DNA of 58,460 nucleotides from a virus, in the IMG/VR virus record IMGVR_UViG_3300028840_003750, positions 1-58,460 of that record. One strand, 5' to 3'. Position numbers and translations under genes: made by a program. Every line of letters starts with the position of its first letter. Within the stretch, counting starts at the first letter, position 1. A model generated the notes under the pieces. That model did not search any database, was not told the origin of the DNA, and worked only from the letters and a program-made list of their open reading frames with translations. Positions 1-58,460 of this stretch are shown piece by piece.

Positions 1-144
1 AATGCACCTCACCCTGTCTGGAGGCTAGCTGTGCCTGAAGACGAAGGATACTATTGCAGCTGTGGTCGCTTCGTGGTAGACAGCTTCTGTGATTCGTGTC
101 AGGGAGCCGACGAGCTGGAGGCTTGCAGTAGGACACCAGAGCAT
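1..144. repeat. Terminal direct repeat, copy 1
   Basis: These 144 bases recur exactly as the last 144 bases of the window. The repeat lies inside two overlapping coding regions (the end of the DnaA-like gene and the start of the zinc-binding gene) and both read correctly across the joint. This fits a circular assembly of a circularly permuted genome better than a physical terminal repeat. Confidence 0.95.
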
Positions 145-294
145 GAGCAGCAGCTACTGTGTGATGCTAAAAACTTACCAGTACGGAATATAGATGACGT
201 ACTGAATGATTTAGCATGCGAAATGAAGAAAGACCTGGCAATTCCTAAGCTTGACAGCTGCACAAATGAAGAGCTATTAGAGGAGCTTTTATGA
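31..294 (+). CDS. Small zinc-binding protein
   Basis: An 87-residue protein of unrecognised family. Its N-terminus holds four cysteines in a ribbon-like arrangement (CSCG near residue 9, then CDSC near residue 20), which suggests one bound zinc ion. The C-terminal half is acidic and helical. The GTG start is chosen because GGAGG sits seven bases upstream. On the circular map its start overlaps the stop of the DnaA domain IV protein by eight bases, and its stop overlaps the next gene by ATGA, so it is translationally coupled in the rightward early operon. Function unknown. Confidence 0.75.
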   Translation: MPEDEGYYCSCGRFVVDSFCDSCQGADELEACSRTPEHEQQLLCDAKNLPVRNIDDVLNDLACEMKKDLAIPKLDSCTNEELLEELL

Positions 295-638
295 AAGCCT
301 TTATAACAGGAAGCCATGCCTATGGTATTCCAACAATATTCAGTGATGTTGATCTAGGTGTGCTGGTAGATAAGAGCGTGGATACTCTGCTGTTTCAGCT
401 AGCTGAAGGTGATTCATCACTTGATCCGGAGCTAGGCCAGGAGAATGGCTATGGCGGTACTCTCAGGTTTGGCGATCTGAACCTAATCGCATTTACGAAG
501 CTTTGGGAATACGAAGCATGGCGAGCAGCAACAGAGCTGCTGTACCATTGGTCCTGCTACAATGGGCCGGTTTCCAGGGAGCTGGCCATTGAGACAATCA
601 AAACGGAAAAGAAAAGACGATGCCAAAACGATCACTAG
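291..638 (+). CDS. Minimal nucleotidyltransferase-like protein
   Basis: A 115-residue protein whose N-terminus reads GSHAYG followed about ten residues later by SDVDLGVLV. This is the GS-x-SDxD signature of the polymerase-beta nucleotidyltransferase fold, in which the two aspartates bind metal. The order GSHAYG-x4-FSDVDL matches small phage and prokaryotic NTase domains. It is too short to hold a large second domain. The family transfers NMP to proteins, RNA or small molecules; the substrate here is unknown. It starts on an ATGA overlap with the previous gene, behind AGGAG, and its 3' end overlaps the exonuclease gene by 19 bp. Confidence 0.75.
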   Translation: MKAFITGSHAYGIPTIFSDVDLGVLVDKSVDTLLFQLAEGDSSLDPELGQENGYGGTLRFGDLNLIAFTKLWEYEAWRAATELLYHWSCYNGPVSRELAIETIKTEKKRRCQNDH

Positions 639-2065
639 TAGTCGACATTGCCGCAGTGTTTGCCCGTAACTGGGCTATTCAAAAGGCGAAAGATCAGCCT
701 GAAAAAGCCAAGGAGAAAACCATTGAGCATATCGAGAATGTGTCAGATGGTGAGGATATCAAGATCCTAGCCTGCGATTGTCGTGGACCATATTGGAGGC
801 AAGTCGAAGAGCGTGGCGGATGGATTTCGTATAAGGGGAACCGTGAGCCCAAGAGCGATGAGTACAAGGAGATCCTTCGAGCCACAGCGAAAGAGCTTAA
901 GGCCCGAGGTTTTACTGTGCTATCGCACGATCTGTATGAGGCAGATGACATCTGTGCTACCATTGCAGATCAGGCAGAAGATCTAGGGATCAATGTTCGG
1001 CTGGTTACATCCGATAAGGACATCATGCAATGTCTCAGAACACCACAGGCTACGGCTGGACACGTCGACCTGATCAACGTGGCAACAACAGCTGAAGGCA
1101 ATCCGCTTTGGACTGCTGGTCGATGGTTCGAAGAGACGGGAATCAAACCGGAAGAGGTGCCTGTTTATCTCGGGCTGATTGGAGATACATGTGACGGTCT
1201 TGGTGGTGTCTCTGGGATTGGTAAGAAAACAGCCATAGGGATCATCAAAAAGGCTAGATCTAATCTCAAAGAAAAGATCGAGTCTGGGGATCATGTTCCC
1301 TATGTCATAGCAACTGATCTAACTGTTGCAGATATGACTGATAAGCAATGGGATAGACTCCAGACAACTGGGGAGGTAGAAAAAGATGGCACCATTGTTT
1401 TACCGGACTTCTACCATCAGGTAGAGCTGAACACTCTTACCACCAATGTTCCCATAGATGTAAAGGCAGCAATCGAAGGGCGTAAACCAGTGCAGCAGTC
1501 AAGCAAGACTGCTGCCAAAGATACCAGCGAAAAGCAACCTGGTAAAGAGGACGATATCCAGGATACCTCTCAACCTGTCAAGCTAGCACAGCCAGAGCCA
1601 TTGAAGCTGCCAGAGTCACCCAATCTCGAAGCTGGTTTGCTAGTAGCTCAAAAAGCTGTTGAGCCGATTGGTTTCGATGGGTGGAACGATCGTCAAAAGT
1701 ATAGCTACTCTTCAGCTTATGCTATTCAGCAAGCATGCGCTAAAGCATTGGTAGCAGCTGGATTGCTTGTTCGCCGCTACACATGGCGATACGATCAGCA
1801 ATCGCAAATGGTTATCTCGTATATCAAGGTTAGTCACCCTGCCAGCGGAGAGCATGAGTATCATGAGCTACCGTTCCCAGTAATAGAAAACAAGGGCCGA
1901 CCATTTGATAAAGCGCTCAATGCAGCACTGACAACTTCATGGGGTTTTTGGCTCCTTGGATTCCTTAACCTTGCCCGCAAGGATCAAGAGGAGGTTTGCG
2001 GGCGAGACGATCAAGACTACCAGCCACAGCAGGGAGATAAGTGGCATAACAGACAATACGATTGA
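620..2065 (+). CDS. 5'-3' exonuclease fused to ERF-family single-strand annealing protein
   Basis: A 481-residue two-domain recombination protein. Residues 1-290 are a FEN/5'-3' exonuclease: LVVDIAAVFAR with Asp9, EADD at 107-110 and TSDKD at 130-134 are metal-binding clusters, and GDTCDGLGGVSGIGKKTA at 188-205 is the helix-three-turn-helix DNA-binding motif. A hydrophilic linker (about 290-335) leads to an ERF-like annealing domain: KYSYSSAYAIQ at 360-370, the HPASGEHEY segment near 406-414, and ALNAALTTSWGFWLLGFLN near 432-450, which aligns with the ERF tyrosine-rich RYaLlallgi helix. Exonuclease and annealing protein, normally separate partners, are one chain here. The SSB gene lies just downstream. 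Confidence 0.85.
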   Translation: MPKRSLVVDIAAVFARNWAIQKAKDQPEKAKEKTIEHIENVSDGEDIKILACDCRGPYWRQVEERGGWISYKGNREPKSDEYKEILRATAKELKARGFTVLSHDLYEADDICATIADQAEDLGINVRLVTSDKDIMQCLRTPQATAGHVDLINVATTAEGNPLWTAGRWFEETGIKPEEVPVYLGLIGDTCDGLGGVSGIGKKTAIGIIKKARSNLKEKIESGDHVPYVIATDLTVADMTDKQWDRLQTTGEVEKDGTIVLPDFYHQVELNTLTTNVPIDVKAAIEGRKPVQQSSKTAAKDTSEKQPGKEDDIQDTSQPVKLAQPEPLKLPESPNLEAGLLVAQKAVEPIGFDGWNDRQKYSYSSAYAIQQACAKALVAAGLLVRRYTWRYDQQSQMVISYIKVSHPASGEHEYHELPFPVIENKGRPFDKALNAALTTSWGFWLLGFLNLARKDQEEVCGRDDQDYQPQQGDKWHNRQYD

Positions 2066-2141
2066 GGAGGTGATGACTATGCGGTAGGTCAATCACTGTG
2101 TTCGATGCGAGGCAGCAAGGGTGCTAGCTGCATTCTAATGA
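2061..2141 (+). other. Very strong ribosome site followed by a 4-codon ORF
   Basis: Directly after the exonuclease stop is GAGGAGGTGAT, an almost full complement of the 16S rRNA 3' end, followed by ATGs at 2073 and 2079. That reading frame stops at TAG 2085 and again at TAA 2136 and TGA 2139. The same frame then opens as the 2145-2360 reading frame. Read through the stops, the frame encodes a CxxC motif (HCVRC). It is either an eroded gene with its ribosome site intact or a short leader peptide. Confidence 0.5.
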
Positions 2142-2144
2142 GAA

Positions 2145-2360
2145 GTGACCAAGGCACATAGAACGAGCACTGGTGGAGTCACAGCCAGGGAGTCAACGCC
2201 AATACCAGATTGGAGTGATATAAGCAGGGAAACCGTAATCGTTTGCAGCGATAGGCTGATCAAGGAGCGAGTGTTCTCGCGTCAGCTGAATCCAGGAAAC
2301 TGGACCCAAACCCCTGTACAGGTAATGCTGTTAGGGGGTTATGGGTCAGAGCATGAGTGA
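2145..2360 (+). CDS. Hypothetical protein, possibly the remnant of a longer gene
   Basis: An open frame of 71 codons from GTG 2145, with no convincing ribosome site of its own. It is in frame with the strong ribosome site at 2061-2075 but separated from it by three stop codons, so it may be the 3' part of a decayed gene. It overlaps the SSB start by 20 bp. The protein is polar with no recognisable motif. Low confidence that it is expressed. Confidence 0.35.
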   Translation: MTKAHRTSTGGVTARESTPIPDWSDISRETVIVCSDRLIKERVFSRQLNPGNWTQTPVQVMLLGGYGSEHE

Positions 2361-2952
2361 TCTAACTAAGCAGCTTGATATGCAAATGTGGGATCCTTCA
2401 TTTCAACAGATGGCAGATCAACAAGCTGGCGATCCACCAGACTTAAAACCAAAGCAAAAGAAAATGGCAGACGGACTCAATCGTGTAATTCTTCTCGGAA
2501 ACCTGGGCGCAGATCCTGAGCTTCGCTATACGCAAGGCGGTACAGCTGTGCTCAATCTACGCCTTGCCACAAGCGAGACATACGTAAGCGACGGGAACAA
2601 GAAGCAACGCACAGAATGGCACAACGTTGTTGTATGGGCAAAACGAGCCGAAGGGCTTAGTAGAATACTTTCCAAAGGTGATAGGATTCTAGTCGAGGGA
2701 TCGATCAGAACCAGCAGCTACGAGTCTCGAGATGGTAGCGGAAAACGTTACAAGACAGAGATTCACGTTAGCAATGTGGTTCTTAGCGGTGGTAATGGGA
2801 GCAACCAACAGCAGCAGCCACCACAGCAGCAAGCCAAAGGTAATCGTCGTCCACCACAGCAGCAAGCCAAAGGTAATCGTCGTCAACCGAAGCAGCAGCC
2901 CGTTGAAGATGCTGACTTTGATTCAGAGGATTACGATGACATCCCGTTCTAA
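2341..2952 (+). CDS. ssb: Single-stranded DNA-binding protein
   Basis: SSB coats single-stranded DNA in replication and recombination. Residues 42-150 are a typical bacterial OB-fold beginning MADGLNRVILLGNLGADPELR, with WHNVVVWAKRAEG and a DRILVEGSIRT strand. The tail is Gln/Pro-rich and contains two identical 11-residue repeats (PPQQQAKGNRR). It ends in the acidic DDIPF tip that recruits SSB partner proteins. A 41-residue N-terminal extension precedes the usual SSB start. ATG 2341 is preferred because of AGGGGG just upstream; ATG 2464 is the alternative but lacks a ribosome site. It follows the exonuclease-ERF gene, its likely working partner. Confidence 0.93.
   Translation: MGQSMSDLTKQLDMQMWDPSFQQMADQQAGDPPDLKPKQKKMADGLNRVILLGNLGADPELRYTQGGTAVLNLRLATSETYVSDGNKKQRTEWHNVVVWAKRAEGLSRILSKGDRILVEGSIRTSSYESRDGSGKRYKTEIHVSNVVLSGGNGSNQQQQPPQQQAKGNRRPPQQQAKGNRRQPKQQPVEDADFDSEDYDDIPF
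2818..2883 (+). repeat. 33-bp tandem duplication in the SSB linker
   Basis: Two identical 33-bp units (2818-2850 and 2851-2883) encode PPQQQAKGNRR twice in the disordered SSB tail, lengthening the tether between the OB-fold and the acidic tip. Perfect identity indicates a recent or unstable duplication. Confidence 0.9.
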
Positions 2953-3340
2953 GGTGTGCAATCAATGCGGTCAGCTAAGGCCGCTATCAGCGTACTATCG
3001 CCACAAGAAAACCTCTGACGGTTACCTGCACCAGTGCAAGCAATGCGTACGTAGCAGGGTACGCAGCAACACATTGAAGCGCAAGGGCGATAAGACCTGG
3101 CGAGCAGCTCGCACAGCTATTGATCGCAGATGGCGTTCTGCTAATCATGCTAAGGTTGCTGCTCATAGGGCGGTAAGACAAGCCCTGAGAAGTGGCAAGC
3201 TTCGCCAGGAACCATGTGCTGAATGTATAGCTGAAAAAACGCAGGCGCATCACGATGATTACAGCAAACCTCTAAGCGTGGTGTGGCTCTGTGCTAGCTG
3301 TCATGCGGCCAGGCACGCTAGGAAGCGCGAAGCAGCTTAA
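2936..3340 (+). CDS. HNH-type zinc endonuclease-like protein
   Basis: A 134-residue protein with two zinc modules. The N-terminal CNQCGQ-x-LSAYY-x-CKQC is a ribbon common at the front of phage HNH proteins. The C-terminal CAEC-x-AHHDDYSKPLSVVWLCASCH resembles the metal-finger HNH core (HHxDY then LCxxCH) of phage recombination or homing endonucleases. The middle is Arg/Lys-rich. The start at 2936 lies inside the end of ssb (17-bp overlap) and has AGAGGA upstream. Likely a DNA-binding or nicking enzyme of the recombination set; activity is inferred. Confidence 0.65.
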   Translation: MTSRSKVCNQCGQLRPLSAYYRHKKTSDGYLHQCKQCVRSRVRSNTLKRKGDKTWRAARTAIDRRWRSANHAKVAAHRAVRQALRSGKLRQEPCAECIAEKTQAHHDDYSKPLSVVWLCASCHAARHARKREAA

Positions 3341-3368
3341 GTCTACCGGCTAAGTAGCTGAAACTGCT

Positions 3369-3441
3369 AGGCTTTCAGAAAAAGTTGCAGCTCATGTAGT
3401 TTTTTTCTTGCATCGTTCTTGACAGATGCTAGATTAGCCAC
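3369..3441 (+). promoter_or_regulatory. Promoter with A/T tract, apparently leaderless
   Basis: TTGCAT at 3408-3413 and TAGATT at 3430-3435 are 16 bp apart, with TG one base before the -10 (TGCTAGATT). Upstream are A- and T-tracts shared with the promoters at 4.57 and 8.2 kb. Transcription starting about seven bases after the -10 would begin at the ATG itself (3442), and no Shine-Dalgarno sequence is present. Confidence 0.65.
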
Positions 3442-3636
3442 ATGAGGCAAAGTCAAGTAGTCATTGGCCATGAGTATGAGTGCAAAGTTTCTGGGAACCT
3501 TGTCATTGTCAAGGTGCTAGAAAAGGTTGAGTGCTCTTGGAGCAGAAAGAAGACAAGGTTTAGGGTGGCCCTTTCCAGCACTGGAAAGGTGCTTCCTAAG
3601 CTCCGAACAGCAGCCGCTTTAAGAAAGCTTTGGTAG
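3442..3636 (+). CDS. Small basic hypothetical protein
   Basis: A 64-residue protein of alternating hydrophobic and charged residues (VIGHEYECKVSGNLVIVKVLEKV), which looks like a small beta-barrel; a KOW/SH3-like fold is possible but unproven. It ends in a basic helix. It is the first gene after the 3.4-kb promoter and probably translated from a leaderless message, since the -10 is only six bases from the ATG. It is followed 15 bp later by another gene of the same unit. Confidence 0.65.
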   Translation: MRQSQVVIGHEYECKVSGNLVIVKVLEKVECSWSRKKTRFRVALSSTGKVLPKLRTAAALRKLW

Positions 3637-3651
3637 GAAAGGAAACGTAAC

Positions 3652-4062
3652 ATGAGCACAGCTAGAATCGTCTGGGAGCAAACAAGGGCCAGCGGAAGGC
3701 GTACTTCGTGGGCCAAGTGGTTCACCGATCTTGCACTTTCTAAGGGCGCAAAAGCATTTATTGGTGGCGAGTATCTCAAGGATGGTGTTGAAACCGATCT
3801 TGAGATTGGTACTCTTGTTGTTGAGGTAGTACCAACTGGAAGCGTAAAAAATGGTAGCAATGAAGCACGTATATACCGTGTTTCAGCAGATGGTTTGGAG
3901 CGCACAGGTGTTGAGGTAGACTATAACACAAGGTGGTTGACCCTCAAAGATGAGGTGATAAGACTAATGGCAGAAGAGACATTAGCAGAAAAAGACAATC
4001 CACTAGCTGAGTTTTCTGTTGACGATCTGCTAGCCGAGCTACGCCGGAGAAATGCTATCTAA
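3652..4062 (+). CDS. Hypothetical protein
   Basis: A 136-residue protein I do not recognise. It has a beta-rich middle (ETDLEIGTLVVEVVPTGS and ARIYRVSADGLERTGVEVDY) and an acidic helical C-terminus ending LLAELRRRNAI. The ATG is preceded by AGGAAAGGA. It is cotranscribed with the preceding small gene, and its 3' end overlaps a possible small membrane protein gene in another frame. No function can be assigned. Confidence 0.7.
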   Translation: MSTARIVWEQTRASGRRTSWAKWFTDLALSKGAKAFIGGEYLKDGVETDLEIGTLVVEVVPTGSVKNGSNEARIYRVSADGLERTGVEVDYNTRWLTLKDEVIRLMAEETLAEKDNPLAEFSVDDLLAELRRRNAI

Positions 4063-4219
4063 CTCTGACTACTTCGCCATGGTGAAACGCGAGCGCAGCT
4101 GTCGTTCTAGGCGGATGTTTCTCACGTTGATCATACTGCTGTCACTGCTAGCTCTAGAAAGGATGGGAGCGTGCAAGATCGAGGGTACTTCGCCTGCTGT
4201 CTCCGAACAGCACGGCTAG
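4052..4219 (+). CDS. Possible small membrane protein
   Basis: A 55-codon frame with a basic N-terminal stretch (MVKRERSCRSRR) followed by a hydrophobic segment (MFLTLIILLSLLAL) and a short polar tail with a cysteine. This is the shape of a one-pass inner-membrane protein. It overlaps the previous gene by 11 bp and the next by 49 bp. ATG 4079 is an alternative start. No clear ribosome site, so expression is uncertain. It could be a lysis- or exclusion-related micro-protein, but nothing in the sequence proves that. Confidence 0.35.
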   Translation: MLSNSDYFAMVKRERSCRSRRMFLTLIILLSLLALERMGACKIEGTSPAVSEQHG

Positions 4220-4521
4220 CAGCTGGCCTACAGCAGCGTGAGCTAGCCAATCTGTCACAGATCCAGCAGCACAACGTGGCTGAGGCTGAGTCTGGTAGGG
4301 TGGCTCTGCAAGAGTCTACCCTAGCACGCTATGCCAGAGTGCTAGGGCTCAGCCTGCCTGACCTAGTCTCGCCGGCTAGGCTGGAGCAGCGTCTAGCCGA
4401 GCTGGAGCAGCTAGATCTGGACGATGTCCCGACGGCCAACGGGGTCAGGTTTCGGCTCAGGCAGGAGATCGACGCTGCCATTGACCAGGGACGCTACTGG
4501 CTAAGTCTGAAGAAACGTTGA
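4171..4521 (+). CDS. Xre-family helix-turn-helix protein
   Basis: A 116-residue protein with an Xre/Cro-type helix-turn-helix over residues about 10-65: LRTARLAAGLQQRELANLSQIQQHNVAEAESGRVALQESTLARYARVLGL. It is followed by a helical tail (EQRLAELEQLDL and RFRLRQEIDAAIDQGRYWL) that could dimerise. The GTG start at 4171 is supported by AGGATGGGAG upstream. It sits immediately before one of the repeated promoters (4.57 kb), so it is a candidate regulator of the accessory genes. This is the only classical repressor-like protein in the genome. Confidence 0.75.
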   Translation: MQDRGYFACCLRTARLAAGLQQRELANLSQIQQHNVAEAESGRVALQESTLARYARVLGLSLPDLVSPARLEQRLAELEQLDLDDVPTANGVRFRLRQEIDAAIDQGRYWLSLKKR

Positions 4522-4534
4522 GCTTTTTAGGTAG

Positions 4535-4622
4535 CCAGAAAAAAAGTTGAAAAAGTTTCTCTTTTTTCTTGCATCAGCCTGAGCAGCTGCTAAGATGTAT
4601 GTAGTTAGCAAGGAGATAGCAG
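4535..4622 (+). promoter_or_regulatory. Repeated promoter and leader, copy 2
   Basis: TTGCAT 4569-4574, 16-bp spacer, TAAGAT 4591-4596, with A/T tracts upstream and the leader AAGGAGATAGCAG before ATG 4623. Bases from the -35 to the -10, and the ribosome site, are nearly identical to the copy at 8.2 kb. Confidence 0.75.
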
Positions 4623-4892
4623 ATGAACACAGCAGCCACCATCAAGACTCACACCATCGAGCCCAGCGCCAATTACAGTTGCCAGACATGGCACACCTTC
4701 GAGGTAACCGTTGGACGTAAGCTCTACCACGCCGAGGTGCTGGTGTCTGACCTAGGGAAAAAACTCTACCCCATCACCTACAACTGTTACCGCGATGGTG
4801 GGTCCAACCAGACTCCCCGGGGTAGCCAGGTTCGCCGCACTATCGAAGCTGCCTGCAACGCTGCTGCTACCGACAAGGTACGCGAGAGGTAG
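4623..4892 (+). CDS. Hypothetical protein
   Basis: An 89-residue protein, first after the 4.57-kb promoter, with a strong AAGGAG ribosome site. The sequence (TWHTFEVTVGRKLYHAEVLVSDLGKKLYPITYNCYRDGG) suggests a small beta-sheet domain, and the C-terminus is helical. I do not recognise a family. It shares its promoter and leader sequence with the gene at 8250, so the two are probably co-regulated. Confidence 0.7.
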   Translation: MNTAATIKTHTIEPSANYSCQTWHTFEVTVGRKLYHAEVLVSDLGKKLYPITYNCYRDGGSNQTPRGSQVRRTIEAACNAAATDKVRER

Positions 4893-4932
4893 GCCCGAGC
4901 GGCAAGCTAATTCGCAAACGACAGGTGCAAGC

Positions 4933-5187
4933 ATGAACACCTACCTCAACCTGATACTTAACCCCGCTGGCCAGCCCGTGGAAGCCAATGTGAGCCACCT
5001 ACCAGCCCACAAGCTGCCTCCCGTTCGCTACCGCACCGGCGTCCACACTCACCAGCAGCTCGTCGAGATCGACGACTGCCGCACCCTAGCCGAGGCGCAC
5101 GAAGCTGCTCGCCAGCTGTGTAAGAGCTGGGACCTTGACCATGTGCTCGAGCTGCTAGACAACCACACACCTAGTTCAGCCGCTTAG
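4933..5187 (+). CDS. Hypothetical protein
   Basis: An 84-residue polar protein (MNTYLNLILNPAGQPVEANV) rich in His and Pro, with a helical C-terminal region (CRTLAEAHEAARQLCKSWDLDHVLELL). The ATG at 4933 is chosen because the longer frame overlaps the preceding gene. The ribosome site (ACAGGTGC) is weak. No family recognised. Confidence 0.6.
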   Translation: MNTYLNLILNPAGQPVEANVSHLPAHKLPPVRYRTGVHTHQQLVEIDDCRTLAEAHEAARQLCKSWDLDHVLELLDNHTPSSAA

Positions 5188-5193
5188 AATCCA

Positions 5194-5382
5194 ATGGCAC
5201 AGCTAACCGTTTATACACGTTTACGATCTGGTTATACCAGGACCTATTTAGCACCTAACCATAAGGTGCTAGAATATTGCCTGCGTCTAAGCAAGGATCC
5301 TAATTGCCAGCAAATAATCGCAACCACCACTTGGTGGATTTGGGAACGCGGATATCATGACACAGCTAACCGTCAAAGCTAA
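5194..5382 (+). CDS. Hypothetical protein
   Basis: A 62-residue protein beginning MAQLTVYTRLRSGYTRTY. Its first five codons are almost identical at DNA level to those of the next gene (MTQLTV; shared bases CACAGCTAACCGT), which looks like a local recombination or duplication of the initiation region. It overlaps the next gene by 26 bp. Function unknown. Confidence 0.5.
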   Translation: MAQLTVYTRLRSGYTRTYLAPNHKVLEYCLRLSKDPNCQQIIATTTWWIWERGYHDTANRQS

Positions 5383-6964
5383 AGACCTGCTACCCGGAGA
5401 CACTCTGCTCGACAGCTCGAACGAGCCTGTTAAGGGCGACTTTGGGAGCTTCTTCTGCTGTCTCGGCTCTCGTGAGGTAACCATTGAGCGTGACGAGCAG
5501 CAGCAAGCTGTTGAGACCTACGAGATCCCTAAGTATCGCATGGATCATCTTCGCTCCAAGGTCAAACGCTACAGGCGCCGAGCCGAAAAGCTCGGGCTCG
5601 AGCCCTTCGTGCTGGTCGAAGAAGAGCCTGTGCAGCGCCCGATCTATGCTCCCGAAAAGCTGAGGCAAGCAAAGTGGATCATCGGCTATCAGCTGGTGGT
5701 ACCTGTGCAGCTCATCGGCAATGCTCCAATACTTAGCGGTTGGCAATTCGTTGCCAAGATTGAGCACACTGAAGCTGGAAATATCATCTCATGTGCGCCG
5801 AGCTATCACGATCGGAATGTGGTGCCAAACGAGATGAGAGATGGTAAGCCAACCTGCGACCATTGCCACACGAGCCGCCGACGCAAGGAGACTTTCGTTG
5901 TGTGTAAGATAGGAGACGAGCTAGCTACACCTCTCGAAGAGCTTAACGGAATCGGTAGTACACCTCTTGCAACCGAGGTATATAAGGATGGTATGCTAAA
6001 GCGTGTAGGTCGCAGCTGTCTCAAAGACTTCTGCGGAACCAAAGATGCCGCTGCTGCCGTAGCTATCTGGTCACTGCTAGAAGATGTGAAGCTAGCCTCA
6101 GATCCGGATAGCGATTGGGGAGACTGCGGAAGCTGGGCTATCCACCCTGAAACAACCCACTACATCGCTTGTGCCTTCCGAGCCGTCCGTACGCTCGGAT
6201 GGGTAAGCTCAAAAGGCACCTTCTTTGGTGGCCCGAGGCCGACTAAGGACGAAGCTTCTTTTGCTGCTACGCCGCTATCACCTCTCGTTCAGGACGAGAA
6301 AGAAAAAGCAGCCTGGAAGGAAGCGCAGCCAACAGACCTTGACAAGCGCGAAGCTGCCGATGCTGTAGCTTGGGCTAAGTCGCTGGACGGAAGCAATGAC
6401 TATCAGCACAATCTCAAGGTAGCCGTGTCAATCGACTTTGCCGAGCACAAGCGCTACGGGCTGCTAGCTAGCCTTGTGGTAGCATACCGCCGCCACCTTG
6501 ATCAGGAGATCGAGCGTGCGCGCGTCAAAAAGCTAGGCGAAGGTAGCAATCACTTCGGTAAGGTTGGGCGAAGGTATGTACGCAAAGTAACCCTGCAGAA
6601 GTACTTTCAATGGGAGGATAGATACAGCTTCGAGCTTCGATGCGTGCACACGTTCGAAGATGAGGATGGCAATCTGCTCAAGTGGTTTGGGTATCCTCGC
6701 ACAATCTACCTTCCAGCTCCCGATCCGGAGCCTGGATTAACCGAGCAGCAGAGGCGACATCATGAGCTAACCGCCAATGGTAAAGAGCTTGAGATTGGCG
6801 ATAGCTGCTGGCTATCGTTCACCGTCAAGCGACATGGTGAATACAAGGACACCAAAGACACCACGATCTATCGCTGCCGTACAGCAAGCGGACCAGATGT
6901 CTACAAGTGGCTCGGGCCAGACGGCGAGATATTCAAAACCAAGAAGGAGATGAAAGCGGCATGA
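5357..6964 (+). CDS. Large conserved phage protein with a split zinc site
   Basis: A 535-residue protein, the largest of the accessory region. Residues 167-170 (CDHC, followed by HTSRRRKETFVV) and 221-226 (CLKDFC in VGRSCLKDFCG) form a probable four-cysteine zinc site. Proteins with this CxxCxTxRxRKxT followed by VGRxCLxDF pattern occur in many phages and plasmids, without known function to my knowledge. The C-terminus is basic and beta-rich. The start is supported by MTQLTV and the overlap with 5194-5382. The stop overlaps the next ATG. Confidence 0.75.
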   Translation: MTQLTVKAKDLLPGDTLLDSSNEPVKGDFGSFFCCLGSREVTIERDEQQQAVETYEIPKYRMDHLRSKVKRYRRRAEKLGLEPFVLVEEEPVQRPIYAPEKLRQAKWIIGYQLVVPVQLIGNAPILSGWQFVAKIEHTEAGNIISCAPSYHDRNVVPNEMRDGKPTCDHCHTSRRRKETFVVCKIGDELATPLEELNGIGSTPLATEVYKDGMLKRVGRSCLKDFCGTKDAAAAVAIWSLLEDVKLASDPDSDWGDCGSWAIHPETTHYIACAFRAVRTLGWVSSKGTFFGGPRPTKDEASFAATPLSPLVQDEKEKAAWKEAQPTDLDKREAADAVAWAKSLDGSNDYQHNLKVAVSIDFAEHKRYGLLASLVVAYRRHLDQEIERARVKKLGEGSNHFGKVGRRYVRKVTLQKYFQWEDRYSFELRCVHTFEDEDGNLLKWFGYPRTIYLPAPDPEPGLTEQQRRHHELTANGKELEIGDSCWLSFTVKRHGEYKDTKDTTIYRCRTASGPDVYKWLGPDGEIFKTKKEMKAA

Positions 6965-7149
6965 AACATCAAACTCATTACATAGTCCAGTCGGCAAAAG
7001 CACCTATGCCTAGCTCGTGTTTTGATGCCTATAACTACTATAGGCTAGCGGTGCTTGAGGTAGATTCTGATCTGTCTCAGGTATCTATGATCTCAACTCA
7101 TGCCCGTGGTTGCCATAGAGTAGTCCAAACATGTTTGCGAAAAGCTTAA
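6961..7149 (+). CDS. Hypothetical protein
   Basis: A 62-residue protein starting on an ATGA overlap with the large zinc protein, behind AAGGAG. The sequence (MKHQTHYIVQSAKAPMPSSCFDAYNYYRLAVLEVD) has no recognised motif. Expression by translational coupling is likely. Confidence 0.6.
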   Translation: MKHQTHYIVQSAKAPMPSSCFDAYNYYRLAVLEVDSDLSQVSMISTHARGCHRVVQTCLRKA

Positions 7150-7211
7150 CTGGCAGATCGATACAATATGGGTTTCGAGACAATAGCTGACTTTATTGGT
7201 AGGAGATAGTC

Positions 7212-7523
7212 ATGATTATCGTTCAGGGATGGTACAGGAAGCGACCTGGTAAGCAGATCAGAGAAGCAAGTCAAAGCTCGATTGGAATCAGTAGGCTCGC
7301 TTCAACGCGCATAATGTCAAGGGAAGATGGCCTTGGACCTATGCAGGTTGTTATTAGCTTTACTTGTGGTGATGAGAATCTTAGGATCTCGATTCACCCA
7401 GAACAAGCTCGTGAGATTGCTAATGATCTGCTATCTCAGGCAAGGGAAGCTCAATCAATAAACGATGAAGATCGTATGCTCGCCAGCATGACTAATCCGA
7501 AAGGGTACGAGCTGGAGATATGA
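7212..7523 (+). CDS. Hypothetical protein
   Basis: A 103-residue protein with a good ribosome site (TAGGAGATAG). It has a basic N-terminus (WYRKRPGKQIREA) and a VVISFTCGDENLRISIHPEQAREIANDLLSQARE segment, a short sheet followed by a helix, as seen in small phage regulatory proteins. No family assigned. Its stop overlaps the next start by four bases. Confidence 0.65.
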   Translation: MIIVQGWYRKRPGKQIREASQSSIGISRLASTRIMSREDGLGPMQVVISFTCGDENLRISIHPEQAREIANDLLSQAREAQSINDEDRMLASMTNPKGYELEI

Positions 7524-7738
7524 CTCTGATAGAAACAACCATGGTAAGCTCGCCATGGTGCAGCTACTTCCGGCGCATCGTGGCTCTCGTTCGCGGTGTG
7601 CCTGTGGTGTTCGTGTCATGGCGTGAGAAGCCATGGGAGATCTACTCAGTAGACTCAACTGGACTAGAAGAGTTTGCCGGTTATACTTCGCCGAAGATGG
7701 CTAGGCGTCTCAACCTGTACGTGCAGATCGAGGTTTGA
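7520..7738 (+). CDS. Hypothetical protein
   Basis: A 72-residue protein coupled to the preceding gene by an ATGA overlap. It carries a hydrophobic core (RRIVALVRGVPVVFVSW) too short and interrupted to call a membrane segment with confidence. Function unknown. Confidence 0.6.
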   Translation: MTLIETTMVSSPWCSYFRRIVALVRGVPVVFVSWREKPWEIYSVDSTGLEEFAGYTSPKMARRLNLYVQIEV

Positions 7739-7740
7739 TC

Positions 7741-8148
7741 ATGGGAGACTATCGAAAGCTGAGCTACCGTGGGAAGTGGTATCTCGTCAAGAAAACGCCG
7801 ATCATCTGTAGCACATGTACTGTCTACAGCTGCTGGGAAGAAAGCCCCAGCGGGGACTTGTTTCGTTACCCACATAGTACCCTGGCTAGCATCGATCACA
7901 GTACCCTGACGAGCATCGATGGTAAACCGGGTTGGTTGGGCTCAGTGTCTAGCAGAAGGCTTCCACTAGAGATCGACGATCTCCAGGGCGATGAGCGGAT
8001 CGAAGCCTGTAGAGCCTACCATAAAGCCAACTACAGCGAAGCCTACCAGGTGATCCTAGCTGCCTACCCCGAGGCTTCTGTCGGCGGCAAGCGCAGCATG
8101 GGTGAGATCAGAGTCTGGGGAGAAGCTGTAAGCTTCTGGAATTACTAG
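7741..8148 (+). CDS. Hypothetical protein with an internal 8-residue duplication
   Basis: A 135-residue protein. GAGG seven bases upstream supports ATG 7741 over the TTG at 7735. It has a CSTC pair (IICSTCTVYSCW) near residue 25 and a tandem peptide HSTLASID-HSTLTSID encoded by two 24-bp units at 7873-7896 and 7897-7920. No family recognised. It is the last gene before the 8.2-kb promoter. Confidence 0.65.
   Translation: MGDYRKLSYRGKWYLVKKTPIICSTCTVYSCWEESPSGDLFRYPHSTLASIDHSTLTSIDGKPGWLGSVSSRRLPLEIDDLQGDERIEACRAYHKANYSEAYQVILAAYPEASVGGKRSMGEIRVWGEAVSFWNY
7873..7920 (+). repeat. 24-bp imperfect tandem duplication
   Basis: Two 24-bp units differ at a few positions and encode HSTLASID and HSTLTSID within the 7741-8148 gene. 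Confidence 0.85.
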
Positions 8149-8159
8149 CTAAAATGGCT

Positions 8160-8249
8160 GGTGAGAAAAAAAGTTTCATCTGATGATGTTTTTTCTTGCA
8201 TCAGCCTGAGCAGCTGCTATGATGTAGGTAGCTACCAAGGAGATAGCAG
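8160..8249 (+). promoter_or_regulatory. Repeated promoter and leader, copy 3
   Basis: TTGCAT 8196-8201, 16-bp spacer, TATGAT 8218-8223 with an extended -10 (TGCTATGAT), preceded by A and T tracts. The leader CCAAGGAGATAGCAG matches that of the 4623 gene. This is the best match to consensus of the three copies. Confidence 0.8.
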
Positions 8250-8465
8250 ATGCGACAATCAAGGCAGAAAATTAGGCAGGAGATCAAGGAACTAGAAGCT
8301 CTCCCAAACCCAACTCAGGATGATATCGACAGAATTTCGAAACTCTCAGATACTCTGGCCTTTGGATGGATGCTGGACCGCCGCAGTGCAGTGACTGGCC
8401 GCCTCCGGAGGAGGATCTCGGCTATCTTTGAGATGTATGAGGAAGCTGCTAAAGATGGCAGCTAG
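8250..8465 (+). CDS. Small coiled-coil protein
   Basis: A 71-residue, highly charged helical protein (RQKIRQEIKELEALPNPTQDDIDRISKLSDTLAFGW), probably a coiled coil, ending AIFEMYEEAAKDGS. That C-terminal motif recurs in the next small gene (AIFELYEEAAK), so the pair arose by local duplication. Strong AAGGAG ribosome site and own promoter. Function unknown. Confidence 0.7.
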   Translation: MRQSRQKIRQEIKELEALPNPTQDDIDRISKLSDTLAFGWMLDRRSAVTGRLRRRISAIFEMYEEAAKDGS

Positions 8466-8470
8466 GCACC

Positions 8471-8605
8471 ATGATGGATGCAGCCGAGAGTAACTCAGAT
8501 GTCACTATCAAAGATGCTGTTGACATCGCTGCTGAAGCAGCTGATGATGCTATCTTTGAGCTGTACGAGGAGGCTGCCAAGGTAGCAGCTAGACACTATG
8601 ACTGA
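8471..8605 (+). CDS. Small protein duplicated from its neighbour
   Basis: A 44-residue acidic helical protein starting MMDAAESNSDV, with DAIFELYEEAAKVAARHYD at its end, a near copy of the tail of the 8250 gene. It begins five bases after that gene and overlaps the next start by eight bases, so it fits the operon. Likely a truncated paralogue. Confidence 0.5.
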   Translation: MMDAAESNSDVTIKDAVDIAAEAADDAIFELYEEAAKVAARHYD

Positions 8606-8987
8606 GCTATCTTCCCTCACGATCGCCCTTGCGCAGAGCATTGCCAAATCGCAAGGGAACGATCTTCTGCTAAGGCTGTGCAAACGGGCTCGGGTAACAG
8701 AGCCCGCAGCGAATGCTCTAGCCTCATGGATCATCAACAATATCTCTGAGCCTAAACCTTGGGCTATCGTTACAGCCGGAGGGGATGATGCTCACAGTTG
8801 CAAGGGGTGGTATTACTACCTCGAAGAATTTCCAGAGGCCGGATCTATCGGCCCTAACGAGACCAGGAAAGAAGCTGCCAAGATGGCAGAGTCTGATGGC
8901 TTGCAGGTACGTGCACAGATAGCGCAAGACTGGCTCTATGAGCCGGAGTCTGTGGAGCTAGCGCTTTCAATTGACGGAGACGAATAA
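8598..8987 (+). CDS. Hypothetical protein
   Basis: A 129-residue acidic protein. The N-terminal half is helical (SLTIALAQSIAKSQGNDLLLRLCKRARV), and the centre contains a GWYYYLEEFPEAGSIGP stretch resembling a short beta-hairpin. It begins inside the preceding gene and its stop overlaps the next ATG by one base (TAATG). No family recognised. Confidence 0.65.
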   Translation: MTELSSLTIALAQSIAKSQGNDLLLRLCKRARVTEPAANALASWIINNISEPKPWAIVTAGGDDAHSCKGWYYYLEEFPEAGSIGPNETRKEAAKMAESDGLQVRAQIAQDWLYEPESVELALSIDGDE

Positions 8988-9268
8988 TGTTTAACTGCTA
9001 CAGCGACAGATGGGACCCTACCGGATCTGACTATGATAGCATTGATCAGTTCATTGACATGTGCTATGAAGTTTTTGGCGAGACACCAGAGCTACAGCAA
9101 TGCGGCAGTTTGAGTCTATGGTATGATGGCGACGAGCTTGTGCTCGCGTCGGACGACTACTGCACCTGCGAGTTATGCGACGGAAGTGGCAAACAGAACG
9201 CTACGTTGAAGTGCTCGCTGTGCGAAGGTCGCGGGCTACGCAACTTTCAGATGGGAGCAGCACAATGA
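8987..9268 (+). CDS. Protein with a DnaJ-type zinc centre
   Basis: A 93-residue protein. The C-terminal third has two CxxCxGxG repeats (CELCDGSG and CSLCEGRG) about 17 residues apart, the arrangement that binds one zinc in DnaJ-type zinc fingers. The acidic N-terminal region (DPTGSDYDSIDQFIDMCYEVF) is unrecognised. It lacks a J domain, so it is not a DnaJ co-chaperone; an RNA, protein or DNA adaptor role is possible. Start by TAATG coupling. Confidence 0.7.
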   Translation: MFNCYSDRWDPTGSDYDSIDQFIDMCYEVFGETPELQQCGSLSLWYDGDELVLASDDYCTCELCDGSGKQNATLKCSLCEGRGLRNFQMGAAQ

Positions 9269-9501
9269 GCGAGCACGACTTTTGCAGAGCGCTTCTAGCA
9301 GAGGCGCGGAAAGACGCCAATAAGGAACGGGTAACCATACCGCATATGTACTCCTACAATGTAGGGTTTGGTGGGTACCAGGTCTTTGGCGAAACGAATC
9401 ACAGGTCTGAGCTAGCCTGGGAAGGCGATGCTTGCTGTGCATGGTATGCGCGAGCGCAAGCGATCATACAGCTGATCGATGACGCTACGGGAGCCAGCTG
9501 A
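9265..9501 (+). CDS. Hypothetical protein
   Basis: A 78-residue protein with an ATGA start overlap on the zinc-centre gene. ATG 9265 is chosen over the longer frame. The C-terminal half is helical with paired cysteines (DACCAWYARAQAIIQLIDD). Function unknown. Confidence 0.6.
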   Translation: MSEHDFCRALLAEARKDANKERVTIPHMYSYNVGFGGYQVFGETNHRSELAWEGDACCAWYARAQAIIQLIDDATGAS

Positions 9502-9683
9502 TGAATCTGTATATACTGGAAACTGAGCTAAGGTGGGCTCATTCTCATATAAGCGAAGCTGTAAAACACAGTGAGCAATTACCTGCAGAAGCACGAGACA
9601 GGCTAAGATCGGCACAGAGAGCGCTAGATGACGCCTCTGCAGCTGTTCGTATGGCTGTGCTTAAGGATAGGACCATCCGATGA
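9501..9683 (+). CDS. Small helical protein
   Basis: A 60-residue, almost wholly helical protein (LETELRWAHSHISEAVKHSEQLPAEARDRLRSAQRALDDAS). It starts on the last base of the previous stop codon and overlaps the next gene by four bases. Function unknown. Confidence 0.6.
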   Translation: MNLYILETELRWAHSHISEAVKHSEQLPAEARDRLRSAQRALDDASAAVRMAVLKDRTIR

Positions 9684-10054
9684 AGCACCTGGCACGGAAT
9701 CGGCTGGTCAACGCCGTGGCTGCCGTGGCAGCCCGCTGCGGCCGGCTGGACGAGGCCGGTGAGCTAGGTAGCATCGGGCTAGCGATGCTCCGCTCGGCTC
9801 GCCACAGAGCGCTCTGTGCGGGCTGTCAGCTCGATGACGTGGACATCGCGACCCTTGACGGGCTGGACGACGGCCGGCACTCTGCGAGCGTCTGTGGCTG
9901 CTGTGGCCGTGTCTACAGCTGGCGCACGTGGACACGGCTCCAGATCTGCGGCGAGCTTGATGACCGAGATGAGCCGGCCGGCGAGCTAACCGACTGGCGA
10001 CACTGCTGGTGTGGCTCTACTCTGATGGTAGAGATATCTGAATTTTCAGCTTGA
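9680..10054 (+). CDS. GC-rich gene for a cysteine-rich protein
   Basis: A 124-residue protein with several CxxC pairs (CAGC near 55, CGCC near 83, CWC near 110), suggesting one or two zinc sites. The first 50 residues are an Ala/Arg-rich helix. The DNA is distinctly more GC-rich than its neighbours, a hint of separate acquisition. Translation is coupled by ATGA to the preceding gene. No family recognised. Confidence 0.65.
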   Translation: MKHLARNRLVNAVAAVAARCGRLDEAGELGSIGLAMLRSARHRALCAGCQLDDVDIATLDGLDDGRHSASVCGCCGRVYSWRTWTRLQICGELDDRDEPAGELTDWRHCWCGSTLMVEISEFSA

Positions 10055-10126
10055 CTTTTCAAGCTGCTATAGCTAGAAGATAGGACATCGCGGCCGATGC
10101 CGCACAACTGAAACGGAGACGAGCAA
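10051..10126 (+). promoter_or_regulatory. Probable promoter
   Basis: TTGACT 10051-10056 is 17 bp from TAGAAG 10074-10079. An extended -10 (TGCTATAGC, 10065-10073) lies within that spacer. It precedes the last gene of the rightward unit, whose ATG has GGAGACGAGCAA upstream. Confidence 0.5.
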
Positions 10127-10603
10127 ATGGCAAAGATGACCAAGAAAGAGCAGAGGGAAGCAGAGAAGGCGAAGCAGGAGGAGATCTCTGGTCTTCTGAA
10201 GGAGTGGAAGGAAGCTCGGGAAGCCTCCAAGGTGGAAGAGCAGCAGATCAAGGATCGGATGGGACGTCTGACCGCCAAGATGGTCCGCACGTCAGAGTTG
10301 CGCCAGCGCTGCAACGAGCTGGCGCAGAAGGTGTATGAGCTAACCAAGGACGACGACGGCAAATCCCAGCCGGCCGGACAGGGATCGGATGGTACCATCT
10401 ACACGGCGCACCCAAAGGACGTTACCTATGGTGTGATCGATGATCATGGTGATCTGGTCATGTCGCAGTTGCTTGACGATGAGGATTATCCGATGATCGA
10501 CGCCGACGGCGAGCCGGTGCTTGCCCCCAAGTCCGAGACGATCACTGTCTACCAGGTCAGGACACACATACCGCAGCAAGCCGGGCGGAAGCTCAGCCTG
10601 TAG
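10127..10603 (+). CDS. Coiled-coil protein, last gene of the rightward unit
   Basis: A 158-residue protein. Residues 1-75 are a highly charged coiled coil (KKEQREAEKAKQEEISGLLKEWKEARE). The rest is acidic and beta-like (GTIYTAHPKDVTYGVIDDHGDLVMSQLLDDEDYPMIDADGEPVL). ATG with GGAGACG upstream. It ends 39 bp before a hairpin terminator. Function unknown; structure suggests a protein-binding adaptor. Confidence 0.7.
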   Translation: MAKMTKKEQREAEKAKQEEISGLLKEWKEAREASKVEEQQIKDRMGRLTAKMVRTSELRQRCNELAQKVYELTKDDDGKSQPAGQGSDGTIYTAHPKDVTYGVIDDHGDLVMSQLLDDEDYPMIDADGEPVLAPKSETITVYQVRTHIPQQAGRKLSL

Positions 10604-10641
10604 CCAACGGCCTACCCAACCAAAACCCATGATAGCCCTGG

Positions 10642-10666
10642 CGAAAGCTGGGGCTTTCGTGATTTT
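10642..10666 (+). terminator. Terminator of the rightward unit
   Basis: The stem CGAAAGC/GCTTTCG with a four-base loop is followed by TGATTTT, just after the last rightward gene. The T-run is short, so it is of moderate strength. Confidence 0.6.
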
Positions 10667-10672
10667 AGAGCT

Positions 10673-10709
10673 AAATAAAAAACAGCCCGCGACCAAAAGC
10701 CACGGGCCT
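10673..10709 (-). terminator. Terminator of the leftward late unit
   Basis: Read on the minus strand, the stem GCCCGTG/CGCGGGC (10685-10707) is followed by TGTTTTTTATTT. This is a strong intrinsic terminator placed 35 bp after the last leftward gene, and it marks the convergence of the two transcription units. Confidence 0.85.
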
Positions 10710-10743
10710 AGGATGTTCGGACTCTAGCTATGACTAGTCCGAG

Positions 10744-10947
10744 CTACAGATCTTCATCTGGTAATGGCGCATCGTTGTCCTGGGTCTCATAGTAAACACC
10801 GCGATAAAGTATCAATTCACGGTTGGGGCTTTCGGTACCTTCAACTATCGCATTAAACCTGCGACGTCTACTTGATCTGCGAGCTTCCCATGCGCTACCT
10901 ATAAGCGCTCCTGCAATTAAGGCTGCTAGTATGGGGATTATGCCCAT
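10744..10947 (-). CDS. Small membrane protein
   Basis: A 67-residue protein with an N-terminal membrane segment (IIPILAALIAGALIGSAW) followed by an Arg-rich stretch (EARRSSRRRR) and an acidic tail, so the C-terminus should be cytoplasmic. It is the last gene of the late unit and overlaps the preceding multi-span membrane protein by ten bases. Its place at the end of the late operon makes it a candidate for the lysis cassette, but no holin motif is recognisable. Confidence 0.65.
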   Translation of the reverse strand: MGIIPILAALIAGALIGSAWEARRSSRRRRFNAIVEGTESPNRELILYRGVYYETQDNDAPLPDEDL

Positions 10948-11582
10948 AATTGCTTCCTGTTAATGATTCCCCAGAGAAGAAACACAAGGGCGATCCCTAC
11001 GGTTACCGCGTTAGCGGCAACAATGAAGCTCCAGTCTTGGAGCACGTCACCACCTATCCAAGGTAGTGTAATTGTTGCAGACGGTCCTGCGATTAGCGCC
11101 AAGCCAGCTAGGTGCGCTGGCGACCTACCCTCATCATCCAGGACCCGACCTGAGCGCCACCATGCTACCACGCAACCCAATGACGTAACGACGGCCCCTA
11201 GCTCTACCAAGTCGTAGATCCTGAGCAGCGCCGGTCCACGCAGGTTTGGGTAGCCACTAGCGCAAGCGGTGGTAAGCAGAAGCCAGGCGGCTCCCGTAGC
11301 GAACAGCGCCCCTTGTCGTTTATACCCGAACACTACCACGGCCATCGCCGGGAGCATCAGCAGACTCGCTGTATACAGCCCCACATCACCCCACCACGCC
11401 ACCAGCCACCAGCCAGCCCGCACCCCCGGCGGCGACGGTAGCAGCAGCACCTGGGCCCACCGCAAACCGTCGGTTACCAGCACCGCTCCGAGGTAGCCGG
11501 CGATGGCCCAGAAACGACCAACGACCGCTGCCAAGGCTGCGGCGCCGTACAGGGCCAGGGTGGCTATGGTCAAAGATGACAT
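10938..11582 (-). CDS. Multi-span membrane protein
   Basis: A 214-residue protein made almost entirely of hydrophobic segments, about seven: near residues 3-23, 25-45, 57-82, 90-108, 123-143, 158-178 and 185-207. Short basic loops lie between. The DNA is GC-rich. I do not recognise a transporter or holin family. It lies with a single-span protein at the 3' end of the late unit, where phages often carry lysis or membrane-modifying functions. Confidence 0.65.
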   Translation of the reverse strand: MSSLTIATLALYGAAALAAVVGRFWAIAGYLGAVLVTDGLRWAQVLLLPSPPGVRAGWWLVAWWGDVGLYTASLLMLPAMAVVVFGYKRQGALFATGAAWLLLTTACASGYPNLRGPALLRIYDLVELGAVVTSLGCVVAWWRSGRVLDDEGRSPAHLAGLALIAGPSATITLPWIGGDVLQDWSFIVAANAVTVGIALVFLLWGIINRKQLWA

Positions 11583-11584
11583 CG

Positions 11585-11746
11585 CTACTCAACCAGGCTT
11601 AGCCGGGTGCGCTCGACGATCTCAGCGACTTGCTCAAGGTAGCGATCGATAGCTTCCCAGTTACGTGCAGCGCTGGATTCCTTGATGCGGTCGTTTAGCC
11701 AGATAAGGGCTAGCTCTGGTTGTGGCGGGCATGTTCCGTGAGGCAT
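11585..11746 (-). CDS. Small soluble helical protein
   Basis: A 53-residue protein (MPHGTCPPQPELALIWLNDRIKESSAARNWEAIDRYLEQVAEIVE...) with a clear AGGAGA ribosome site six bases upstream. After a short Pro-rich start it is one amphipathic helix. It fits the gap between the tail and membrane protein genes. Function unknown. Confidence 0.6.
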   Translation of the reverse strand: MPHGTCPPQPELALIWLNDRIKESSAARNWEAIDRYLEQVAEIVERTRLSLVE

Positions 11747-11755
11747 TGTTTTCTC

Positions 11756-12070
11756 CTATGATGAATCAAAAGATGTTGCTCTTACATGTAAGCTACGCTC
11801 GGCAGCTGCTTCTATTGCACCTGTCCCATAAGCGCGAAACCACCATGTATTCTCTTCATCAATACTTTGCTCGGCATAATAAACGCCGACTGATTGTTTG
11901 GTAACACTCAACGATTGCTCGGCTTCGCTTGGACTGCGAGCTAGTATAGCTATAGATGTAGGATCTGATGGTGCTCCAGCTAAGTCCACGAAGCTAGCTG
12001 TGATACGCACTAGATCGCCTATATCAGCATCAAGCTGAGATAGCTCTATTGCACAATCGCCTATAGCCAT
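11756..12070 (-). CDS. Virion-associated small beta protein
   Basis: A 104-residue protein whose middle (GDLVRITASFVDLAGAPSDPTSIAILARSPSE) reads like an Ig-like or carbohydrate-binding beta-sandwich often attached to phage tail fibres. It overlaps the stop/start of the preceding fibre-type gene by one base. It is the last of the fibre gene series, so a role in host contact or in virion decoration is likely. No family assigned. Confidence 0.6.
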   Translation of the reverse strand: MAIGDCAIELSQLDADIGDLVRITASFVDLAGAPSDPTSIAILARSPSEAEQSLSVTKQSVGVYYAEQSIDEENTWWFRAYGTGAIEAAAERSLHVRATSFDSS

Positions 12071-12831
12071 TAGCTTGGTATGAAGTAGGCAGGCTCAATA
12101 CTTGCCTTGAATTTTACGATGTTTGAGGCGTCACCAACGAACTGGTAACGAGCACTGTTGCCAGTTACGTTTGCGTAGAATGTCCAAGAAAAGTCATCCT
12201 TGAATAACACGGTATCTATCCTACCAGGAGATATAAGAACAGGAGCAGCAGCCCCAATACGCTTCCAGGCACCATATGTCTCAGCATACATAGCATCGCC
12301 TGTTACCGTATCCCATGCATTGAATCTAACACGAACACCAAGTGTGCTATTCTCTGCTACCGGGAATGTCCAAAAAGTCTCTGTACCACCAGCTGCAACC
12401 TGACTTGCTATAACCTGCAAACTGTTTCTGATATACTCATTAACAGGCTTGATCATACCGAAGGCAGAGCTTGATACGTTGTTAGACTCGTTTTGCTCAA
12501 GAGCTGTAAGTACCTCTTTACCATTGATTGGTACATAGAACTTACCTCTGATAAACAGATCTGGTATACCAGCAACAATGCATTGAACTACACCAGCTGT
12601 GCCATCTTCGAGAGCAGTACCTGAATATGTCTGACCTACAGATCCGCCTTGGGTAAATGTGTAATCACTGATTGCTTTAGTATCATCTGTTGATACTACG
12701 CTCCAAGCAACAGGTGATACTCCGTTAAGATCAACAATCTCGCATACAACAGGATCGCCAGCTTCAACAGCTACTGACTCTGTAATTGGTTGACCGTTAA
12801 TGGTAAACTCTGGATTAGGTTCAGCTGGCAT
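12070..12831 (-). CDS. Tail-fibre or appendage protein
   Basis: A 253-residue beta-rich protein. The first 110 residues (FTINGQPITESVAVEAGDPVVCEIVDLNGVSPVAWSVV) look like an Ig-like domain. The remainder (TFWTFPVAENSTLGVRVRFNAWDTVTGDAMYAETYGAWKRIG) has the pattern of a receptor-binding or fibre-tip beta domain. It lies in a run of coupled genes downstream of the baseplate genes, where host-recognition proteins sit. Confidence 0.6.
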   Translation of the reverse strand: MPAEPNPEFTINGQPITESVAVEAGDPVVCEIVDLNGVSPVAWSVVSTDDTKAISDYTFTQGGSVGQTYSGTALEDGTAGVVQCIVAGIPDLFIRGKFYVPINGKEVLTALEQNESNNVSSSAFGMIKPVNEYIRNSLQVIASQVAAGGTETFWTFPVAENSTLGVRVRFNAWDTVTGDAMYAETYGAWKRIGAAAPVLISPGRIDTVLFKDDFSWTFYANVTGNSARYQFVGDASNIVKFKASIEPAYFIPS

Positions 12832-13895
12832 TACTCAAAGCCATATCTGTGTGTTGTTTCTATTGCTCCCATTGGCTCATTTGGTATAGCTACAGGAGCT
12901 AGAGCAGCAAGCGCATCAAAGTATTCAACAACAATATTATCAAGCAAAGACGGTACGTTCAGAGCATTGGTATTGTCTGGATTGTTATGACAAGCAGGAT
13001 TAGCTACTAAAACACGATGCCGCTCATAGCAGCGCTCTCTTAGATCTGCGCTTAGTACGGTAGCAGTCCCTATACAAGATGCAGGCTGTGCCAATGGGAT
13101 GTTTTTCAGATCATCTTCATTATGCCATGGTCTAGATAGTAGTACTGAACCATCTTCAAAGTGCTGCAGAAGCAATACCCTAAGCTCATTGAGCAGTGAT
13201 ATTGCACCCTCTTGAGAATCGGCATCTGTTCTTGATGCCATATTAGTATCATCTGCATTTTGATGAACACCGGGTGGGGGAACACCTGCTCTTATTCTGT
13301 GAGCCTCATAGTTGGTCCTGAGATCATTAATGCCAGTCTGCAGATCTGTTCCCATAGAAGATACACTTGATCCTACTATGGCCGAAAGCGCATACAGTAC
13401 ACTACTTTGCAATGATGCTATGCGAGACTTTTCATCAGCTGGATCTTTAAGAGTTGCAGCCCTAACAGTATCGTCATTAATGGCAAGCTTAAGCGTGGCG
13501 CCTTGTCCACTACCTATTAGCAATGGTAGTGTAACAGGTGCGCTTATACTTATACTGCCTATATAGCTAGCGATTAGCTCCCATCGCTCCTCACCTGACT
13601 GATCACTAGGAAAAGACGGTATACCGATCCATTGTCTAAGATCGTATACTGTTACACCATATTCTCCTGGCTCATCGAATACAGTCTGATTGCTTTGGAT
13701 TCTATTTTCAGCTATATCAAAGACACCGTTTGGAACAATGTCTGTATCTTCTATGATTAAGTATCCAAGAGTCTTCGATGATGCAGACGGAGCAGATGTA
13801 ATCTCTACAACCTGAACTTCACCAATAGTACTAGATTCGCTAATTGTAACAGTATCACCAGGTAACGGATACTGCGGACTCACGTTGATAGTCAT
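12831..13895 (-). CDS. Tail-appendage structural protein
   Basis: A 354-residue protein. The N-terminal 120 residues are an Ig-like beta domain (PLPGDTVTISESSTIGEVQVVEIT and FDEPGEYGVTVYDLRQW). A helical linker follows (GTDLQTGINDLRTNYEAHRIRAG), and the C-terminal part carries HNEDD and several His and Cys residues (CIGTATVLSADLRERCYERH). It overlaps the next gene by one base. Likely part of the fibre/host-contact set; precise function unknown. Confidence 0.55.
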   Translation of the reverse strand: MTINVSPQYPLPGDTVTISESSTIGEVQVVEITSAPSASSKTLGYLIIEDTDIVPNGVFDIAENRIQSNQTVFDEPGEYGVTVYDLRQWIGIPSFPSDQSGEERWELIASYIGSISISAPVTLPLLIGSGQGATLKLAINDDTVRAATLKDPADEKSRIASLQSSVLYALSAIVGSSVSSMGTDLQTGINDLRTNYEAHRIRAGVPPPGVHQNADDTNMASRTDADSQEGAISLLNELRVLLLQHFEDGSVLLSRPWHNEDDLKNIPLAQPASCIGTATVLSADLRERCYERHRVLVANPACHNNPDNTNALNVPSLLDNIVVEYFDALAALAPVAIPNEPMGAIETTHRYGFE

Positions 13896-14462
13896 CTACG
13901 CCTGCGGACCTGGTGTTACGTTTACAGTATGCTGGGACAATCTCCACTCACTCCCATCAAAGTAGATCTTTGCAGCACAGTGAACAGTTGTTCCAAGCGT
14001 TGCTATAAGATTGCCAGCTGGAGGTGTTGGCAAAGATCCGTCAATGTAAAGCTCGACATTAGCAATTGAAACCGAGCCCTGTATTAGGATCATCCAATCA
14101 CCCTTGGTTGCACCAAAGTTTTGAACCTGATGCTGTCTCGGAGCAGATGATACAAGATATGGATTGATTCTACGTATCTGACCCTGCAATGCAGAAGATG
14201 CCCCAGTGATCTTTAGGGTCTGACCACTAGCATTTGTAACTATTCCATACCTTAGAGTTTCCCTACCAATAACCCTAAGCTGCCGATGAACATCTATGTT
14301 ACCAAGTGCTCCGCCATTCGTATCAGATATATTAATGTCTGATAAAGGTAAAAGGTTTCCACCGCGCTCGCTTAATGCACGGGTTAGGTTGATGTCCCAT
14401 TGTGTAAGGTGCTTACCTCTAAGGCATTGATCAAGCTGAGGGTTGGCTCTTGTAAATGTCAT
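13896..14462 (-). CDS. Short fibre-like protein, paralogue of the next
   Basis: A 188-residue protein with DINISDTNGGALGNIDVH in the first half and AKIYFDGSEWRLSQH at the end. Both motifs recur in the neighbouring upstream gene (DINVTDGAGGAFGDIDVH and ATIYFTGTDWALAMY), so the pair is a tandem gene duplication. The pattern of short beta repeats ending in a YFxGxxW strand is typical of phage fibre or spike-tip proteins. Coupled by overlap to its paralogue. Confidence 0.65.
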   Translation of the reverse strand: MTFTRANPQLDQCLRGKHLTQWDINLTRALSERGGNLLPLSDINISDTNGGALGNIDVHRQLRVIGRETLRYGIVTNASGQTLKITGASSALQGQIRRINPYLVSSAPRQHQVQNFGATKGDWMILIQGSVSIANVELYIDGSLPTPPAGNLIATLGTTVHCAAKIYFDGSEWRLSQHTVNVTPGPQA

Positions 14463-15022
14463 GCCGCAGGCCCAGCTGATGTTCCGCCGCCATACATTGC
14501 AAGTGCCCAGTCTGTTCCTGTGAAGTATATGGTAGCAGTTGAATGCACACCAGGTAAAGATGCTATAATTGGCTGTGCATAGTCTACGCCGTCAACCCGT
14601 AGATTGATAGCGCTAGTACCGCCAGCTGGGCGGATAAACTCTATCCAATCACCAGCGATTGCGCCAGTGTTTGACATTCTATGATCCTTAGCTGGCTCAC
14701 CACTATGATCAACGAACCTGCGATACTGGCCACCAGATATACCAAAGTCTTGGTTATTTGTAACCGTTATATCAGAGCTAACCTTGTAGGTACTACGCGG
14801 ATCATCGTCTCCCTTAAAGTGTATCTGCCCATGAACATCGATGTCACCAAATGCCCCACCAGCTCCATCTGTCACATTGATATCAGCTGTAGGCTCATAG
14901 CTTCCACCGCCAGATCCATCAAGAGAAGCTGCTTGAGCTTCATCTAGCTGCTGCGCTTCAGATCCAGTTAGCGTAGCAACATCCGCTGGCCATCCGCCTG
15001 GTTTGATTAGAGGGTTACCCAT
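14459..15022 (-). CDS. Short fibre-like protein, paralogue of 13896-14462
   Basis: A 187-residue protein with the DINVTDGAGGAFGDIDVHGQ motif, a GAIAGDWIEFI segment and a C-terminal STATIYFTGTDWALA strand, all shared with the downstream paralogue. The N-terminal 40 residues (KPGGWPADVATLTGSEAQQLDEAQ) are probably the attachment part. It directly follows the last baseplate gene, the usual position for tail fibres. Confidence 0.65.
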   Translation of the reverse strand: MGNPLIKPGGWPADVATLTGSEAQQLDEAQAASLDGSGGGSYEPTADINVTDGAGGAFGDIDVHGQIHFKGDDDPRSTYKVSSDITVTNNQDFGISGGQYRRFVDHSGEPAKDHRMSNTGAIAGDWIEFIRPAGGTSAINLRVDGVDYAQPIIASLPGVHSTATIYFTGTDWALAMYGGGTSAGPAA

Positions 15023-15666
15023 TATCCAACAACAGACTGATTGACTATACCTACACCAAGCAGGAATGTATCATCTGTCCCTATCACGTATGTTTGCCAT
15101 GATGGTCTTAGCTCATCAATTGTCTCAATAACCTTGTTTCGCAGATCAAGAAACTCTGATTCCAGTAGTCCGCTCTTGTTGAGCTGTATGCCAATCGTAG
15201 CGTAGTTTGATGACCACTCATAACCAGGCGGACCGGGGTTGATGCCTGGCCAATACGAAACGATATCTGACGGATCTACACGCCTCCCAGCTGTAAAGTT
15301 CTTTCCAGCTATAAGCTCTGCCGCATCAAACATGCCTTGAACATCATTACCACCAAGACCTCTTAGCTTCCCAGCTAACCTGTTACGTCTTTCGATATCT
15401 GGTGTTCCAATAGCTGGTTTAATCGTACAAGCCTCCTCCCACTTGGGAAGATTCTCATACATACTTAATGGGAAGTTTTGCTTTCCAACGCGTCTATTGA
15501 CGCGCCAGATCATTTCTACAGCACGGGCGTCAGCTCTAGTCTCATCGAAGATCTCAGTACCTTCAGACACATCGAGGTAACGGCGCATTGAATCTAACAA
15601 TGCGCCGTGCTCAATGTCCAAGGTATCATCCTTGGCACCGATCCTTATTGGGAGAGTCCAAGTCAT
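15022..15666 (-). CDS. Baseplate/tail protein of the gp48 (DUF2313)-like type
   Basis: A 214-residue protein two genes after the baseplate J protein. It matches the DUF2313 (Mu gp48/YmfQ-like) style: an N-terminal helical part with a RNRLAGKLRGLGGN element near the middle, a YATIGIQL strand, and a C-terminal ELRPSWQTYVIGTDDTFLLG segment. In Mu-like phages this protein connects the baseplate rim to the fibres. Its start overlaps nothing; the stop shares a base with the next fibre gene. Confidence 0.7.
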   Translation of the reverse strand: MTWTLPIRIGAKDDTLDIEHGALLDSMRRYLDVSEGTEIFDETRADARAVEMIWRVNRRVGKQNFPLSMYENLPKWEEACTIKPAIGTPDIERRNRLAGKLRGLGGNDVQGMFDAAELIAGKNFTAGRRVDPSDIVSYWPGINPGPPGYEWSSNYATIGIQLNKSGLLESEFLDLRNKVIETIDELRPSWQTYVIGTDDTFLLGVGIVNQSVVG

Positions 15667-15668
15667 AG

Positions 15669-16193
15669 CTAACGTAGTGCTAGCTGCACCTCGAACGGAT
15701 TACTAGAATTGTTTCCGACATCCGCAAGAACAGGCGGAACAGCATGCTCCTGAATCGTCTTGATAGCTATCACATTACCTGAAAGTGAAAGAACCTTCGC
15801 TGTTACCTCGTCAACAGGATCAAGTGCGATTGTACTTGGTCCTATTACATGACGAAAGGAGACAATCTCAGTAATACCTAAACCGTCAACCTGCGATGCT
15901 GGGAATGTCACAGTATAAAGACCAGTTGCAGTTTTGGTAACAGTTGGTCTAGATGATGCGCCTCCGCCCCAAACTGTATCGTGTACTATGGTAGTGCTAG
16001 GTATATTAAAAGGTGGGGTACCGCCAGACACAGTTAGAAAGCGAACCCAAGCACGTCCAACTGTTTGACTAGTTTGAGCAGAATCCTCAAGCAGTCTGTT
16101 GTATTCATCGTCGGAAACGTCTGTTAACGGGTCCTCTTGCGGTTTACCATTTCGCTTAGGGCCACCAAGGTTAGCTATGGTTTTAGCAAGCAT
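15669..16193 (-). CDS. Virion protein between baseplate genes
   Basis: A 174-residue protein with a helical N-terminal part (DVSDDEYNRLLEDSAQTSQTVGRAWVRFLTVSGG) and a beta-rich C-terminal part (TVTKTATGLYTVTFPASQVDGLGITEIVSFRHVIGP). This looks like a small fibre- or baseplate-attached domain. Coupled by a one-base overlap to the J protein gene. No family recognised. Confidence 0.6.
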   Translation of the reverse strand: MLAKTIANLGGPKRNGKPQEDPLTDVSDDEYNRLLEDSAQTSQTVGRAWVRFLTVSGGTPPFNIPSTTIVHDTVWGGGASSRPTVTKTATGLYTVTFPASQVDGLGITEIVSFRHVIGPSTIALDPVDEVTAKVLSLSGNVIAIKTIQEHAVPPVLADVGNNSSNPFEVQLALR

Positions 16194-17710
16194 TATACCT
16201 GTGCTCTGAATGATAGAAAGTTTAGCCCAAGCTGTCTTGGTGGGGCATGCACAACAGATGGCACAGATGGCTTGGTACGTGTCACAGTTGTTAACGCCTC
16301 ATATCTGGCAGCATAGCTAACATCTGAGATCTCAGAATGCCCAGACTGCAGATCAATAAGAGCTAAAGATGTCAAAGGTGACGGTCTTGCTATTGATTGC
16401 TTTGGCTTCCTTATGGCATACTGAAGGATATCAGGATTCTCTGTTTTCTCACCAGGGCCTAGCTGTTTAACTGACGAAATGAAGTCTTCTGCATACGACT
16501 GCAACAGCTCTGCTCCAGCTGATACATACATACCGACTTGAACATAAGACAGGTCAGGGGTGAACCCAGAATCTATGTTAACATTGTACGCTCCAGATGA
16601 GCCAGATACGAAAAGAATCGCATGCTGCTTAATCTCTTTTGCTACAGGATCCCAAATTGCAAACCTCTTACCTGCTACCGGTGGATCTACAGAAGTGCTA
16701 TCAACTGTCAACGTATATGAGCTAGGAATGGCTGTGACACGGGCAAAAACACCAGGGATCTCATTTGTACTTGGCCATGGGTTGGCATCAAACCACCCTC
16801 CACCCTCACCACCTACGTTCTGAGGCTTCGGTAGCGCTATGTTAATGATAATATCAAGTGGCTCAATAGCTATACTTGTAAGATTAAGGTTTGCGCTACC
16901 TGGCATCTCTGCCACTATCGCAGCTGCAACCTGATTCTGCGTAGCAGTGTTAAGCACAGGATCGTCAGCTGAGCCCACGATTGCAACGTCATAGCTGGCA
17001 GCACCCCTTGCTGCCTCATATACTGCTGCAAACTCTACCGCTGTGCTAGCATCTTCTGCCAATGTTGCAACATGTGACCAGTTACCACCAACAGCTGGGA
17101 ACGACAATCTGCGAATCAGTCTGGCCCGTAGCACCTCCTCACTATCAGCATTTCTACCACCGTCTAAACCTCCAGCTGTTACCTCGCACTTCTGCCCAAG
17201 GAATGCAATACTGGCACTATCCCATGTAAGAACTGTTCCAGCATCTTGATCTGTCTCTGGTCCTGTTCCTTTTGCCTTAAGCTCAACCTGTCCTTCGTCG
17301 GCAACTGCCCCGAAGTCCTTAGATACCTCATACTTTTCACCGTTTGGGGCAGTGGCAACGAAACCATCTGGTATGGGTACTGTGCTAGCAGGTGCGTTAA
17401 CGGTGACTTTAGCGAAGCCAGTTGACCCGATAGCTGGTCGTGGGAATACACCAAACGTTGCAGCCCAGGTAATGAGAGCATCACCGGTAGCGTCTACTGG
17501 GTTAGTATTTCGAAGCTCTACCTTACCATTGCCAATGGCAAGAGATACCCTTTGAGCTACAGCCCAGGCACGCTCATAAAGCTCACTACCTTCTGCTACA
17601 TTAACTTCTACCCCACGCTTACCATAAGCGTAACGTAAAGCGCTAAGCAGTGTAGCCAACACCTCTTTAGGTGTTGGGTACTCTGCTCCGATTGGTAGCT
17701 CGTTAGCCAT
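16193..17710 (-). CDS. Baseplate J-like protein
   Basis: A 505-residue homologue of the baseplate J/gp47 wedge proteins of contractile tails. Recognisable parts are the N-terminal helical segment ending in DALITWAATFGVFPRPA, the FAKVTVNAPASTVPIPDGFVATAPNG strand pair, and the GGRNADSEEVLRARLIRRLSFPAVGGNWSHV segment with the AVEFAAVYEAARGAASYDVAIVGS core. It sits between a gp25-like and a gp48-like gene, as in Mu. The family's usual length is somewhat shorter; an insert near 290-390 accounts for the excess. Confidence 0.85.
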   Translation of the reverse strand: MANELPIGAEYPTPKEVLATLLSALRYAYGKRGVEVNVAEGSELYERAWAVAQRVSLAIGNGKVELRNTNPVDATGDALITWAATFGVFPRPAIGSTGFAKVTVNAPASTVPIPDGFVATAPNGEKYEVSKDFGAVADEGQVELKAKGTGPETDQDAGTVLTWDSASIAFLGQKCEVTAGGLDGGRNADSEEVLRARLIRRLSFPAVGGNWSHVATLAEDASTAVEFAAVYEAARGAASYDVAIVGSADDPVLNTATQNQVAAAIVAEMPGSANLNLTSIAIEPLDIIINIALPKPQNVGGEGGGWFDANPWPSTNEIPGVFARVTAIPSSYTLTVDSTSVDPPVAGKRFAIWDPVAKEIKQHAILFVSGSSGAYNVNIDSGFTPDLSYVQVGMYVSAGAELLQSYAEDFISSVKQLGPGEKTENPDILQYAIRKPKQSIARPSPLTSLALIDLQSGHSEISDVSYAARYEALTTVTRTKPSVPSVVHAPPRQLGLNFLSFRAQV

Positions 17711-18105
17711 TATGGTATAACTCTTTCGTATGTATCGTCAATACCAGTGTTAAGGTCGATAAAGTCTACGCGCTCTCTAACAGAGCCAGCCATCTGACCT
17801 TGCTCAACAATGATGTTTTTGATCAGTATTGCGCCTTCTGTTACGAGCTTCTGAAGTTGCTGCTGTATCTGACTGAACCTAAGAGACAGCGCCTGATCTG
17901 TTATAACCCTAGGGATAGAAGCGTCATCAATAGCAACAGCCATGATGACACGTTGCCTAGTTGATGGCATCTGATCTGGATTACCATCATCTATCATTAT
18001 ATACCTACGCTTAACGAAGTCTACCTTACGAGATGAGTGTAAGGTTGTACGATTAGGCGAAGGTAGAGAGCCAAAGCTCTCATATGGCCCTTGAGAGTAC
18101 CCCAT
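17710..18105 (-). CDS. gp25/gpW-like baseplate wedge protein
   Basis: A 131-residue protein directly before the J gene, the place of the Mu gp46/T4 gp25 (lysozyme-like wedge) protein. Internal features fit only loosely: RRYIMIDDGNPDQMPSTRQRVIMAVAIDD and a C-terminal ILIKNIIVEQGQMAGSVRERVDFIDLNTG. Assignment rests mainly on size and gene order. Confidence 0.55.
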   Translation of the reverse strand: MGYSQGPYESFGSLPSPNRTTLHSSRKVDFVKRRYIMIDDGNPDQMPSTRQRVIMAVAIDDASIPRVITDQALSLRFSQIQQQLQKLVTEGAILIKNIIVEQGQMAGSVRERVDFIDLNTGIDDTYERVIP

Positions 18106-18710
18106 TAGTTGAAGTGTATGACAGCTTTTACTAGCACATTTGTTCCAGCATTGACTGATTGAATGCTATGCCCTATCTCGCGAAAGTGCTCTGGTGGCGG
18201 GAATGTTAGATCATGATATGCTCTACCTTTGATAGATGAGCATCCAAGCCAGTCACCGCGCTTTACGTTAACGCCATCTTCCAAAAGCACCTCAGCAATA
18301 CCTGCAACAACAACCCTGCAAAGAAAACCATCATCAATACCATCCTCGTATACAATACCTATAGCTTCAAGTCGTGTGCTTTGAAGCTGAAAAGCATTAT
18401 TAGAAGCAGGCGATGCCTCTACAACTGATCCCTTTACAGATTGTAATCCTGTCTTGTTCAAAAGCCTAACGGTGTATCCACCTTCAATTGTAACAACATT
18501 ATCAAGCAGGTATGAGCTAATAGCTTCAGCATCACGAGCTGCGGCAGCTGACATTGCTTGCTTAACTGGAAGCTGCCTAACATATGATGGTAAATTGCTA
18601 CCATAGTCTTGCTCGTAGCCAGCCATGCGAGACTTGTATATGTACCCAGCTAATCCAGATATATTAGCTGTGCCATCTGCATTGATAGAAGCTGTGCCAG
18701 TCTCAATCAT
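18105..18710 (-). CDS. Virion protein with a DUF2190-like domain
   Basis: A 201-residue protein. Its C-terminal half (EAIGIVYEDGIDDGFLCRVVVAGIAEVLLEDGVNVKRGDWLGC) resembles the small beta-barrel used as capsid cement in the DUF2190 group and in some fibre proteins. The N-terminal part begins with a repeat-like TASINADGTANISGLAGYIYKS and a helical linker. In the baseplate cluster, between the Pro-rich protein and the gp25-like gene, it is more likely a tail appendage than a capsid protein. Confidence 0.55.
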   Translation of the reverse strand: MIETGTASINADGTANISGLAGYIYKSRMAGYEQDYGSNLPSYVRQLPVKQAMSAAAARDAEAISSYLLDNVVTIEGGYTVRLLNKTGLQSVKGSVVEASPASNNAFQLQSTRLEAIGIVYEDGIDDGFLCRVVVAGIAEVLLEDGVNVKRGDWLGCSSIKGRAYHDLTFPPPEHFREIGHSIQSVNAGTNVLVKAVIHFN

Positions 18711-19015
18711 TGGTCAAGCGGACAAGTTGGAATAGGTAATGTAGGTATCTCAGGCTGCGGTGCCACAAGACTTATACCTTGTATAGATGGATCAGGTATA
18801 TCTATATCAATACCTGGTATGTTTGTCTTTATGGGTAATGTAGGTATCTCAGGCTGCGGTGCCACAAGACTTATACCTGGTATAGATGGATCAGGTATAT
18901 CTATATCAATACCTGGTATGTTTGGTTTAATCGGTTGTATTGGTATCTCAGGCTGTGGTACTGAAAAGCTTACGCCTGGTAGAGATGGATCAGGTAAGCT
19001 GCATAAGCTAGACAT
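18707..19015 (-). CDS. Pro/Ile-rich tandem repeat protein
   Basis: A 102-residue protein built of about three 33-residue units of the form NIPGIDIDIPDPSIPGISLVAPQPEIPTLPI, with proline every three to five residues and strictly alternating Ile. It ends PTCPLDQ. Such spacing suggests an extended, stiff polyproline-like rod or beta-helix-type stalk. Its place next to the spike gene suggests a tail-tip or spike-associated component. I know no homologous family. The gene overlaps the next by four bases. Confidence 0.65.
   Translation of the reverse strand: MSSLCSLPDPSLPGVSFSVPQPEIPIQPIKPNIPGIDIDIPDPSIPGISLVAPQPEIPTLPIKTNIPGIDIDIPDPSIQGISLVAPQPEIPTLPIPTCPLDQ
18735..19005 (-). repeat. 99-bp tandem repeats
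   Basis: Units start at 18735, 18834 and 18933 with a constant 99-bp period. The first two are nearly identical; the third has diverged. They encode the 33-residue units of the Pro/Ile-rich protein. Confidence 0.92.
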
Positions 19016-19016
19016 G

Positions 19017-19700
19017 TCACAGTGTCATTGTCCACTTAGCTGACCCTACTCCTGCGTTTCCGCTTGGTCCGACAACAACACTATTAAAAGGAGCAGTAGG
19101 AGCTATCCCTGGAACTGGCGGAGCTGGTGTAATCACGTATCCAAAATGTCCACCCATGGTGCCACAGTTGAATGAGTTTCCAAGGAAGTGAATACCTTGA
19201 GCATTGATAGTGATCATTGATGACTGTGAGCCATTACCAGCGCTAAGCTGTATACTGTCACCTGTCATTGATATCCAGCAATTGCCATTGAATGTCTGAA
19301 CTACACCGTTGGCGCCGTTCATCTCAAGCGTCATAGTTTTACCAGTGCTCTGATTCTTGCTTATGATAAACACAGAATCACTTTCACGCTTGACTAGTAT
19401 CCTTGCCTCACCCTCTGTTACTATGACACTATCACCAGGCTGAAGCTCACCAACCTTTGATGCATTGCGGTTGTCGCGAAAGTCTAGCACAATTCCCTGG
19501 TCGCCATCCCTAACATAGAATGCTTGAGCAGAATCGCCATTATCAGATGGCTCAACTGGCCTTGAGTAGAAGTTGGCAGGACCATACACCGGGGCATCAG
19601 CTAGGTACCCAAAGCCTTCGGTTGCATTGCCTAGCTTGGCGCGCACCTCACCATTTGTAACAGTTGTTTCAACAACGTCTGCTACTCGTGTGTCTATCAT
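19017..19700 (-). CDS. Baseplate spike protein (gp45/gpV-like)
   Basis: A 227-residue protein of the central tail-spike family. It has an N-terminal OB-like part (TRVADVVETTVTNGEVRAKLGN and FYVRDGDQGIVLDFRDNRN). A repetitive beta-helix follows (GEARILVKRESDSVFIISKN and TMTLEMNGANGVVQTFNGNCWISMTGDSIQLSAGNG), and the tip is Gly/Pro-rich. In contractile phages this trimer punctures the outer envelope. Located between the hub and wedge genes as in Mu. Confidence 0.75.
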   Translation of the reverse strand: MIDTRVADVVETTVTNGEVRAKLGNATEGFGYLADAPVYGPANFYSRPVEPSDNGDSAQAFYVRDGDQGIVLDFRDNRNASKVGELQPGDSVIVTEGEARILVKRESDSVFIISKNQSTGKTMTLEMNGANGVVQTFNGNCWISMTGDSIQLSAGNGSQSSMITINAQGIHFLGNSFNCGTMGGHFGYVITPAPPVPGIAPTAPFNSVVVGPSGNAGVGSAKWTMTL

Positions 19701-20440
19701 TGCTGCTGTGCCCTGTAAAGATCAATCCACTGAATGGCGCCATCAGAGATTCTCTTTACGTACAGATTGCAATAGCTAAACAGCTCTCTGATCTTTTGCG
19801 TTGTTATTGATCCTGCTCCAACCTCATCTATACCAAGCTGAGTACGCTGTAAAAGCACAGTCCCGCTATAGCTTTCAGTAAAGGTGCTAGGCTTTTGCCT
19901 GATCGATAGGTATTGCTTTGATAGAGTGTCTGTTTTTTGCTTCAGATACCAGTGATACTCATTTGCCCCAAAGGCAGAGTCAGCTGCTCCGCTATTGATC
20001 GATACCTCAATCTCTGTACCATCGTATGGCTTTGGTATCCCGCTAAAGCCAGTATCAAAGCCACCGCTACGAACAAGATTTATTATTGGATGAAACTCAG
20101 CAGGGTAGCTTTCAACTTCATCAGCGTCACGATATATACTAGCCAATACAGAGGCTACAGTTTCGGCTTGCAGTGTCTCATTGTAAGATAAGGTTATCAA
20201 CAATGGCTGGACACTAGCTATGGTATACCTTCCACTGTTGATGGGCGCATTGATCACATCCAGCCTCATGTCGGCTAGGTGCCCATCAGCTGTGAAGTCT
20301 CCTGCTCCCTGCGATATCGTTGCTGGTGGACCAGGCGCATAGGTAAACGTGCCAGCTGACTGACCATATAGCTGGTTGCTCGTGGCGCCACCTATCCCGA
20401 ACAGATATCGGAACTGTGACCATGTAGGGATTACAGCCAT
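19697..20440 (-). CDS. Baseplate-region structural protein
   Basis: A 247-residue protein of unrecognised family, located between the hub and spike genes and overlapping the spike gene by four bases. It has many short strands (FTYAPGPPATISQGAGDFTADGHLADMRLDV and GRYTIASVQPLLITLSYNETL) and a SYSGTVLLQRTQLGIDEVGAGSITTQKIRELF segment. Gene order makes a baseplate role likely. Confidence 0.6.
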   Translation of the reverse strand: MAVIPTWSQFRYLFGIGGATSNQLYGQSAGTFTYAPGPPATISQGAGDFTADGHLADMRLDVINAPINSGRYTIASVQPLLITLSYNETLQAETVASVLASIYRDADEVESYPAEFHPIINLVRSGGFDTGFSGIPKPYDGTEIEVSINSGAADSAFGANEYHWYLKQKTDTLSKQYLSIRQKPSTFTESYSGTVLLQRTQLGIDEVGAGSITTQKIRELFSYCNLYVKRISDGAIQWIDLYRAQQQ

Positions 20441-20442
20441 GC

Positions 20443-20499
20443 TTGACAGGTGCTAGTAGGTGCTAGTAGGTGTGCTATGTTTCACGTGAAACGGAGGAG
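20443..20499 (+). promoter_or_regulatory. Cassette A promoter with 10-bp spacer duplication and parS-like palindrome
   Basis: TTGACA 20443-20448 and an extended -10 (TGC-TATGTT, -10 at 20476-20481) are 27 bp apart. The spacer contains GGTGCTAGTA twice in tandem (20449-20458, 20459-20468). Removing one copy would leave exactly 17 bp, the spacing of the sister promoters. The palindrome TGTTTCACGTGAAACG (20478-20493) overlaps the -10, and GGAGGAG follows. Confidence 0.75.
20478..20493. promoter_or_regulatory. parS-like palindrome A
   Basis: TGTTTCACGTGAAACG matches the 16-bp bacterial parS consensus TGTTTCACGTGAAACA at 15 of 16 bases. Overlap with the -10 would also let a bound protein block transcription of cassette A. 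Confidence 0.7.
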
Positions 20500-20502
20500 A
20501 TG

Positions 20503-20799
20503 ATGAACGCTACAATCGCTAATTCAGCCGTAATCCCTGAAACCATTACTGAACCTATTCGGGTTGAGATTATCGGGGAACCAAATCCCTTGCTGCCTAT
20601 CAGACCGATGCGGCGACACGGTAATTGGCAGGTTGAGATAGAACCATGTAAGCAGTCAGAAGATGTTCTTGCTTTACTCCAAGCCCCAATCGGAACGGCC
20701 TACCAGGCTGGCTTCGTTGGGTGGCACCGCGGACAGGTTCTCGCATACGGCGTTAAACCACGAGATGCTGCTGAAGCGTTGCTCGCAAAAGCAGCATGA
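20503..20799 (+). CDS. Rightward cassette A protein
   Basis: A 98-residue protein of unrecognised family lying against the direction of the surrounding late genes. MNATIANSAVIPETITEPIRVEIIGEP begins the protein; the C-terminal half (SEDVLALLQAPIGTAYQAGFVGWHRGQVLAYGVKPRDAAEALLAKAA) looks like a compact alpha/beta domain. ATG 20503 has the better spacing from GGAGG; ATG 20500 is also possible. The gene is bracketed by two parS-like palindromes. Confidence 0.7.
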   Translation: MNATIANSAVIPETITEPIRVEIIGEPNPLLPIRPMRRHGNWQVEIEPCKQSEDVLALLQAPIGTAYQAGFVGWHRGQVLAYGVKPRDAAEALLAKAA

Positions 20800-20805
20800 G
20801 CTAAA

Positions 20806-20821
20806 TGTTTCACGTGAAACA
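20806..20821. promoter_or_regulatory. parS-like palindrome B (perfect match)
   Basis: TGTTTCACGTGAAACA is identical to the parS consensus, and the symmetry extends to 18 bp (ATGTTTCACGTGAAACAT). It lies between the 3' ends of two convergent genes with no promoter nearby, so promoter repression does not explain it. Confidence 0.8.
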
Positions 20822-20822
20822 T

Positions 20823-22040
20823 CTATGCCTCACCAAGGATTAGCGAGCCCTTCGGGATGAGCGTCAGCCGAGTCCGCTGGCCGCGTAGGTCAGCGGACTT
20901 AGTGTTTTCCAGGATCCAGAATGGCTCATCGATGTCCTCTTCTGGGATCACAACCCTAGCTGTTGTCCCGGAAGTCCAGATAGCCCCAGTTGAGCTAAGC
21001 ATCCCTTCTACCGCTCCGGTTATCTGAAAGCCGTTTTGTGACCTGGCACCATGCATCGTGGTAGCCATGATAAGTGCACGTTGCCGATCCGATGCGCGCT
21101 TATCGAATTTGTATAACGGTTTGAAAGCTGCACCACCTTCGCTCTTATAGGTATGCCTACCAGCTGGTATTGTCTCTAGCTGCACCTTTGGAAACGGTGA
21201 GCCTTCTGGACGTGGCGCTCCATCAACTATGATGCCAGCTGTAGGGGCGGTGGCGCTCTTTTGGCCTACCTTATCAGCTTCCTTACCTACTAGGACTATT
21301 TCGCTGTATTGCCCATCATTGGTTTCCCTAACCATGGGTGGGGGGTTATTTATAAAGAGATCGCTATTAGGTATTCCTGCAACGTTACTGTGGCAAATTG
21401 TGTATGATGGATCTTGCTGAAAGTCAGGCTTCGCTAACAGCAATCCGCCATTGACGTCTACTATTAGAACTAGCCCAAAGCGTGCATATATCCTAGCAGC
21501 AAAGGCATATGCCTTTTCGCCATCTCCAACCTGAATATCCTTCTTTTTCAGCTCGGTAGTGATAACGTTAGCTTGCTGGTTAGTGATAGCCTTTCCTGTC
21601 ATTGCTGATAGGTTTTCAGCCGCTGCGATTCGTATCTGATCAAACCCATACATCTCAAGAGCAGCTAGCACAGCGTCAGCTACCTGTGTTCTCTCGTTGA
21701 AGTTTCGGGCCAAGTATGGATCAGCGCTTCCCTCAAACGGTGTAACCAGGACAGTCTTTGCCTCAATGCTGTACTCTGGTCCGGTGTTAGGATACACCCG
21801 ATCGGCTGTAGTGATCAGCATCGTTGCTTGTCGCACGCCGTTTAGCTTCAGCGCTACAAGCCGACCCTTAGTTAGCAGTCTTCTAGCCTCGGGACGCTGC
21901 GCCTTGTTCGGCCGCGCTTGGATGCTCAGTGTCTTTAGCGGATCGAGGTAATTATCTCTCCACTCAAAGCGAGTCCACGACGTGACAGAGTTTCCCTCGT
22001 TATCGATCAGCTCGATTGAAACTCTGTTCTTGTCAGTCAT
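20823..22040 (-). CDS. Baseplate hub protein (Mu gp44/gpD-like)
   Basis: A 405-residue protein of the late-control D/gp27 hub family: N-terminal SWTRFEWRDNYLDPLKTLSIQARPN, EYSIEAKTVLVTPFEGSADP, a central helical LysM-adjacent region (NERTQVADAVLAALEMYGFDQIRI and GEKAYAFAARIYARFGLVLIVDVNGGLLL) and a C-terminal beta region ending TRLTLIPKGSLILGEA. The hub joins the tube to the spike. It follows the DNA-circularisation-like gene in transcription, the Mu order. Confidence 0.8.
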   Translation of the reverse strand: MTDKNRVSIELIDNEGNSVTSWTRFEWRDNYLDPLKTLSIQARPNKAQRPEARRLLTKGRLVALKLNGVRQATMLITTADRVYPNTGPEYSIEAKTVLVTPFEGSADPYLARNFNERTQVADAVLAALEMYGFDQIRIAAAENLSAMTGKAITNQQANVITTELKKKDIQVGDGEKAYAFAARIYARFGLVLIVDVNGGLLLAKPDFQQDPSYTICHSNVAGIPNSDLFINNPPPMVRETNDGQYSEIVLVGKEADKVGQKSATAPTAGIIVDGAPRPEGSPFPKVQLETIPAGRHTYKSEGGAAFKPLYKFDKRASDRQRALIMATTMHGARSQNGFQITGAVEGMLSSTGAIWTSGTTARVVIPEEDIDEPFWILENTKSADLRGQRTRLTLIPKGSLILGEA

Positions 22041-22076
22041 TGTTAACCGTGCTATGTTTCACGTGAAACGGAGAAG
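22030..22076 (+). promoter_or_regulatory. Cassette C promoter with parS-like palindrome
   Basis: TTGTCA 22030-22035, 17-bp spacer, TATGTT 22053-22058 preceded by TGC. The palindrome TGTTTCACGTGAAACG (22055-22070) overlaps the -10, and GGAGAAG precedes the ATG. The -35 lies inside the first codons of the hub gene on the other strand. Confidence 0.78.
22055..22070. promoter_or_regulatory. parS-like palindrome C
   Basis: TGTTTCACGTGAAACG, 15 of 16 matches to the parS consensus, placed as in cassettes A and D. Confidence 0.7.
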
Positions 22077-22199
22077 ATGATGAAGACGAAGAGATTTGTA
22101 GAGCTGCCCTGGAAAACCTACAAGCGTATCTTAGCACTCAAGGAAGCAACAGCTGCTGACTCAGCTAAATGTGTAGTCTTGAACGATTGCAGGAGCTAG
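22077..22199 (+). CDS. Small basic protein, cassette C gene 1
   Basis: A 40-residue protein (MMKTKRFVELPWKTYKRILAL...) with a basic start, a short helix and a C-terminal pair of cysteines. The ATGATG start follows GGAGAAG of the palindrome-bearing leader. Too short to classify. It is followed within seven bases by the next cassette gene. Confidence 0.6.
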   Translation: MMKTKRFVELPWKTYKRILALKEATAADSAKCVVLNDCRS

Positions 22200-22205
22200 T
22201 TACAA

Positions 22206-22601
22206 ATGCCAAAGCATATATGTCCTGACTGCAAACAGCCAAAGAAAACAGCTAAATCCAAAAGGTGCAGATCGTGTGCTGGAAAGCATCGTAAGGGTAA
22301 ACCTTACAAGGTAGTTAGCTTTACCATTGAACCAGAGCAAGCTACGTGCAACCTTGCATTCAAGCAAAAGCTACCCAAAAACAGGCTATCAAAAAGAGAA
22401 GTGCTACACATGGCTATTGAGCTATCTGGGCTAGCTATAGATCTATGTGATTTTGAATGCTTGGCATTTAGCCCAAGTGTTTCAGATGAGCTTAATGCTC
22501 TTAGGAAATATGTAAAAGCTCGCGCTGCCCGCTATGGTAGAATGCTTTCGTTTGAGCTAGCTCATGAGGTAAACGATGCCACGAAGACGAAAGCTATCTG
22601 A
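22206..22601 (+). CDS. Zinc-ribbon protein, cassette C gene 2
   Basis: A 131-residue protein. The N-terminus is a four-cysteine ribbon (CPDCKQPKKTAKSKRCRSC), followed by a basic KHRKGKPYK stretch. The rest is helical (KREVLHMAIELSGLAIDLCDF and SDELNALRKYVKARAARYGRML), which suggests nucleic-acid binding with a dimerising tail. No named family. Overlaps the next gene by 26 bp. Confidence 0.65.
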   Translation: MPKHICPDCKQPKKTAKSKRCRSCAGKHRKGKPYKVVSFTIEPEQATCNLAFKQKLPKNRLSKREVLHMAIELSGLAIDLCDFECLAFSPSVSDELNALRKYVKARAARYGRMLSFELAHEVNDATKTKAI

Positions 22602-22845
22602 GCTTCCAGTAAGGACATCTAGATTTAAGCACACTTGCTGCGTATGTCTCGACGATATCACTACTAGCCAGCGTTATCATGACGGTGGATACTTCAGACG
22701 CTCACATATATGGTGCGCTATCAAGGCTGAAAACGATCACTCAATAGTCAAGAGTAAAGAAGAGATCAATGAGGCAATAAGGCTGAAGTACGATGCTATA
22801 GCAAAGCAGGTTTACGCTAAGCACGATGCTAAGCATAGTACTTGA
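22576..22845 (+). CDS. Zinc-finger-like protein, cassette C gene 3
   Basis: An 89-residue protein with a PARP-like small finger arrangement (CCVCLDDITTSQRYHDGGYFRRSHIWC: C-x2-C then H/C) and a helical, charged tail. The CxxC-DxIxxGxx-HxxC style is common in prokaryotic zinc proteins of unknown role. Its 3' end overlaps the end of the leftward baseplate gene by 17 bp. Confidence 0.65.
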   Translation: MPRRRKLSELPVRTSRFKHTCCVCLDDITTSQRYHDGGYFRRSHIWCAIKAENDHSIVKSKEEINEAIRLKYDAIAKQVYAKHDAKHST

Positions 22846-23710
22846 GCAATGTTCCAGTAGGAATACCTGGCGAGCTGGCTGCCACAGGATTAAGCTCAAT
22901 AGCCTCCTCTAGGCTCATCCCATACTGACGCGCAAAGGCGTCAAGTGTTGTTGGGTTGACTACAATGAATCCGTTTTGCTTTCGCGCCTTATTACCTAGG
23001 CTTTTAGCCGTGTCGTCAAGGGCAGCCCAGAATTCCGTTAGTGCGTCAATAGCACCCGTGGCTACGAAGCTGTTAACAGCTATGGCAGTGTCAACCATAA
23101 GCTCAACTACTGCCTTTGCCTTGGTAATCAATGATAGCACATTGAGCTGAGCTAGGAATATGGCAGACTGAATAGCCCTGGCCATCTCTTCTAGCGAAAG
23201 CTCGAATGACTCAGAAGGCACCTCGATATCAATAGCTGATGCTGCGGTATCAGCTGCTGCTGCTACTGTAGCCAGGTCAGGTATATTGACGAAAAACTCC
23301 GATTGCTCGGCAGCTGGATCTTCTACATGTTTTTCAAAGTTGATCTGTACAGCTGCTCCAGCCCTATCCTGTGCTGTGATTCTTACGTTTCCACCTTTTA
23401 CAATAGCCTCATAGTTTCCCCTAACCGGATGCTCTAATGGTCCTGGTTTACCGTCAGATAGAATGGCCCACCATTCATTAAAGTGATTGGGGAAAGCGCC
23501 ACTGTATAGAGTGTTGTAGAACAGTAGAGTTATTGGGGTTGGCGGATGTATATCACCTGTATCTTCATGTCCTGCGCCGTCTACGTATGGCCATTCAATA
23601 CGGTTTTGCCTACGTCCAAACTGAAAGCTAATATCAGTATAACGCGAATGTGTAGATCCTCGCCACTTCAATGGCGGCAATCCCTCGATAACATTCCACG
23701 GATCTGTCAT
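22829..23710 (-). CDS. DNA-circularisation-type tail protein with LysM-like C-terminus
   Basis: A 293-residue protein. Residues 10-115 (PLKWRGSTHSRYTDISFQFGRRQNRIEWPYVDGAGHEDTGDI...) match the DNA_circ_N domain of Mu gp43-type tail proteins. A helical middle follows, and the C-terminal 45 residues (GFIVVNPTTLDAFARQYGMSLEEAIELNP) resemble a LysM module that could contact cell wall. Lies between the tape measure and hub genes. Confidence 0.75.
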   Translation of the reverse strand: MTDPWNVIEGLPPLKWRGSTHSRYTDISFQFGRRQNRIEWPYVDGAGHEDTGDIHPPTPITLLFYNTLYSGAFPNHFNEWWAILSDGKPGPLEHPVRGNYEAIVKGGNVRITAQDRAGAAVQINFEKHVEDPAAEQSEFFVNIPDLATVAAAADTAASAIDIEVPSESFELSLEEMARAIQSAIFLAQLNVLSLITKAKAVVELMVDTAIAVNSFVATGAIDALTEFWAALDDTAKSLGNKARKQNGFIVVNPTTLDAFARQYGMSLEEAIELNPVAASSPGIPTGTLLKYYA

Positions 23711-23712
23711 AG

Positions 23713-25977
23713 CTACAGCGCTTCTGCCAAAGAAGATACATCTGCAAATCGTCTCAATGCTGCTATTGCGGTATCGGCAGTATTTGCAAAAAGCCCAAGC
23801 TTTTGATTGGCTTCATCTGTATCAATGTCAACCATCTTTCCGCCAGGACCTCTTGCAGCCTTCTCTTCTGGCGTAAGATCTCTTTGCCCAATTGTTCTGC
23901 GAGCTGTCTCGGTTTGAGCAAGCTGAGCTATCAATCTCTGCTGCTCAGCTTGCTGCGCTTCGGTTTCACCACCAAAGAAGCTACGTCCAAGAAATCCACT
24001 GACACCAGGTTTCTGTAATGCATATAGACCCCGTCCGGTCATCTCTGCTGTTGTTGGGTCGGCTGCAACACTAGCTGCTATTTGCTTAGCAACTGTCTCG
24101 TTTACCCCTGCAGAGGTAAACCTCTTTACAAATTCCTGCTGTGTTATATCAGACACATCGCCTTTGAATACACCTTCTCTAGCCCCAGCTATCTGTGCCT
24201 CTGCCTTTAACCTTCTTTCACCAAGGGCTACAAGCTCAGCTCTGGCTTCAGGCGCAGCTCTGAAACCGGCTGGCCCACCAACTCGTCTTGTTAATCTCTC
24301 CTCTTCAACCTTTATCTTTTGCAGCTCTCGTTGACCCTCCTTTATTGCCATCTCTGGAGTTTTCGGCTTCTTGGATATGATTCCTAAAGCCTCAAGACCA
24401 TCAACAGCTAATCCTGCAGCTTCAGCCATGGCAGTAAAAGCTCTACCTGCGCCGCTAAAGTCTGTTGTCTCAATGAAACCAGCAATCTGCTGTATCGTAT
24501 CTGTAATAGCTGGTGTAAACTCTGAGTTAACCTGCGCAACAAGAGACTCCCATGCAGCTGTTAAGTTTGCGCTTGTCTGCTGCTGAGCAATACCTAGATC
24601 TTCCTCTATCTCTGTTCTTGCAGCTGATACGTTAGTAACATTGTCGATCTCTTGACGCAAACGCTGCATTGCAGTAGCGGTAGCAGCTGCCTCTTGCTCA
24701 GGTGTTGCCTTACCCTTGAATGGTGCTAGCTTTTCTTGACGTACCTTATTAAATAATGAGATCAGCGGGGAAACAGCACGGATCCCGCGAACGTCAAAGA
24801 TCTTTTGAAGCTGAGGTAGATTGCCCCTTGCGCCACCAATGATCTCAACAAGAAGATCCTGTATGTCCCTAGTCTGAGTCTTGCCCTTGTCTTTGAATAC
24901 TGAGACACCTGTCTCCTTTTTGATCATAGCCTCTTTTGCTACGACCTGCTTAAACATATTTTCAACAGCTGTTGCGGCTTCTTCACCGCTTGGTGTGGCA
25001 CGTCTGGCGATCTGTGTTAGTCCACCAAGTGTAGCTAATCCACCGGTCCCTCTAAGACCAAACCTGGCTGCAGCAGCAGCTATCTTGGGAAACTGAGCGG
25101 CTGCGTCCTCCATCTCAAAGGCGCCACGTTTACCCTGGATAGCCAAAAGAGCTAAAGCGTCTCCCATGTCTTCTACTGACTTAATGTCGAATTTCTCGAA
25201 CATGTCAGCGGCAGCCGAACCTATCGCTTCAAACTCAGTGCCTGTTGCTACAGCTATCTCAGCAAATACCTTCCCATATTCCCTAGCTAGTTCTAGCCTA
25301 CCAGTCTTGGAAACGAAACGCTCCTGAGCAGCTATAACACCACCAGCTTGTGCACCCCTTACATCTTGCGCTATACCCTCAGCCTCACGTCTTAGGGTTC
25401 GAGGATCAACCCTCCCTCCAACGGTGGTACCCTTAATAGCTAGCCTGGTAGCACGGTCCTGCAGCGCTATACCCTGGCGAGCAGCTAGCCCCGCTACACC
25501 GGTAGCGGCCAGCCCGATGGCGCCGATCCCACGGAGCGCCCCGCCAGCAACCCGGCCAGCGATCTGCCGAATCATCCGCGAGCGGGAGCGCTGGCGGCTC
25601 TGCGCTTGGCGCTGCTGTCGCCGGGCAGTGCGCTCTGCCTCCCGCCGAGCACGGCGCTCAGCCCGCAATCTGGCCCGCTCCTGCTGTTTCAGGAGGCGCA
25701 GATGGTGCCGTGCTGCCCGCTGCTGCGCCTGCCGTTGCGCTCGCTCTACACGCCGCACAGAAGCGAGCTGAGCCCGCTCCGTCGCCTTGACGGCCTTGAG
25801 CTGCTCCCGTTGCCGAGCTGCTGCTGCCTTCCGCGCCTCGGCCGCAGCACCACGCCCCATGCCCGTCGATCGCCTGACAGTGCGCTTGGTCCGCTTGGCT
25901 GACTGCTCGATCGAGCGGAACGCTCGACGCACCCCAGCCTGACCAGCTGCGCTGAAAGTGTAGCGGATATCAGGCAT
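23713..25977 (-). CDS. Tail tape measure protein
   Basis: A 754-residue tape measure, which sets tail length. It has an N-terminal Arg-rich coiled coil (residues 30-145, dense in ARQREQ and RAERRARREAERTARR), then GVAGLAARQGIALQDRATRLAIKGTTVGG and a TP901-type core with AAAQFPKIAAAAARFGLRGTGGLATLGGLTQIARRATPSGEEAATAVENMFKQV. At about 0.15 nm per residue this would give a tail near 110 nm (inference). The 5' part of the gene is much more GC-rich than the rest. Confidence 0.88.
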   Translation of the reverse strand: MPDIRYTFSAAGQAGVRRAFRSIEQSAKRTKRTVRRSTGMGRGAAAEARKAAAARQREQLKAVKATERAQLASVRRVERAQRQAQQRAARHHLRLLKQQERARLRAERRARREAERTARRQQRQAQSRQRSRSRMIRQIAGRVAGGALRGIGAIGLAATGVAGLAARQGIALQDRATRLAIKGTTVGGRVDPRTLRREAEGIAQDVRGAQAGGVIAAQERFVSKTGRLELAREYGKVFAEIAVATGTEFEAIGSAAADMFEKFDIKSVEDMGDALALLAIQGKRGAFEMEDAAAQFPKIAAAAARFGLRGTGGLATLGGLTQIARRATPSGEEAATAVENMFKQVVAKEAMIKKETGVSVFKDKGKTQTRDIQDLLVEIIGGARGNLPQLQKIFDVRGIRAVSPLISLFNKVRQEKLAPFKGKATPEQEAAATATAMQRLRQEIDNVTNVSAARTEIEEDLGIAQQQTSANLTAAWESLVAQVNSEFTPAITDTIQQIAGFIETTDFSGAGRAFTAMAEAAGLAVDGLEALGIISKKPKTPEMAIKEGQRELQKIKVEEERLTRRVGGPAGFRAAPEARAELVALGERRLKAEAQIAGAREGVFKGDVSDITQQEFVKRFTSAGVNETVAKQIAASVAADPTTAEMTGRGLYALQKPGVSGFLGRSFFGGETEAQQAEQQRLIAQLAQTETARRTIGQRDLTPEEKAARGPGGKMVDIDTDEANQKLGLFANTADTAIAALRRFADVSSLAEAL

Positions 25978-25984
25978 ATCGTGC

Positions 25985-26011
25985 TATAGTTTCAAGCGAA
26001 ACGGAGCAATC
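25985..26011 (+). promoter_or_regulatory. Cassette E extended -10 promoter with degenerate palindrome
   Basis: TGC-TATAGT (-10 at 25985-25990) is close to consensus, but no -35 is visible. The palindrome is eroded to AGTTTCAAGCGAAACG: both GTTTC/GAAAC arms are kept while the CACGTG centre is lost. GGAG precedes ATGATG. Confidence 0.55.
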
Positions 26012-26101
26012 ATGATGGGTTGTAGCTTAGTGCCACAAGGGCTTGTGTGCATACCAAGAGCACCTAACGACGATGGTGTAATCGTAGAGTGTTGGCTCTA
26101 G
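26012..26101 (+). CDS. Micro-protein, cassette E
   Basis: A 29-codon frame with ATGATG behind ACGGAGCAATC, in a leader that copies those of cassettes A, C and D. Peptide MMGCSLVPQGLVCIPRAPND continues to ECWL and has three cysteines. Its stop overlaps the stop of the converging leftward gene by four bases. The conserved leader is the main reason to call it. Confidence 0.45.
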   Translation: MMGCSLVPQGLVCIPRAPNDDGVIVECWL

Positions 26102-26457
26102 CGACGTCTACCAGCTCGGCTAGTGATCCGTCGGATCATAGCATCGATATCCATACCTGCTATGATACCGATCTGCGTGAAGTTTGAGAAACCTCTAGCT
26201 TGCACGAAAATCCCATATAGCACGCTAGCGCTTCCCATTGCCAGCTCTACCAGCCACCCATCTCGTGAGTTGCTAAGCTTTTTGGCAGTAGTTGCTTTGC
26301 GTAAGTTGGTTGTACGGTCCTGGTAAGTCTTGGTAGCTAGCTCTTCTGCCGCTGCTGCCTCTGCTATAGCCATTGCCTCAGACTCGATGCTATCGAGATC
26401 TGAAAGCGCAGAAGCAGCATGCTGACTGACATTGTCAGTCTGTCTTACCATTATCAT
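26098..26457 (-). CDS. Protein between tail chaperone-position and tape measure genes
   Basis: A 119-residue protein with an acidic helical N-terminal half (SALSDLDSIESEAMAIAEAAAAEELATKTYQ) and a basic C-terminus (RRITSRAGRRR). It overlaps the preceding gene by 23 bp in a different frame. The position directly before the tape measure is that of the extended tail-assembly chaperone, but no classical slippery heptamer is visible. Confidence 0.6.
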   Translation of the reverse strand: MIMVRQTDNVSQHAASALSDLDSIESEAMAIAEAAAAEELATKTYQDRTTNLRKATTAKKLSNSRDGWLVELAMGSASVLYGIFVQARGFSNFTQIGIIAGMDIDAMIRRITSRAGRRR

Positions 26458-27337
26458 CTTTGGTCACGTCTATGTATTTGTCTTGCAATGCGCAACCTGC
26501 ATGATGATGTGGACCAGGTGTTGACGGATCTGAACATAGACAAGAGCATAATATACGCTCATCGTCTGCCTGGTTATCGATCTCAGGCTCTGGCTTATGC
26601 CAATCACCTACCAGATCCTGACATACCTTTTCCCATCCTTCTTCGCCATTAAGCGCAGCCTTCATGGCATCGACTGCTGCTAGCCGATCTGTATCCCAGC
26701 GCATAGTAAACAGGCATAGAAGATTGGTTAGCACCTCCCTGTTATACATTGCTAGCAACGCTTCTGGCATGTCGGCAATGTCAAATGCCGCCACAAGCTT
26801 TTCTCTTTCTTCGTCAAGATCAAGCTCCTCGGCAAGAGGTAGCCCGAGCATGCGAGCTATAGCCTCATTATAGAGGTTTACCAGCCCGTTAAGTGAAAAC
26901 GTATCAAAAATATCACGCATGAATGTAGGCGTGATAAACGAGCGTTTAGACGGATTTTCTGGATCTCGAGCAGCTCTGAACAGAGCCTGGATTGTTCCCT
27001 CATCTACGGTTACAGCAGGATCCTCTCTGAATGAATCAGAGCCTTTCCCAGCATGCTTAGCCAACGATGCTGTATGAGCATGAGCCGCTACAAGAGCTAG
27101 ATTGTCATCTGTCTTCTTGTTGAGCCTAAAGACAATATCAAGAGGGAAGTCTGTTCCGTCATGATCGACTAAGCTACCTAGTACAGCTGATGCGTCAACC
27201 TTCAGCTCTTTTTGCTTGGCTGAATGCAACGCAGCTGATAGCTTGCTTATATGACGCTCCTCACGCTTTGGGGCACCTGGCTCATCTCTTGAATACTTCT
27301 GTCTAAGCGTGTCCTCAATACCTTGATTGTTTGGCAC
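26435..27337 (-). CDS. Probable tail assembly protein
   Basis: A 300-residue, largely helical acidic protein between the tube and tape measure genes. It has SLNGLVNLYNEAIARMLGLPLAEELDLDEEREKLVAAFDIADM in the centre and, at the end, a Cys/His cluster (CSCLCSDPSTPGPHHHAGC) that may bind metal. Gene order suggests a tail-assembly chaperone; no sequence family is recognised. Confidence 0.6.
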   Translation of the reverse strand: MPNNQGIEDTLRQKYSRDEPGAPKREERHISKLSAALHSAKQKELKVDASAVLGSLVDHDGTDFPLDIVFRLNKKTDDNLALVAAHAHTASLAKHAGKGSDSFREDPAVTVDEGTIQALFRAARDPENPSKRSFITPTFMRDIFDTFSLNGLVNLYNEAIARMLGLPLAEELDLDEEREKLVAAFDIADMPEALLAMYNREVLTNLLCLFTMRWDTDRLAAVDAMKAALNGEEGWEKVCQDLVGDWHKPEPEIDNQADDERILCSCLCSDPSTPGPHHHAGCALQDKYIDVTKDDNGKTD

Positions 27338-27339
27338 TG

Positions 27340-27957
27340 TTATCTCAGTTTCATTGGCCTAGAAAACCTAGGCTTAGGTGGTGGCTTGTGCTTTTCAGAC
27401 AGCTTCATAGCAGCCATAACACATAGCCAATGTCCGTCTGTTAGCTGCTGCTGTGGCAGCCCATAGTATCTATCAGGCTCTGGCGCCCCTGTCCAGCCAT
27501 TTTTGCATTGAGCTAACGACACTGCTTGCTGTACATTGCTGATATGCTCAGCCCCGATCGCAAGAGTCTCGATCCACGCTTCTGAGTCAATTCTGCCGAA
27601 TGTTGGAGATACATCAAGCAACGGTTGAACTACAGCTGAGGCTAGCAGATTGAAGTCTACAGTGTGTAGATCCATTATCTCGCCCAGTGATCCAAACACA
27701 GGGATATCACCCTCATGTAAGCTTAGTACTATAAGCCTTGCCTGAACGATTGAATCTCTGATAACCTTAGCCTCTGAATCGCTTTCGTCAAAAGCCTCCT
27801 CTATCTCGATGCTTGTTAGCCCATAAACGAAAGTTGGGCACCCTGGCCGCACAATACCCGGAAACGGAAGCGAAACAGGTAAGCGCGGCCTAGGTGCCCG
27901 GTTTAGCAACCGGAACAAGCGCTCCGGAGACAGGTGCTGTGGTGGCTGCCGTAGCAC
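27340..27957 (-). CDS. Probable tail assembly protein
   Basis: A 205-residue protein next to the tube gene. The first 35 residues are Arg/Pro-rich and encoded by a GC-rich patch. The remainder is helical with a GWTGAPEPDRYYGLPQQQLTDGHWLCVMAAM segment. Its position is that of the first tail-assembly chaperone; family not recognised. Confidence 0.6.
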   Translation of the reverse strand: MLRQPPQHLSPERLFRLLNRAPRPRLPVSLPFPGIVRPGCPTFVYGLTSIEIEEAFDESDSEAKVIRDSIVQARLIVLSLHEGDIPVFGSLGEIMDLHTVDFNLLASAVVQPLLDVSPTFGRIDSEAWIETLAIGAEHISNVQQAVSLAQCKNGWTGAPEPDRYYGLPQQQLTDGHWLCVMAAMKLSEKHKPPPKPRFSRPMKLR

Positions 27958-27971
27958 TTGGCTACACTATG

Positions 27972-28352
27972 CTACTCCCACTTGGGAACCTTCCCGACTG
28001 ACTGAAGCTCGTATGCAGCGGTTGTCGCAGTCCCGGTACCACTTGAGATTGTAATAGATCGCACAAGGAATGCAGCGTTGATCTCCTTGGTTGACCCAAT
28101 CTGCTGTACTACAACGTTTAGCTCAGCATACTCAAGCTTTGCTTTTACCAGATCAACCTCCAGACCAAAGGCTGGGTTAATTGCATTAGTGCCACTTATA
28201 CGGCACTTCTGCGGACCAGGGCTAACGCCAGCTGCTCCCTCTACAACAGTATCAACATCCTGATCGTTATCTCCCCATTCAACCTGAGCATCAGTGTTCT
28301 CGGCAAAAAGAACACCTTCGATTGTTATGATTAGCTGAGTATACAGTGCCAT
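27972..28352 (-). CDS. Tail tube protein
   Basis: A 126-residue protein immediately after the sheath gene, the invariant place of the tail tube in contractile phages. The sequence is a compact beta-barrel pattern (YTQLIITIEGVLFAENTDAQVEWGDNDQDVDTVVEGAAGVSPGP and KLEYAELNVVVQQIGSTKEINAAFLVRSITISSGTG). The size suits a tube subunit. Confidence 0.75.
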   Translation of the reverse strand: MALYTQLIITIEGVLFAENTDAQVEWGDNDQDVDTVVEGAAGVSPGPQKCRISGTNAINPAFGLEVDLVKAKLEYAELNVVVQQIGSTKEINAAFLVRSITISSGTGTATTAAYELQSVGKVPKWE

Positions 28353-28360
28353 AATGACCT

Positions 28361-29929
28361 CTAGTAGCTCGGACCGCCTTCGCCGATCTCAGCTTCCCAT
28401 GAGATTCGATGTAGCACAGCCTGAACGGTACACTTGGTCGGAAAACCACCGCGACCATTATGGTTCACCTGGATAGAATCGATCATCTCTTGCACCCTAT
28501 CAGGTCTAAGCAATGGCCCATCGTAAACCCCAAGCGGGTTATTGCCAGCCATATCCTCAATAAGAAGCTTGAGCATTGAGCGAATATGGCGCGGGATAGA
28601 TGTTCTTGCCGGCGGCGGCTGATTACCAATAGGATCATCTGCAGCATTAGGTTGTTTAGTGGAATCCCATCTCTGGGCAGCAACAGCCCAGAACAGAGTG
28701 ACCACAGAGAAGATATGCCCCTCTCTTGCACGATAATCAGGAAGAAGACTATCGCTCAATGAGCGTGTTAAAACGGTCCTTGTTAGCTGGGGTGTATTGT
28801 TCCCAATAACCCGCATGCTGGAGATACCAGCATTCAGATCTGCCTTTACCTCTGCAGCATTATGACGATCAGACACATTGAAAGGAATTGGAATGCCACT
28901 AGTAACGATTTCGTTACAATTAGCTGCCGGGTATGCAATCTCTCGCTGACGTAGCAATGAGCAGAAGTGTGCCGCAAGCATTGCGGTTGTTAAGTCCGAC
29001 CCTTGCTGTCGAATAGCCCTGGCCTGGACAGTGTTACACTGAGCTGATTGAGTAACAGAAGCACCTTGCGGCTGTGTACACACTAGACCAAAGTGAGCTT
29101 GCTGATCTTTTGCATTCACAGGCAGCAGCTGAGCTTTGAGCATAGCGAGGTACTCGCCAAGCCCGTTATCTGTTGCTGTTAGCGTCGTGCTAGCTGTCTT
29201 GGCAAGCACATGGTAGAACCAATTACCAGTGGCGATATTAGCAATGGCGGCTGACCAATCATCGTCTCCACCACCTGCTGTTATCGTGCTCTTTGCAAGT
29301 GACTGAGTATTACCAGTACCAGATAGCACCTTTATCCGAATGCCATGAGTCGCATCTGCCCCGATGATCTGATCTCCCCTTGGGCCTTTCTGGGCAGCGA
29401 TTACGTCAACCTTCCAGTCAGGTCCAGCGCCATCAATGGCGGCAACAGCTGTTACCTGTAACCTACCCTCATCCCAGCCATTCAGGGCATCCGCCAAACC
29501 CTCAGCAGTAGTCTGCTGATTATCACCATCTTCAGCTGAATATGTTGGGTACTCACTATGGCAATGCAGCTGCCAAGTTGTAGCCTTATCGGATACACCG
29601 CTTACTACTAGCTTTACTGCAGCATTTGCCCCTGCTGACTCAGTTGCAGCACATGCCCAGATTGTCTGATCTTGCGGTTGAGATACCTGTTGCCTATACA
29701 TGGCATACAGCTCTGACCGATCTCCGAATCTAGCACGAGCATCAGCATCATCTCTGATTGGATTGTCTTGATCTACAACATCCAATGGCTCAGAGCCGGC
29801 CGATGTACGGTTGCCAACTAGCAGCACGCCACGCTCCGGGGCTTGTCCAGCGCTTGGACCAATGGCGAAAAGATACTCCCGATAAACACCGGGAGTCGGA
29901 TCAAACGGATCTCTGCCTGTAAGAGTCAT
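28361..29929 (-). CDS. Tail sheath protein (Mu gpL-like)
   Basis: A 522-residue contractile sheath subunit. Recognisable features are the N-terminal TPGVYREYLFAIGPSAGQAPERGVLLVGNRTSAG, a long variable middle domain, an AREGHIFSVVTLFWAVAAQRWDS segment, and the C-terminal KCTVQAVLHRISWEAEIGEGG strand that interlocks neighbouring subunits. It drives contraction over the tube encoded next. Confidence 0.88.
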   Translation of the reverse strand: MTLTGRDPFDPTPGVYREYLFAIGPSAGQAPERGVLLVGNRTSAGSEPLDVVDQDNPIRDDADARARFGDRSELYAMYRQQVSQPQDQTIWACAATESAGANAAVKLVVSGVSDKATTWQLHCHSEYPTYSAEDGDNQQTTAEGLADALNGWDEGRLQVTAVAAIDGAGPDWKVDVIAAQKGPRGDQIIGADATHGIRIKVLSGTGNTQSLAKSTITAGGGDDDWSAAIANIATGNWFYHVLAKTASTTLTATDNGLGEYLAMLKAQLLPVNAKDQQAHFGLVCTQPQGASVTQSAQCNTVQARAIRQQGSDLTTAMLAAHFCSLLRQREIAYPAANCNEIVTSGIPIPFNVSDRHNAAEVKADLNAGISSMRVIGNNTPQLTRTVLTRSLSDSLLPDYRAREGHIFSVVTLFWAVAAQRWDSTKQPNAADDPIGNQPPPARTSIPRHIRSMLKLLIEDMAGNNPLGVYDGPLLRPDRVQEMIDSIQVNHNGRGGFPTKCTVQAVLHRISWEAEIGEGGPSY

Positions 29930-29935
29930 TACCTG

Positions 29936-30280
29936 CTACCTCCCACTGCTAGGCGGTGGGCTTGTTTGAGCAATAGAAGCAATAAGCTTTTCATGAGCTT
30001 CATTACGCGTTTTGAAGATTCCTCTTTCAAGTATCTCAAGCTCACCCTGTTTTTCAGCCTTAAGCAAATACCTGTTGTCTACCTTATCGGTAAACTCAGG
30101 GAAAACCTCAGCTACTGGCTCATACAGCTCATGAAGCTTATACCCTTCATAGGTTGGGCTATCATAACCAGTTACCTGGATACCTGGCTTTCGCTTCATA
30201 CCAGCAAAGCGCAATGGCCTACCAGAGGGGTGCATTACAAGATGAGGTGGAATACCCCTCACCAAAAGATATCGCATCAT
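29936..30280 (-). CDS. Small head-tail region protein
   Basis: A 114-residue protein just before the sheath gene. Basic N-terminal half (PHLVMHPSGRPLRFAGMKRKPGIQVTGYDSPTYEGYKLHELYEP), helical C-terminal half. It overlaps its upstream neighbour by four bases. In Mu a small DUF2635 protein is in this place, but the match is not clear. Confidence 0.55.
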   Translation of the reverse strand: MMRYLLVRGIPPHLVMHPSGRPLRFAGMKRKPGIQVTGYDSPTYEGYKLHELYEPVAEVFPEFTDKVDNRYLLKAEKQGELEILERGIFKTRNEAHEKLIASIAQTSPPPSSGR

Positions 30281-30828
30281 GGTGTCATACTCCCGGCCCT
30301 AAGCAGGTGCCATTGAGTGTCTTGAAAACGGAGATCAACGAACCAAGCCTTAGAAGCTGGAAGCGTTATCAATGAAACACTGGGCCCAGAAGGCGCAACC
30401 TCGGAAAAAATCTCATATGTATAAGCCTCAGTGTCTAGCCTTGTAATAGTCAGCTTTGTCCCATTTTGCACTAATGCAACGTTGGGAGCATCAGCTGTAT
30501 ATGCGCCTATTGTAAGCTGACGATTTGCAGTAAGCGTATTAGCTGGCAAAAAACGAACGAGCTTCTTGTCAGCTCGTATCGTTGCATCTTCATTCGCTAG
30601 ATTATCACCAGCATCATCTTGCTCAACTGGCACCCATCTTCCAGCATTCCCGCCAACATGGTTAAGGATATAGTAGCCATCTGCATAGCTAGCATCGCCT
30701 GGCACCCATTGCCTAAGCAGATTAGGCGCATCTAGCGTGATTGCGTAATGAGGAACAATCGGGCCCGGCCGCGCTGATAGGTTTTCAGCGGTTGGATAAA
30801 TCTCAATCGTGCGTATTGAAAGCGCCAT
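30277..30828 (-). CDS. Virion beta protein with a GRWVPV motif
   Basis: A 183-residue protein. It contains VGGNAGRWVPVEQ, similar to the GRWINLV/GRWLRLI repeats of the fibre-like protein at 40105-41445, followed by NTLTANRQLTIGAYTADAPNVALVQNGTKLTITRL. These are typical of phage decoration or fibre proteins. The rightward cassette F promoter overlaps its start region. Confidence 0.55.
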   Translation of the reverse strand: MALSIRTIEIYPTAENLSARPGPIVPHYAITLDAPNLLRQWVPGDASYADGYYILNHVGGNAGRWVPVEQDDAGDNLANEDATIRADKKLVRFLPANTLTANRQLTIGAYTADAPNVALVQNGTKLTITRLDTEAYTYEIFSEVAPSGPSVSLITLPASKAWFVDLRFQDTQWHLLRAGSMTP

Positions 30829-30866
30829 CGAAACGTGCTAGGCTAGAAGGTGAAACGGAGGAAGAT
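30816..30866 (+). promoter_or_regulatory. Cassette F promoter
   Basis: TTGAAA 30816-30821, 17-bp spacer, TGC-TAGGCT with the -10 at 30839-30844, then a GTGAAACGGAGGAAG leader. Only the right half of the palindrome (GTGAAAC) remains. The leader is closely related to that of the 41.5-kb cassette. Confidence 0.72.
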
Positions 30867-31151
30867 ATGAGCGGTTTCCAATGCTACTGCTTCAGTCATG
30901 CTGACAAGGTTATAGCTGAAGGATTAGATGATGCTTGGACTATATGGTGCGAGCATACAGGCGAGTCAAAAGAAGACTATGTTGAATACGATAACCCTCG
31001 TCTAATGAGACTAGATGAAAAGATAACCATCTGGTGCGAAAAGGATGGTAACATATCAGAGCCTGGAAATGGCGCCATACCTCTTAGCTATACTGTTGCT
31101 TTTTGGATAGCTATGGAAGGTCGTGGTTTTCTTTGCTCAACAGAGTGGTAG
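30867..31151 (+). CDS. Cassette F protein 1
   Basis: A 94-residue acidic protein (MSGFQCYCFSHADKVIAEGL...) containing the repeated phrase TIWCE (WTIWCEHTG and ITIWCEKDG). A GGAGG ribosome site is six bases upstream. It lies against the surrounding late genes. Function unknown. Confidence 0.68.
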   Translation: MSGFQCYCFSHADKVIAEGLDDAWTIWCEHTGESKEDYVEYDNPRLMRLDEKITIWCEKDGNISEPGNGAIPLSYTVAFWIAMEGRGFLCSTEW

Positions 31152-31153
31152 CT

Positions 31154-31459
31154 ATGCTTGAACCAGTTAAGACCATCCTGGTAGTAAAAGACAATGCTTC
31201 ACCGCAGCTATGCAGGGTCAGTGAAGCTAGCTTTCGTTTACATACCAGGTTTAGACTTGCCGATGAGGCTAGAGAGTATAGACAATACCTAGGTGAGCTT
31301 TTCGGATGGGTACCAGAAACAACCTACATATGCTCAATATGTGGGAACGAGAAAGACAGGGCGATGGGCTATTATGGCCCAAGTAATACATGCGTAAACT
31401 GCTATGTAGCTAACGGGAAAAGATACCCAAACAGGTGGATAGATCCATTCAAAGACTAG
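31154..31459 (+). CDS. Cassette F zinc-ribbon protein
   Basis: A 101-residue protein with a helical N-terminal part (EASFRLHTRFRLADEAREYRQYLGELFGW) and a C-terminal CSICGNEKDRAMGYYGPSNTCVNC zinc ribbon. ATG 31154 follows the previous stop by two bases. Its end overlaps the end of the converging leftward gene by four bases. Probably a nucleic-acid- or protein-binding adaptor. Confidence 0.65.
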   Translation: MLEPVKTILVVKDNASPQLCRVSEASFRLHTRFRLADEAREYRQYLGELFGWVPETTYICSICGNEKDRAMGYYGPSNTCVNCYVANGKRYPNRWIDPFKD

Positions 31460-32217
31460 ATCCCATCTGGTGTGTAGCTACCGTCTGGATAGGTAAACGT
31501 CCTTTCCAGCACAGGTACGCCGTCATGACAGATGCTCACAGGGCTATCTGCTATTGGTATAGTTACGCTTGATTGTTTGGTTAGCTCTTCTACCTCAACG
31601 ATGGCTACCAGAGCAGGATAGTCCTTGCCGCTTGCTTTCGCTCCAACCTTAAAGACAGAAGCGTCATCAATACCGATCCGTCTAATTGCTCTGCTACCTA
31701 TGAAGCGAAAGTCCCATGTAGCTGTATCCCCTATCAGATCTTTGACATAGGTTCCAGTTGCTACTCCGTCATACCCAGACTGTGGGAATGTCGGGTGAAA
31801 CCCATCGTTGCTACACTGTGTTAGCACAGAAGCAACAGCATTCAATAGTCCTGTTCGAAGCTCCAACGCTGCACGACTAGGCAGCTCTTCAGCAATATAC
31901 ATTAGATGTATATTGCGTAGTCGTCGCACTATGAACGTGGTGAACAGTGACTCTGTGCTTTGACCTGGCCACCATATATACAGCGATGGGACAGGTCGCT
32001 TAACCTTATGTCCCCTTGGCTCGTCAGGATCGAAGTCGAAGGCATGTTTGCTAGGAACAGCTTGTGATGATGTGCCGTTGAGCTTGGCTAGCTTGGTGTT
32101 TAGGTTTGCATTGAGACAATGAGCATAGAAGTCCAGCAGCAAAGAGACAACAGGATCTGATAGCTTCTCCTGTGCTCTCCCAGCTGGTATCGGTAGCTCT
32201 AATGCCCCTACGCTCAT
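31456..32217 (-). CDS. Head-tail region virion protein
   Basis: A 253-residue protein between connector genes and the sheath, the position of the tail terminator/completion proteins. It has an N-terminal helix (SDPVVSLLLDFYAHCLNANLNTKLAKL), a VPSLYIWWPGQSTESLFTTFIVRRLRNIHLMYI strand-rich centre and RTGLLNAVASVLTQ helix. No family assigned; coupled to its neighbour by a four-base overlap. Confidence 0.6.
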   Translation of the reverse strand: MSVGALELPIPAGRAQEKLSDPVVSLLLDFYAHCLNANLNTKLAKLNGTSSQAVPSKHAFDFDPDEPRGHKVKRPVPSLYIWWPGQSTESLFTTFIVRRLRNIHLMYIAEELPSRAALELRTGLLNAVASVLTQCSNDGFHPTFPQSGYDGVATGTYVKDLIGDTATWDFRFIGSRAIRRIGIDDASVFKVGAKASGKDYPALVAIVEVEELTKQSSVTIPIADSPVSICHDGVPVLERTFTYPDGSYTPDGI

Positions 32218-32960
32218 ATTGTGCTTACTACGGCTCCGTCTGATACTCTACGCCAGTTTGAGCTATCACTAGTAGCCATAGTGCGGCCACCTACATCGTC
32301 TGTTACTATGCAAGTCTGACCAGACGGAGATGGGCTCTTGTAGCCTGGGTTTGAGACATTTGTAAGCTCATCGACTGTGTACGCAGTGATCTGTAATGTC
32401 CCGTCCCTTACCTCTAGACCACGAGCGATAACACGCGACCCGTCAGTTGTAGCAATCTGAACTGCAGGGTATAGCTGAAGCCTTCTAGCTGATGCACTAA
32501 ACCTTACATACGGACTATCAGCGTCATCATGAATACCTATAGTCCCACGAAACGTTAAGTTGCTATCACGAGCTGAAGCTAGGTTATGCCAAAATGATAG
32601 TGGACGCTTCTTTATACCATTATAGAAGCAATCTATGTGGATCTCCTGCTGCTCCTGATCTATTCCGTCAGGAGGCGGTGGACTGTAATAGCTACCCTCA
32701 ATAGCAATAGCTAAAGCTGGGATAGAAGGACTAATCGGATTGGTATTGTTGTCAATGTTAACACCAAACCATCCGACAGTGTTCTTTTTGAATGTAGGCG
32801 CTGCAGGATCATTGTCGAATGTCCTAAACAGCACTCGTCCAGTATAGTCACCAGCATCATAGATGTGAGAGCTATACTGATCACCAGTATCAGGTGCTAT
32901 ACCCATCAGAAGATTCCTTAGTCTTTTAAAAAGACCTAGCCCTAGCCCAAGTCTGCTCAT
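32214..32960 (-). CDS. Head-tail region virion protein
   Basis: A 248-residue protein with a short hydrophobic, Gly-rich N-terminus (RLGLGLGLFKRLRNLLMG) and a long beta-rich body (TGRVLFRTFDNDPAAPTFKKNTVGWFGVNIDNNT and LTFRGTIGIHDDAD). Unrecognised; gene order indicates a structural role near the neck. Confidence 0.55.
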   Translation of the reverse strand: MSRLGLGLGLFKRLRNLLMGIAPDTGDQYSSHIYDAGDYTGRVLFRTFDNDPAAPTFKKNTVGWFGVNIDNNTNPISPSIPALAIAIEGSYYSPPPPDGIDQEQQEIHIDCFYNGIKKRPLSFWHNLASARDSNLTFRGTIGIHDDADSPYVRFSASARRLQLYPAVQIATTDGSRVIARGLEVRDGTLQITAYTVDELTNVSNPGYKSPSPSGQTCIVTDDVGGRTMATSDSSNWRRVSDGAVVSTI

Positions 32961-33610
32961 TAGATGTAGACTGTAATAGGATCGGAAGTGGTTCCAGGAC
33001 CATACACACGCCCAAAAAACACATCATGTCTCTCCCCGTCAGCTCCTGGCAGTAATCCCCTATACCTGCTAAGCACGGTAGGGTCTGAGGGCACATCTCC
33101 GTCATAACCTAGGCGGATGTTACCAGTTGAGCCATGTCGGATCTGTCTCCCAAAGGCAGGTCTAGCCCTTCCAACATCAGCAAAGTCGAGCATGATATCA
33201 CGAACACCAAACTCAAAAGACCCGCCACCAAGCAGCTGAGCAGGTACGACTAACTTAGTAGGCTTCAATATACCTTGCTCAATCCCACATGACACTGTCT
33301 CTCCGCCGTCTGTATCTGTTAGGTATACTCTAGCGGTTGCTTCCACCCCATCCCAGTTAGGTCCTGTAAAAAAGATTGGATCAGTCGTGTTATACCTACC
33401 AGCTGCTACAGACGTTGTAACAGATACACCACGAGGTAGGCGCCAATCATCAAGAGACATTAGCGCTCCGTTAAGAGCTGCCCCGGTATACTCCTGCTCT
33501 GACGTGCTTGTCCCGATGCTTGTCTTGATCCCATTAGGATCTACGATCTCGGAAAGCGCAAACACATGCGCCATCTTGGCCGGATATAGTTTCTCTGTAG
33601 CAGCTCCCAT
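32960..33610 (-). CDS. Head-tail region virion protein
   Basis: A 216-residue beta-rich protein (WDGVEATARVYLTDTDGGETVSCGIEQGI and GGGSFEFGVRDIMLDFADVGRARPAFG). It follows the DUF1320-like connector gene with a one-base overlap. No family recognised. Confidence 0.55.
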   Translation of the reverse strand: MGAATEKLYPAKMAHVFALSEIVDPNGIKTSIGTSTSEQEYTGAALNGALMSLDDWRLPRGVSVTTSVAAGRYNTTDPIFFTGPNWDGVEATARVYLTDTDGGETVSCGIEQGILKPTKLVVPAQLLGGGSFEFGVRDIMLDFADVGRARPAFGRQIRHGSTGNIRLGYDGDVPSDPTVLSRYRGLLPGADGERHDVFFGRVYGPGTTSDPITVYI

Positions 33611-34071
33611 TAGAACACACCTCCGGCGAAAGTCATACGTTGCTCTTGCTCTTCATCATTCGGATCTGCAGGGTAAACCTCAGCACCCTCATTGTATGCC
33701 TGACTCTGCTCTTGATCAAGCTCGATCTCCCTTAGCCTGAGATCCATGAGCTTTTCCTTTAGCTCTTCTTTTCGCTTATCCCATCCGCCTCTTGTGTACT
33801 CAGGATGCCGTCTACCCATACGGATCTCAAATGCATCCAGGCATACTGTTACCAGATCTCTGGGCATAGGATCTAGTGCTCTGATCTTTGCGATAGAGTC
33901 TGCCCCATATGTCTTACGAAGCTGTGTCTCTACGTCAAGCCCTTCAGCATCATCAATGAACGCATTAACATTGTCTTTCCAATGCCCATCCTGCTCATCG
34001 TCGAAAACGTCTAGCATCAGCTCACGAGTGATTCGACGTTTCACGTTTTCGATGTTGATGTAATAGCCCAT
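33610..34071 (-). CDS. Head-tail connector, gp36 (DUF1320)-like
   Basis: A 153-residue protein. The helical run RRITRELMLDVFDDEQDGHWKDNVNAFIDDAEGLDVETQLRKTYG and DPMPRDLVTVCLDAFEIRMGRRHPEYTRGG match the style of DUF1320 neck proteins, which plug onto the portal ring. The C-terminus is charged and helical. It is upstream of the sheath and downstream of the capsid gene, as in Mu. Confidence 0.7.
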   Translation of the reverse strand: MGYYINIENVKRRITRELMLDVFDDEQDGHWKDNVNAFIDDAEGLDVETQLRKTYGADSIAKIRALDPMPRDLVTVCLDAFEIRMGRRHPEYTRGGWDKRKEELKEKLMDLRLREIELDQEQSQAYNEGAEVYPADPNDEEQEQRMTFAGGVF

Positions 34072-34104
34072 TCGTGTTATGTTTCACGTGAAACGGAGGA
34101 GATA
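34055..34104 (+). promoter_or_regulatory. Cassette D promoter with parS-like palindrome
   Basis: TTGATG 34055-34060, 17-bp spacer, TGT-TATGTT with the -10 at 34078-34083. The palindrome TGTTTCACGTGAAACG (34080-34095) overlaps the -10, and GGAGGAG precedes the ATG. Confidence 0.78.
34080..34095. promoter_or_regulatory. parS-like palindrome D
   Basis: TGTTTCACGTGAAACG, 15 of 16 matches to the parS consensus, about 12 kb from sites A-C. Confidence 0.7.
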
Positions 34105-34245
34105 ATGAAAGTTCTAGCTTCGATCCACACACCGCAAAATGAGTCTAGGGAGACACCAGATCCTGAGCTATTAAGGCCATTGCTTTGGAATGCGAAAAGA
34201 TCCCACGATAGACGAAAAAAGGATGGGATTTATAACCACCGCTAG
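34105..34245 (+). CDS. Small basic protein, cassette D
   Basis: A 46-residue protein (MKVLASIHTPQNESRETPDP...) with an Arg/Lys-rich C-terminus (KRSHDRRKKDGIYNHR). A strong GGAGGAG site sits in the palindrome-bearing leader. Too short to classify; it may bind nucleic acid. Confidence 0.6.
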   Translation: MKVLASIHTPQNESRETPDPELLRPLLWNAKRSHDRRKKDGIYNHR

Positions 34246-34311
34246 GACGGGTGTTTATGGTGTCAACTTGTTCCAAGAGAATGGCAAAGATGGTTTCTTG
34301 GAACTAGCTAG

Positions 34312-34539
34312 CTATGCAGCAGCCCAACCTTCCCAGGTAAACCCTTCCTCGATCAGCTCGTCTAGCATTCCCTCTGGGAAGCTACGAGTCTGACCTTGGA
34401 TAACGAATACCTCTGTCCCATCTTGTAGCTCTGTCTCGTATGGTCCTGGTCCTGACCAATGTAATCGCACATAGTGCTCGCCCTTGACCTTTGGCCTACC
34501 AGGATACTTTTTCGGATCTGCTTTCTTGAATTCAGGCAT
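34312..34539 (-). CDS. Hypothetical small virion-region protein
   Basis: A 75-residue protein after the major capsid gene. Basic N-terminus (FKKADPKKYPGRPKVKGEHYVRLHWSGPGPYETELQDG) and acidic C-terminus (PEGMLDELIEEGFTWEGWAAA). Similar small genes after capsid genes encode head-completion or decoration factors; unassigned here. Confidence 0.6.
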   Translation of the reverse strand: MPEFKKADPKKYPGRPKVKGEHYVRLHWSGPGPYETELQDGTEVFVIQGQTRSFPEGMLDELIEEGFTWEGWAAA

Positions 34540-34630
34540 TGCTTCCGTTCCCTCGATATGGTGCCTAGCGCTGGCGGTAGCTAAATGTCTCTGATAACAT
34601 GCTACCGCCTAGCGCTATATAGCACAATCT

Positions 34631-35938
34631 CTAGCCGATGGGCGTCTCGTAGAGATAGCCACAATCGTTACAGATAACGATCTCTACCTCGTTGGTAGCT
34701 ACCTTGACGTAGAACACCCCAGCTGTTCCCTTGCGCCCATCAAACCACTGTGTGGTAATGATACCATCCTGTGAGAATTGTACATTGGGAGCACCGGCCA
34801 TTGTCCACCGTAGGAATGCACAGAAGAAAGCATTCTTCCTGGTAGCCTGCCCAACTGGCACACGGAGCAAGAACCACTTATCAGGCCAGATGCGCTGATA
34901 GGTGGCCGTCTTTGCCTCATTGCCAGTTGCCTCACGCGCCTCACCGATAACGTATCGATCAGCTCTAAGGAACTGAGCAATCATGTCAGGTGTTGCAAGC
35001 CCTGGCGAGCTGCCATTGTATTGGAACAGCCCAAGCATCTGCGGATGACGTGATAGGACATGATACACAGCCAACGAGCTACCCATGACAAGCTCGGTTG
35101 GTCCAATGCCTTCCCAAACCGCAGCACGGGCATCCTGCATATTCTTGATAGGATATCCGCCACCAGCACTATCCCAGCGATTAGCAGCAGCAATCGGCGT
35201 TGTATTTGTAGACGCATAGTTGCTAGCAGTAGTAACGAGATCTCTGGTTCGCTGCTCACGACGAAGGTCCAGAGTCTGGAGAACGGTTTCCTGATCGGTA
35301 GCAAGCACGTCATAGGGAGCGTCAGCATTGGCTACATCTTCACCATAAGACTTAGCCTTATGGCCCCTACCCTCGGTAGTAAAGAGCCGATTCCCGATGT
35401 CCCATTCAACCTCATTGGCATCGCCACCCTTACCAAGAGCATCATCAGGAGCCTGAAGAGCATTTCGCTTGCTCCAATCAGGGATCTTGTCTGTCTGCTT
35501 TGGCACTGGAACAACAGCGCAAAGCATAGGCCAGATATGCGACTGATTAGCATAGGCAACAGAAAGATTCGTCAGCAGCTGATCATGGTGCAGATTACCA
35601 GCAGTAATTACACCCTTCTCATGCGATGCACAGATATCGCTATACCACTTCTGAGCATCAAGGATCTTTCGCACATTACGTTTTGATCCGCGACCATGCG
35701 CGAGATCCTTTAGTACAGCGAGCTTGTGACGATACAGCTCTTCTTGTCGTTCTGCGTTAGGATTGCGGGTGTACTTGCTAAGAAGCGACCCTGCATTCTG
35801 TGGCAATCCTTTGCGTCCAAGACCACCATTGATCAGATCTGCGATCTCAGACATCTGTGCATCAGACAGCTGGATATACTCCTGACCAGTGATCGGATGT
35901 CGCTGGATACCACCTTGAATTCTAGGATTAGGAGACAT
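34631..35938 (-). CDS. Major capsid protein
   Basis: A 435-residue protein downstream of protease/scaffold and decoration genes. The pattern fits the HK97-fold capsid proteins of Mu-type phages: helical N-terminal arm (SEIADLINGGLGRKG...), a DQETVLQTLDLRREQRTRDLVTTASNY long-helix region, an LVMGSSLAVYHVLSRHPQMLGLFQ A-domain helix and a C-terminal strand set with a CNDCGYLYE end. No clear N-terminal delta domain, consistent with a separate scaffold. Confidence 0.85.
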   Translation of the reverse strand: MSPNPRIQGGIQRHPITGQEYIQLSDAQMSEIADLINGGLGRKGLPQNAGSLLSKYTRNPNAERQEELYRHKLAVLKDLAHGRGSKRNVRKILDAQKWYSDICASHEKGVITAGNLHHDQLLTNLSVAYANQSHIWPMLCAVVPVPKQTDKIPDWSKRNALQAPDDALGKGGDANEVEWDIGNRLFTTEGRGHKAKSYGEDVANADAPYDVLATDQETVLQTLDLRREQRTRDLVTTASNYASTNTTPIAAANRWDSAGGGYPIKNMQDARAAVWEGIGPTELVMGSSLAVYHVLSRHPQMLGLFQYNGSSPGLATPDMIAQFLRADRYVIGEAREATGNEAKTATYQRIWPDKWFLLRVPVGQATRKNAFFCAFLRWTMAGAPNVQFSQDGIITTQWFDGRKGTAGVFYVKVATNEVEIVICNDCGYLYETPIG

Positions 35939-35964
35939 TGTATTCTTTCTCTCTTTCCTTGCTG

Positions 35965-36390
35965 TTATGTGCTGATACGGTTCACGGTGATTAGCTGTGC
36001 ACCAACCGTATCTCCTACTGTGCCAGTCTGCATGAATAGCACATAGATGTTATTGGCAGTAGCTCCGCCAGCAGCTTGAGCAGGCGCATCTGTCCAGCCA
36101 TCATTCCCAGATGACCATACTCCCTTCTTGCCACGGGTACATCCACCAGTGCCTACCCTTACACGAACAACCGGAGCAAACAGATTGACTGTTACCTGTA
36201 CACCATCTCCGCCTGTTACAGTTGAATCAAAGACCCCAAAAAACTCATCAGAGTCTGCAGAAGGGTCCTTGGCATGGTTTCCCGTTCCGTCCCATACAGC
36301 CGGATAACCACGGGTTGCTGTCTCACCGGTCTTTACCCCAACGGTCCACTGTGTCAGGTTGTACGTAAGCTGAATCGCTGTTCCGCTCAT
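35965..36390 (-). CDS. Capsid decoration/cement protein (DUF2190-like)
   Basis: A 141-residue beta protein just before the capsid gene. EFFGVFDSTVTGGDGVQVTVNLFAPVVRVRVGTGGCTRGKKGVWSSG matches the small capsid-cement beta-barrel family that stabilises head trimers. GGAG lies upstream of the ATG. Abundant virion protein expected. Confidence 0.75.
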   Translation of the reverse strand: MSGTAIQLTYNLTQWTVGVKTGETATRGYPAVWDGTGNHAKDPSADSDEFFGVFDSTVTGGDGVQVTVNLFAPVVRVRVGTGGCTRGKKGVWSSGNDGWTDAPAQAAGGATANNIYVLFMQTGTVGDTVGAQLITVNRIST

Positions 36391-36418
36391 AATCTAATAT
36401 CTCCTATACCAAGTCTAC

Positions 36419-36859
36419 CTAGCAGCCAGCCTCGGCGTCAAGTGCATCGCTTGCATCAGATCCGTCGCTGGTCGACCTATGGCTATTACCAGCATCAGGA
36501 TCGGTATCGTTACCAGCGCTGCGCTCAGTGTGAGTCATAGGCTGGCGCTGCTCGAGCATGCTCTTGTAGAGCTTTGGGTTGGTGCGACGAAGCTCCAAAA
36601 AGTTATCCTTTTCGGCAGGTGTGATCCTAACACCAACCTCCTTATCAACCTCAGCCTCGATCTCAGCCTCTTCCTTGGCCTTCTTGGCATCTGAGATCTC
36701 TTTCTCAGCATTCTCAGCTCGAGCCTTTGCCTCATCACGCTCATTTACCAGCTGCTCGTTCTGGCTCTTGTAAGCGCTGTTCTCAGTCTTCAGCCTCGCC
36801 ACTTCCGCATCTGCGGCTTTAAGCGCGGCTTTCGTTTCCTCAAGTGTCTTGTCGGACAT
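36419..36859 (-). CDS. Nested scaffold protein (internal start)
   Basis: In frame inside the protease gene, ATG 36859 is preceded at six bases by AAGGAG, the best ribosome site in the gene. Translation from it gives a 146-residue protein beginning MSDKTLEETKAALKAADAEV, which is entirely the coiled-coil scaffold region. This reproduces the C/Nu3 (lambda) and I/Z (Mu) arrangement. Confidence 0.78.
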   Translation of the reverse strand: MSDKTLEETKAALKAADAEVARLKTENSAYKSQNEQLVNERDEAKARAENAEKEISDAKKAKEEAEIEAEVDKEVGVRITPAEKDNFLELRRTNPKLYKSMLEQRQPMTHTERSAGNDTDPDAGNSHRSTSDGSDASDALDAEAGC

Positions 36860-37831
36860 ATCCGCTCCTTGGTTGTTATCATCGCCGCGCACCGGCGATG
36901 GTGAGTCTTTTTGCAGATCATACGGCTCTGACCGCTCCCATGGCGGCTGCATATCAAACTGCTTATAGTGCCTGCCTAGGTGGCTACGCACGCCAGCTTT
37001 ATCAGAGTCTGGAATATTCACGCCACCGCGCGCACCTTGAATAGCATTTCCAGCTGCTATAACGCCTCCTCTATGGGTGCGAAGCTCGCCATCCATAACG
37101 TCATGGTGCGGTAGCTTGTAGCTATCAAACACCTCTGGGTTTGCGCTATCATACCATGTAAATGCCCGGCGATACTTACCCCAGTTGATACTATCTTCAC
37201 CGCCGGCCCATGCTCTAACACGCTTCTCAGCTGCTTTTGAATCCCATGTTCCAGTGATAACAGGGTACCCCTGGTATGGTACAACAGCTCTGCCAATGAC
37301 CACTACACCGTCAAGATGCTGCTTAATATACTCAAGCTCAGCCGATCTCTGCTCAGCCAATGCATCAGGGTTTGACCCAATCGGGGTAGCGCTTACCTCA
37401 AGCAACAGGTTGTCACTGAGCACAACAATGTCGCGATCGTCCCTTACCTCTCTACGGATATCGCGCGGCCGAAACCCTACCGAGACAGCTCTTTGAACAC
37501 CTTCAGCAAATAGCAACAGTACGCTATGTGCATGCTCATTAGCCTCCTTCGAGGCCATGATTATATCAAGCGCAAGCCGTGCTTGTGGTGTACCTTCGTT
37601 TTCTACCCGGTAGTTTTCACCCCTGCCTATGGGACGAGTATCTGGTTGAAAGATCTTGTTGTGGTTCCAGAGAATGACGGGGTTTGGACCGAACCTTGAA
37701 AAGTCCCAGATCTGCTCTACGATCTCATCATGCCCATCAATAGCCTCGGTTGAAGCAACCACTGGCACGCGTCGCTTCTTGACGTCAATTGCCTTGGTAT
37801 CGACAAGCAGATCTTTTCGGAAGATAGACAT
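36419..37831 (-). CDS. Prohead protease fused to scaffold
   Basis: A 470-residue protein. The N-terminal domain (KRRVPVVASTEAIDGHDEIVEQIWDFSRFGPNPVILWNHNK and GVQRAVSVGF) carries the His and Ser expected of an S78-type prohead protease. The middle (AFTWYDSANPEVFDSYKLPHHDV... ARGGVNIPDSDKAGVRSHLGRHYKQF) is a conserved add-on. The C-terminal 145 residues are a charged coiled coil, the scaffold. ATG 37831 is chosen; a GTG at 37849 would add six residues. The scaffold part also has its own start (next entry). Confidence 0.82.
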   Translation of the reverse strand: MSIFRKDLLVDTKAIDVKKRRVPVVASTEAIDGHDEIVEQIWDFSRFGPNPVILWNHNKIFQPDTRPIGRGENYRVENEGTPQARLALDIIMASKEANEHAHSVLLLFAEGVQRAVSVGFRPRDIRREVRDDRDIVVLSDNLLLEVSATPIGSNPDALAEQRSAELEYIKQHLDGVVVIGRAVVPYQGYPVITGTWDSKAAEKRVRAWAGGEDSINWGKYRRAFTWYDSANPEVFDSYKLPHHDVMDGELRTHRGGVIAAGNAIQGARGGVNIPDSDKAGVRSHLGRHYKQFDMQPPWERSEPYDLQKDSPSPVRGDDNNQGADMSDKTLEETKAALKAADAEVARLKTENSAYKSQNEQLVNERDEAKARAENAEKEISDAKKAKEEAEIEAEVDKEVGVRITPAEKDNFLELRRTNPKLYKSMLEQRQPMTHTERSAGNDTDPDAGNSHRSTSDGSDASDALDAEAGC

Positions 37832-37903
37832 TTGATAATCAGCCACCACGATGAACTACTGCTCTAACTGCGGCATCCTTTGACTCAAGAAGCTTTCGGA
37901 GAG

Positions 37904-38353
37904 CTACTGTTCGTTCAGGACCCTGTCATGTACCTCGCCTAACGACCTTGCGCCACGCTGGCCAGCTTCAACGGTAAGTGTCTGCCCGAGCACAGCCTTA
38001 GCCATCTCAGCGCCCATGAAGTCTGCTAATAGCTTATGAACACCCTTTGCGCCATCTGAGATATTGAATCGAATCAGCTTGCCATTGTCGTCAATCTCTG
38101 CGCATAGTGGACCCCAGCCATTAGCATCAATACCAAGTATGCCATTAAGAACACCTAGTAACCCTACACGATTGATACCATCATTAACACCAAGACGATC
38201 AATAGTATCTACTTGACAAGTAGGATGATCCGCCAACCTATTGTTACATGGTACTCTCGAGATTATGAGAGCCATGACAGCTTCTGAATCTGCCTCAACC
38301 ATCGAGTTGAGCCGCTCAATGATCTCATCAAGTGTTAGCTGTATCTGGCTCAT
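37904..38353 (-). CDS. Hybrid protein carrying a duplicated portal segment
   Basis: A 149-residue protein. Residues 1-95 (MSQIQLTLDEIIERLNSMVE... VGLLGVLNGILGIDANGWGPLCAEIDDNGKLIRF) look like a small conserved phage protein. The C-terminal 50 residues (NISDGAKGVHKLLADFMGAEMAKAVLGQTLTVEAG...) copy portal residues 312-360 almost perfectly. The DNA of the shared part is identical over 108 bp, so the original C-terminus has been replaced by a recent duplication from the portal gene. Confidence 0.7.
   Translation of the reverse strand: MSQIQLTLDEIIERLNSMVEADSEAVMALIISRVPCNNRLADHPTCQVDTIDRLGVNDGINRVGLLGVLNGILGIDANGWGPLCAEIDDNGKLIRFNISDGAKGVHKLLADFMGAEMAKAVLGQTLTVEAGQRGARSLGEVHDRVLNEQ
37920..38068 (-). 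repeat. Duplicated portal segment, downstream copy
   Basis: 149 bp matching 38844-38992 without gaps, identical from 37961 to 38068. Forms the 3' half of the hybrid gene. Confidence 0.95.
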
Positions 38354-38531
38354 CTTTGGTTACATATTGTGCAGGTAAATGATCTGGCAAGTAGCAAAAG
38401 AAGGCAGGTCCTAGCCCGATAGCACGATGCTTATAGCTACCACGATCAGCTGTCATGGTTTTACCGTATACTACCTTAACAGTAGCTACACTATCAGCTG
38501 CCTTGGTACCACTATCCTTCTTCTCCGCCAT
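38328..38531 (-). CDS. Hypothetical small protein
   Basis: A 67-residue protein overlapping the portal 3' end by 46 bp and the hybrid gene start by 26 bp. It is basic at the start (MAEKKDSGTKAADSVATVKVV) with a RAIGLGPAFFCYLPDHLP centre. Similar tiny genes follow portal genes in other phages. Function unknown. Confidence 0.55.
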   Translation of the reverse strand: MAEKKDSGTKAADSVATVKVVYGKTMTADRGSYKHRAIGLGPAFFCYLPDHLPAQYVTKDEPDTANT

Positions 38532-39922
38532 AGCGCTTTGCTTTCTTCTTGCTCAGAAGTCTCACCGCCAAACGAGCTACCACCTAGCAGCATATCTCCC
38601 TGCTCAGGCATTGGAATACCTAGCTTGTCATTCGGGTACCCTACTGGGATCTGCGCTCCTGCTTCAACAAGCTTCTTAAGCCCATCGGAGAAGCTAGACA
38701 TGTCAATGGCATCATCTGTGTTGAAAAAGAAAAGAGGCAACGGTGTCTCAGGTCCTCTGTTGAGCCATATGATCCACCTAATAAGATCCCGCATTAATGT
38801 AGCTGCCTGGCTTATAGCGTCATACTCTTTCCTATCTTTCCGTACCCTGTCATGCACCTCGCCAAGAGATCTTGCACCACGCTCGCCAGCTTCAACGGTA
38901 AGTGTCTGCCCGAGCACAGCCTTAGCCATCTCAGCGCCCATGAAGTCTGCTAATAGCTTATGAACACCCTTTGCGCCATCTGAGATATTGAAGCCCTTAA
39001 GGTCGATCTCCATGTCGTCACGAATAGCAGCAATCCCGCTAGTCGTCATACGACGCATCACATCAATAAGATCTTCTCTATCAGTTTTCCCGGCTGGTGA
39101 CGTCTTGTTCTTACCACCTGGGTATTTACCTATACGCCATGGCTTATAGGTAAGCTCACCTAGCTCTATCCAATCAGCTATAGCCCAGTTGCGAAACAGT
39201 GCAGCCCATATGAGACACCGTGCCAACCCTTCCCTGGCACGAATGTCTCCATTAACCCTGGGCAGATGGGTGATAAACTCACCCGGTTTCTCTGCTGTAA
39301 GATCGATCCCATTGAGACGATGACCTACTGAAAACGTATCGTTGAATACCAGTCTACCATCTATCTCACGAAACTCAAAGCGACGCTGTCCTATTGGCCA
39401 GAAGCCTTTAGGCATCATCCAATTGCCTTGCCTAATCCAAGCGATCTCACTAGTGGCATGACCGTGGTAGATAGAACCTTGCAGGTGGCTAATGGTATCA
39501 GTCAGGCCCTGCATATCCTGACCTTCGCCATTAGCTCTACCTAGTGCATCTTCGACTAGATGAGCATCACCTATTGCATCGTCTGTAGGCTCTTCATCTC
39601 GCTCCCTCCATGGTACAATGGTATAGCCTAAAGGAGCTAATGAATTCTCCCTTGTCTCAAGGATAGATTCAAGAGTACAGTCCTTTTGGCGAGACTCATT
39701 TCCAAGATCTACGATCCGATAGATGATGCCTTGGTCAGCCTCCCGGTAGATCTGACTGACCTGTGATGGTGTTAGATTCCCTCCTATCCTTTGCTGCTGG
39801 TGTGATAGTGGCAGATCCGGTACGAACCTGTCAATTGTGGCAGTGGCAGCTGCCTTAGCCCCACCTACAACCTTGTCACGCAGTGTGTCTATACTGCGCT
39901 GTATGAGCTGAGCTATACCCAT
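38486..39922 (-). CDS. Portal protein (DUF935, Mu gp29-like)
   Basis: A 478-residue portal subunit; the dodecameric ring is the DNA entry gate of the head. Features of DUF935 are TPSQVSQIYREADQG near 51-65, SEIAWIRQGNWMMPKGFWPIGQRRFEFRE near 158-186, PGEFITHLPRVNGDIRAREGLARCLIWAALFRNWAIADWIELGEL near 213-258 and AVLGQTLTVEAGERGARSLGEVHDRV at 335-360. The ribosome site is weak. A segment (residues 310-361) is duplicated in the hybrid gene downstream. Confidence 0.88.
   Translation of the reverse strand: MGIAQLIQRSIDTLRDKVVGGAKAAATATIDRFVPDLPLSHQQQRIGGNLTPSQVSQIYREADQGIIYRIVDLGNESRQKDCTLESILETRENSLAPLGYTIVPWRERDEEPTDDAIGDAHLVEDALGRANGEGQDMQGLTDTISHLQGSIYHGHATSEIAWIRQGNWMMPKGFWPIGQRRFEFREIDGRLVFNDTFSVGHRLNGIDLTAEKPGEFITHLPRVNGDIRAREGLARCLIWAALFRNWAIADWIELGELTYKPWRIGKYPGGKNKTSPAGKTDREDLIDVMRRMTTSGIAAIRDDMEIDLKGFNISDGAKGVHKLLADFMGAEMAKAVLGQTLTVEAGERGARSLGEVHDRVRKDRKEYDAISQAATLMRDLIRWIIWLNRGPETPLPLFFFNTDDAIDMSSFSDGLKKLVEAGAQIPVGYPNDKLGIPMPEQGDMLLGGSSFGGETSEQEESKALWRRRRIVVPRQLIV
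38844..38992 (-). repeat. Duplicated portal segment, source copy
   Basis: The copy inside the portal gene, covering the DUF935 LGQTLT motif; see 37920-38068. Confidence 0.95.
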
Positions 39923-39957
39923 CTGCTGTTAGCTCATTTGGCTCAAGTTGACAGTGC

Positions 39958-39992
39958 TTGACTCAGGCTGCGGCATGTGCTATTGGAGCCGT
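39958..39992 (+). promoter_or_regulatory. Cassette G promoter
   Basis: TTGACT 39958-39963, 17-bp spacer, TGC-TATTGG with the -10 at 39981-39986. A second TTGACA (39948-39953) lies ten bases upstream. The palindrome is absent; GGAG precedes the ATG by four bases, within the -10 region, so the mRNA would be almost leaderless. Confidence 0.55.
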
Positions 39993-40121
39993 ATGAAAAC
40001 GGAAGATTGCAAGACTTGGTGCGCCAAAGACTATGTTGGCTCTACAAATGTCTACCAAAAACCTGCCTTGATCGAGGTGGCTAAACTACAGCAAATCCTG
40101 GCTATCAACCAAAAGCAATGA
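39993..40121 (+). CDS. Small protein, cassette G
   Basis: A 42-residue protein (MKTEDCKTWCAKDYVGSTNV...) with two cysteines and a helical C-terminus (LIEVAKLQQILAINQKQ). It overlaps the end of the converging fibre-like gene by 17 bp. Function unknown. Confidence 0.5.
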   Translation: MKTEDCKTWCAKDYVGSTNVYQKPALIEVAKLQQILAINQKQ

Positions 40122-41445
40122 TGTCGATCACATCGCCTGACTGATTATTAGGTGATCCGCCACCAGCAAGAGTAAGTGAGACTGCATTACCTGTGATCGT
40201 GTATGCTTCGTCTTGCGGCCGGCTCCGGTTCACCAGAATGCAGTGGCTTGGGGCAAAGGTAAAGTATGCCTGAACGTTACCTTTTGCAATATCAGCTGCC
40301 GTTAGAGTGATCGAGGTCATAGCGGCCGGAACAGGACCTTGCTCCTGACCTTGACGCATTGTAGCACCGTCCCAAATGTCAGTGCCGGTTGTAAGCGTTT
40401 CTGTCGTAGCTGTAGGAGTATCGCTAGGTGCAATACTACCACCAGCAGCATCAGCGCTGATAACCACAACGTCACCTGTGGTAACACCAGCACCAGCTAG
40501 GAACGTCTCAGTTACAGCACCGTCATATGTGATATTCGGAGCGTCAATTACTCCGTTCACAGCATTGATGAAGTTGGCTCGAGATACAGCCGAGCTTGCA
40601 CCTTGGTATACCCAGATATAGCCAGCGGTACCACCGGAAGGAGGCGTATTAGCATTGAACTCGTATACGTCTGCTCCGATGGTAACGGTATCACCAGCGG
40701 CAATCGGACCAGGTGCACCAAGCATCCTGATACGGTTCTGCATTGGCATACCAGGTCGATTACCACCTAGCTCTTGAGTAATACTCTCGAGATCATCTGT
40801 GGTGAAGTATTCCCCAGCGTCATCGGCTCCGAGCATACTTGCACCGAGACCAGTGTCATTGGATGCAAGCTCAGCAATTGTAGGAATCAGACGCAGCCAC
40901 CTACCATTAGCAGGAGTGTCATCTGGCACTCGCACATAGTCAGAGGCACCAGCGCTAGACGTAGCATCATACAGCCACAGAGAACCGTCGGCATAGGCGT
41001 CATCATCAAGCACAATGGCGATCTGTCCGTCAGCTCGAGCTGTAGCAGAGTAGGCCGTCTGTGCTGAGGTATCGGCGAACACCAGCGCGATCCTTGCCCC
41101 AAGGTCGGCCGTCACAGCCTCAAGGTCAGAGCCGGCAAACCGGTCCGCAGTGTCCGTCACAGCCACTTCATCAGCGTCCAGCCCGGCCGAACCACCGGGC
41201 CGCACAAGGTTGATCCAGCGCCCAGTAGCCGGCGCATCGTCGGGTACAAGCACCGTGTCGCTGGCTCCGGCAGTGCTCGTGACATCGAACACCCAAAGCG
41301 AGTAATCACCGCTCACAGCTGTGATTACGCCGTGGGCGCGGCTGTAGGCGCTCTTGTCCTGTGCGGTCAGTGCAGCCTGTGAGGCGACGGGAGACGCGAT
41401 AACGAGGCCGGTTGTGTCGTGGGTACGAGCGGTCGGAGTGGTCAT
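40105..41445 (-). CDS. Fibre-like repeat protein between terminase and portal
   Basis: A 446-residue protein with two internal copies of a unit of about 95 residues, each containing LWVFDVTSTAGASDTVLVPDDAPATGRWINL or LWLYDATSSAGASDYVRVPDDTPANGRWLRL. A beta-rich C-terminus follows (SITLTAADIAKGNVQAYFTFAPSHCILVNRSRPQDEAYTITG). Such GRW-type repeats are found in phage head- or tail-fibre proteins. ATG 41445 is preferred to the TTG at 41475. The 5' third is markedly GC-rich. Its position next to the portal suggests a head-associated fibre. Confidence 0.6.
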   Translation of the reverse strand: MTTPTARTHDTTGLVIASPVASQAALTAQDKSAYSRAHGVITAVSGDYSLWVFDVTSTAGASDTVLVPDDAPATGRWINLVRPGGSAGLDADEVAVTDTADRFAGSDLEAVTADLGARIALVFADTSAQTAYSATARADGQIAIVLDDDAYADGSLWLYDATSSAGASDYVRVPDDTPANGRWLRLIPTIAELASNDTGLGASMLGADDAGEYFTTDDLESITQELGGNRPGMPMQNRIRMLGAPGPIAAGDTVTIGADVYEFNANTPPSGGTAGYIWVYQGASSAVSRANFINAVNGVIDAPNITYDGAVTETFLAGAGVTTGDVVVISADAAGGSIAPSDTPTATTETLTTGTDIWDGATMRQGQEQGPVPAAMTSITLTAADIAKGNVQAYFTFAPSHCILVNRSRPQDEAYTITGNAVSLTLAGGGSPNNQSGDVIDIIAFG

Positions 41446-41467
41446 GGCGGGTTTCTTTCTGTCAACT

Positions 41468-41537
41468 CGTGACAACCTGTGCTAGGCTAGAAGTAAAACG
41501 AAGCCGGCTCTGCAGTGAGCCGAGGGAGATCTTTGAG
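41468..41537 (+). promoter_or_regulatory. Cassette H leader
   Basis: TGC-TAGGCT (-10 at 41483-41488), with a leader GCTAGGCTAGAAGTAAAACG very like that of cassette F. There is no clear -35 and the palindrome is lost. A short hairpin (GGCTC/GAGCC, 41504-41521) lies before the GGGAG ribosome site. Confidence 0.5.
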
Positions 41538-41855
41538 ATGAGAATGGCAGATCCAGCTGTCCAAAAAACATACGATATCTGTCTAGAAGTATTAGCTGAA
41601 AGAGCTAGGCAGAAACGAAAAGGCTACAGCCCAGATCATGATGACGATCATGACGATGAAAGCCTATTGCAAGCTGCTAGATGCTTCCTGTTTGGAACAC
41701 CATATAGTAGAGTTGATCACAGAAACACAGAGCTAGCTGGACCACCATGGCCATGGGATCCTGTGTTTGACACCAGGGCAAAGCACTCTAGACGCAAACA
41801 GCTCATCATTGCTATGGCTCTGATCTGTGCTGAGGTAGAAAGGCTTGACAGATGA
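41538..41855 (+). CDS. Conserved phage protein with HDDDH motif, cassette H gene 1
   Basis: A 105-residue protein: LEVLAERARQKRKGYSPDHDDDHDDESLLQAARCFLF... PPWPWD... RRKQLIIAMALICAEVERLDR. Proteins with this GYxPxHDDxH then ALIxAEIERLDR layout are widespread in phages and of unknown function. The acidic/His cluster could bind metal. First and best-conserved gene of the largest rightward cassette. Confidence 0.72.
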   Translation: MRMADPAVQKTYDICLEVLAERARQKRKGYSPDHDDDHDDESLLQAARCFLFGTPYSRVDHRNTELAGPPWPWDPVFDTRAKHSRRKQLIIAMALICAEVERLDR

Positions 41856-42112
41856 TGCTAGGGAAACAGAGCGAGTTTCAGGTCGTCGCCTACGAACGGA
41901 AGTCGAAAAAACGATGCTCTATTAAGCTAATATATAAGCTCTCACAGCTCTGCTATGTTGACGTAGTCAAAAAAAACAACCGTGCAATCGCGATAGGATT
42001 CAATGAAGCTGGGGCAGCAGCAGGATATTCTGCTAGCAACTGGTCACAAGAGGAGATTAGCTCAGCTAAAGCCTATGCCGAAAGAATAGCAGAAGCGAGA
42101 TTGGTAAGGTAA
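41852..42112 (+). CDS. Hypothetical protein, cassette H gene 2
   Basis: An 86-residue basic protein starting MMLGKQSEFQVVAYERKSKKRC, with an ATGA overlap on the previous gene. Beta-rich first half, helical second half. No family recognised. Confidence 0.6.
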   Translation: MMLGKQSEFQVVAYERKSKKRCSIKLIYKLSQLCYVDVVKKNNRAIAIGFNEAGAAAGYSASNWSQEEISSAKAYAERIAEARLVR

Positions 42113-42113
42113 T

Positions 42114-42365
42114 ATGACGATACGAAGAGAAACAGAGCTAGCAATCCAGCGATGGCACCACTTTCGTCTGCTTGACGTGGACAATACCAAAGCAGGCCTA
42201 GAGTCTGGCTCTGGAACTACAACCACAGATGGCAAGCTGTTTATTGGCTATAGGTTCTACCGTATAATAGCAAACATGCTATGTCGCCCGAAAAACTCGC
42301 TAGAGCAAGCAACTGTTGACATGCTAGAAGCAATGGCAAAGGAGTACGACAATGCCAAAGGTTGA
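42114..42365 (+). CDS. Hypothetical protein, cassette H gene 3
   Basis: An 83-residue protein (MTIRRETELAIQRWHHFRLLDVDNTKAG...) beginning one base after the previous stop, with GGTAAG upstream. Helical ends flank a Thr-rich loop. Overlaps the next gene by 14 bp. Function unknown. Confidence 0.6.
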   Translation: MTIRRETELAIQRWHHFRLLDVDNTKAGLESGSGTTTTDGKLFIGYRFYRIIANMLCRPKNSLEQATVDMLEAMAKEYDNAKG

Positions 42366-42552
42366 GATCAATCTAACCGAATATGAGCATCATAAGCTCA
42401 TATTGATAGCAGCTGCTAAAAGCAAAGATGGTAAAACCGTAACAGTTGAGCAATGCGTCAAAGCATTCGCTCGAAGCTGTCAACCTGGTGGTGGACCTAA
42501 ACCTTGGAAACATCCTATGGTAAAAGCAAATGAGAGAGTAGCTTATGAATAA
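42352..42552 (+). CDS. Hypothetical protein, cassette H gene 4
   Basis: A 66-residue protein: MPKVEINLTEYEHHKLILIAAAKSKDGKTVTVEQCVKAFARSC. The strand-helix-helix arrangement resembles a ribbon-helix-helix type DNA-binding protein, but the match is tentative. AAAGGAG-like spacing upstream is weak. Overlaps the next start by eight bases. Confidence 0.6.
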   Translation: MPKVEINLTEYEHHKLILIAAAKSKDGKTVTVEQCVKAFARSCQPGGGPKPWKHPMVKANERVAYE

Positions 42553-42750
42553 GGTTATCGAATGCTCTGAATGTAATAATCTGCTGCATGGTGGAATGAT
42601 CCACAACGAGGACCACATACGCTATATAGATGCACTACATGTGACTATCTGCTAGCTTACCCTAGCGGTGTCTTTGCTCACAGTGAAAAGGTATGCTGGA
42701 CGTGTATACACTGGGGATCGCCAGATGATAGAATTTGCAAAGCGATGTAA
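42545..42750 (+). pseudogene. Zinc protein gene with an apparent -1 frameshift
   Basis: The frame from ATG 42545 encodes MNKVIECSECNNLL, then loses protein-like character and stops at 42655. The -1 frame takes over from about 42582 with RCTTCDYLLAYPSGVFAHSEKVCWTC and continues to TAA 42750. Joined, they form one protein of about 67 residues with three CxxC pairs. The joint has no typical slippery heptamer, so a single-base lesion or sequencing error is more likely than programmed frameshifting. Confidence 0.55.
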
Positions 42751-43051
42751 GCTATGCAAAACATTTTCATGGCGTTATGCGGAATACTGTCCACGATACA
42801 GATGCTACGGTGAGCTAATAGACATTATTGTCAAGCGGTATCGAGTATTAAAGCTTACTGAGTTTCCACCTGGCTGGAAACAGTTTAACGGCAGATGGCC
42901 AGCTGAGTGGGTTGAGCTACCAGAATCCCCTCACAACATCCCAACGACGTTGCCAACCATGAGCAAAGACAACTCTTGCCCAAGACGTGCTCCTATATGC
43001 TTCGGAGAAGAGGAAACAAGCTTATACCAAGGAGCGAGACAGAAGCGATAA
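42728..43051 (+). CDS. Zinc-binding protein, cassette H
   Basis: A 107-residue protein, MIEFAKRCKLCKTFSWRYAEYCPRYRCYGELIDIIVKRYRV, with four to five cysteines able to bind zinc, then a WKQFNGRWPAEWVELP segment and a polar tail. The ATG lies within the end of the frameshifted gene. No clear ribosome site. Confidence 0.5.
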   Translation: MEFAKRCKLCKTFSWRYAEYCPRYRCYGELIDIIVKRYRVLKLTEFPPGWKQFNGRWPAEWVELPESPHNIPTTLPTMSKDNSCPRRAPICFGEEETSLYQGARQKR

Positions 43052-43053
43052 AG

Positions 43054-43509
43054 ATGCCTAAATGCCACTGCGGTGGACGAGTAGTCGCGAGACCCACTAC
43101 GAATATGTTGAAACAGATCTTTGGGATAGATAAAATGGGAGCAGCTAGATACTACACATGTAGTTGGTGCGGTGTTAGAATTGACAAGGTGGAAGGCGAG
43201 CTTTCAGACTATGAGCTGCCTGAGCCAGCTGATTGGAGGATTTACTCTATACAAGATCTTGTTAGAGCACACCAATTTGGACGTTGCCCAGGACGCCAAG
43301 AATCTAAAAACCGCTACAAGTCTAGCTTGCTTGATCAGATTGAGTCATACGCTGCAGAGATTGGTCAGCATGCATCAATAGCTAACGGAGAGCCAAAGCG
43401 CAAACTGATAGCACTACGTCGAAAGGCGAAGCTAGCAGGTGTAAGCATTAGAGATATTGGTAACGCCACATCTAAAGGATGGGGAAAGCACTCTGGATTA
43501 GTATGCTAA
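43054..43509 (+). CDS. Zinc-ribbon protein, cassette H last gene
   Basis: A 151-residue protein. Two ribbons, CHCGGR at residues 4-9 and CSWCG near 36-40, could make one zinc site. The C-terminal 100 residues are basic and helical (PKRKLIALRRKAKLAGVSIRDIGNATSKGWGKHSG) and contain an IRDIGNATSKGWGKHS stretch resembling a helix-turn-helix recognition part. A DNA-binding role is likely. It ends 57 bp before the converging terminase stop. Confidence 0.65.
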   Translation: MPKCHCGGRVVARPTTNMLKQIFGIDKMGAARYYTCSWCGVRIDKVEGELSDYELPEPADWRIYSIQDLVRAHQFGRCPGRQESKNRYKSSLLDQIESYAAEIGQHASIANGEPKRKLIALRRKAKLAGVSIRDIGNATSKGWGKHSGLVC

Positions 43510-43566
43510 CCGAATCCCCTACCAGGCGACCGTGAGTTTGAGATTGCTAAACAGACTGTTGAGCTA

Positions 43567-45198
43567 TCAACCAAAGCCACGACCACAATCCCAGCGTAAT
43601 CCACCATCAGCAACAGGCTGATTCTCAGGTGTCTCAGCGGCCAGCTCACCAGCACCGCTTGGGCTATACACAGCCAAGCATAGTGCATCTGCAAAGTCAG
43701 GTGACCAGCCCAAGCGCTTCTTGATCTCTTTCTTCCCCTCTAGCTTGATCCTACCATGCCGATCAAAGTCATACTTCGGAGCTATCAGCTCTCTATGGAG
43801 TATGTCATGCTCAGGTATGGCTCCAGTTTTCAACCATTCTGCGCACTCAAACCATAGCTCTGTGCGAAGGTTGAAGTACTCTGCTTCGTTGTAGGCAACC
43901 TCGGCTACGTTGATCTCGACTACCTCAACAAGAGGATAGCCTCTTTCGTCTCTTGCATAGTGTAGAAAGTCAGCTACACCTGCACCGTAGCCTATAACGT
44001 CAATCTTGACTAATGGGATTTGCTCTCCCTTGACGTGGAAGCGTCTGGCAAGGGACAGTAGCATTCCCCCGACTTGGTATGAGTCATATCCAGAGACTGA
44101 CTCAATGCCATTCCCTCGATCATCGCGCAAGACAGTCTTGCCGCGGCGAGCAACACCAACGCTGTTATCATCGCCGAAGCGAGCAATATCCGCTCCAAGC
44201 TCGAGCCTGTCTTCTTGGTCATACGCTAAAGAGACGTGTACATCAGAGCTATGGCTCCGACTAGAATTATCCAAAAGTATCGATCTACGAATGTCTGTCG
44301 GTTCATGCCAATCCTTGAAGCGCTCCACAGCTTGTTCAACTAGTCCAAGCTTGATTACAGTCCTAGCGTCCTGAGATGGGAAGTTGCCCTTTACCCTCAC
44401 CTGTGTGCGAGGATCATTTTCACCCCATGCCTCTATGCGCTCATCAACCCAATATTTAGTAGCAAGCCCAGGAATAACGACTTTGCTTGCCTTAACGTTT
44501 GGGCTATCCTCGCTTGAGATATGATATGTGTTCCAGGCTGCTTTCTGAGAGTGAAAGGCATCGAAGAAAGTTCCACTGACCTGAGTTGGATTGCCAAACA
44601 TAACGACCTTAGCAATGCTAATGTCGCTGTCTGACCCTCCGGCTAGGTTGCCTTCTATTGCTTCAAAGATCTCCTCTGGAACACCGCTTGCCTCGTCAAT
44701 GAGAAACAGTATAGCCGATCCTGAGAAGCCTCCGAAGTTCTCTGTTTGGTCTGTTGAGAAACAGCAGACGTCCCTACCGTCTGGCCATTCAATACCAGTG
44801 TTAGGGCTCTTTGCCACATGAGGCAGCTGATACTTTCCGCGCCGCCTAGCTCTGCCCTTAAGCGCTCTTACCTCTCGCCATAGGATCTTTTCTACCTGGC
44901 GATGAGAGCTGCTTGTACCTATAACCCTGCCATTAGGAAAGCAGATTGGAAACCAGTATGCTAACAGTGAAGCTGTGTTGGTCTTTGAGACCTTATGACC
45001 TGAGCGCCATGCTACCCTATCGTGCTTAGCTACAGCGCGAAGCACCATAGCTTGCTTGTCCCATGCTTTGATCCCAAAGACATCAAAGGCAAACTTGACT
45101 GGGTCAGCTCTCCACTCTGCTAGCTCTGTCTCTTCCTGCTCTTCTTGCTCCAGTCGACGGAGCATTAGCTCGGCAGCGCTTAGCCCTTGAGCTATCAT
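43567..45198 (-). CDS. terL: Terminase large subunit
   Basis: A 543-residue packaging motor. The ATPase has a Walker A-like RSGHKVSKT at 65-73, Walker B ILFLIDEA at 163-170 and coupling motif FGNPT at 201-205. The C-terminal RNase H-like nuclease contains LGADIARFGDDNSV, VKIDVIGYGAGVADFL and DFADALCLAVYS. The P-loop lacks the second small residue usual in GxxGxGKT but SKT is found in other phage terminases. Confidence 0.92.
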   Translation of the reverse strand: MIAQGLSAAELMLRRLEQEEQEETELAEWRADPVKFAFDVFGIKAWDKQAMVLRAVAKHDRVAWRSGHKVSKTNTASLLAYWFPICFPNGRVIGTSSSHRQVEKILWREVRALKGRARRRGKYQLPHVAKSPNTGIEWPDGRDVCCFSTDQTENFGGFSGSAILFLIDEASGVPEEIFEAIEGNLAGGSDSDISIAKVVMFGNPTQVSGTFFDAFHSQKAAWNTYHISSEDSPNVKASKVVIPGLATKYWVDERIEAWGENDPRTQVRVKGNFPSQDARTVIKLGLVEQAVERFKDWHEPTDIRRSILLDNSSRSHSSDVHVSLAYDQEDRLELGADIARFGDDNSVGVARRGKTVLRDDRGNGIESVSGYDSYQVGGMLLSLARRFHVKGEQIPLVKIDVIGYGAGVADFLHYARDERGYPLVEVVEINVAEVAYNEAEYFNLRTELWFECAEWLKTGAIPEHDILHRELIAPKYDFDRHGRIKLEGKKEIKKRLGWSPDFADALCLAVYSPSGAGELAAETPENQPVADGGLRWDCGRGFG

Positions 45199-45372
45199 AA
45201 AAGAAACTTGGGTGGGCTGACTTTCAAACGGAGATCTGGAAGAACCAAAACCCTAAGCCAGCTCCCCAAGCTTCCTGCAATTCTGCACAATCACTGTAGC
45301 CTTGCTAGGATTGCACAGGGGTTGTAATCTACCACATAGACACCATGTCAACGTGGTTGTTGGTCGACCGCG
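45199..45372. other. Short spacer upstream of terL
   Basis: 174 bases without a convincing gene on either strand. No promoter of the families described here was found. Confidence 0.5.
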
Positions 45373-45774
45373 CTAACTCTTGAAGTAGCTCGCTATGCCA
45401 GATGCTACAACCCTACCGAGGAAGTCATCGCACGAACAGCTAGCGATACTCTCTCCACAAGCTGTGCAATACGGTAGCTGCTCAGTAGGCTCAACATTGT
45501 CAAACCAAACCATTAGCTCGTCGGCTCGCCTAGCCTCTGGCGTATTGAAGTAAGCATGAGCGTACTGCTCAGCTGTATGATGCGCACCTATCTCCCCAGT
45601 TACTGTGAGACAGTAAACATCAAAGTCTTCTTCTTTCAGCCTAATGAGGTATTCTAGGTTACCGTGCTTTGATGCGAGATCTTGCATTTCGCCAAAGCAT
45701 GTGCAGTCAGTAGACTTCTTATTGTCTATTGGCTTATACTGTGGCCACACACTGCTATTATTAGGATCTGGCAT
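45373..45774 (-). CDS. Hypothetical protein with paired cysteine motifs
   Basis: A 133-residue acidic protein. An N-terminal CTCFGE and a C-terminal CTACGESIASCSC may bind metal. The middle is helical (NLEYLIRLKEEDFDVYCLTVTGEIGAHHTAEQYAHAYF). It lies between terminase subunit genes. Function unknown. Confidence 0.6.
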   Translation of the reverse strand: MPDPNNSSVWPQYKPIDNKKSTDCTCFGEMQDLASKHGNLEYLIRLKEEDFDVYCLTVTGEIGAHHTAEQYAHAYFNTPEARRADELMVWFDNVEPTEQLPYCTACGESIASCSCDDFLGRVVASGIASYFKS

Positions 45775-45923
45775 TTGCTAATCCGTTTCATTGCTGCCCA
45801 GTAAGCTACCCGTTTCCAAAGCTGTCTCTCAGCTCGCTTGCTGCAACGTCGCATGCGTCTAGATCTGTCATCGACATGTGGTGATAGATGATGCCAGATC
45901 TTCCAGTGTCCAATAGGTCTCAT
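45726..45923 (-). CDS. Small basic hypothetical protein
   Basis: A 65-residue Arg/Trp-rich protein (MRPIGHWKIWHHLSPHVDDRSRRMRRCSKRAERQLWKRVAYW). It starts on an ATGA overlap with the previous gene, which supports it as real, and overlaps the next by 49 bp. Possibly nucleic-acid binding. Confidence 0.45.
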   Translation of the reverse strand: MRPIGHWKIWHHLSPHVDDRSRRMRRCSKRAERQLWKRVAYWAAMKRISKCQILIIAVCGHSISQ

Positions 45924-46084
45924 TGACTATCCAGCCATTTCACGCCTTCAAAAAAGACATAGTCATACCTTGGATGTCTGTATGTGCTTTGCTCTTTTCT
46001 TAGCCTCTTCTGCTTGACCTTTTCAGCCAACCTCTTCTGAATCTTCTCACGAAGACTATGCAGCTTTTGATCTTCAATGCACAT
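45920..46084 (-). CDS. Small basic helical protein
   Basis: A 54-residue protein (MCIEDQKLHSLREKIQKRLA...) with a strongly basic helix (KVKQKRLRKEQ). ATG 46084 overlaps the small terminase 3' end by 11 bp; a longer frame from 46123 exists. Function unknown. Confidence 0.5.
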   Translation of the reverse strand: MCIEDQKLHSLREKIQKRLAEKVKQKRLRKEQSTYRHPRYDYVFFEGVKWLDSQ

Positions 46085-46679
46085 GCTGTGTTCGCATTGC
46101 ATCCTCATGGTCAGCCCAAGCAAGAATCAGCTTCTTGTGAAGCCATCTTTCTGGACTGCCTTTCGGATAAACATCATCTGGGAAACATGACAGTGCTGCT
46201 ACAAGATCACCTTTATCGATCAAGCTATCGCGTTCAAAACTAAAACCATGCTTTGATAGCAAATTGGTAATAGCTGAAACCTGTGAAGCTATCAAACCTG
46301 TAAACCATTCGTTGATAACAGGCTCTGCTAGCTCAAGATATGCTTGAACGGTAGTCTGCACCTCAGCATGTATCTTGATCTCTTTGGTCACAGCTCCGTC
46401 GAAGCGTTCCCACAACATCTCTATACGACGCGGGTCACCACCTTCAAGAGCATCGTCAAGCAGCTTCTTGATAAGCTTGTATGGTAGCCCACGCTCTGGC
46501 TCACCTTCTTCATCGAGACCTCTGCGCTTTGAATACTCGTCTCGTATGACCTGTAGCGCTTGGGTCATGGTCATAGGATAGCGTGCATCCTTGCGTATCC
46601 TTCTAGGTCGACCCTTTGGCTTTCCACCAGGGTTAGGACTCTTACCCTTTTGGAATTTGGTATCCTTGACCTGAGACAT
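46074..46679 (-). CDS. Probable terminase small subunit
   Basis: A 201-residue protein whose N-terminus FQKGKSPNPGGKPKGRPRRIRKDAR is the DUF5681-type basic arm commonly linked to terminases. A helical middle follows (PYKLIKKLLDDALEGGDPRRIEMLWERFDGAVTKEI), then a helical C-terminus. Small subunits recognise the packaging site. Position upstream of terL supports the call. Confidence 0.7.
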   Translation of the reverse strand: MSQVKDTKFQKGKSPNPGGKPKGRPRRIRKDARYPMTMTQALQVIRDEYSKRRGLDEEGEPERGLPYKLIKKLLDDALEGGDPRRIEMLWERFDGAVTKEIKIHAEVQTTVQAYLELAEPVINEWFTGLIASQVSAITNLLSKHGFSFERDSLIDKGDLVAALSCFPDDVYPKGSPERWLHKKLILAWADHEDAMRTQHVH

Positions 46680-46775
46680 TCATCCGATCACTTGCTATGT
46701 CAAGTAGCTCAGCTTCAAGCTACTTTCAACCTGAGACATGCCTGAAACCTATGTGCCGAGCTGTAGTAAGACTCT

Positions 46776-47231
46776 CTACATACCCATACATGACTTGCAT
46801 CGTCCACAGGTGCAATTGTCTATACCAGACCCAGTGTATGTTGGCTCAGTTGATCGCATCTGTCTGACGATTGGCTCATTGAGCTTTCTTTTGGCTTCAC
46901 GATCCTTACGCTCTATTTCTTCACTGACCATTCGCAGCACCTTACTAGGAAGCAGTTCCGAGATTTCAGATCTGACAGCATCATACCTGCTTACAGCATC
47001 ATCAAGCAGCTGCCTGAGCTTCGATGACATTTCAGAAGGCTGAACACCTTTAGGAACATGCACCTCAACATAGCTGGCAAGAACATTAGGCCTACTTGCC
47101 TCAATATGTAGCTTGGTTATATGCTTCCAAATGTCATGCTCAAGAAGATCACTATACTGAAAGCTACCATGACGCCACCTAATAGTAACAACATGACCAG
47201 AGCAGCCAGTGTTATGATCTACCATCTTCAT
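46776..47231 (-). CDS. Hypothetical protein with C-terminal zinc knuckle
   Basis: A 151-residue protein. The N-terminal half is beta-rich (GHVVTIRWRHGSFQYSDLLEHDIWKHITKLHIEA) and the middle helical and charged. It ends CTCGRCKSCMGM, a compact cysteine cluster. No family recognised. Confidence 0.6.
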   Translation of the reverse strand: MKMVDHNTGCSGHVVTIRWRHGSFQYSDLLEHDIWKHITKLHIEASRPNVLASYVEVHVPKGVQPSEMSSKLRQLLDDAVSRYDAVRSEISELLPSKVLRMVSEEIERKDREAKRKLNEPIVRQMRSTEPTYTGSGIDNCTCGRCKSCMGM

Positions 47232-47251
47232 TAAAATGCTTGGCGTATCAG

Positions 47252-47566
47252 CTAATCAGAAACGCCACCAAGACGACCACATGCATCTAGCGCATTTGGT
47301 AGCCACTTACACTCTTTGATAGCAAAGATCCTGTTGATGCACATAGAGGCAACTTCATCAGTATTAATGATCCCAATGTCATCCATCAGCTCGGGACAGC
47401 TGAGAGATATAGGATCACAGTCAAGCTGCTCGTTCCTAACTAGCATTGCAGCACGGATAAGCTGACAGTAGTCTGGCTCTACTGTAACAGAATCTTCTCT
47501 TACAGTAGCAACACAAGAAATAAAGAAACATGTTCCTAAAAGGACAATCCTATCAACCTTGTTCAT
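47252..47566 (-). CDS. Cysteine-rich probable lipoprotein
   Basis: A 104-residue protein with a signal-type N-terminus: MNKVDRI, hydrophobic VLLGTCFFIS, then Cys18 in a FISC lipobox-like site. The mature part has seven cysteines (CQLIRAAMLVRNEQLDC, SC, MCINRIFAIKEC, DAC), typical of disulfide-stabilised exported proteins. Phage lipoproteins of this kind often act in superinfection exclusion; this is inference. ATGA overlap with the MazG-like gene. Confidence 0.65.
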   Translation of the reverse strand: MNKVDRIVLLGTCFFISCVATVREDSVTVEPDYCQLIRAAMLVRNEQLDCDPISLSCPELMDDIGIINTDEVASMCINRIFAIKECKWLPNALDACGRLGGVSD

Positions 47567-47919
47567 GGCTTATCCCTATATGCTTTACCGCATATCTCAG
47601 ATGCCTGACCAGCTAACGAATCGTCAACTCCAAAGACATGATCTAGTTTCTCACCTTGCCAATCATCGAAGGCAGAGTCACCCTCCTCATATATACGCAA
47701 GGCAACACATGCAACCTGTATAGCTTCAGATCTTACCTCTGAAACAGGTTTCTTCTTTAGGTAAGCTTCGGCTAGCTCTCCTATCTCTTCTTGCAAAGCT
47801 GCTAGCAGATGGCGATTACCAGGGAACTTGCTCCTAGCAGACTCAACCTCATATGAGAGACTGATCAGAGTCTCGGTTGAAGGACCTTGCGCCAGCTCTC
47901 TACCAGTTCCCCTTGCCAT
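47563..47919 (-). CDS. MazG-like nucleotide pyrophosphohydrolase
   Basis: A 118-residue protein with LLAALQEEIGELAEAYLKKKPVSEVRSEAIQVACVALRIYEEGD, matching the all-alpha NTP pyrophosphohydrolase helices (EExxEL, then ExxQVA in place of the usual ExxD). Phage versions act on nucleotide pools or alarmones. The substituted fourth acidic position may alter metal binding. Confidence 0.7.
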   Translation of the reverse strand: MARGTGRELAQGPSTETLISLSYEVESARSKFPGNRHLLAALQEEIGELAEAYLKKKPVSEVRSEAIQVACVALRIYEEGDSAFDDWQGEKLDHVFGVDDSLAGQASEICGKAYRDKP

Positions 47920-47967
47920 GTAGCACCCTTATTTATCGTAGGTGGGGTGAGTTGTCAGGAGGTTACA

Positions 47968-48201
47968 CTACCGAGACGAACGAGACTCAAGCTCCTTCTC
48001 GTAAGACAGGATTGACTCGTACAGATCCGGAGCGTCGCGACGAAGTCCGGCCCTCGTGATCCGGTAGCTGTCTCCTACCGTGGAAACACTTAGCTTTCCC
48101 TTTTTAATCCACTTATATACGGCCTGTCGAGACAAGCCTATAAGCTTGGCAAAAGCTGCTACTGACCACCAGATCGCAGGCGTTTTCCCGCTGTCTCCCA
48201 T
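47968..48201 (-). CDS. MerR/excisionase-type HTH protein
   Basis: A 77-residue DNA-binding protein: WWSVAAFAKLIGLSRQAVYKWIKKGKLSVSTVGDSYRITRAGL is a HTH_17-type winged helix-turn-helix. Without an integrase in the genome an excisionase role is unlikely; a transcription or packaging-site regulator is more probable. Its 5' end overlaps the preceding gene by 43 bp. Confidence 0.75.
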   Translation of the reverse strand: MGDSGKTPAIWWSVAAFAKLIGLSRQAVYKWIKKGKLSVSTVGDSYRITRAGLRRDAPDLYESILSYEKELESRSSR

Positions 48202-48719
48202 GACTCAACCGCTTGCTCCAGCAGGAAATCCGCCTCCCTGCGCATTTTTTCTACCGTCTCGCTTAACGGGGACGTGATCACCTTCCCCCGTGGTAGCTTA
48301 CCAATCAGCCACTTTGCTACCCTGATAGCATGACACCGCTGCATATCCAGCTCTGACCTATACCAATCCTGTACAGTAGATGTCATGAGAACAGGACCAG
48401 CTAACAGACCAAACATAGAAGCTAGCTCATCAGGTTGTCTGCCACAGTAAGCTATTAACAGCACACATCTGTGATCACGTGACATACCACGAAGTTGATC
48501 CTGTGTGCGACCTAGCTCCATTGAAAGAGACAGTAGAGATATCTGCTGAGAGTGAGCATCATCAGATGTAGCATATGTCTTGCTACCTATCTTGCCAGCC
48601 ATCATGGCGTCAACCATGATGCCCCATGAGCTGCTCAACAGTGTTGAGCCACTATAGCAGTCTATTGCCTGATAGTAGCTTCTGAGCCTAAGCTCATCTC
48701 TTCCGGTCAACCTGCTCAT
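48159..48719 (-). CDS. Hypothetical protein
   Basis: A 186-residue mostly helical protein (LSLSMELGRTQDQLRGMSRDHRCVLLIAYCGRQPDELASMFGLL). The sequence around SRDHRCVLLIAYCGR could form a helix-turn-helix like those of phage antitermination or sigma-like regulators, but similarity is weak. First gene of the late block after the tRNA region, so a late-gene regulator is possible. Confidence 0.6.
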   Translation of the reverse strand: MSRLTGRDELRLRSYYQAIDCYSGSTLLSSSWGIMVDAMMAGKIGSKTYATSDDAHSQQISLLSLSMELGRTQDQLRGMSRDHRCVLLIAYCGRQPDELASMFGLLAGPVLMTSTVQDWYRSELDMQRCHAIRVAKWLIGKLPRGKVITSPLSETVEKMRREADFLLEQAVESWETAGKRLRSGGQ

Positions 48720-49034
48720 TCAGTTAAGCTGATGCTCCTCTAGCTCTGGCATGCGTCTAAACTCACATGTCTCGTCACAGACTTATTCCAGTTGCGGCGA
48801 TAGGTGTCGGCACAACCATCTGTCTCAGATAACATGTTCAATGGCGATCGGTTGTAATTGTGGCCGGCTAAGCTGTCCTCTTGAGGTTAAGCTAAAGAAG
48901 ACATGATTGACAATCCACTACGGGTCAATGCTACCTAGCCGAACACTCCCTGTTTTTACAGACAACGTTGGCTGGATTACCTGGCAAGGGTATGGTAGCT
49001 CTGTGCCTACCTGTCGAGCTACACTATCAGCCGG
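48720..49034. other. Non-coding stretch upstream of the late block
   Basis: No convincing gene. The rightward open frame here runs into the tRNA and lacks a ribosome site. It presumably holds a late promoter on the minus strand: TTGTCA-17-TTAACC near 48895-48925 is a weak candidate only. Confidence 0.4.
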
Positions 49035-49107
49035 AGCTAACGAGTGGAATCGAACCACCAACCCGATGCTTACAAGGCATCTGCTCTGCCTATTGAGCTA
49101 CGCCAGC
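49035..49107 (-). tRNA. tRNA-Thr (TGT)
   Basis: A 73-nt cloverleaf on the minus strand. Acceptor stem GCTGGCG/CGTTAGC pairs fully with two G-U pairs. D arm GCTC-AATAGGCA-GAGC, anticodon arm GATGC-CTTGTAA-GCATC (anticodon TGT, threonine), T arm with TTCGATT loop. Discriminator T; CCA is not completely encoded (CCG follows). Confidence 0.93.
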
Positions 49108-49402
49108 ATGGCTCATCACCGCCGGTATGCGCTATTGTCGACTGCGCCTAACTTGTACCTGGCTCAAGGTAATGCTTCGGAAGCCTCCGATAAACGACAC
49201 TTCAGATCATAGGCACTTCTCCGTCTAATCTAGAGCAGCTGCAATCTACTTTTTGGTATCTACAGCAGCTGCTAAGCTAAAAATAGTTGACTACACATGA
49301 TGACCTCACGTTGCAGCGCGAGTGGTTTGCCACTTGAGACTTTCTTATAGACTGTGCCTATCCAGGTATAGTCTACCCAAGCTTAGTGTCATGTGTAATC
49401 GG
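49108..49402. other. Spacer between the two tRNA genes
   Basis: No gene supported. It contains the palindrome AGCAGCTGCT (49263-49272) with flanks similar to the -10 region of the 8.2-kb promoters, so a promoter for the threonine tRNA on the minus strand is possible. Confidence 0.35.
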
Positions 49403-49477
<75 letters not shown>

Positions 49478-49589
49478 TTAGCGCTACACGAGCTGCACCC
49501 CGTGTAGCAAGATCTCAACGCACCCAGAACCAGAAAGAACATAGGCGCGTCAAGAGCCATTGATCACTCTACCAAGTTGACGCCAGTTG

Positions 49590-49841
49590 TCAACCTAAAT
49601 CTTCGCTAGCGTCGTTTTTCTTCGGCCGCACGAGCCGCAGCCGCGGACCGCTCTCCTTCCGTACCGGTCTTACGCACCGGCGCACGTCATACGCTGAGAG
49701 CCGCCGTCGCGCCTCACCAACAGCCCGTAGCCATTCGCAGCTGTCAACATGCGAACCATTGCTCTTACACTTATGGTTACTGCAACCATTGCGGCTCAGC
49801 TCATTAAGCAGCTTCACCAGCAGCTCTCGCTCCAGAGACAT
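49590..49841 (-). CDS. Hypothetical cysteine-containing protein
   Basis: An 83-residue protein. N-terminal helix (LERELLVKLLNELSRNGCSNHKCKSNGSHVDSCEW) with a Cys/His cluster, then an Arg-rich C-terminus (ARRRLSAYDVRRCVRPVRKESGPRLRLVRPKK). It starts two bases after the previous stop. Probably nucleic-acid binding. Confidence 0.55.
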   Translation of the reverse strand: MSLERELLVKLLNELSRNGCSNHKCKSNGSHVDSCEWLRAVGEARRRLSAYDVRRCVRPVRKESGPRLRLVRPKKNDASEDLG

Positions 49842-49843
49842 AG

Positions 49844-50515
49844 CTACAGCTCTACCTTGAGCTTGTTAGCAAGCTCTGCCATACGATCCCATTTCTCTCT
49901 TCCGAAAGCCAATCCAACATGCAAAACACTTACAGCATATGAGCTGTTGGAAACCATCTCAGACACCAAGCATGCTAGCTCAAGATGTTCTTCATGCTCT
50001 TCGATGATCTCTTCACCCAACATGCCTACCATCGCTTCAATGAACCGCTGCCAATGCTTTAGCGCTTCCCTTCTTTCAGGTGACCAAAGGATCATTGGTA
50101 CACCGTCACAAGTCGGACAGCTCTCACGCTCTGCTATAGTGATCTCTACAGCCTGATAACCTGGTAGCTTGTTGCCAGGCTTTCGCTGATCATAATACAC
50201 GCGTAGCCTTTTGCTACGATCATCTATTCCAAGAAAGTCACACACGCCATCCAGACAGCTCTTTAGACTACCTGGAAGATTATCCCATGGATCAAGCTCA
50301 TTGTTGGCTATGCGCACAAGCAAAATGTCAAGCTTAACACTAGGATCTCTAAGCTTCTGCTGTAGCTCGATAACATCATATCTCAAGCGCAAAGAATCAC
50401 GAACAGGTCTCCGCTGTCTCTTGGCTTTTTTACCAACTACATTATAATGATCCTTCTTGTTGGCACGTGATTCTAGTATGAGTGGTATCTCAATCGGACC
50501 TATCAGAATCATCAT
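49844..50515 (-). CDS. Hypothetical protein
   Basis: A 223-residue protein with a hydrophobic N-terminal segment (MMILIGPIEIPLIL) followed by a basic stretch (ESRANKKD and GKKAKRQRRPVRD), a helical middle, a CPTCDGVP motif and an acidic helical end (IEAMVGMLGEEIIEEHEEHLELACLVSEMV). ATG 50515 is chosen over an upstream TTG. No family recognised. Confidence 0.6.
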   Translation of the reverse strand: MMILIGPIEIPLILESRANKKDHYNVVGKKAKRQRRPVRDSLRLRYDVIELQQKLRDPSVKLDILLVRIANNELDPWDNLPGSLKSCLDGVCDFLGIDDRSKRLRVYYDQRKPGNKLPGYQAVEITIAERESCPTCDGVPMILWSPERREALKHWQRFIEAMVGMLGEEIIEEHEEHLELACLVSEMVSNSSYAVSVLHVGLAFGREKWDRMAELANKLKVEL

Positions 50516-50522
50516 TAAACCA

Positions 50523-50963
50523 CTAAAAAGCAAGAGACGACTGATCGTAAGCTATAATACCAAACCCACATCTTCGAGCATTATCAGTAGCCTCACGAAC
50601 AGTTTCCCAAGAACCGTAAATCTCGCTAGGATCAACAGAATCATAGAATCCATAACCTGAATCCTTAGACGTCACAACGGCTGCAACACCATAGTCCTTA
50701 TACACTTCAACATCAGCTGCAAAAGCAGATGCTTGCTTGCTAGGCATACCTATAGTACGAGCATACCTATACCGTCGCACAAGATTATCTTCGGCAAGCT
50801 CCTGCTCCTGACATCTCCTGCATAGTGGATGCTTCAGCCTCTCTTTAAGCATGAATACGCTAGGAGCTATCGCACCTAGCAGCCCAACCACAATAACAGG
50901 ATTCTTGCTAGCACAACTGGCGCATAACCCTTGCAAAACTCTCACAAGCTCATACCACTTCAT
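50523..50963 (-). CDS. Membrane-anchored small protein with zinc-like motif
   Basis: A 146-residue protein. Residues 15-35 contain CASC and a membrane segment (PVIVVGLLGAIAPSVFML), followed by CRRCQEQE, so a CxxC pair lies on each side of the helix. The C-terminal half is soluble. ATG 50963 with GGAGAG upstream overlaps the end of the SLOG gene by 14 bp. Function unknown. Confidence 0.6.
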   Translation of the reverse strand: MKWYELVRVLQGLCASCASKNPVIVVGLLGAIAPSVFMLKERLKHPLCRRCQEQELAEDNLVRRYRYARTIGMPSKQASAFAADVEVYKDYGVAAVVTSKDSGYGFYDSVDPSEIYGSWETVREATDNARRCGFGIIAYDQSSLAF

Positions 50964-51345
50964 ACCGTTTCTCTCCGTATACCCAAACGTCAAAATCATT
51001 GCACCTAGCAATGTTGATCATATGCCATGTACCATTGCTACCAGGAAGTGGAAACCCAAGAACCTTACACCAGTATCCACAATCCCTAAGATATTTCAAA
51101 ACCTCTACCATACGAGTGTTTCTCTTAGGGCCGGCTAATCTGCCTTCTAGCTCCCACCGGGCAGCCATTGGTAAAACAGACCAGCGATATTCGCTTGCTA
51201 TGATTCCAGCAATCCTATCAACACCACGACAATCACCATGTATCAGCACATGGTGCACACCACGTTCATAGTGCGCCATCATCTGATCGTGGATTACCGT
51301 TCTGTCAACCCAGTCTCTGCTTCCTGTTACAAGGATTGCTTTCAT
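50950..51345 (-). CDS. SLOG-family (YspA/DUF2493-like) protein
   Basis: A 131-residue Rossmann-like protein: MKAILVTGSRDWVDRTVIHDQM at the start, VLIHGDCRGVDRIAGIIASE in the centre and GPKRNTRMV later. These glycine motifs and the GxxxGxD pattern match the YspA-type SLOG group, thought to bind nucleotides or NAD-derived signals. ATG 51345 starts on an ATGA overlap with the replication gene. Its ligand in this phage is unknown. Confidence 0.78.
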   Translation of the reverse strand: MKAILVTGSRDWVDRTVIHDQMMAHYERGVHHVLIHGDCRGVDRIAGIIASEYRWSVLPMAARWELEGRLAGPKRNTRMVEVLKYLRDCGYWCKVLGFPLPGSNGTWHMINIARCNDFDVWVYGEKRYEVV

Positions 51346-53096
51346 CAGCTTTCTTTCAGTGATTCCTTGAACCACTTGCAATCAAGACTGTTGTGCGTAT
51401 CAGTTTCACAGCTATCACACCAAAGCGCACTTGGCTCAGGCCTTACCTTAGCTCCACCTATAGCCATATCACCCCCCAGCTTCTTGATGAGCTGTCCTGC
51501 TTGCTCAGGTGCTTGCTGTTTAGTAAAAGGCTTACTTGTAACATCAGAGCTAACCGAAAGCGTATTGGTCATCTCTTGCAAGGTAGCACGTCTGGTTTTC
51601 GGATCTGGCCCGGAAGGTGGAACATATCTCTCTTTCTTCCTAGGCTTAACTGGCTCTTCTCTTTCTTTGGCCTTAGCCCTAGCTGATGCATACTCATGCT
51701 CATGCATGGCTGTCAGATGACGTAAGTGCTTGATGCATTCCCTGCCTGACTTAAGCTCACCAGTCTCAAGCTTGTGATCTTGGGCCTCTTGTGCAACTAT
51801 ACCGATACACTCGAAAACACGTTCAACTGTTAGCTTGTTTGGACTGTTAGGTCCTAGCCTAGCAGCATGCCAGTTTGCTACACCTACCCTGTCACCTATC
51901 CCGTCTAGGGTGGCATGGGACAGCAATGCTTCGAGGATAGCTTGCGCTCGCTCATCATTAATACCAGGTGATAAGCCATCATGCCTTGCCATCTGCTTTC
52001 CCAGCTGGTGACACGCGCTACACAACTTGCCGTTTCCCCGATAGCGATCTTGTGCTCGACCGCATCGTCGGCAGCTGCCCTGAGAGCCGTCAGAAGGGCT
52101 CGGAGACTCTGAGGGGTCAGAGCTAGGGTCGACCCCGGATCGACGCGTCTCGGGCGAAGTCTGGCTGAGTGTTGCGGGATCCTGCCCCAGCTGCTCGGCG
52201 AGCCGCCGTCGCTTGTGCTCTCGGCAGGCTTGCTGAGCTTCACCCCTGGAGCCGTAGGTATCGCATTTCTTGCAGATGCCTGTTGGATCTGGAAAAAGCC
52301 GACCTAGGTGCTTCGCAGCCCAGTTGACTTCTGTCTCGTCACCTTGACGAATCCGCCGAGAAACGTAAACCGTGTAGTCTCCACAGTCAGAAACCCACTC
52401 ATCGCCCCGCTTGCGAAAAGCCATCAGAACCTTCTTCGCCGTCGTCTTACGCGCGCGTGCGCGCGAACCCTTCGACGTAGGAGAAGGGTTATTTGCTTCT
52501 GCTTCTGCTTCTGCTTCTGCTTGTGTGATGTTACATGACGGATACGTGACGTCACGGTGTGACGTTTCAGCGCGTAGCTGTCTTTCCCTTTCCCGCTTTG
52601 CTTCGATGCGAGCAAGAGCAGCTGCGGGGGATTCTGAGCCCTGATGGAGGTATAGATCTTTCAATCTTCTTTTTCTATCTCGATACCGCCTAGCACGATC
52701 AGCTGCGGTGTGATCTTTTTCCCGATACTTGTCAAAATTCAAAACGATATAGCCACCGGAAACCCTAGCCATACGGCGACCATCAAACTCAGGAGACCTT
52801 GACTCTGGATCCGGACTACACAGAACCTTAAGGGCTTTGATACCCTTATCTCGATCCACTCCTGCTCTGTTAGCTATACCAGGTCCAGCAGCTTCAACGA
52901 AGCCATACCATCCACGTGGTATAATCCAGCTATCAGGATCTAAAGAATCAACCTTAAGAGGCTCTGTTTCAGCTTTTAACTCTCTAGGTTTAGCCATAAG
53001 TAAAGCTGTGATGAATATGTCACGCTCTGTCTTCATAACCCAGAGCGAGCTATCTAGAATCCCTGTGTCTAGCTTAACATATGGCATCGGTATCAC
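51345..53096 (-). CDS. Replication initiator-like protein
   Basis: A 583-residue protein. The N-terminal YVKLDTGILDSSLWVMKTERDIFITALLMAKP through YIVLNFDKYREKDHTAADRARRYRDRKRR resembles the winged-helix of phage replisome organisers (DnaD/O-like). An Ala-Glu repeat (QAEAEAEAEANN), a basic patch and three Cys motifs (CKKC, CRRC-x-CSAC and CDSC) follow. The GTGA overlap favours GTG 53096; ATG 53087 is the alternative. It may load the host helicase. Internal DNA contains possible origin elements. Confidence 0.65.
   Translation of the reverse strand: MIPMPYVKLDTGILDSSLWVMKTERDIFITALLMAKPRELKAETEPLKVDSLDPDSWIIPRGWYGFVEAAGPGIANRAGVDRDKGIKALKVLCSPDPESRSPEFDGRRMARVSGGYIVLNFDKYREKDHTAADRARRYRDRKRRLKDLYLHQGSESPAAALARIEAKRERERQLRAETSHRDVTYPSCNITQAEAEAEAEANNPSPTSKGSRARARKTTAKKVLMAFRKRGDEWVSDCGDYTVYVSRRIRQGDETEVNWAAKHLGRLFPDPTGICKKCDTYGSRGEAQQACREHKRRRLAEQLGQDPATLSQTSPETRRSGVDPSSDPSESPSPSDGSQGSCRRCGRAQDRYRGNGKLCSACHQLGKQMARHDGLSPGINDERAQAILEALLSHATLDGIGDRVGVANWHAARLGPNSPNKLTVERVFECIGIVAQEAQDHKLETGELKSGRECIKHLRHLTAMHEHEYASARAKAKEREEPVKPRKKERYVPPSGPDPKTRRATLQEMTNTLSVSSDVTSKPFTKQQAPEQAGQLIKKLGGDMAIGGAKVRPEPSALWCDSCETDTHNSLDCKWFKESLKES
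52449..52564. other. Possible replication origin elements inside the initiator gene
   Basis: In sequence: an alternating purine-pyrimidine tract ACGCGCGCGTGCGCGCG (52449-52465), a hexamer tract GCTTCT repeated four times plus one variant (52495-52524), a 12-bp palindrome CGTGACGTCACG (52545-52556) and a further GTGACG. Lambdoid phages carry the origin as repeats inside gene O, so a similar role is possible. Confidence 0.4.
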
Positions 53097-53533
53097 ATAT
53101 CTGAAAGCACAGATTCCCAGGAGATAAGTATCTTCTCAGTTGACCATGGTTCAATATGTATGATGCTCCAGTCTATACCAGCATCATACTCCCATCCGTA
53201 GTCAGTCCAGTGCTTGGTAGCCCAGTATGTGGCGTAAACCAAGAACGGCTGCTCTGGTGCTACGCCTAGCTCAAGCATCTGCTTTACTACAGCTTCTTTA
53301 GGCGTTCCACTGAAACAATATTGGTACCCAAGCAACGCATCTAGCAAACCTACTGATTCGATCTCGTGGTATAGCCAATGGTTTACCGGTGGACCATGAG
53401 ACTCTAGATCGCAATATGTATCAAACTCAAGGTCACTAGGTGTGATGCTTACTTTGAAGATCGCCACATCTTGAGTATATATAGCATCGTCGTATAGCAC
53501 AACTAGGTGTGCCTCATTCTCACACATAAGCAT
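53093..53533 (-). CDS. Hypothetical acidic protein
   Basis: A 146-residue acidic protein with many aromatic residues (YATYWATKHWTDYGWEYDAGIDWSIIHIEPWS). No recognised family. AAGG lies seven bases before the ATG. Overlaps the replication gene by GTGA, so it is coupled to it. Confidence 0.6.
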   Translation of the reverse strand: MLMCENEAHLVVLYDDAIYTQDVAIFKVSITPSDLEFDTYCDLESHGPPVNHWLYHEIESVGLLDALLGYQYCFSGTPKEAVVKQMLELGVAPEQPFLVYATYWATKHWTDYGWEYDAGIDWSIIHIEPWSTEKILISWESVLSDM

Positions 53534-53536
53534 TAG

Positions 53537-53791
53537 CTACCTTCGCCATGGTCCAAAGCTATTAGCCATCGTTGTCCCCATAGCATCGACCGGCGTCTCA
53601 ACCTGTACCCCTCTTGCCTTCATTGCATCGAGAGCTTCTTGCTCATCTTCTAATATTTGCTCATCATGACATTGCTTATGCACATCGTGCTCATGACCAT
53701 CATCTCCGGTTATGGTTATGTATTGACGGCCACCAGCATTCAGCTTTCGAGAGCAATACCAGCAGAAAACTGTCTTTGCTTTTGGTTTCAT
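53537..53791 (-). CDS. Zinc-binding hypothetical protein
   Basis: An 84-residue protein with a CWYCSRKLNAGGRQYITITGDDGHEHDVHKQC finger, similar to the CxxC-x(20-25)-HxxC treble-clef-like modules of prokaryotic adaptor proteins. A helical acidic tail follows. ATGA start overlap. Confidence 0.65.
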   Translation of the reverse strand: MKPKAKTVFCWYCSRKLNAGGRQYITITGDDGHEHDVHKQCHDEQILEDEQEALDAMKARGVQVETPVDAMGTTMANSFGPWRR

Positions 53792-54000
53792 CTTATACCT
53801 GGAAGCTTTTCACCGATGTAATCAGGTAGCTCCTCTATTGCCTTACGCTCAAGTCTTTGCTCAAGCTCTCTTGCTCTACGTATAGCATCGTTCAGCTTAA
53901 CCATTTGGTTAATCTTATACTCTCCTGGTGAAGCATCCAATCCGTCAATCAATATACGGAGAATCTCAGCCAGCTCTGCTTTTGATACACCTAGTCCCAT
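53788..54000 (-). CDS. Small coiled-coil protein
   Basis: A 70-residue helical protein (SKAELAEILRILIDGLDA and DAIRRARELEQRLERKAIEEL). It overlaps both neighbours. Probably oligomeric; function unknown. Confidence 0.6.
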   Translation of the reverse strand: MGLGVSKAELAEILRILIDGLDASPGEYKINQMVKLNDAIRRARELEQRLERKAIEELPDYIGEKLPGIR

Positions 54001-54563
54001 ACGTCTAGATCCTTTAATGGTCTGAGCTTGGTTTCCTTTTTGAGGCCAATATCATCTGGACTAAATGGCTGTCCACTTTGCGAGCTTCCAATGCAAAAGA
54101 AACGCCTCCCACATTGAGCTGCCCATGAATCAATCATTCTCAATCTGCTTAGTATGAGACTCAAGGGAAGTGATGATCCCCATGCTCCAACAACCACTTT
54201 ACCACGCCGTATACCTTCTCTTAGATACAAATCTGCACAACAGCCAATTAGCTCAACACCTGAGCCGGACATTGTCTGAATTGATTCAGGACCAGCAACC
54301 ATGCGGGAGAATAGAAACACAGCAATGAATCCGCCAAAGCGAATCTTGAACATATTGGACGCTGTCTGACTCCAATGTTTCAAACGTCTGATAGTACGAT
54401 CGTATATATGGTTGCTGTCTTTGATACCCGGATTGCTAGAGTTTGGTGCAGTTGGGTGCAGTAGTATCCACGTGATCAGATCTCCTTGACCCTCCCATAT
54501 ACATGACAGCTCATAGCAGTGAGGCGGATTGACAACTTCCAATATACTGTCTTTGGTTTTCAT
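53991..54563 (-). CDS. DUF1643-family protein
   Basis: A 190-residue protein. LITWILLHPTAPNSSNPGIKDSNHIYDRTIRRLKHWSQTASNMF, GGFIAVFLFSRMVAGPESIQTM and VVVGAWGS match the DUF1643 layout (LNPS-x-D-xT..R, NLFaxxaTxP, aWG, CLGxtxxGxPxHP; here IGSSQSGQPFSP). The family is of unknown activity and is often near DNA modification genes, as here. ATGA overlap with the methyltransferase gene. Confidence 0.72.
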   Translation of the reverse strand: MKTKDSILEVVNPPHCYELSCIWEGQGDLITWILLHPTAPNSSNPGIKDSNHIYDRTIRRLKHWSQTASNMFKIRFGGFIAVFLFSRMVAGPESIQTMSGSGVELIGCCADLYLREGIRRGKVVVGAWGSSLPLSLILSRLRMIDSWAAQCGRRFFCIGSSQSGQPFSPDDIGLKKETKLRPLKDLDVWD

Positions 54564-55534
54564 AAAATCCCTGGCAATCCAATTTGAACGGCCTTGCTAA
54601 TGTTCACAACACTTGCCTTGTAGTATGACTCTTTCAGCTCGATTGAGATCCCACGTCTAGGTGGATCCATACGACGAGCTTGATATACAGTTGAGCCAAT
54701 ACCACCAAACGGATCAAGCACGATGTCATCAGGGTTGGAGTAGAGGAAAAGCGCACGCTCTATGATCTGCAGCGGCATAGCACATACATGCTTAGCATCA
54801 TCATGGTGGCGAGCAGCTCTGACATTAAGAGTGTCGGCTACGTTGATATCAGTCCAAACAGGGCTAGCAATTCGTTGCCAACGCTGATGTGAAAGCTTGT
54901 CACCTGGGTACTTGGTAGGATCTGGCTCATCAAACCCTACCCAATGATCGACACCATTAGGGTGAGCTATAGGCTCTTCATTATCACCTGGCTTTCGAAA
55001 ACAGATTAGCCATGATGGCATGCCAGCTCCACACCGTGAGCTGTCTTTGCAAAGCTGCTTATGAAGCAATCTTAACGCCTTGGTTCGCTGCATTTCTAGC
55101 AATGGATCTCGCCATGTAACGAATTCGCTATGAAAGATGAACCCACACTCCTCCATAGCATAGATGGTATGACCCCTGAGATCCTTAACTCCGATATAGC
55201 CATCCCTGCAAAGCATTGCAGGTACATTCTGCACGTCAATACAGACAATGCGACCTGGCTTCATAACACGAATAAGCTGGCCGAATATGAGTCCGAGGTG
55301 TTCCCAGAATTGCTCAATGGTTGAATTGCCAACATCTCGCTCTGAGTCAGTGTAGACATAGAGATCAAGGAATGGTATAGACGTGCATACCATTCCGATC
55401 GAGCTATCCGGCAAGGCGCGAAGCACAACCACGCTATCACCATGATAGATAGCATAGCTGTCTGTCACACATTGATTGAGCACAAGGTGACTACCGGGTT
55501 TTCCAGAAACGTCTGTGAAGTTGATTGCTGTCAT
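54560..55534 (-). CDS. DNA methyltransferase with SIPF motif
   Basis: A 324-residue N4/N6-type DNA methyltransferase of the circularly permuted (beta) order: the catalytic motif TSIPF precedes the SAM-binding DPFGGIGSTVYQARRM. SIPF replaces the usual (D/N/S)PP(Y/F) and is seen in other phage enzymes paired with a helicase. ATG 55534 is chosen for AGGAG at six bases and the ATGA overlap with the helicase stop. Likely protects phage DNA or regulates replication. Confidence 0.82.
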   Translation of the reverse strand: MTAINFTDVSGKPGSHLVLNQCVTDSYAIYHGDSVVVLRALPDSSIGMVCTSIPFLDLYVYTDSERDVGNSTIEQFWEHLGLIFGQLIRVMKPGRIVCIDVQNVPAMLCRDGYIGVKDLRGHTIYAMEECGFIFHSEFVTWRDPLLEMQRTKALRLLHKQLCKDSSRCGAGMPSWLICFRKPGDNEEPIAHPNGVDHWVGFDEPDPTKYPGDKLSHQRWQRIASPVWTDINVADTLNVRAARHHDDAKHVCAMPLQIIERALFLYSNPDDIVLDPFGGIGSTVYQARRMDPPRRGISIELKESYYKASVVNISKAVQIGLPGIL

Positions 55535-56961
55535 CTTATCTCCTGACTTGTCAACCATGATGGTATCGTCATATTAACATTAGGCTCATAGGCAACGGTT
55601 TTCTTCTCAGATCTTTGAAGATTGGCACGATTGAGATCTCTCATGTGCCTCACCATCTCAGCTGCCATTTCAGCTGCCTGTTTCTTCTTACGAGCCAAGT
55701 TGGCAATTATTGCACCATCAGCATCAGTGCCAATCATGTGACTATGCACTGTCCGGTTTTGCCCGAATCGATGACAGCGTCTCTCAGCCTGATAGGTCTT
55801 TTCCCAGCTATTGCTAAGACCCACGAAGATCATTAAAGCGCAGTTTTGGAAGTTCATTCCAAGACCTGCAATCTCAGTTTTGGTTATGAGACCCTGATAT
55901 TTACCTTCAGCAAAAGCGAAAAGCCGATCCTCTTTCTCTCTAATTGGCATTGTGCCCCTTACTTCTACAGCAGAAGGTATAGCTTTAGCAAGAGCACTAC
56001 TCTCATCGTTGAGAGCACACCAGACTATGAATGGTTCATCACAGCTTTTTGCAATACGAGCTGCTTCATTTACCCGTTGAGCTATAGTAGCTCTCCGGAC
56101 TTTGGTTTGCTTTTGCATTCCCCTTGCTTCCTCTGTCCAAAGCTTTAGCTGCTTATCATCAGGGCTAATAACGCTGTGAGCAATCGATCCATTTAGCTTT
56201 ACAATGTGAGCATGGGTTTGCAAAGGTGGTAGAATGAATCCCTCATCGCTGTAACCTAGATCACCAGGCGTTCGAAGATAGATAGCCCAGCTCGATAGCC
56301 ATTCCCAGAATCTTTTTCGAGCATGCCCAAGAAGCTGTCTATCCTGAGTTGAGGTTTTACCTTTGGAAAAGAAAGTGGCCTCCATCTCTGGTAGGGTCAT
56401 AAGCCCAAGCCAATCGGATTGTCCGGCAAGCTCTTTCAGATCATTGGGGGCTGGCGTAGCAGATCCGGCAATCTTGAATGGCACATGCCTACAACGCTCT
56501 ACCATCTCCTGCCTTGTTTTGCCGTTGAAGTTTTTGAAGATTGAGCTTTCGTCTGCTCCTACTCCAACGAAGTGTCCAAAGTCGAATAGGTGAGCACGCT
56601 CATAGTTGGTCACATAGATACTACAATCATCTGTACAATGATCCTGTGACCATACACGTTTGCACGGTATACCAAACTTGCGCCCTTCTGCCTCAAACTG
56701 AGGAGCAACTGCACATGGTGTTAGGATAAGAACCTTGCCCCCAGTATACTCAGCTACCAATCTGGCCCATTCAAGAAACTGCAGAGTCTTTCCGAGTCCA
56801 CAATCCTCGAAGATGGCACCCTTCCCGATACGAGCTGCCCATCTGACCACATCACGTTGAAAGGGGAACAGTCGATCGTTTATATCTCCCGGACGCTCGA
56901 TGCCAGATGCTTTGACGATCAGCCGCTTTGACTCTAAAAATTGCTTATAGCTATTGGGCAT
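55531..56961 (-). CDS. SNF2-type helicase/translocase
   Basis: A 476-residue superfamily 2 ATPase: LFPFQRDVVRWAARIGKGAIFEDCGLGKTLQ with Walker A GLGKT, VLILTPCAVAPQFE, GADESS in place of DEAH, GSATPAPND, and C-terminal motifs V-VI (IAGLGMNFQNC... SWEKTYQAERRCHRFGQ). The FGQ ending is typical of SNF2 arginine-finger motifs. Overlaps the methyltransferase gene, so they form a coupled pair, possibly a modification system or a replication-associated translocase. Confidence 0.85.
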   Translation of the reverse strand: MPNSYKQFLESKRLIVKASGIERPGDINDRLFPFQRDVVRWAARIGKGAIFEDCGLGKTLQFLEWARLVAEYTGGKVLILTPCAVAPQFEAEGRKFGIPCKRVWSQDHCTDDCSIYVTNYERAHLFDFGHFVGVGADESSIFKNFNGKTRQEMVERCRHVPFKIAGSATPAPNDLKELAGQSDWLGLMTLPEMEATFFSKGKTSTQDRQLLGHARKRFWEWLSSWAIYLRTPGDLGYSDEGFILPPLQTHAHIVKLNGSIAHSVISPDDKQLKLWTEEARGMQKQTKVRRATIAQRVNEAARIAKSCDEPFIVWCALNDESSALAKAIPSAVEVRGTMPIREKEDRLFAFAEGKYQGLITKTEIAGLGMNFQNCALMIFVGLSNSWEKTYQAERRCHRFGQNRTVHSHMIGTDADGAIIANLARKKKQAAEMAAEMVRHMRDLNRANLQRSEKKTVAYEPNVNMTIPSWLTSQEIR

Positions 56962-56966
56962 TGTTG

Positions 56967-57143
56967 CTACCAGGTATCTCTCGGATTACCGCAAAAAGCA
57001 TCATCATGCTTGGCTGCTTCCCGGCATTGCGCACACAGCCCATCGTGCATACATCTGGCACATCCCTCTTGGCTACATTGCGTGCAATACTCCTCTTGCC
57101 GATGAAGGCCTCGTGTATGGCCGCATGTTGGACAATCACTCAT
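56967..57143 (-). CDS. Cysteine-rich zinc protein
   Basis: A 58-residue protein beginning MSDCPTCGHTRGLHRQEEYC and continuing with CTQC, CARC, CAQC and a final C: eight or nine cysteines with regular CxxC spacing and histidines, enough for two zinc ions. It starts within the overlapping TAATG of the previous gene, and the helicase follows five bases later, so the gene is almost certainly real. Function unknown. Confidence 0.75.
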   Translation of the reverse strand: MSDCPTCGHTRGLHRQEEYCTQCSQEGCARCMHDGLCAQCREAAKHDDAFCGNPRDTW

Positions 57144-57313
57144 TAGCTATTCCTCATTGGCTCAAGGGAAAGCTTCCAGCGACAACCATGCCACTGGACT
57201 GTCACTAATCCGTTGTGGTGAATTCGGCAGCTGAAGCCTTCCACTTTTTCAATAGTCTCCTGCAGAATCCGAAGGGCTTTTCGCCTAGTCCAGTATTTAG
57301 CTCTGTTGCTCAT
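57143..57313 (-). CDS. Small basic protein
   Basis: A 56-residue protein (MSNRAKYWTRRKALRILQET...) with a basic helix and a beta-hairpin (GFSCRIHHNGLVTVQWHGCRWKL). AGAGG six bases upstream supports the start. TAATG coupling with the zinc protein. Function unknown; may bind nucleic acid. Confidence 0.7.
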   Translation of the reverse strand: MSNRAKYWTRRKALRILQETIEKVEGFSCRIHHNGLVTVQWHGCRWKLSLEPMRNS

Positions 57314-57322
57314 AGCTACCTC

Positions 57323-57433
57323 TCAAGCTGATGTGTCGAGTTTCTTTCGTAAGCTGCCTTTCGCATGTAGCTGATACAGACCCCAATAGACATTACACTG
57401 CCCCAGGTTGAAGCGCCTTTTTCCTGGAAAGTC
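57323..57433 (-). pseudogene. Protein-like frame without a start codon
   Basis: A 36-codon open frame encoding DFPGKRRFNLGQCNVYWGLY followed by a basic end (HAKGSLRKKLDTSA). It looks protein-like but has no ATG, GTG or TTG. An ATG frame upstream (57486) ends at TGA 15 codons later, in another frame. Either the remains of a broken gene or a sequencing-frame error. Confidence 0.4.
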
Positions 57434-57507
57434 TTACTTCAAGAATACCATCCAAACAAATGGTTACGCTTATTGTCTTTGGCCATTTGGTAAAAGAGTA
57501 TCCTTCA

Positions 57508-57783
57508 TTAAGTTCGCAGACGCATCTTACTTTTATCACATTGCTCCTCGAAAAGCATAGCTGCTTGCGTTAGACCATCAAGCTTGCTTTGATGGTAATC
57601 AACTACCCTTGCTTGCCGAATGTGCAAAGCGAGATCATTCGAGTCTATTCCCCGAAGCTTACCAAGCTCTTGCCTCCAGAGCTCAGTCTCTTGAGCTACA
57701 AGCTCCCAAATCTCATCTGCCGCCAAACGGCGTGTAAACGGCTCGGACACAGCTGAGCCGAAATGCACGATACGTGCCATCAT
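57508..57783 (-). CDS. Hypothetical helical protein, first leftward gene
   Basis: A 91-residue charged helical protein (TRRLAADEIWELVAQETELWRQELGKLRGIDSNDLALHIRQARVVDYHQSKLDGL). First gene of the leftward unit next to the divergent control region. No recognised family; an early regulatory or replication accessory role is possible from position only. Confidence 0.65.
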   Translation of the reverse strand: MMARIVHFGSAVSEPFTRRLAADEIWELVAQETELWRQELGKLRGIDSNDLALHIRQARVVDYHQSKLDGLTQAAMLFEEQCDKSKMRLRT

Positions 57784-58003
57784 GGGAGCTGGCGGAACGA
57801 GCCGCTTAGGCGAGCTAGCGTGTAAGGATCTCCGCGTAAATAGCTACGCACAGGTGCGAAAAGTATGTAGCTTGATCAGAATTTTCAACAGGTTGCACAC
57901 CGTTTTAGCTGGCATGTAACCTGCAATGTAAGCCATCACACAACGCAAACCTTATTAACATGAGGATAGTTCAATGGTGGCGCAACCCGGCTAAGGGAAT
58001 AGT
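57784..58003. promoter_or_regulatory. Divergent control region
   Basis: 220 bp between the two transcription units. Rightward: TTGCAC 57894-57899 with TGTAAC 57916-57921 at 16 bp. Leftward: TTGAAA-17-TACTTT (57857-57885 on the minus strand). The rightward elements overlap an inverted repeat CAGGTT (57889-57894)/AACCTG (57918-57923), a candidate operator. No clear DnaA boxes are seen despite the DnaA-like gene next door. Confidence 0.55.
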
Positions 58004-58354
58004 ATGTCAGAGCTAGAAAAAGACGTCGTTCAAGAATCAGAGCTTGTGCACGAAGTGCTTCAGCGCTGTGCTAGGCGCCGGATCATGCCTGTGATAGATG
58101 AGGTGTGCATAGAGTATGGCGTCACGAATCGGGAGATTGCCGGACGCCAGCGTTCAAAGCTGTTCAATGCAGCCCGTGCGTACCTTTGGTATAGGCTATA
58201 CCAAACAGGGAGCTTCTCCTACCCTGATATAGGATGGATATTCATGAGGGATCATACCTCTATAATCAATGGGGTGGCAAAGCACAGGAAACGCCCAAGA
58301 GCTGAGCTGCACCCTGAATGCACCTCACCCTGTCTGGAGGCTAGCTGTGCCTGA
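58004..58354 (+). CDS. Free-standing DnaA domain IV-like protein
   Basis: A 116-residue protein matching only the C-terminal DNA-binding domain of DnaA. IDEVCIEYGVTNREIAGRQRSKLFNAARAYLWYRLYQTGSFSYPDIGWIFMRDHTSIING (31-90) aligns with the R-x-R helix, the TG-x-SYPxIG segment and the signature RDHTSIIN that recognises DnaA boxes. The AAA+ and oligomerisation domains are missing. The C-terminus has extra cysteines. First gene of the rightward unit. It may compete with or recruit host replication. Overlaps the next gene by eight bases across the contig joint. Confidence 0.83.
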   Translation: MSELEKDVVQESELVHEVLQRCARRRIMPVIDEVCIEYGVTNREIAGRQRSKLFNAARAYLWYRLYQTGSFSYPDIGWIFMRDHTSIINGVAKHRKRPRAELHPECTSPCLEASCA

Positions 58355-58460
58355 AGACGAAGGATACTATTGCAGCTGTGGTCGCTTCGTGGTAGACAGC
58401 TTCTGTGATTCGTGTCAGGGAGCCGACGAGCTGGAGGCTTGCAGTAGGACACCAGAGCAT
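58317..58460. repeat. Terminal direct repeat, copy 2
   Basis: An exact copy of bases 1-144. The GTG start of the zinc-binding gene (58347) lies within it, so both ends encode the same gene start and the map is circular. Confidence 0.95.

Follow-up and report, generated by a model that had tools for sequence, protein, structure and literature searches.

The question raised by this locus is why a myophage in which no ParB gene is recognisable should carry four copies of a palindrome of the parS type, the centromere site of bacterial chromosomes. The window, i.e. the whole stretch of DNA analysed, is a virus contig of 58,460 bases with a 144-bp terminal repeat, and its minus-strand late genes include those for a helicase, a terminase, a Mu-like portal, a head protein, the sheath, the tape measure and the baseplate.

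The 14-bp core GTTTCACGTGAAAC is present in four exact copies, starting at 20479, 20807, 22056 and 34081. At three of the sites, named A, C and D, it is part of TGTTTCACGTGAAACG (20478, 22055 and 34080), and at site B part of TGTTTCACGTGAAACA (20806), which are exactly the positions given in the preliminary description. With up to three mismatches to the 16-mer allowed, the window gives these four sites and nothing further, while shuffled windows contain on average 0.16 matches at the same threshold and none of 100 shuffles reaches four. The number of exact copies expected from the base composition is 2.2e-4 for the 14-mer and 9e-7 for the 18-mer. No perfect palindrome of the window is longer than site B, with 18 bp, and of those of at least 12 bp the core alone is present more than once. 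The chromosomal parS consensus TGTTNCACGTGAAACA (PMC7022226), which is that of bacterial chromosomes and may not be that of the host, is matched by site B at 16 of 16 positions and by A, C and D at 15 of 16 each. The earlier claims of a non-random origin and of a match to parS are thus borne out.

Features of the window related to the parS-type sites (coordinates in bases; "+" and "-" give the strand)
Feature	Coordinates	Strand	Description
HTH_3/HTH_31 protein	4171..4521	+	the one protein found that resembles a classical repressor; possible phage-encoded regulator of the sites
Module A	20472..20507	+	extended -10 TGCTATGTT (20473-20481); core GTTTCACGTGAAAC (20479-20492); Shine-Dalgarno GGAGGAG; ATG
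Cassette ORF A	20503..20799	+	98 aa; no family match
Site B	20805..20822	none	perfect palindrome of 18 bp, ATGTTTCACGTGAAACAT, flanked by the stops of two converging genes (20799 and 20823)
Baseplate hub-like late gene	20823..22040	-	between sites B and C; phrog_177 (3.4e-10)
Module C	22049..22084	+	extended -10 TGCTATGTT; TTGTCA 17 bp upstream (22030-22035); core 22056-22069; Shine-Dalgarno; ATG
Cassette C	22080..22845	+	ORFs of 39, 131 and 89 aa; no family match
Related leader without palindrome	30836..30869	+	TGCTAGGCT AGAAG GTGAAACGGAGGA; one parS half-site (GTGAAAC) kept; followed by an ORF of 94 aa
Module D	34074..34109	+	extended -10 TGTTATGTT; TTGATG 17 bp upstream (34055-34060); core 34081-34094; Shine-Dalgarno; ATG
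Cassette ORF D	34105..34245	+	46 aa

Sites A, C and D are held in a 36-nt direct repeat (20472-20507, 22049-22084 and 34074-34109) of 94-97% identity, as anticipated by the suggestion that they have common flanks and may be leader copies. Since this block is common to the three, they are copies of one module and not independent events. Site B has the palindrome in common with them, not the flanks. As it has the palindrome alone, with arms extending to 18 bp, the sites represent at least two independent occurrences, and copying of a leader fails to explain B, which is leaderless and lies between converging genes. A chance origin is rejected even when A, C and D are counted as one.

The module reads GTG(C/T)TATGTTTCACGTGAAACGGAG(G/A)AGAT(G/A)ATGAA and consists of an extended -10 element (TGnTATGTT), the palindrome, a Shine-Dalgarno sequence and a start codon, with unrelated sequence on either side of each of its three copies. 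Each copy opens a small plus-strand cassette within the minus-strand late operon. In all three the palindrome starts within the -10 element and would extend to about +5. At module A a TTGACA is found at 20443, 27 bp 5' of the -10, and the spacer contains a tandem 10-bp duplication. In a promoter scan only module C is listed, A is absent from the list and D is below threshold, and the total is not above that of shuffled sequences, so the putative promoters at A, C and D are proposed from the repetition of the module and not from its score. No promoter, leader or terminator was found at site B. All four sites are intergenic provided that ORF A begins at the ATG at 20503 and not at the upstream GTG at 20470, and the leader repeat favours the ATG. 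The related leader at 30836 shares with the three modules the bases presumed to be transcribed first, GTGAAACGGAGGA, and the Shine-Dalgarno sequence, and has a different -10. In cassette C the translations of the 131- and 89-aa ORFs contain Cys-rich (CxxC) motifs.

The preliminary description had seen no ParA or ParB gene, and an HMM search agrees: among the phage proteins there is no match at E<=10 to ParB (PF02195, TIGR00180) or ParA (AAA_31), and a Pfam scan of 85 ORFs gave no Par family. Nor was a phage integrase matched at E<=10.

The same site was then looked for in other phages. In IMG/VR at least 120 stretches contain the exact 18-mer, and none contains a scrambled palindrome of the same composition. 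Among 50,697 named phage records 315 carry at least 16 bp of the 18-mer, against 0 and 0 for the two scrambled, composition-matched palindromes used as controls, the records not being independent because many are close relatives or come from one cluster. A control variant with the window's own flanks retrieved 8 imperfect chance records versus 450 for parS. A ParB_N match is missing from 16 of the 18 named phages with parS that were sampled. More than one site per genome is found in Ruegeria V10, Bromius and Arian (three each), vB_BcoS-136 (four) and bajarodino virus 3 (six), and metagenomic records with four to seven sites, which may be fragments, are also without ParB. Genomes bearing parS comprise tailed phages and ones classified as microviruses and inoviruses, with Firmicutes, Actinobacteria and Proteobacteria among the hosts. 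The site is strongly over-represented in phages, mostly without a phage ParB. In the literature, preprints and most subscription papers aside, we found no report of host-type parS being widespread across phages.

The commonest names among the 315 records are Listeria, Microbacterium, Arthrobacter, Gordonia, microviruses, Bacillus, Lactobacillus and inovirus-type genomes. Phages of Enterobacteriaceae, a family without chromosomal par genes (PMC7022226), are not found among the ten commonest names or in 60 evenly spread rows of these records. The palindromic Pseudomonas form, which corresponds to parS2 and parS3 of P. aeruginosa, is present in 108 records, led by Mycobacterium phages (27) and followed by those of Pseudomonas (20), with Klebsiella, including jumbo phages, at 10; in the Mycobacterium and Klebsiella rows listed the site is within genes. 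A mixed half-site form is carried by phages of Pseudomonas (37), Arthrobacter (28), Bacillus (24) and Stenotrophomonas (13). Pseudomonas phages are thus retrieved by the Pseudomonas-type variants and are not prominent for the window's own parS sequence. The variants of parS thus track host groups in part only.

The position of the sites relative to genes was determined for 324 distinct sites at 248 loci. Of these 37% are intergenic versus 8.3% of random positions, a 4.5-fold enrichment which is alike in divergent, tandem and convergent gaps; some phage parS sites fall within coding sequence. Since the enrichment is as high in convergent gaps as in gaps that bear a promoter, a promoter role of parS is not general across phages, and a site for DNA loading accounts for the gap pattern better than a promoter operator does. 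The sites of other phages show no general overlap with a TATGTT promoter element: 49% of the site arms have A at -3 and 13% have T. The promoter fusion therefore looks particular to this phage.

The closest known parallel is phi29, which has four copies of TGTTTCACGTGGAACA, with one mismatch to parS, at 10445, 15903, 17243 and 18760, and no ParB product among its 35 annotated features; the window likewise has four parS-type sites and no ParB gene. According to the summary of Meijer et al. 2005 given in PMC9437464, Spo0J, the ParB of B. subtilis, helps to trap the phi29 genome in spores, so that host ParB is reported to act on that phage genome. phi29, whose host forms spores, differs from the myophage described here in being a small podovirus and in the place of its sites, three of the four being inside annotated genes and none in a repeated promoter leader; the transcriptional block there comes from Spo0A. 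A parallel for regulation is found in P. aeruginosa, where ParB at the intergenic parS3 and parS4 represses the adjoining promoters (PMC5521831); this resembles what is proposed here, although those are chromosomal genes near oriC with parS beside the promoters, whereas in the phage the palindrome would overlap the -10 and the start point. With phi29 on one side and parS3/parS4 on the other, both halves of such a mechanism have precedents, in different organisms. Chromosomal ParABS systems have the identical 14-16-bp palindrome in several copies spread over kilobases; the sites of the window differ in being viral, in lacking parA and parB and in being partly fused to promoters. The phage-plasmids P1 and mycobacteriophage RedRock (PMC7157519) also have centromere-like sites on a phage, but with their own ParA and ParB and their own sites, which in RedRock are 8-bp direct repeats; parA and parB on the same element are not found in the window. 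Alphaproteobacteria phages with CtrA-controlled genes (PMC9437464) offer a further likeness, the repeated gain, close to phage genes, of sites for a protein of the host cell cycle ("lytic deferment"), CtrA being a response regulator and ParB a centromere-binding CTPase clamp.

On this evidence the four palindromes are, with fair probability, binding and loading sites of the host chromosomal ParB; binding itself to sites A to D we would consider likely. ParB-CTP would then form a closed clamp that slides onto the phage DNA, so that the 14-kb stretch would be marked and condensed by ParB and the genome linked to the ParA/SMC machinery of the host. Recruitment of host ParB, one of the proposals of the preliminary description, is the best explanation because of the enrichment in other phages, the variants partly following the host and the precedent of phi29, and a role on a phage-plasmid, also proposed, is possible in view of the missing integrase match and the HTH_3 gene. 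As to the effect of recruitment, silencing, carriage, segregation, protection or regulation are each possible; the likely gain would be that the phage genome is silently carried, or segregated, while the cell is slow or dormant, in the way reported for phi29 in Bacillus during sporulation. The position of A, C and D on putative promoters suggests, with slightly less than even confidence, that bound ParB could also be a promoter switch for the small plus-strand cassettes, which would stay off until ParB is displaced or diluted, e.g. on phage replication, while site B would serve for ParB loading only. The earlier idea that the sites switch late cassettes accordingly fits A, C and D and not B, and the genes concerned are small plus-strand cassettes and not the late operon.

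Other explanations were also considered. The sites could be the centromere of a phage-plasmid prophage partitioned by the host ParAB, with no regulatory role, and here the integrase that was not found, the HTH_3 repressor-like gene and a DnaA domain IV protein are in favour, as are the leaderless site B and the very presence of several sites, which suit a centromere. However, a plasmid replication initiator was not among the proteins recognised, lysogeny is hypothetical, parS is also found in virulent phages (phi29), and three of the four sites are tied to promoters, which makes this account unlikely. Alternatively the palindromes could be operators of a phage-encoded repressor, either the HTH_3 protein or an unrecognised small protein, which governs the cassettes, the likeness to parS being a coincidence. 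The phage does encode the HTH_3 protein, many ORFs of the window have no family match, and A, C and D are at an operator-like place, over the -10 and the start point. Yet the site exactly equals the universal parS, B is perfect over 18 bp with no promoter, and the palindrome recurs in many unrelated phages while its scrambled versions do not; around the HTH_3 gene and in the repeated early leaders at 4588 and 8215 no parS-like site is found. Coincidental operators are for these reasons a distinctly unlikely solution.

A decoy function, in which the phage copies titrate ParB off the chromosome and upset host segregation and SMC loading to the benefit of the phage, draws on the same binding evidence as loading of host ParB, and lytic phages with several sites do exist (phi29-like phages, Lactobacillus Bromius, Bacillus vB_BcoS-136). 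Against this, there are mostly one to four sites per genome, ParB is needed for short-term growth in few bacteria (table in PMC7022226) and the promoter fusion is left unexplained; we consider sabotage of this kind quite improbable. Least credible is the absence of any function, with a chance palindrome copied along with its leader or acting as an RNA hairpin or terminator. The copying of A, C and D from one leader would agree with it, but B, a perfect palindrome over its 18 bp, stands apart from them, and the scrambled palindromes searched for were not found in phages. A hairpin or terminator was rejected, since the folding of the leaders does not exceed that of shuffles (z between -0.4 and +0.8) and B folds weakly (z -1.4), with no terminator call at the sites.

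Exploitation of the host ParB by a phage is in itself already known from phi29. To our knowledge phi29 is the only known case of a phage without segregation genes using the ParB of its host. New here are a myophage unrelated to phi29, inserted cassettes with promoter leaders to which parS is fused, and the evidence of widespread host-type parS in phages without ParB. If host ParB binds, a phage without detectable segregation genes would be plugged into the segregation and condensin machinery of its host. The hundreds of records, the variants that in part follow the host and the failure of scrambled palindromes to match suggest a general strategy, of which phi29 would be one case, and borrowing of the protein which moves the host chromosome may be common among viruses. 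A broader proposal, which we put forward with less than even confidence, is that the host centromere site is a widespread and repeatedly acquired viral strategy giving partition, dormancy or self recognition via ParB/SMC, to which this lineage would have added a cassette switch reading the ParB state. The fusion to leaders would make ParB another host protein used by phages as a switch. The general strategy is testable in existing phage-host pairs, i.e. Bacillus with phi29-like phages, Lactobacillus, Microbacterium, Arthrobacter, Gordonia and Pseudomonas syringae.

Relatives of the phage were sought in IMG/VR and GTDB genomes with the head, hub, sheath or portal protein, and only one contig of 4.7 kb (L125) was found, with a head protein 74% identical, which stops short of the position of site D; no relative found there spans the four sites. 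IMG/VR contains no match to the longer leader pattern GTTTCACGTGAAACGGAGNAGAT. Relatives of the head protein, terminase and helicase are distant and mixed, and the SSB matches proteobacterial models best, which is a weak hint about the host.

The putative promoter of module A (promoter A) carries in its spacer a tandem 10-bp duplication, GTGCTAGTAG, which increases the distance between TTGACA and the extended -10 from 17 to 27 bp and is possibly a promoter-down change. In the early region two leaders, both with an extended -10 and the Shine-Dalgarno sequence AAGGAG, resemble each other closely, and in the second of the pair the palindrome GGTAGCTACC covers the start region. These leaders constitute a second leader family, with GGTAGCTACC as another possible operator.

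Features of the window
Feature	Position	Strand	Remarks
Early leader, first	4537-4625	+	85% identity to the second across 89 bp
Early leader, second	8164-8252	+
10-bp tandem duplication	20449-20475		within promoter A spacer
158-bp direct repeat	37911-38068 and 38835-38992		94% identity; portal gene 3' end and next gene
Tandem repeat, three 99-bp units	18731-18996		inside small gene of tail region
33-bp tandem duplication	2818-2883		perfect; 3' end of SSB gene
tRNA-Thr (TGT) gene	49033-49107	-
tRNA-Met (CAT) gene	49404-49474	-
DnaA domain IV protein	58004-58354	+	Bac_DnaA_C match, 4.9e-11

The terminal repeat adjoins the gene of the DnaA domain IV protein, which may, on the basis of its domain, bind DnaA boxes.

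Six parS cores and no ParB are found in the 6.2 kb genome of an inovirus (L256, PQ006097.1). In the Microbacterium phage L251 (MH271321.1) and its relatives parS lies within an HTH DNA-binding gene, an arrangement common to many of the group; Quhwah, the sole member tested, encodes a ParB_N protein away from this gene. Pseudomonas syringae phages and one Ruegeria phage have parS-type sites in the first few hundred bases (MT670418.1, MZ348426.1, MN905160.1, MH015255.1), in one of these records within the annotated terminal repeat, so that the sites are perhaps part of the first DNA entering the cell.
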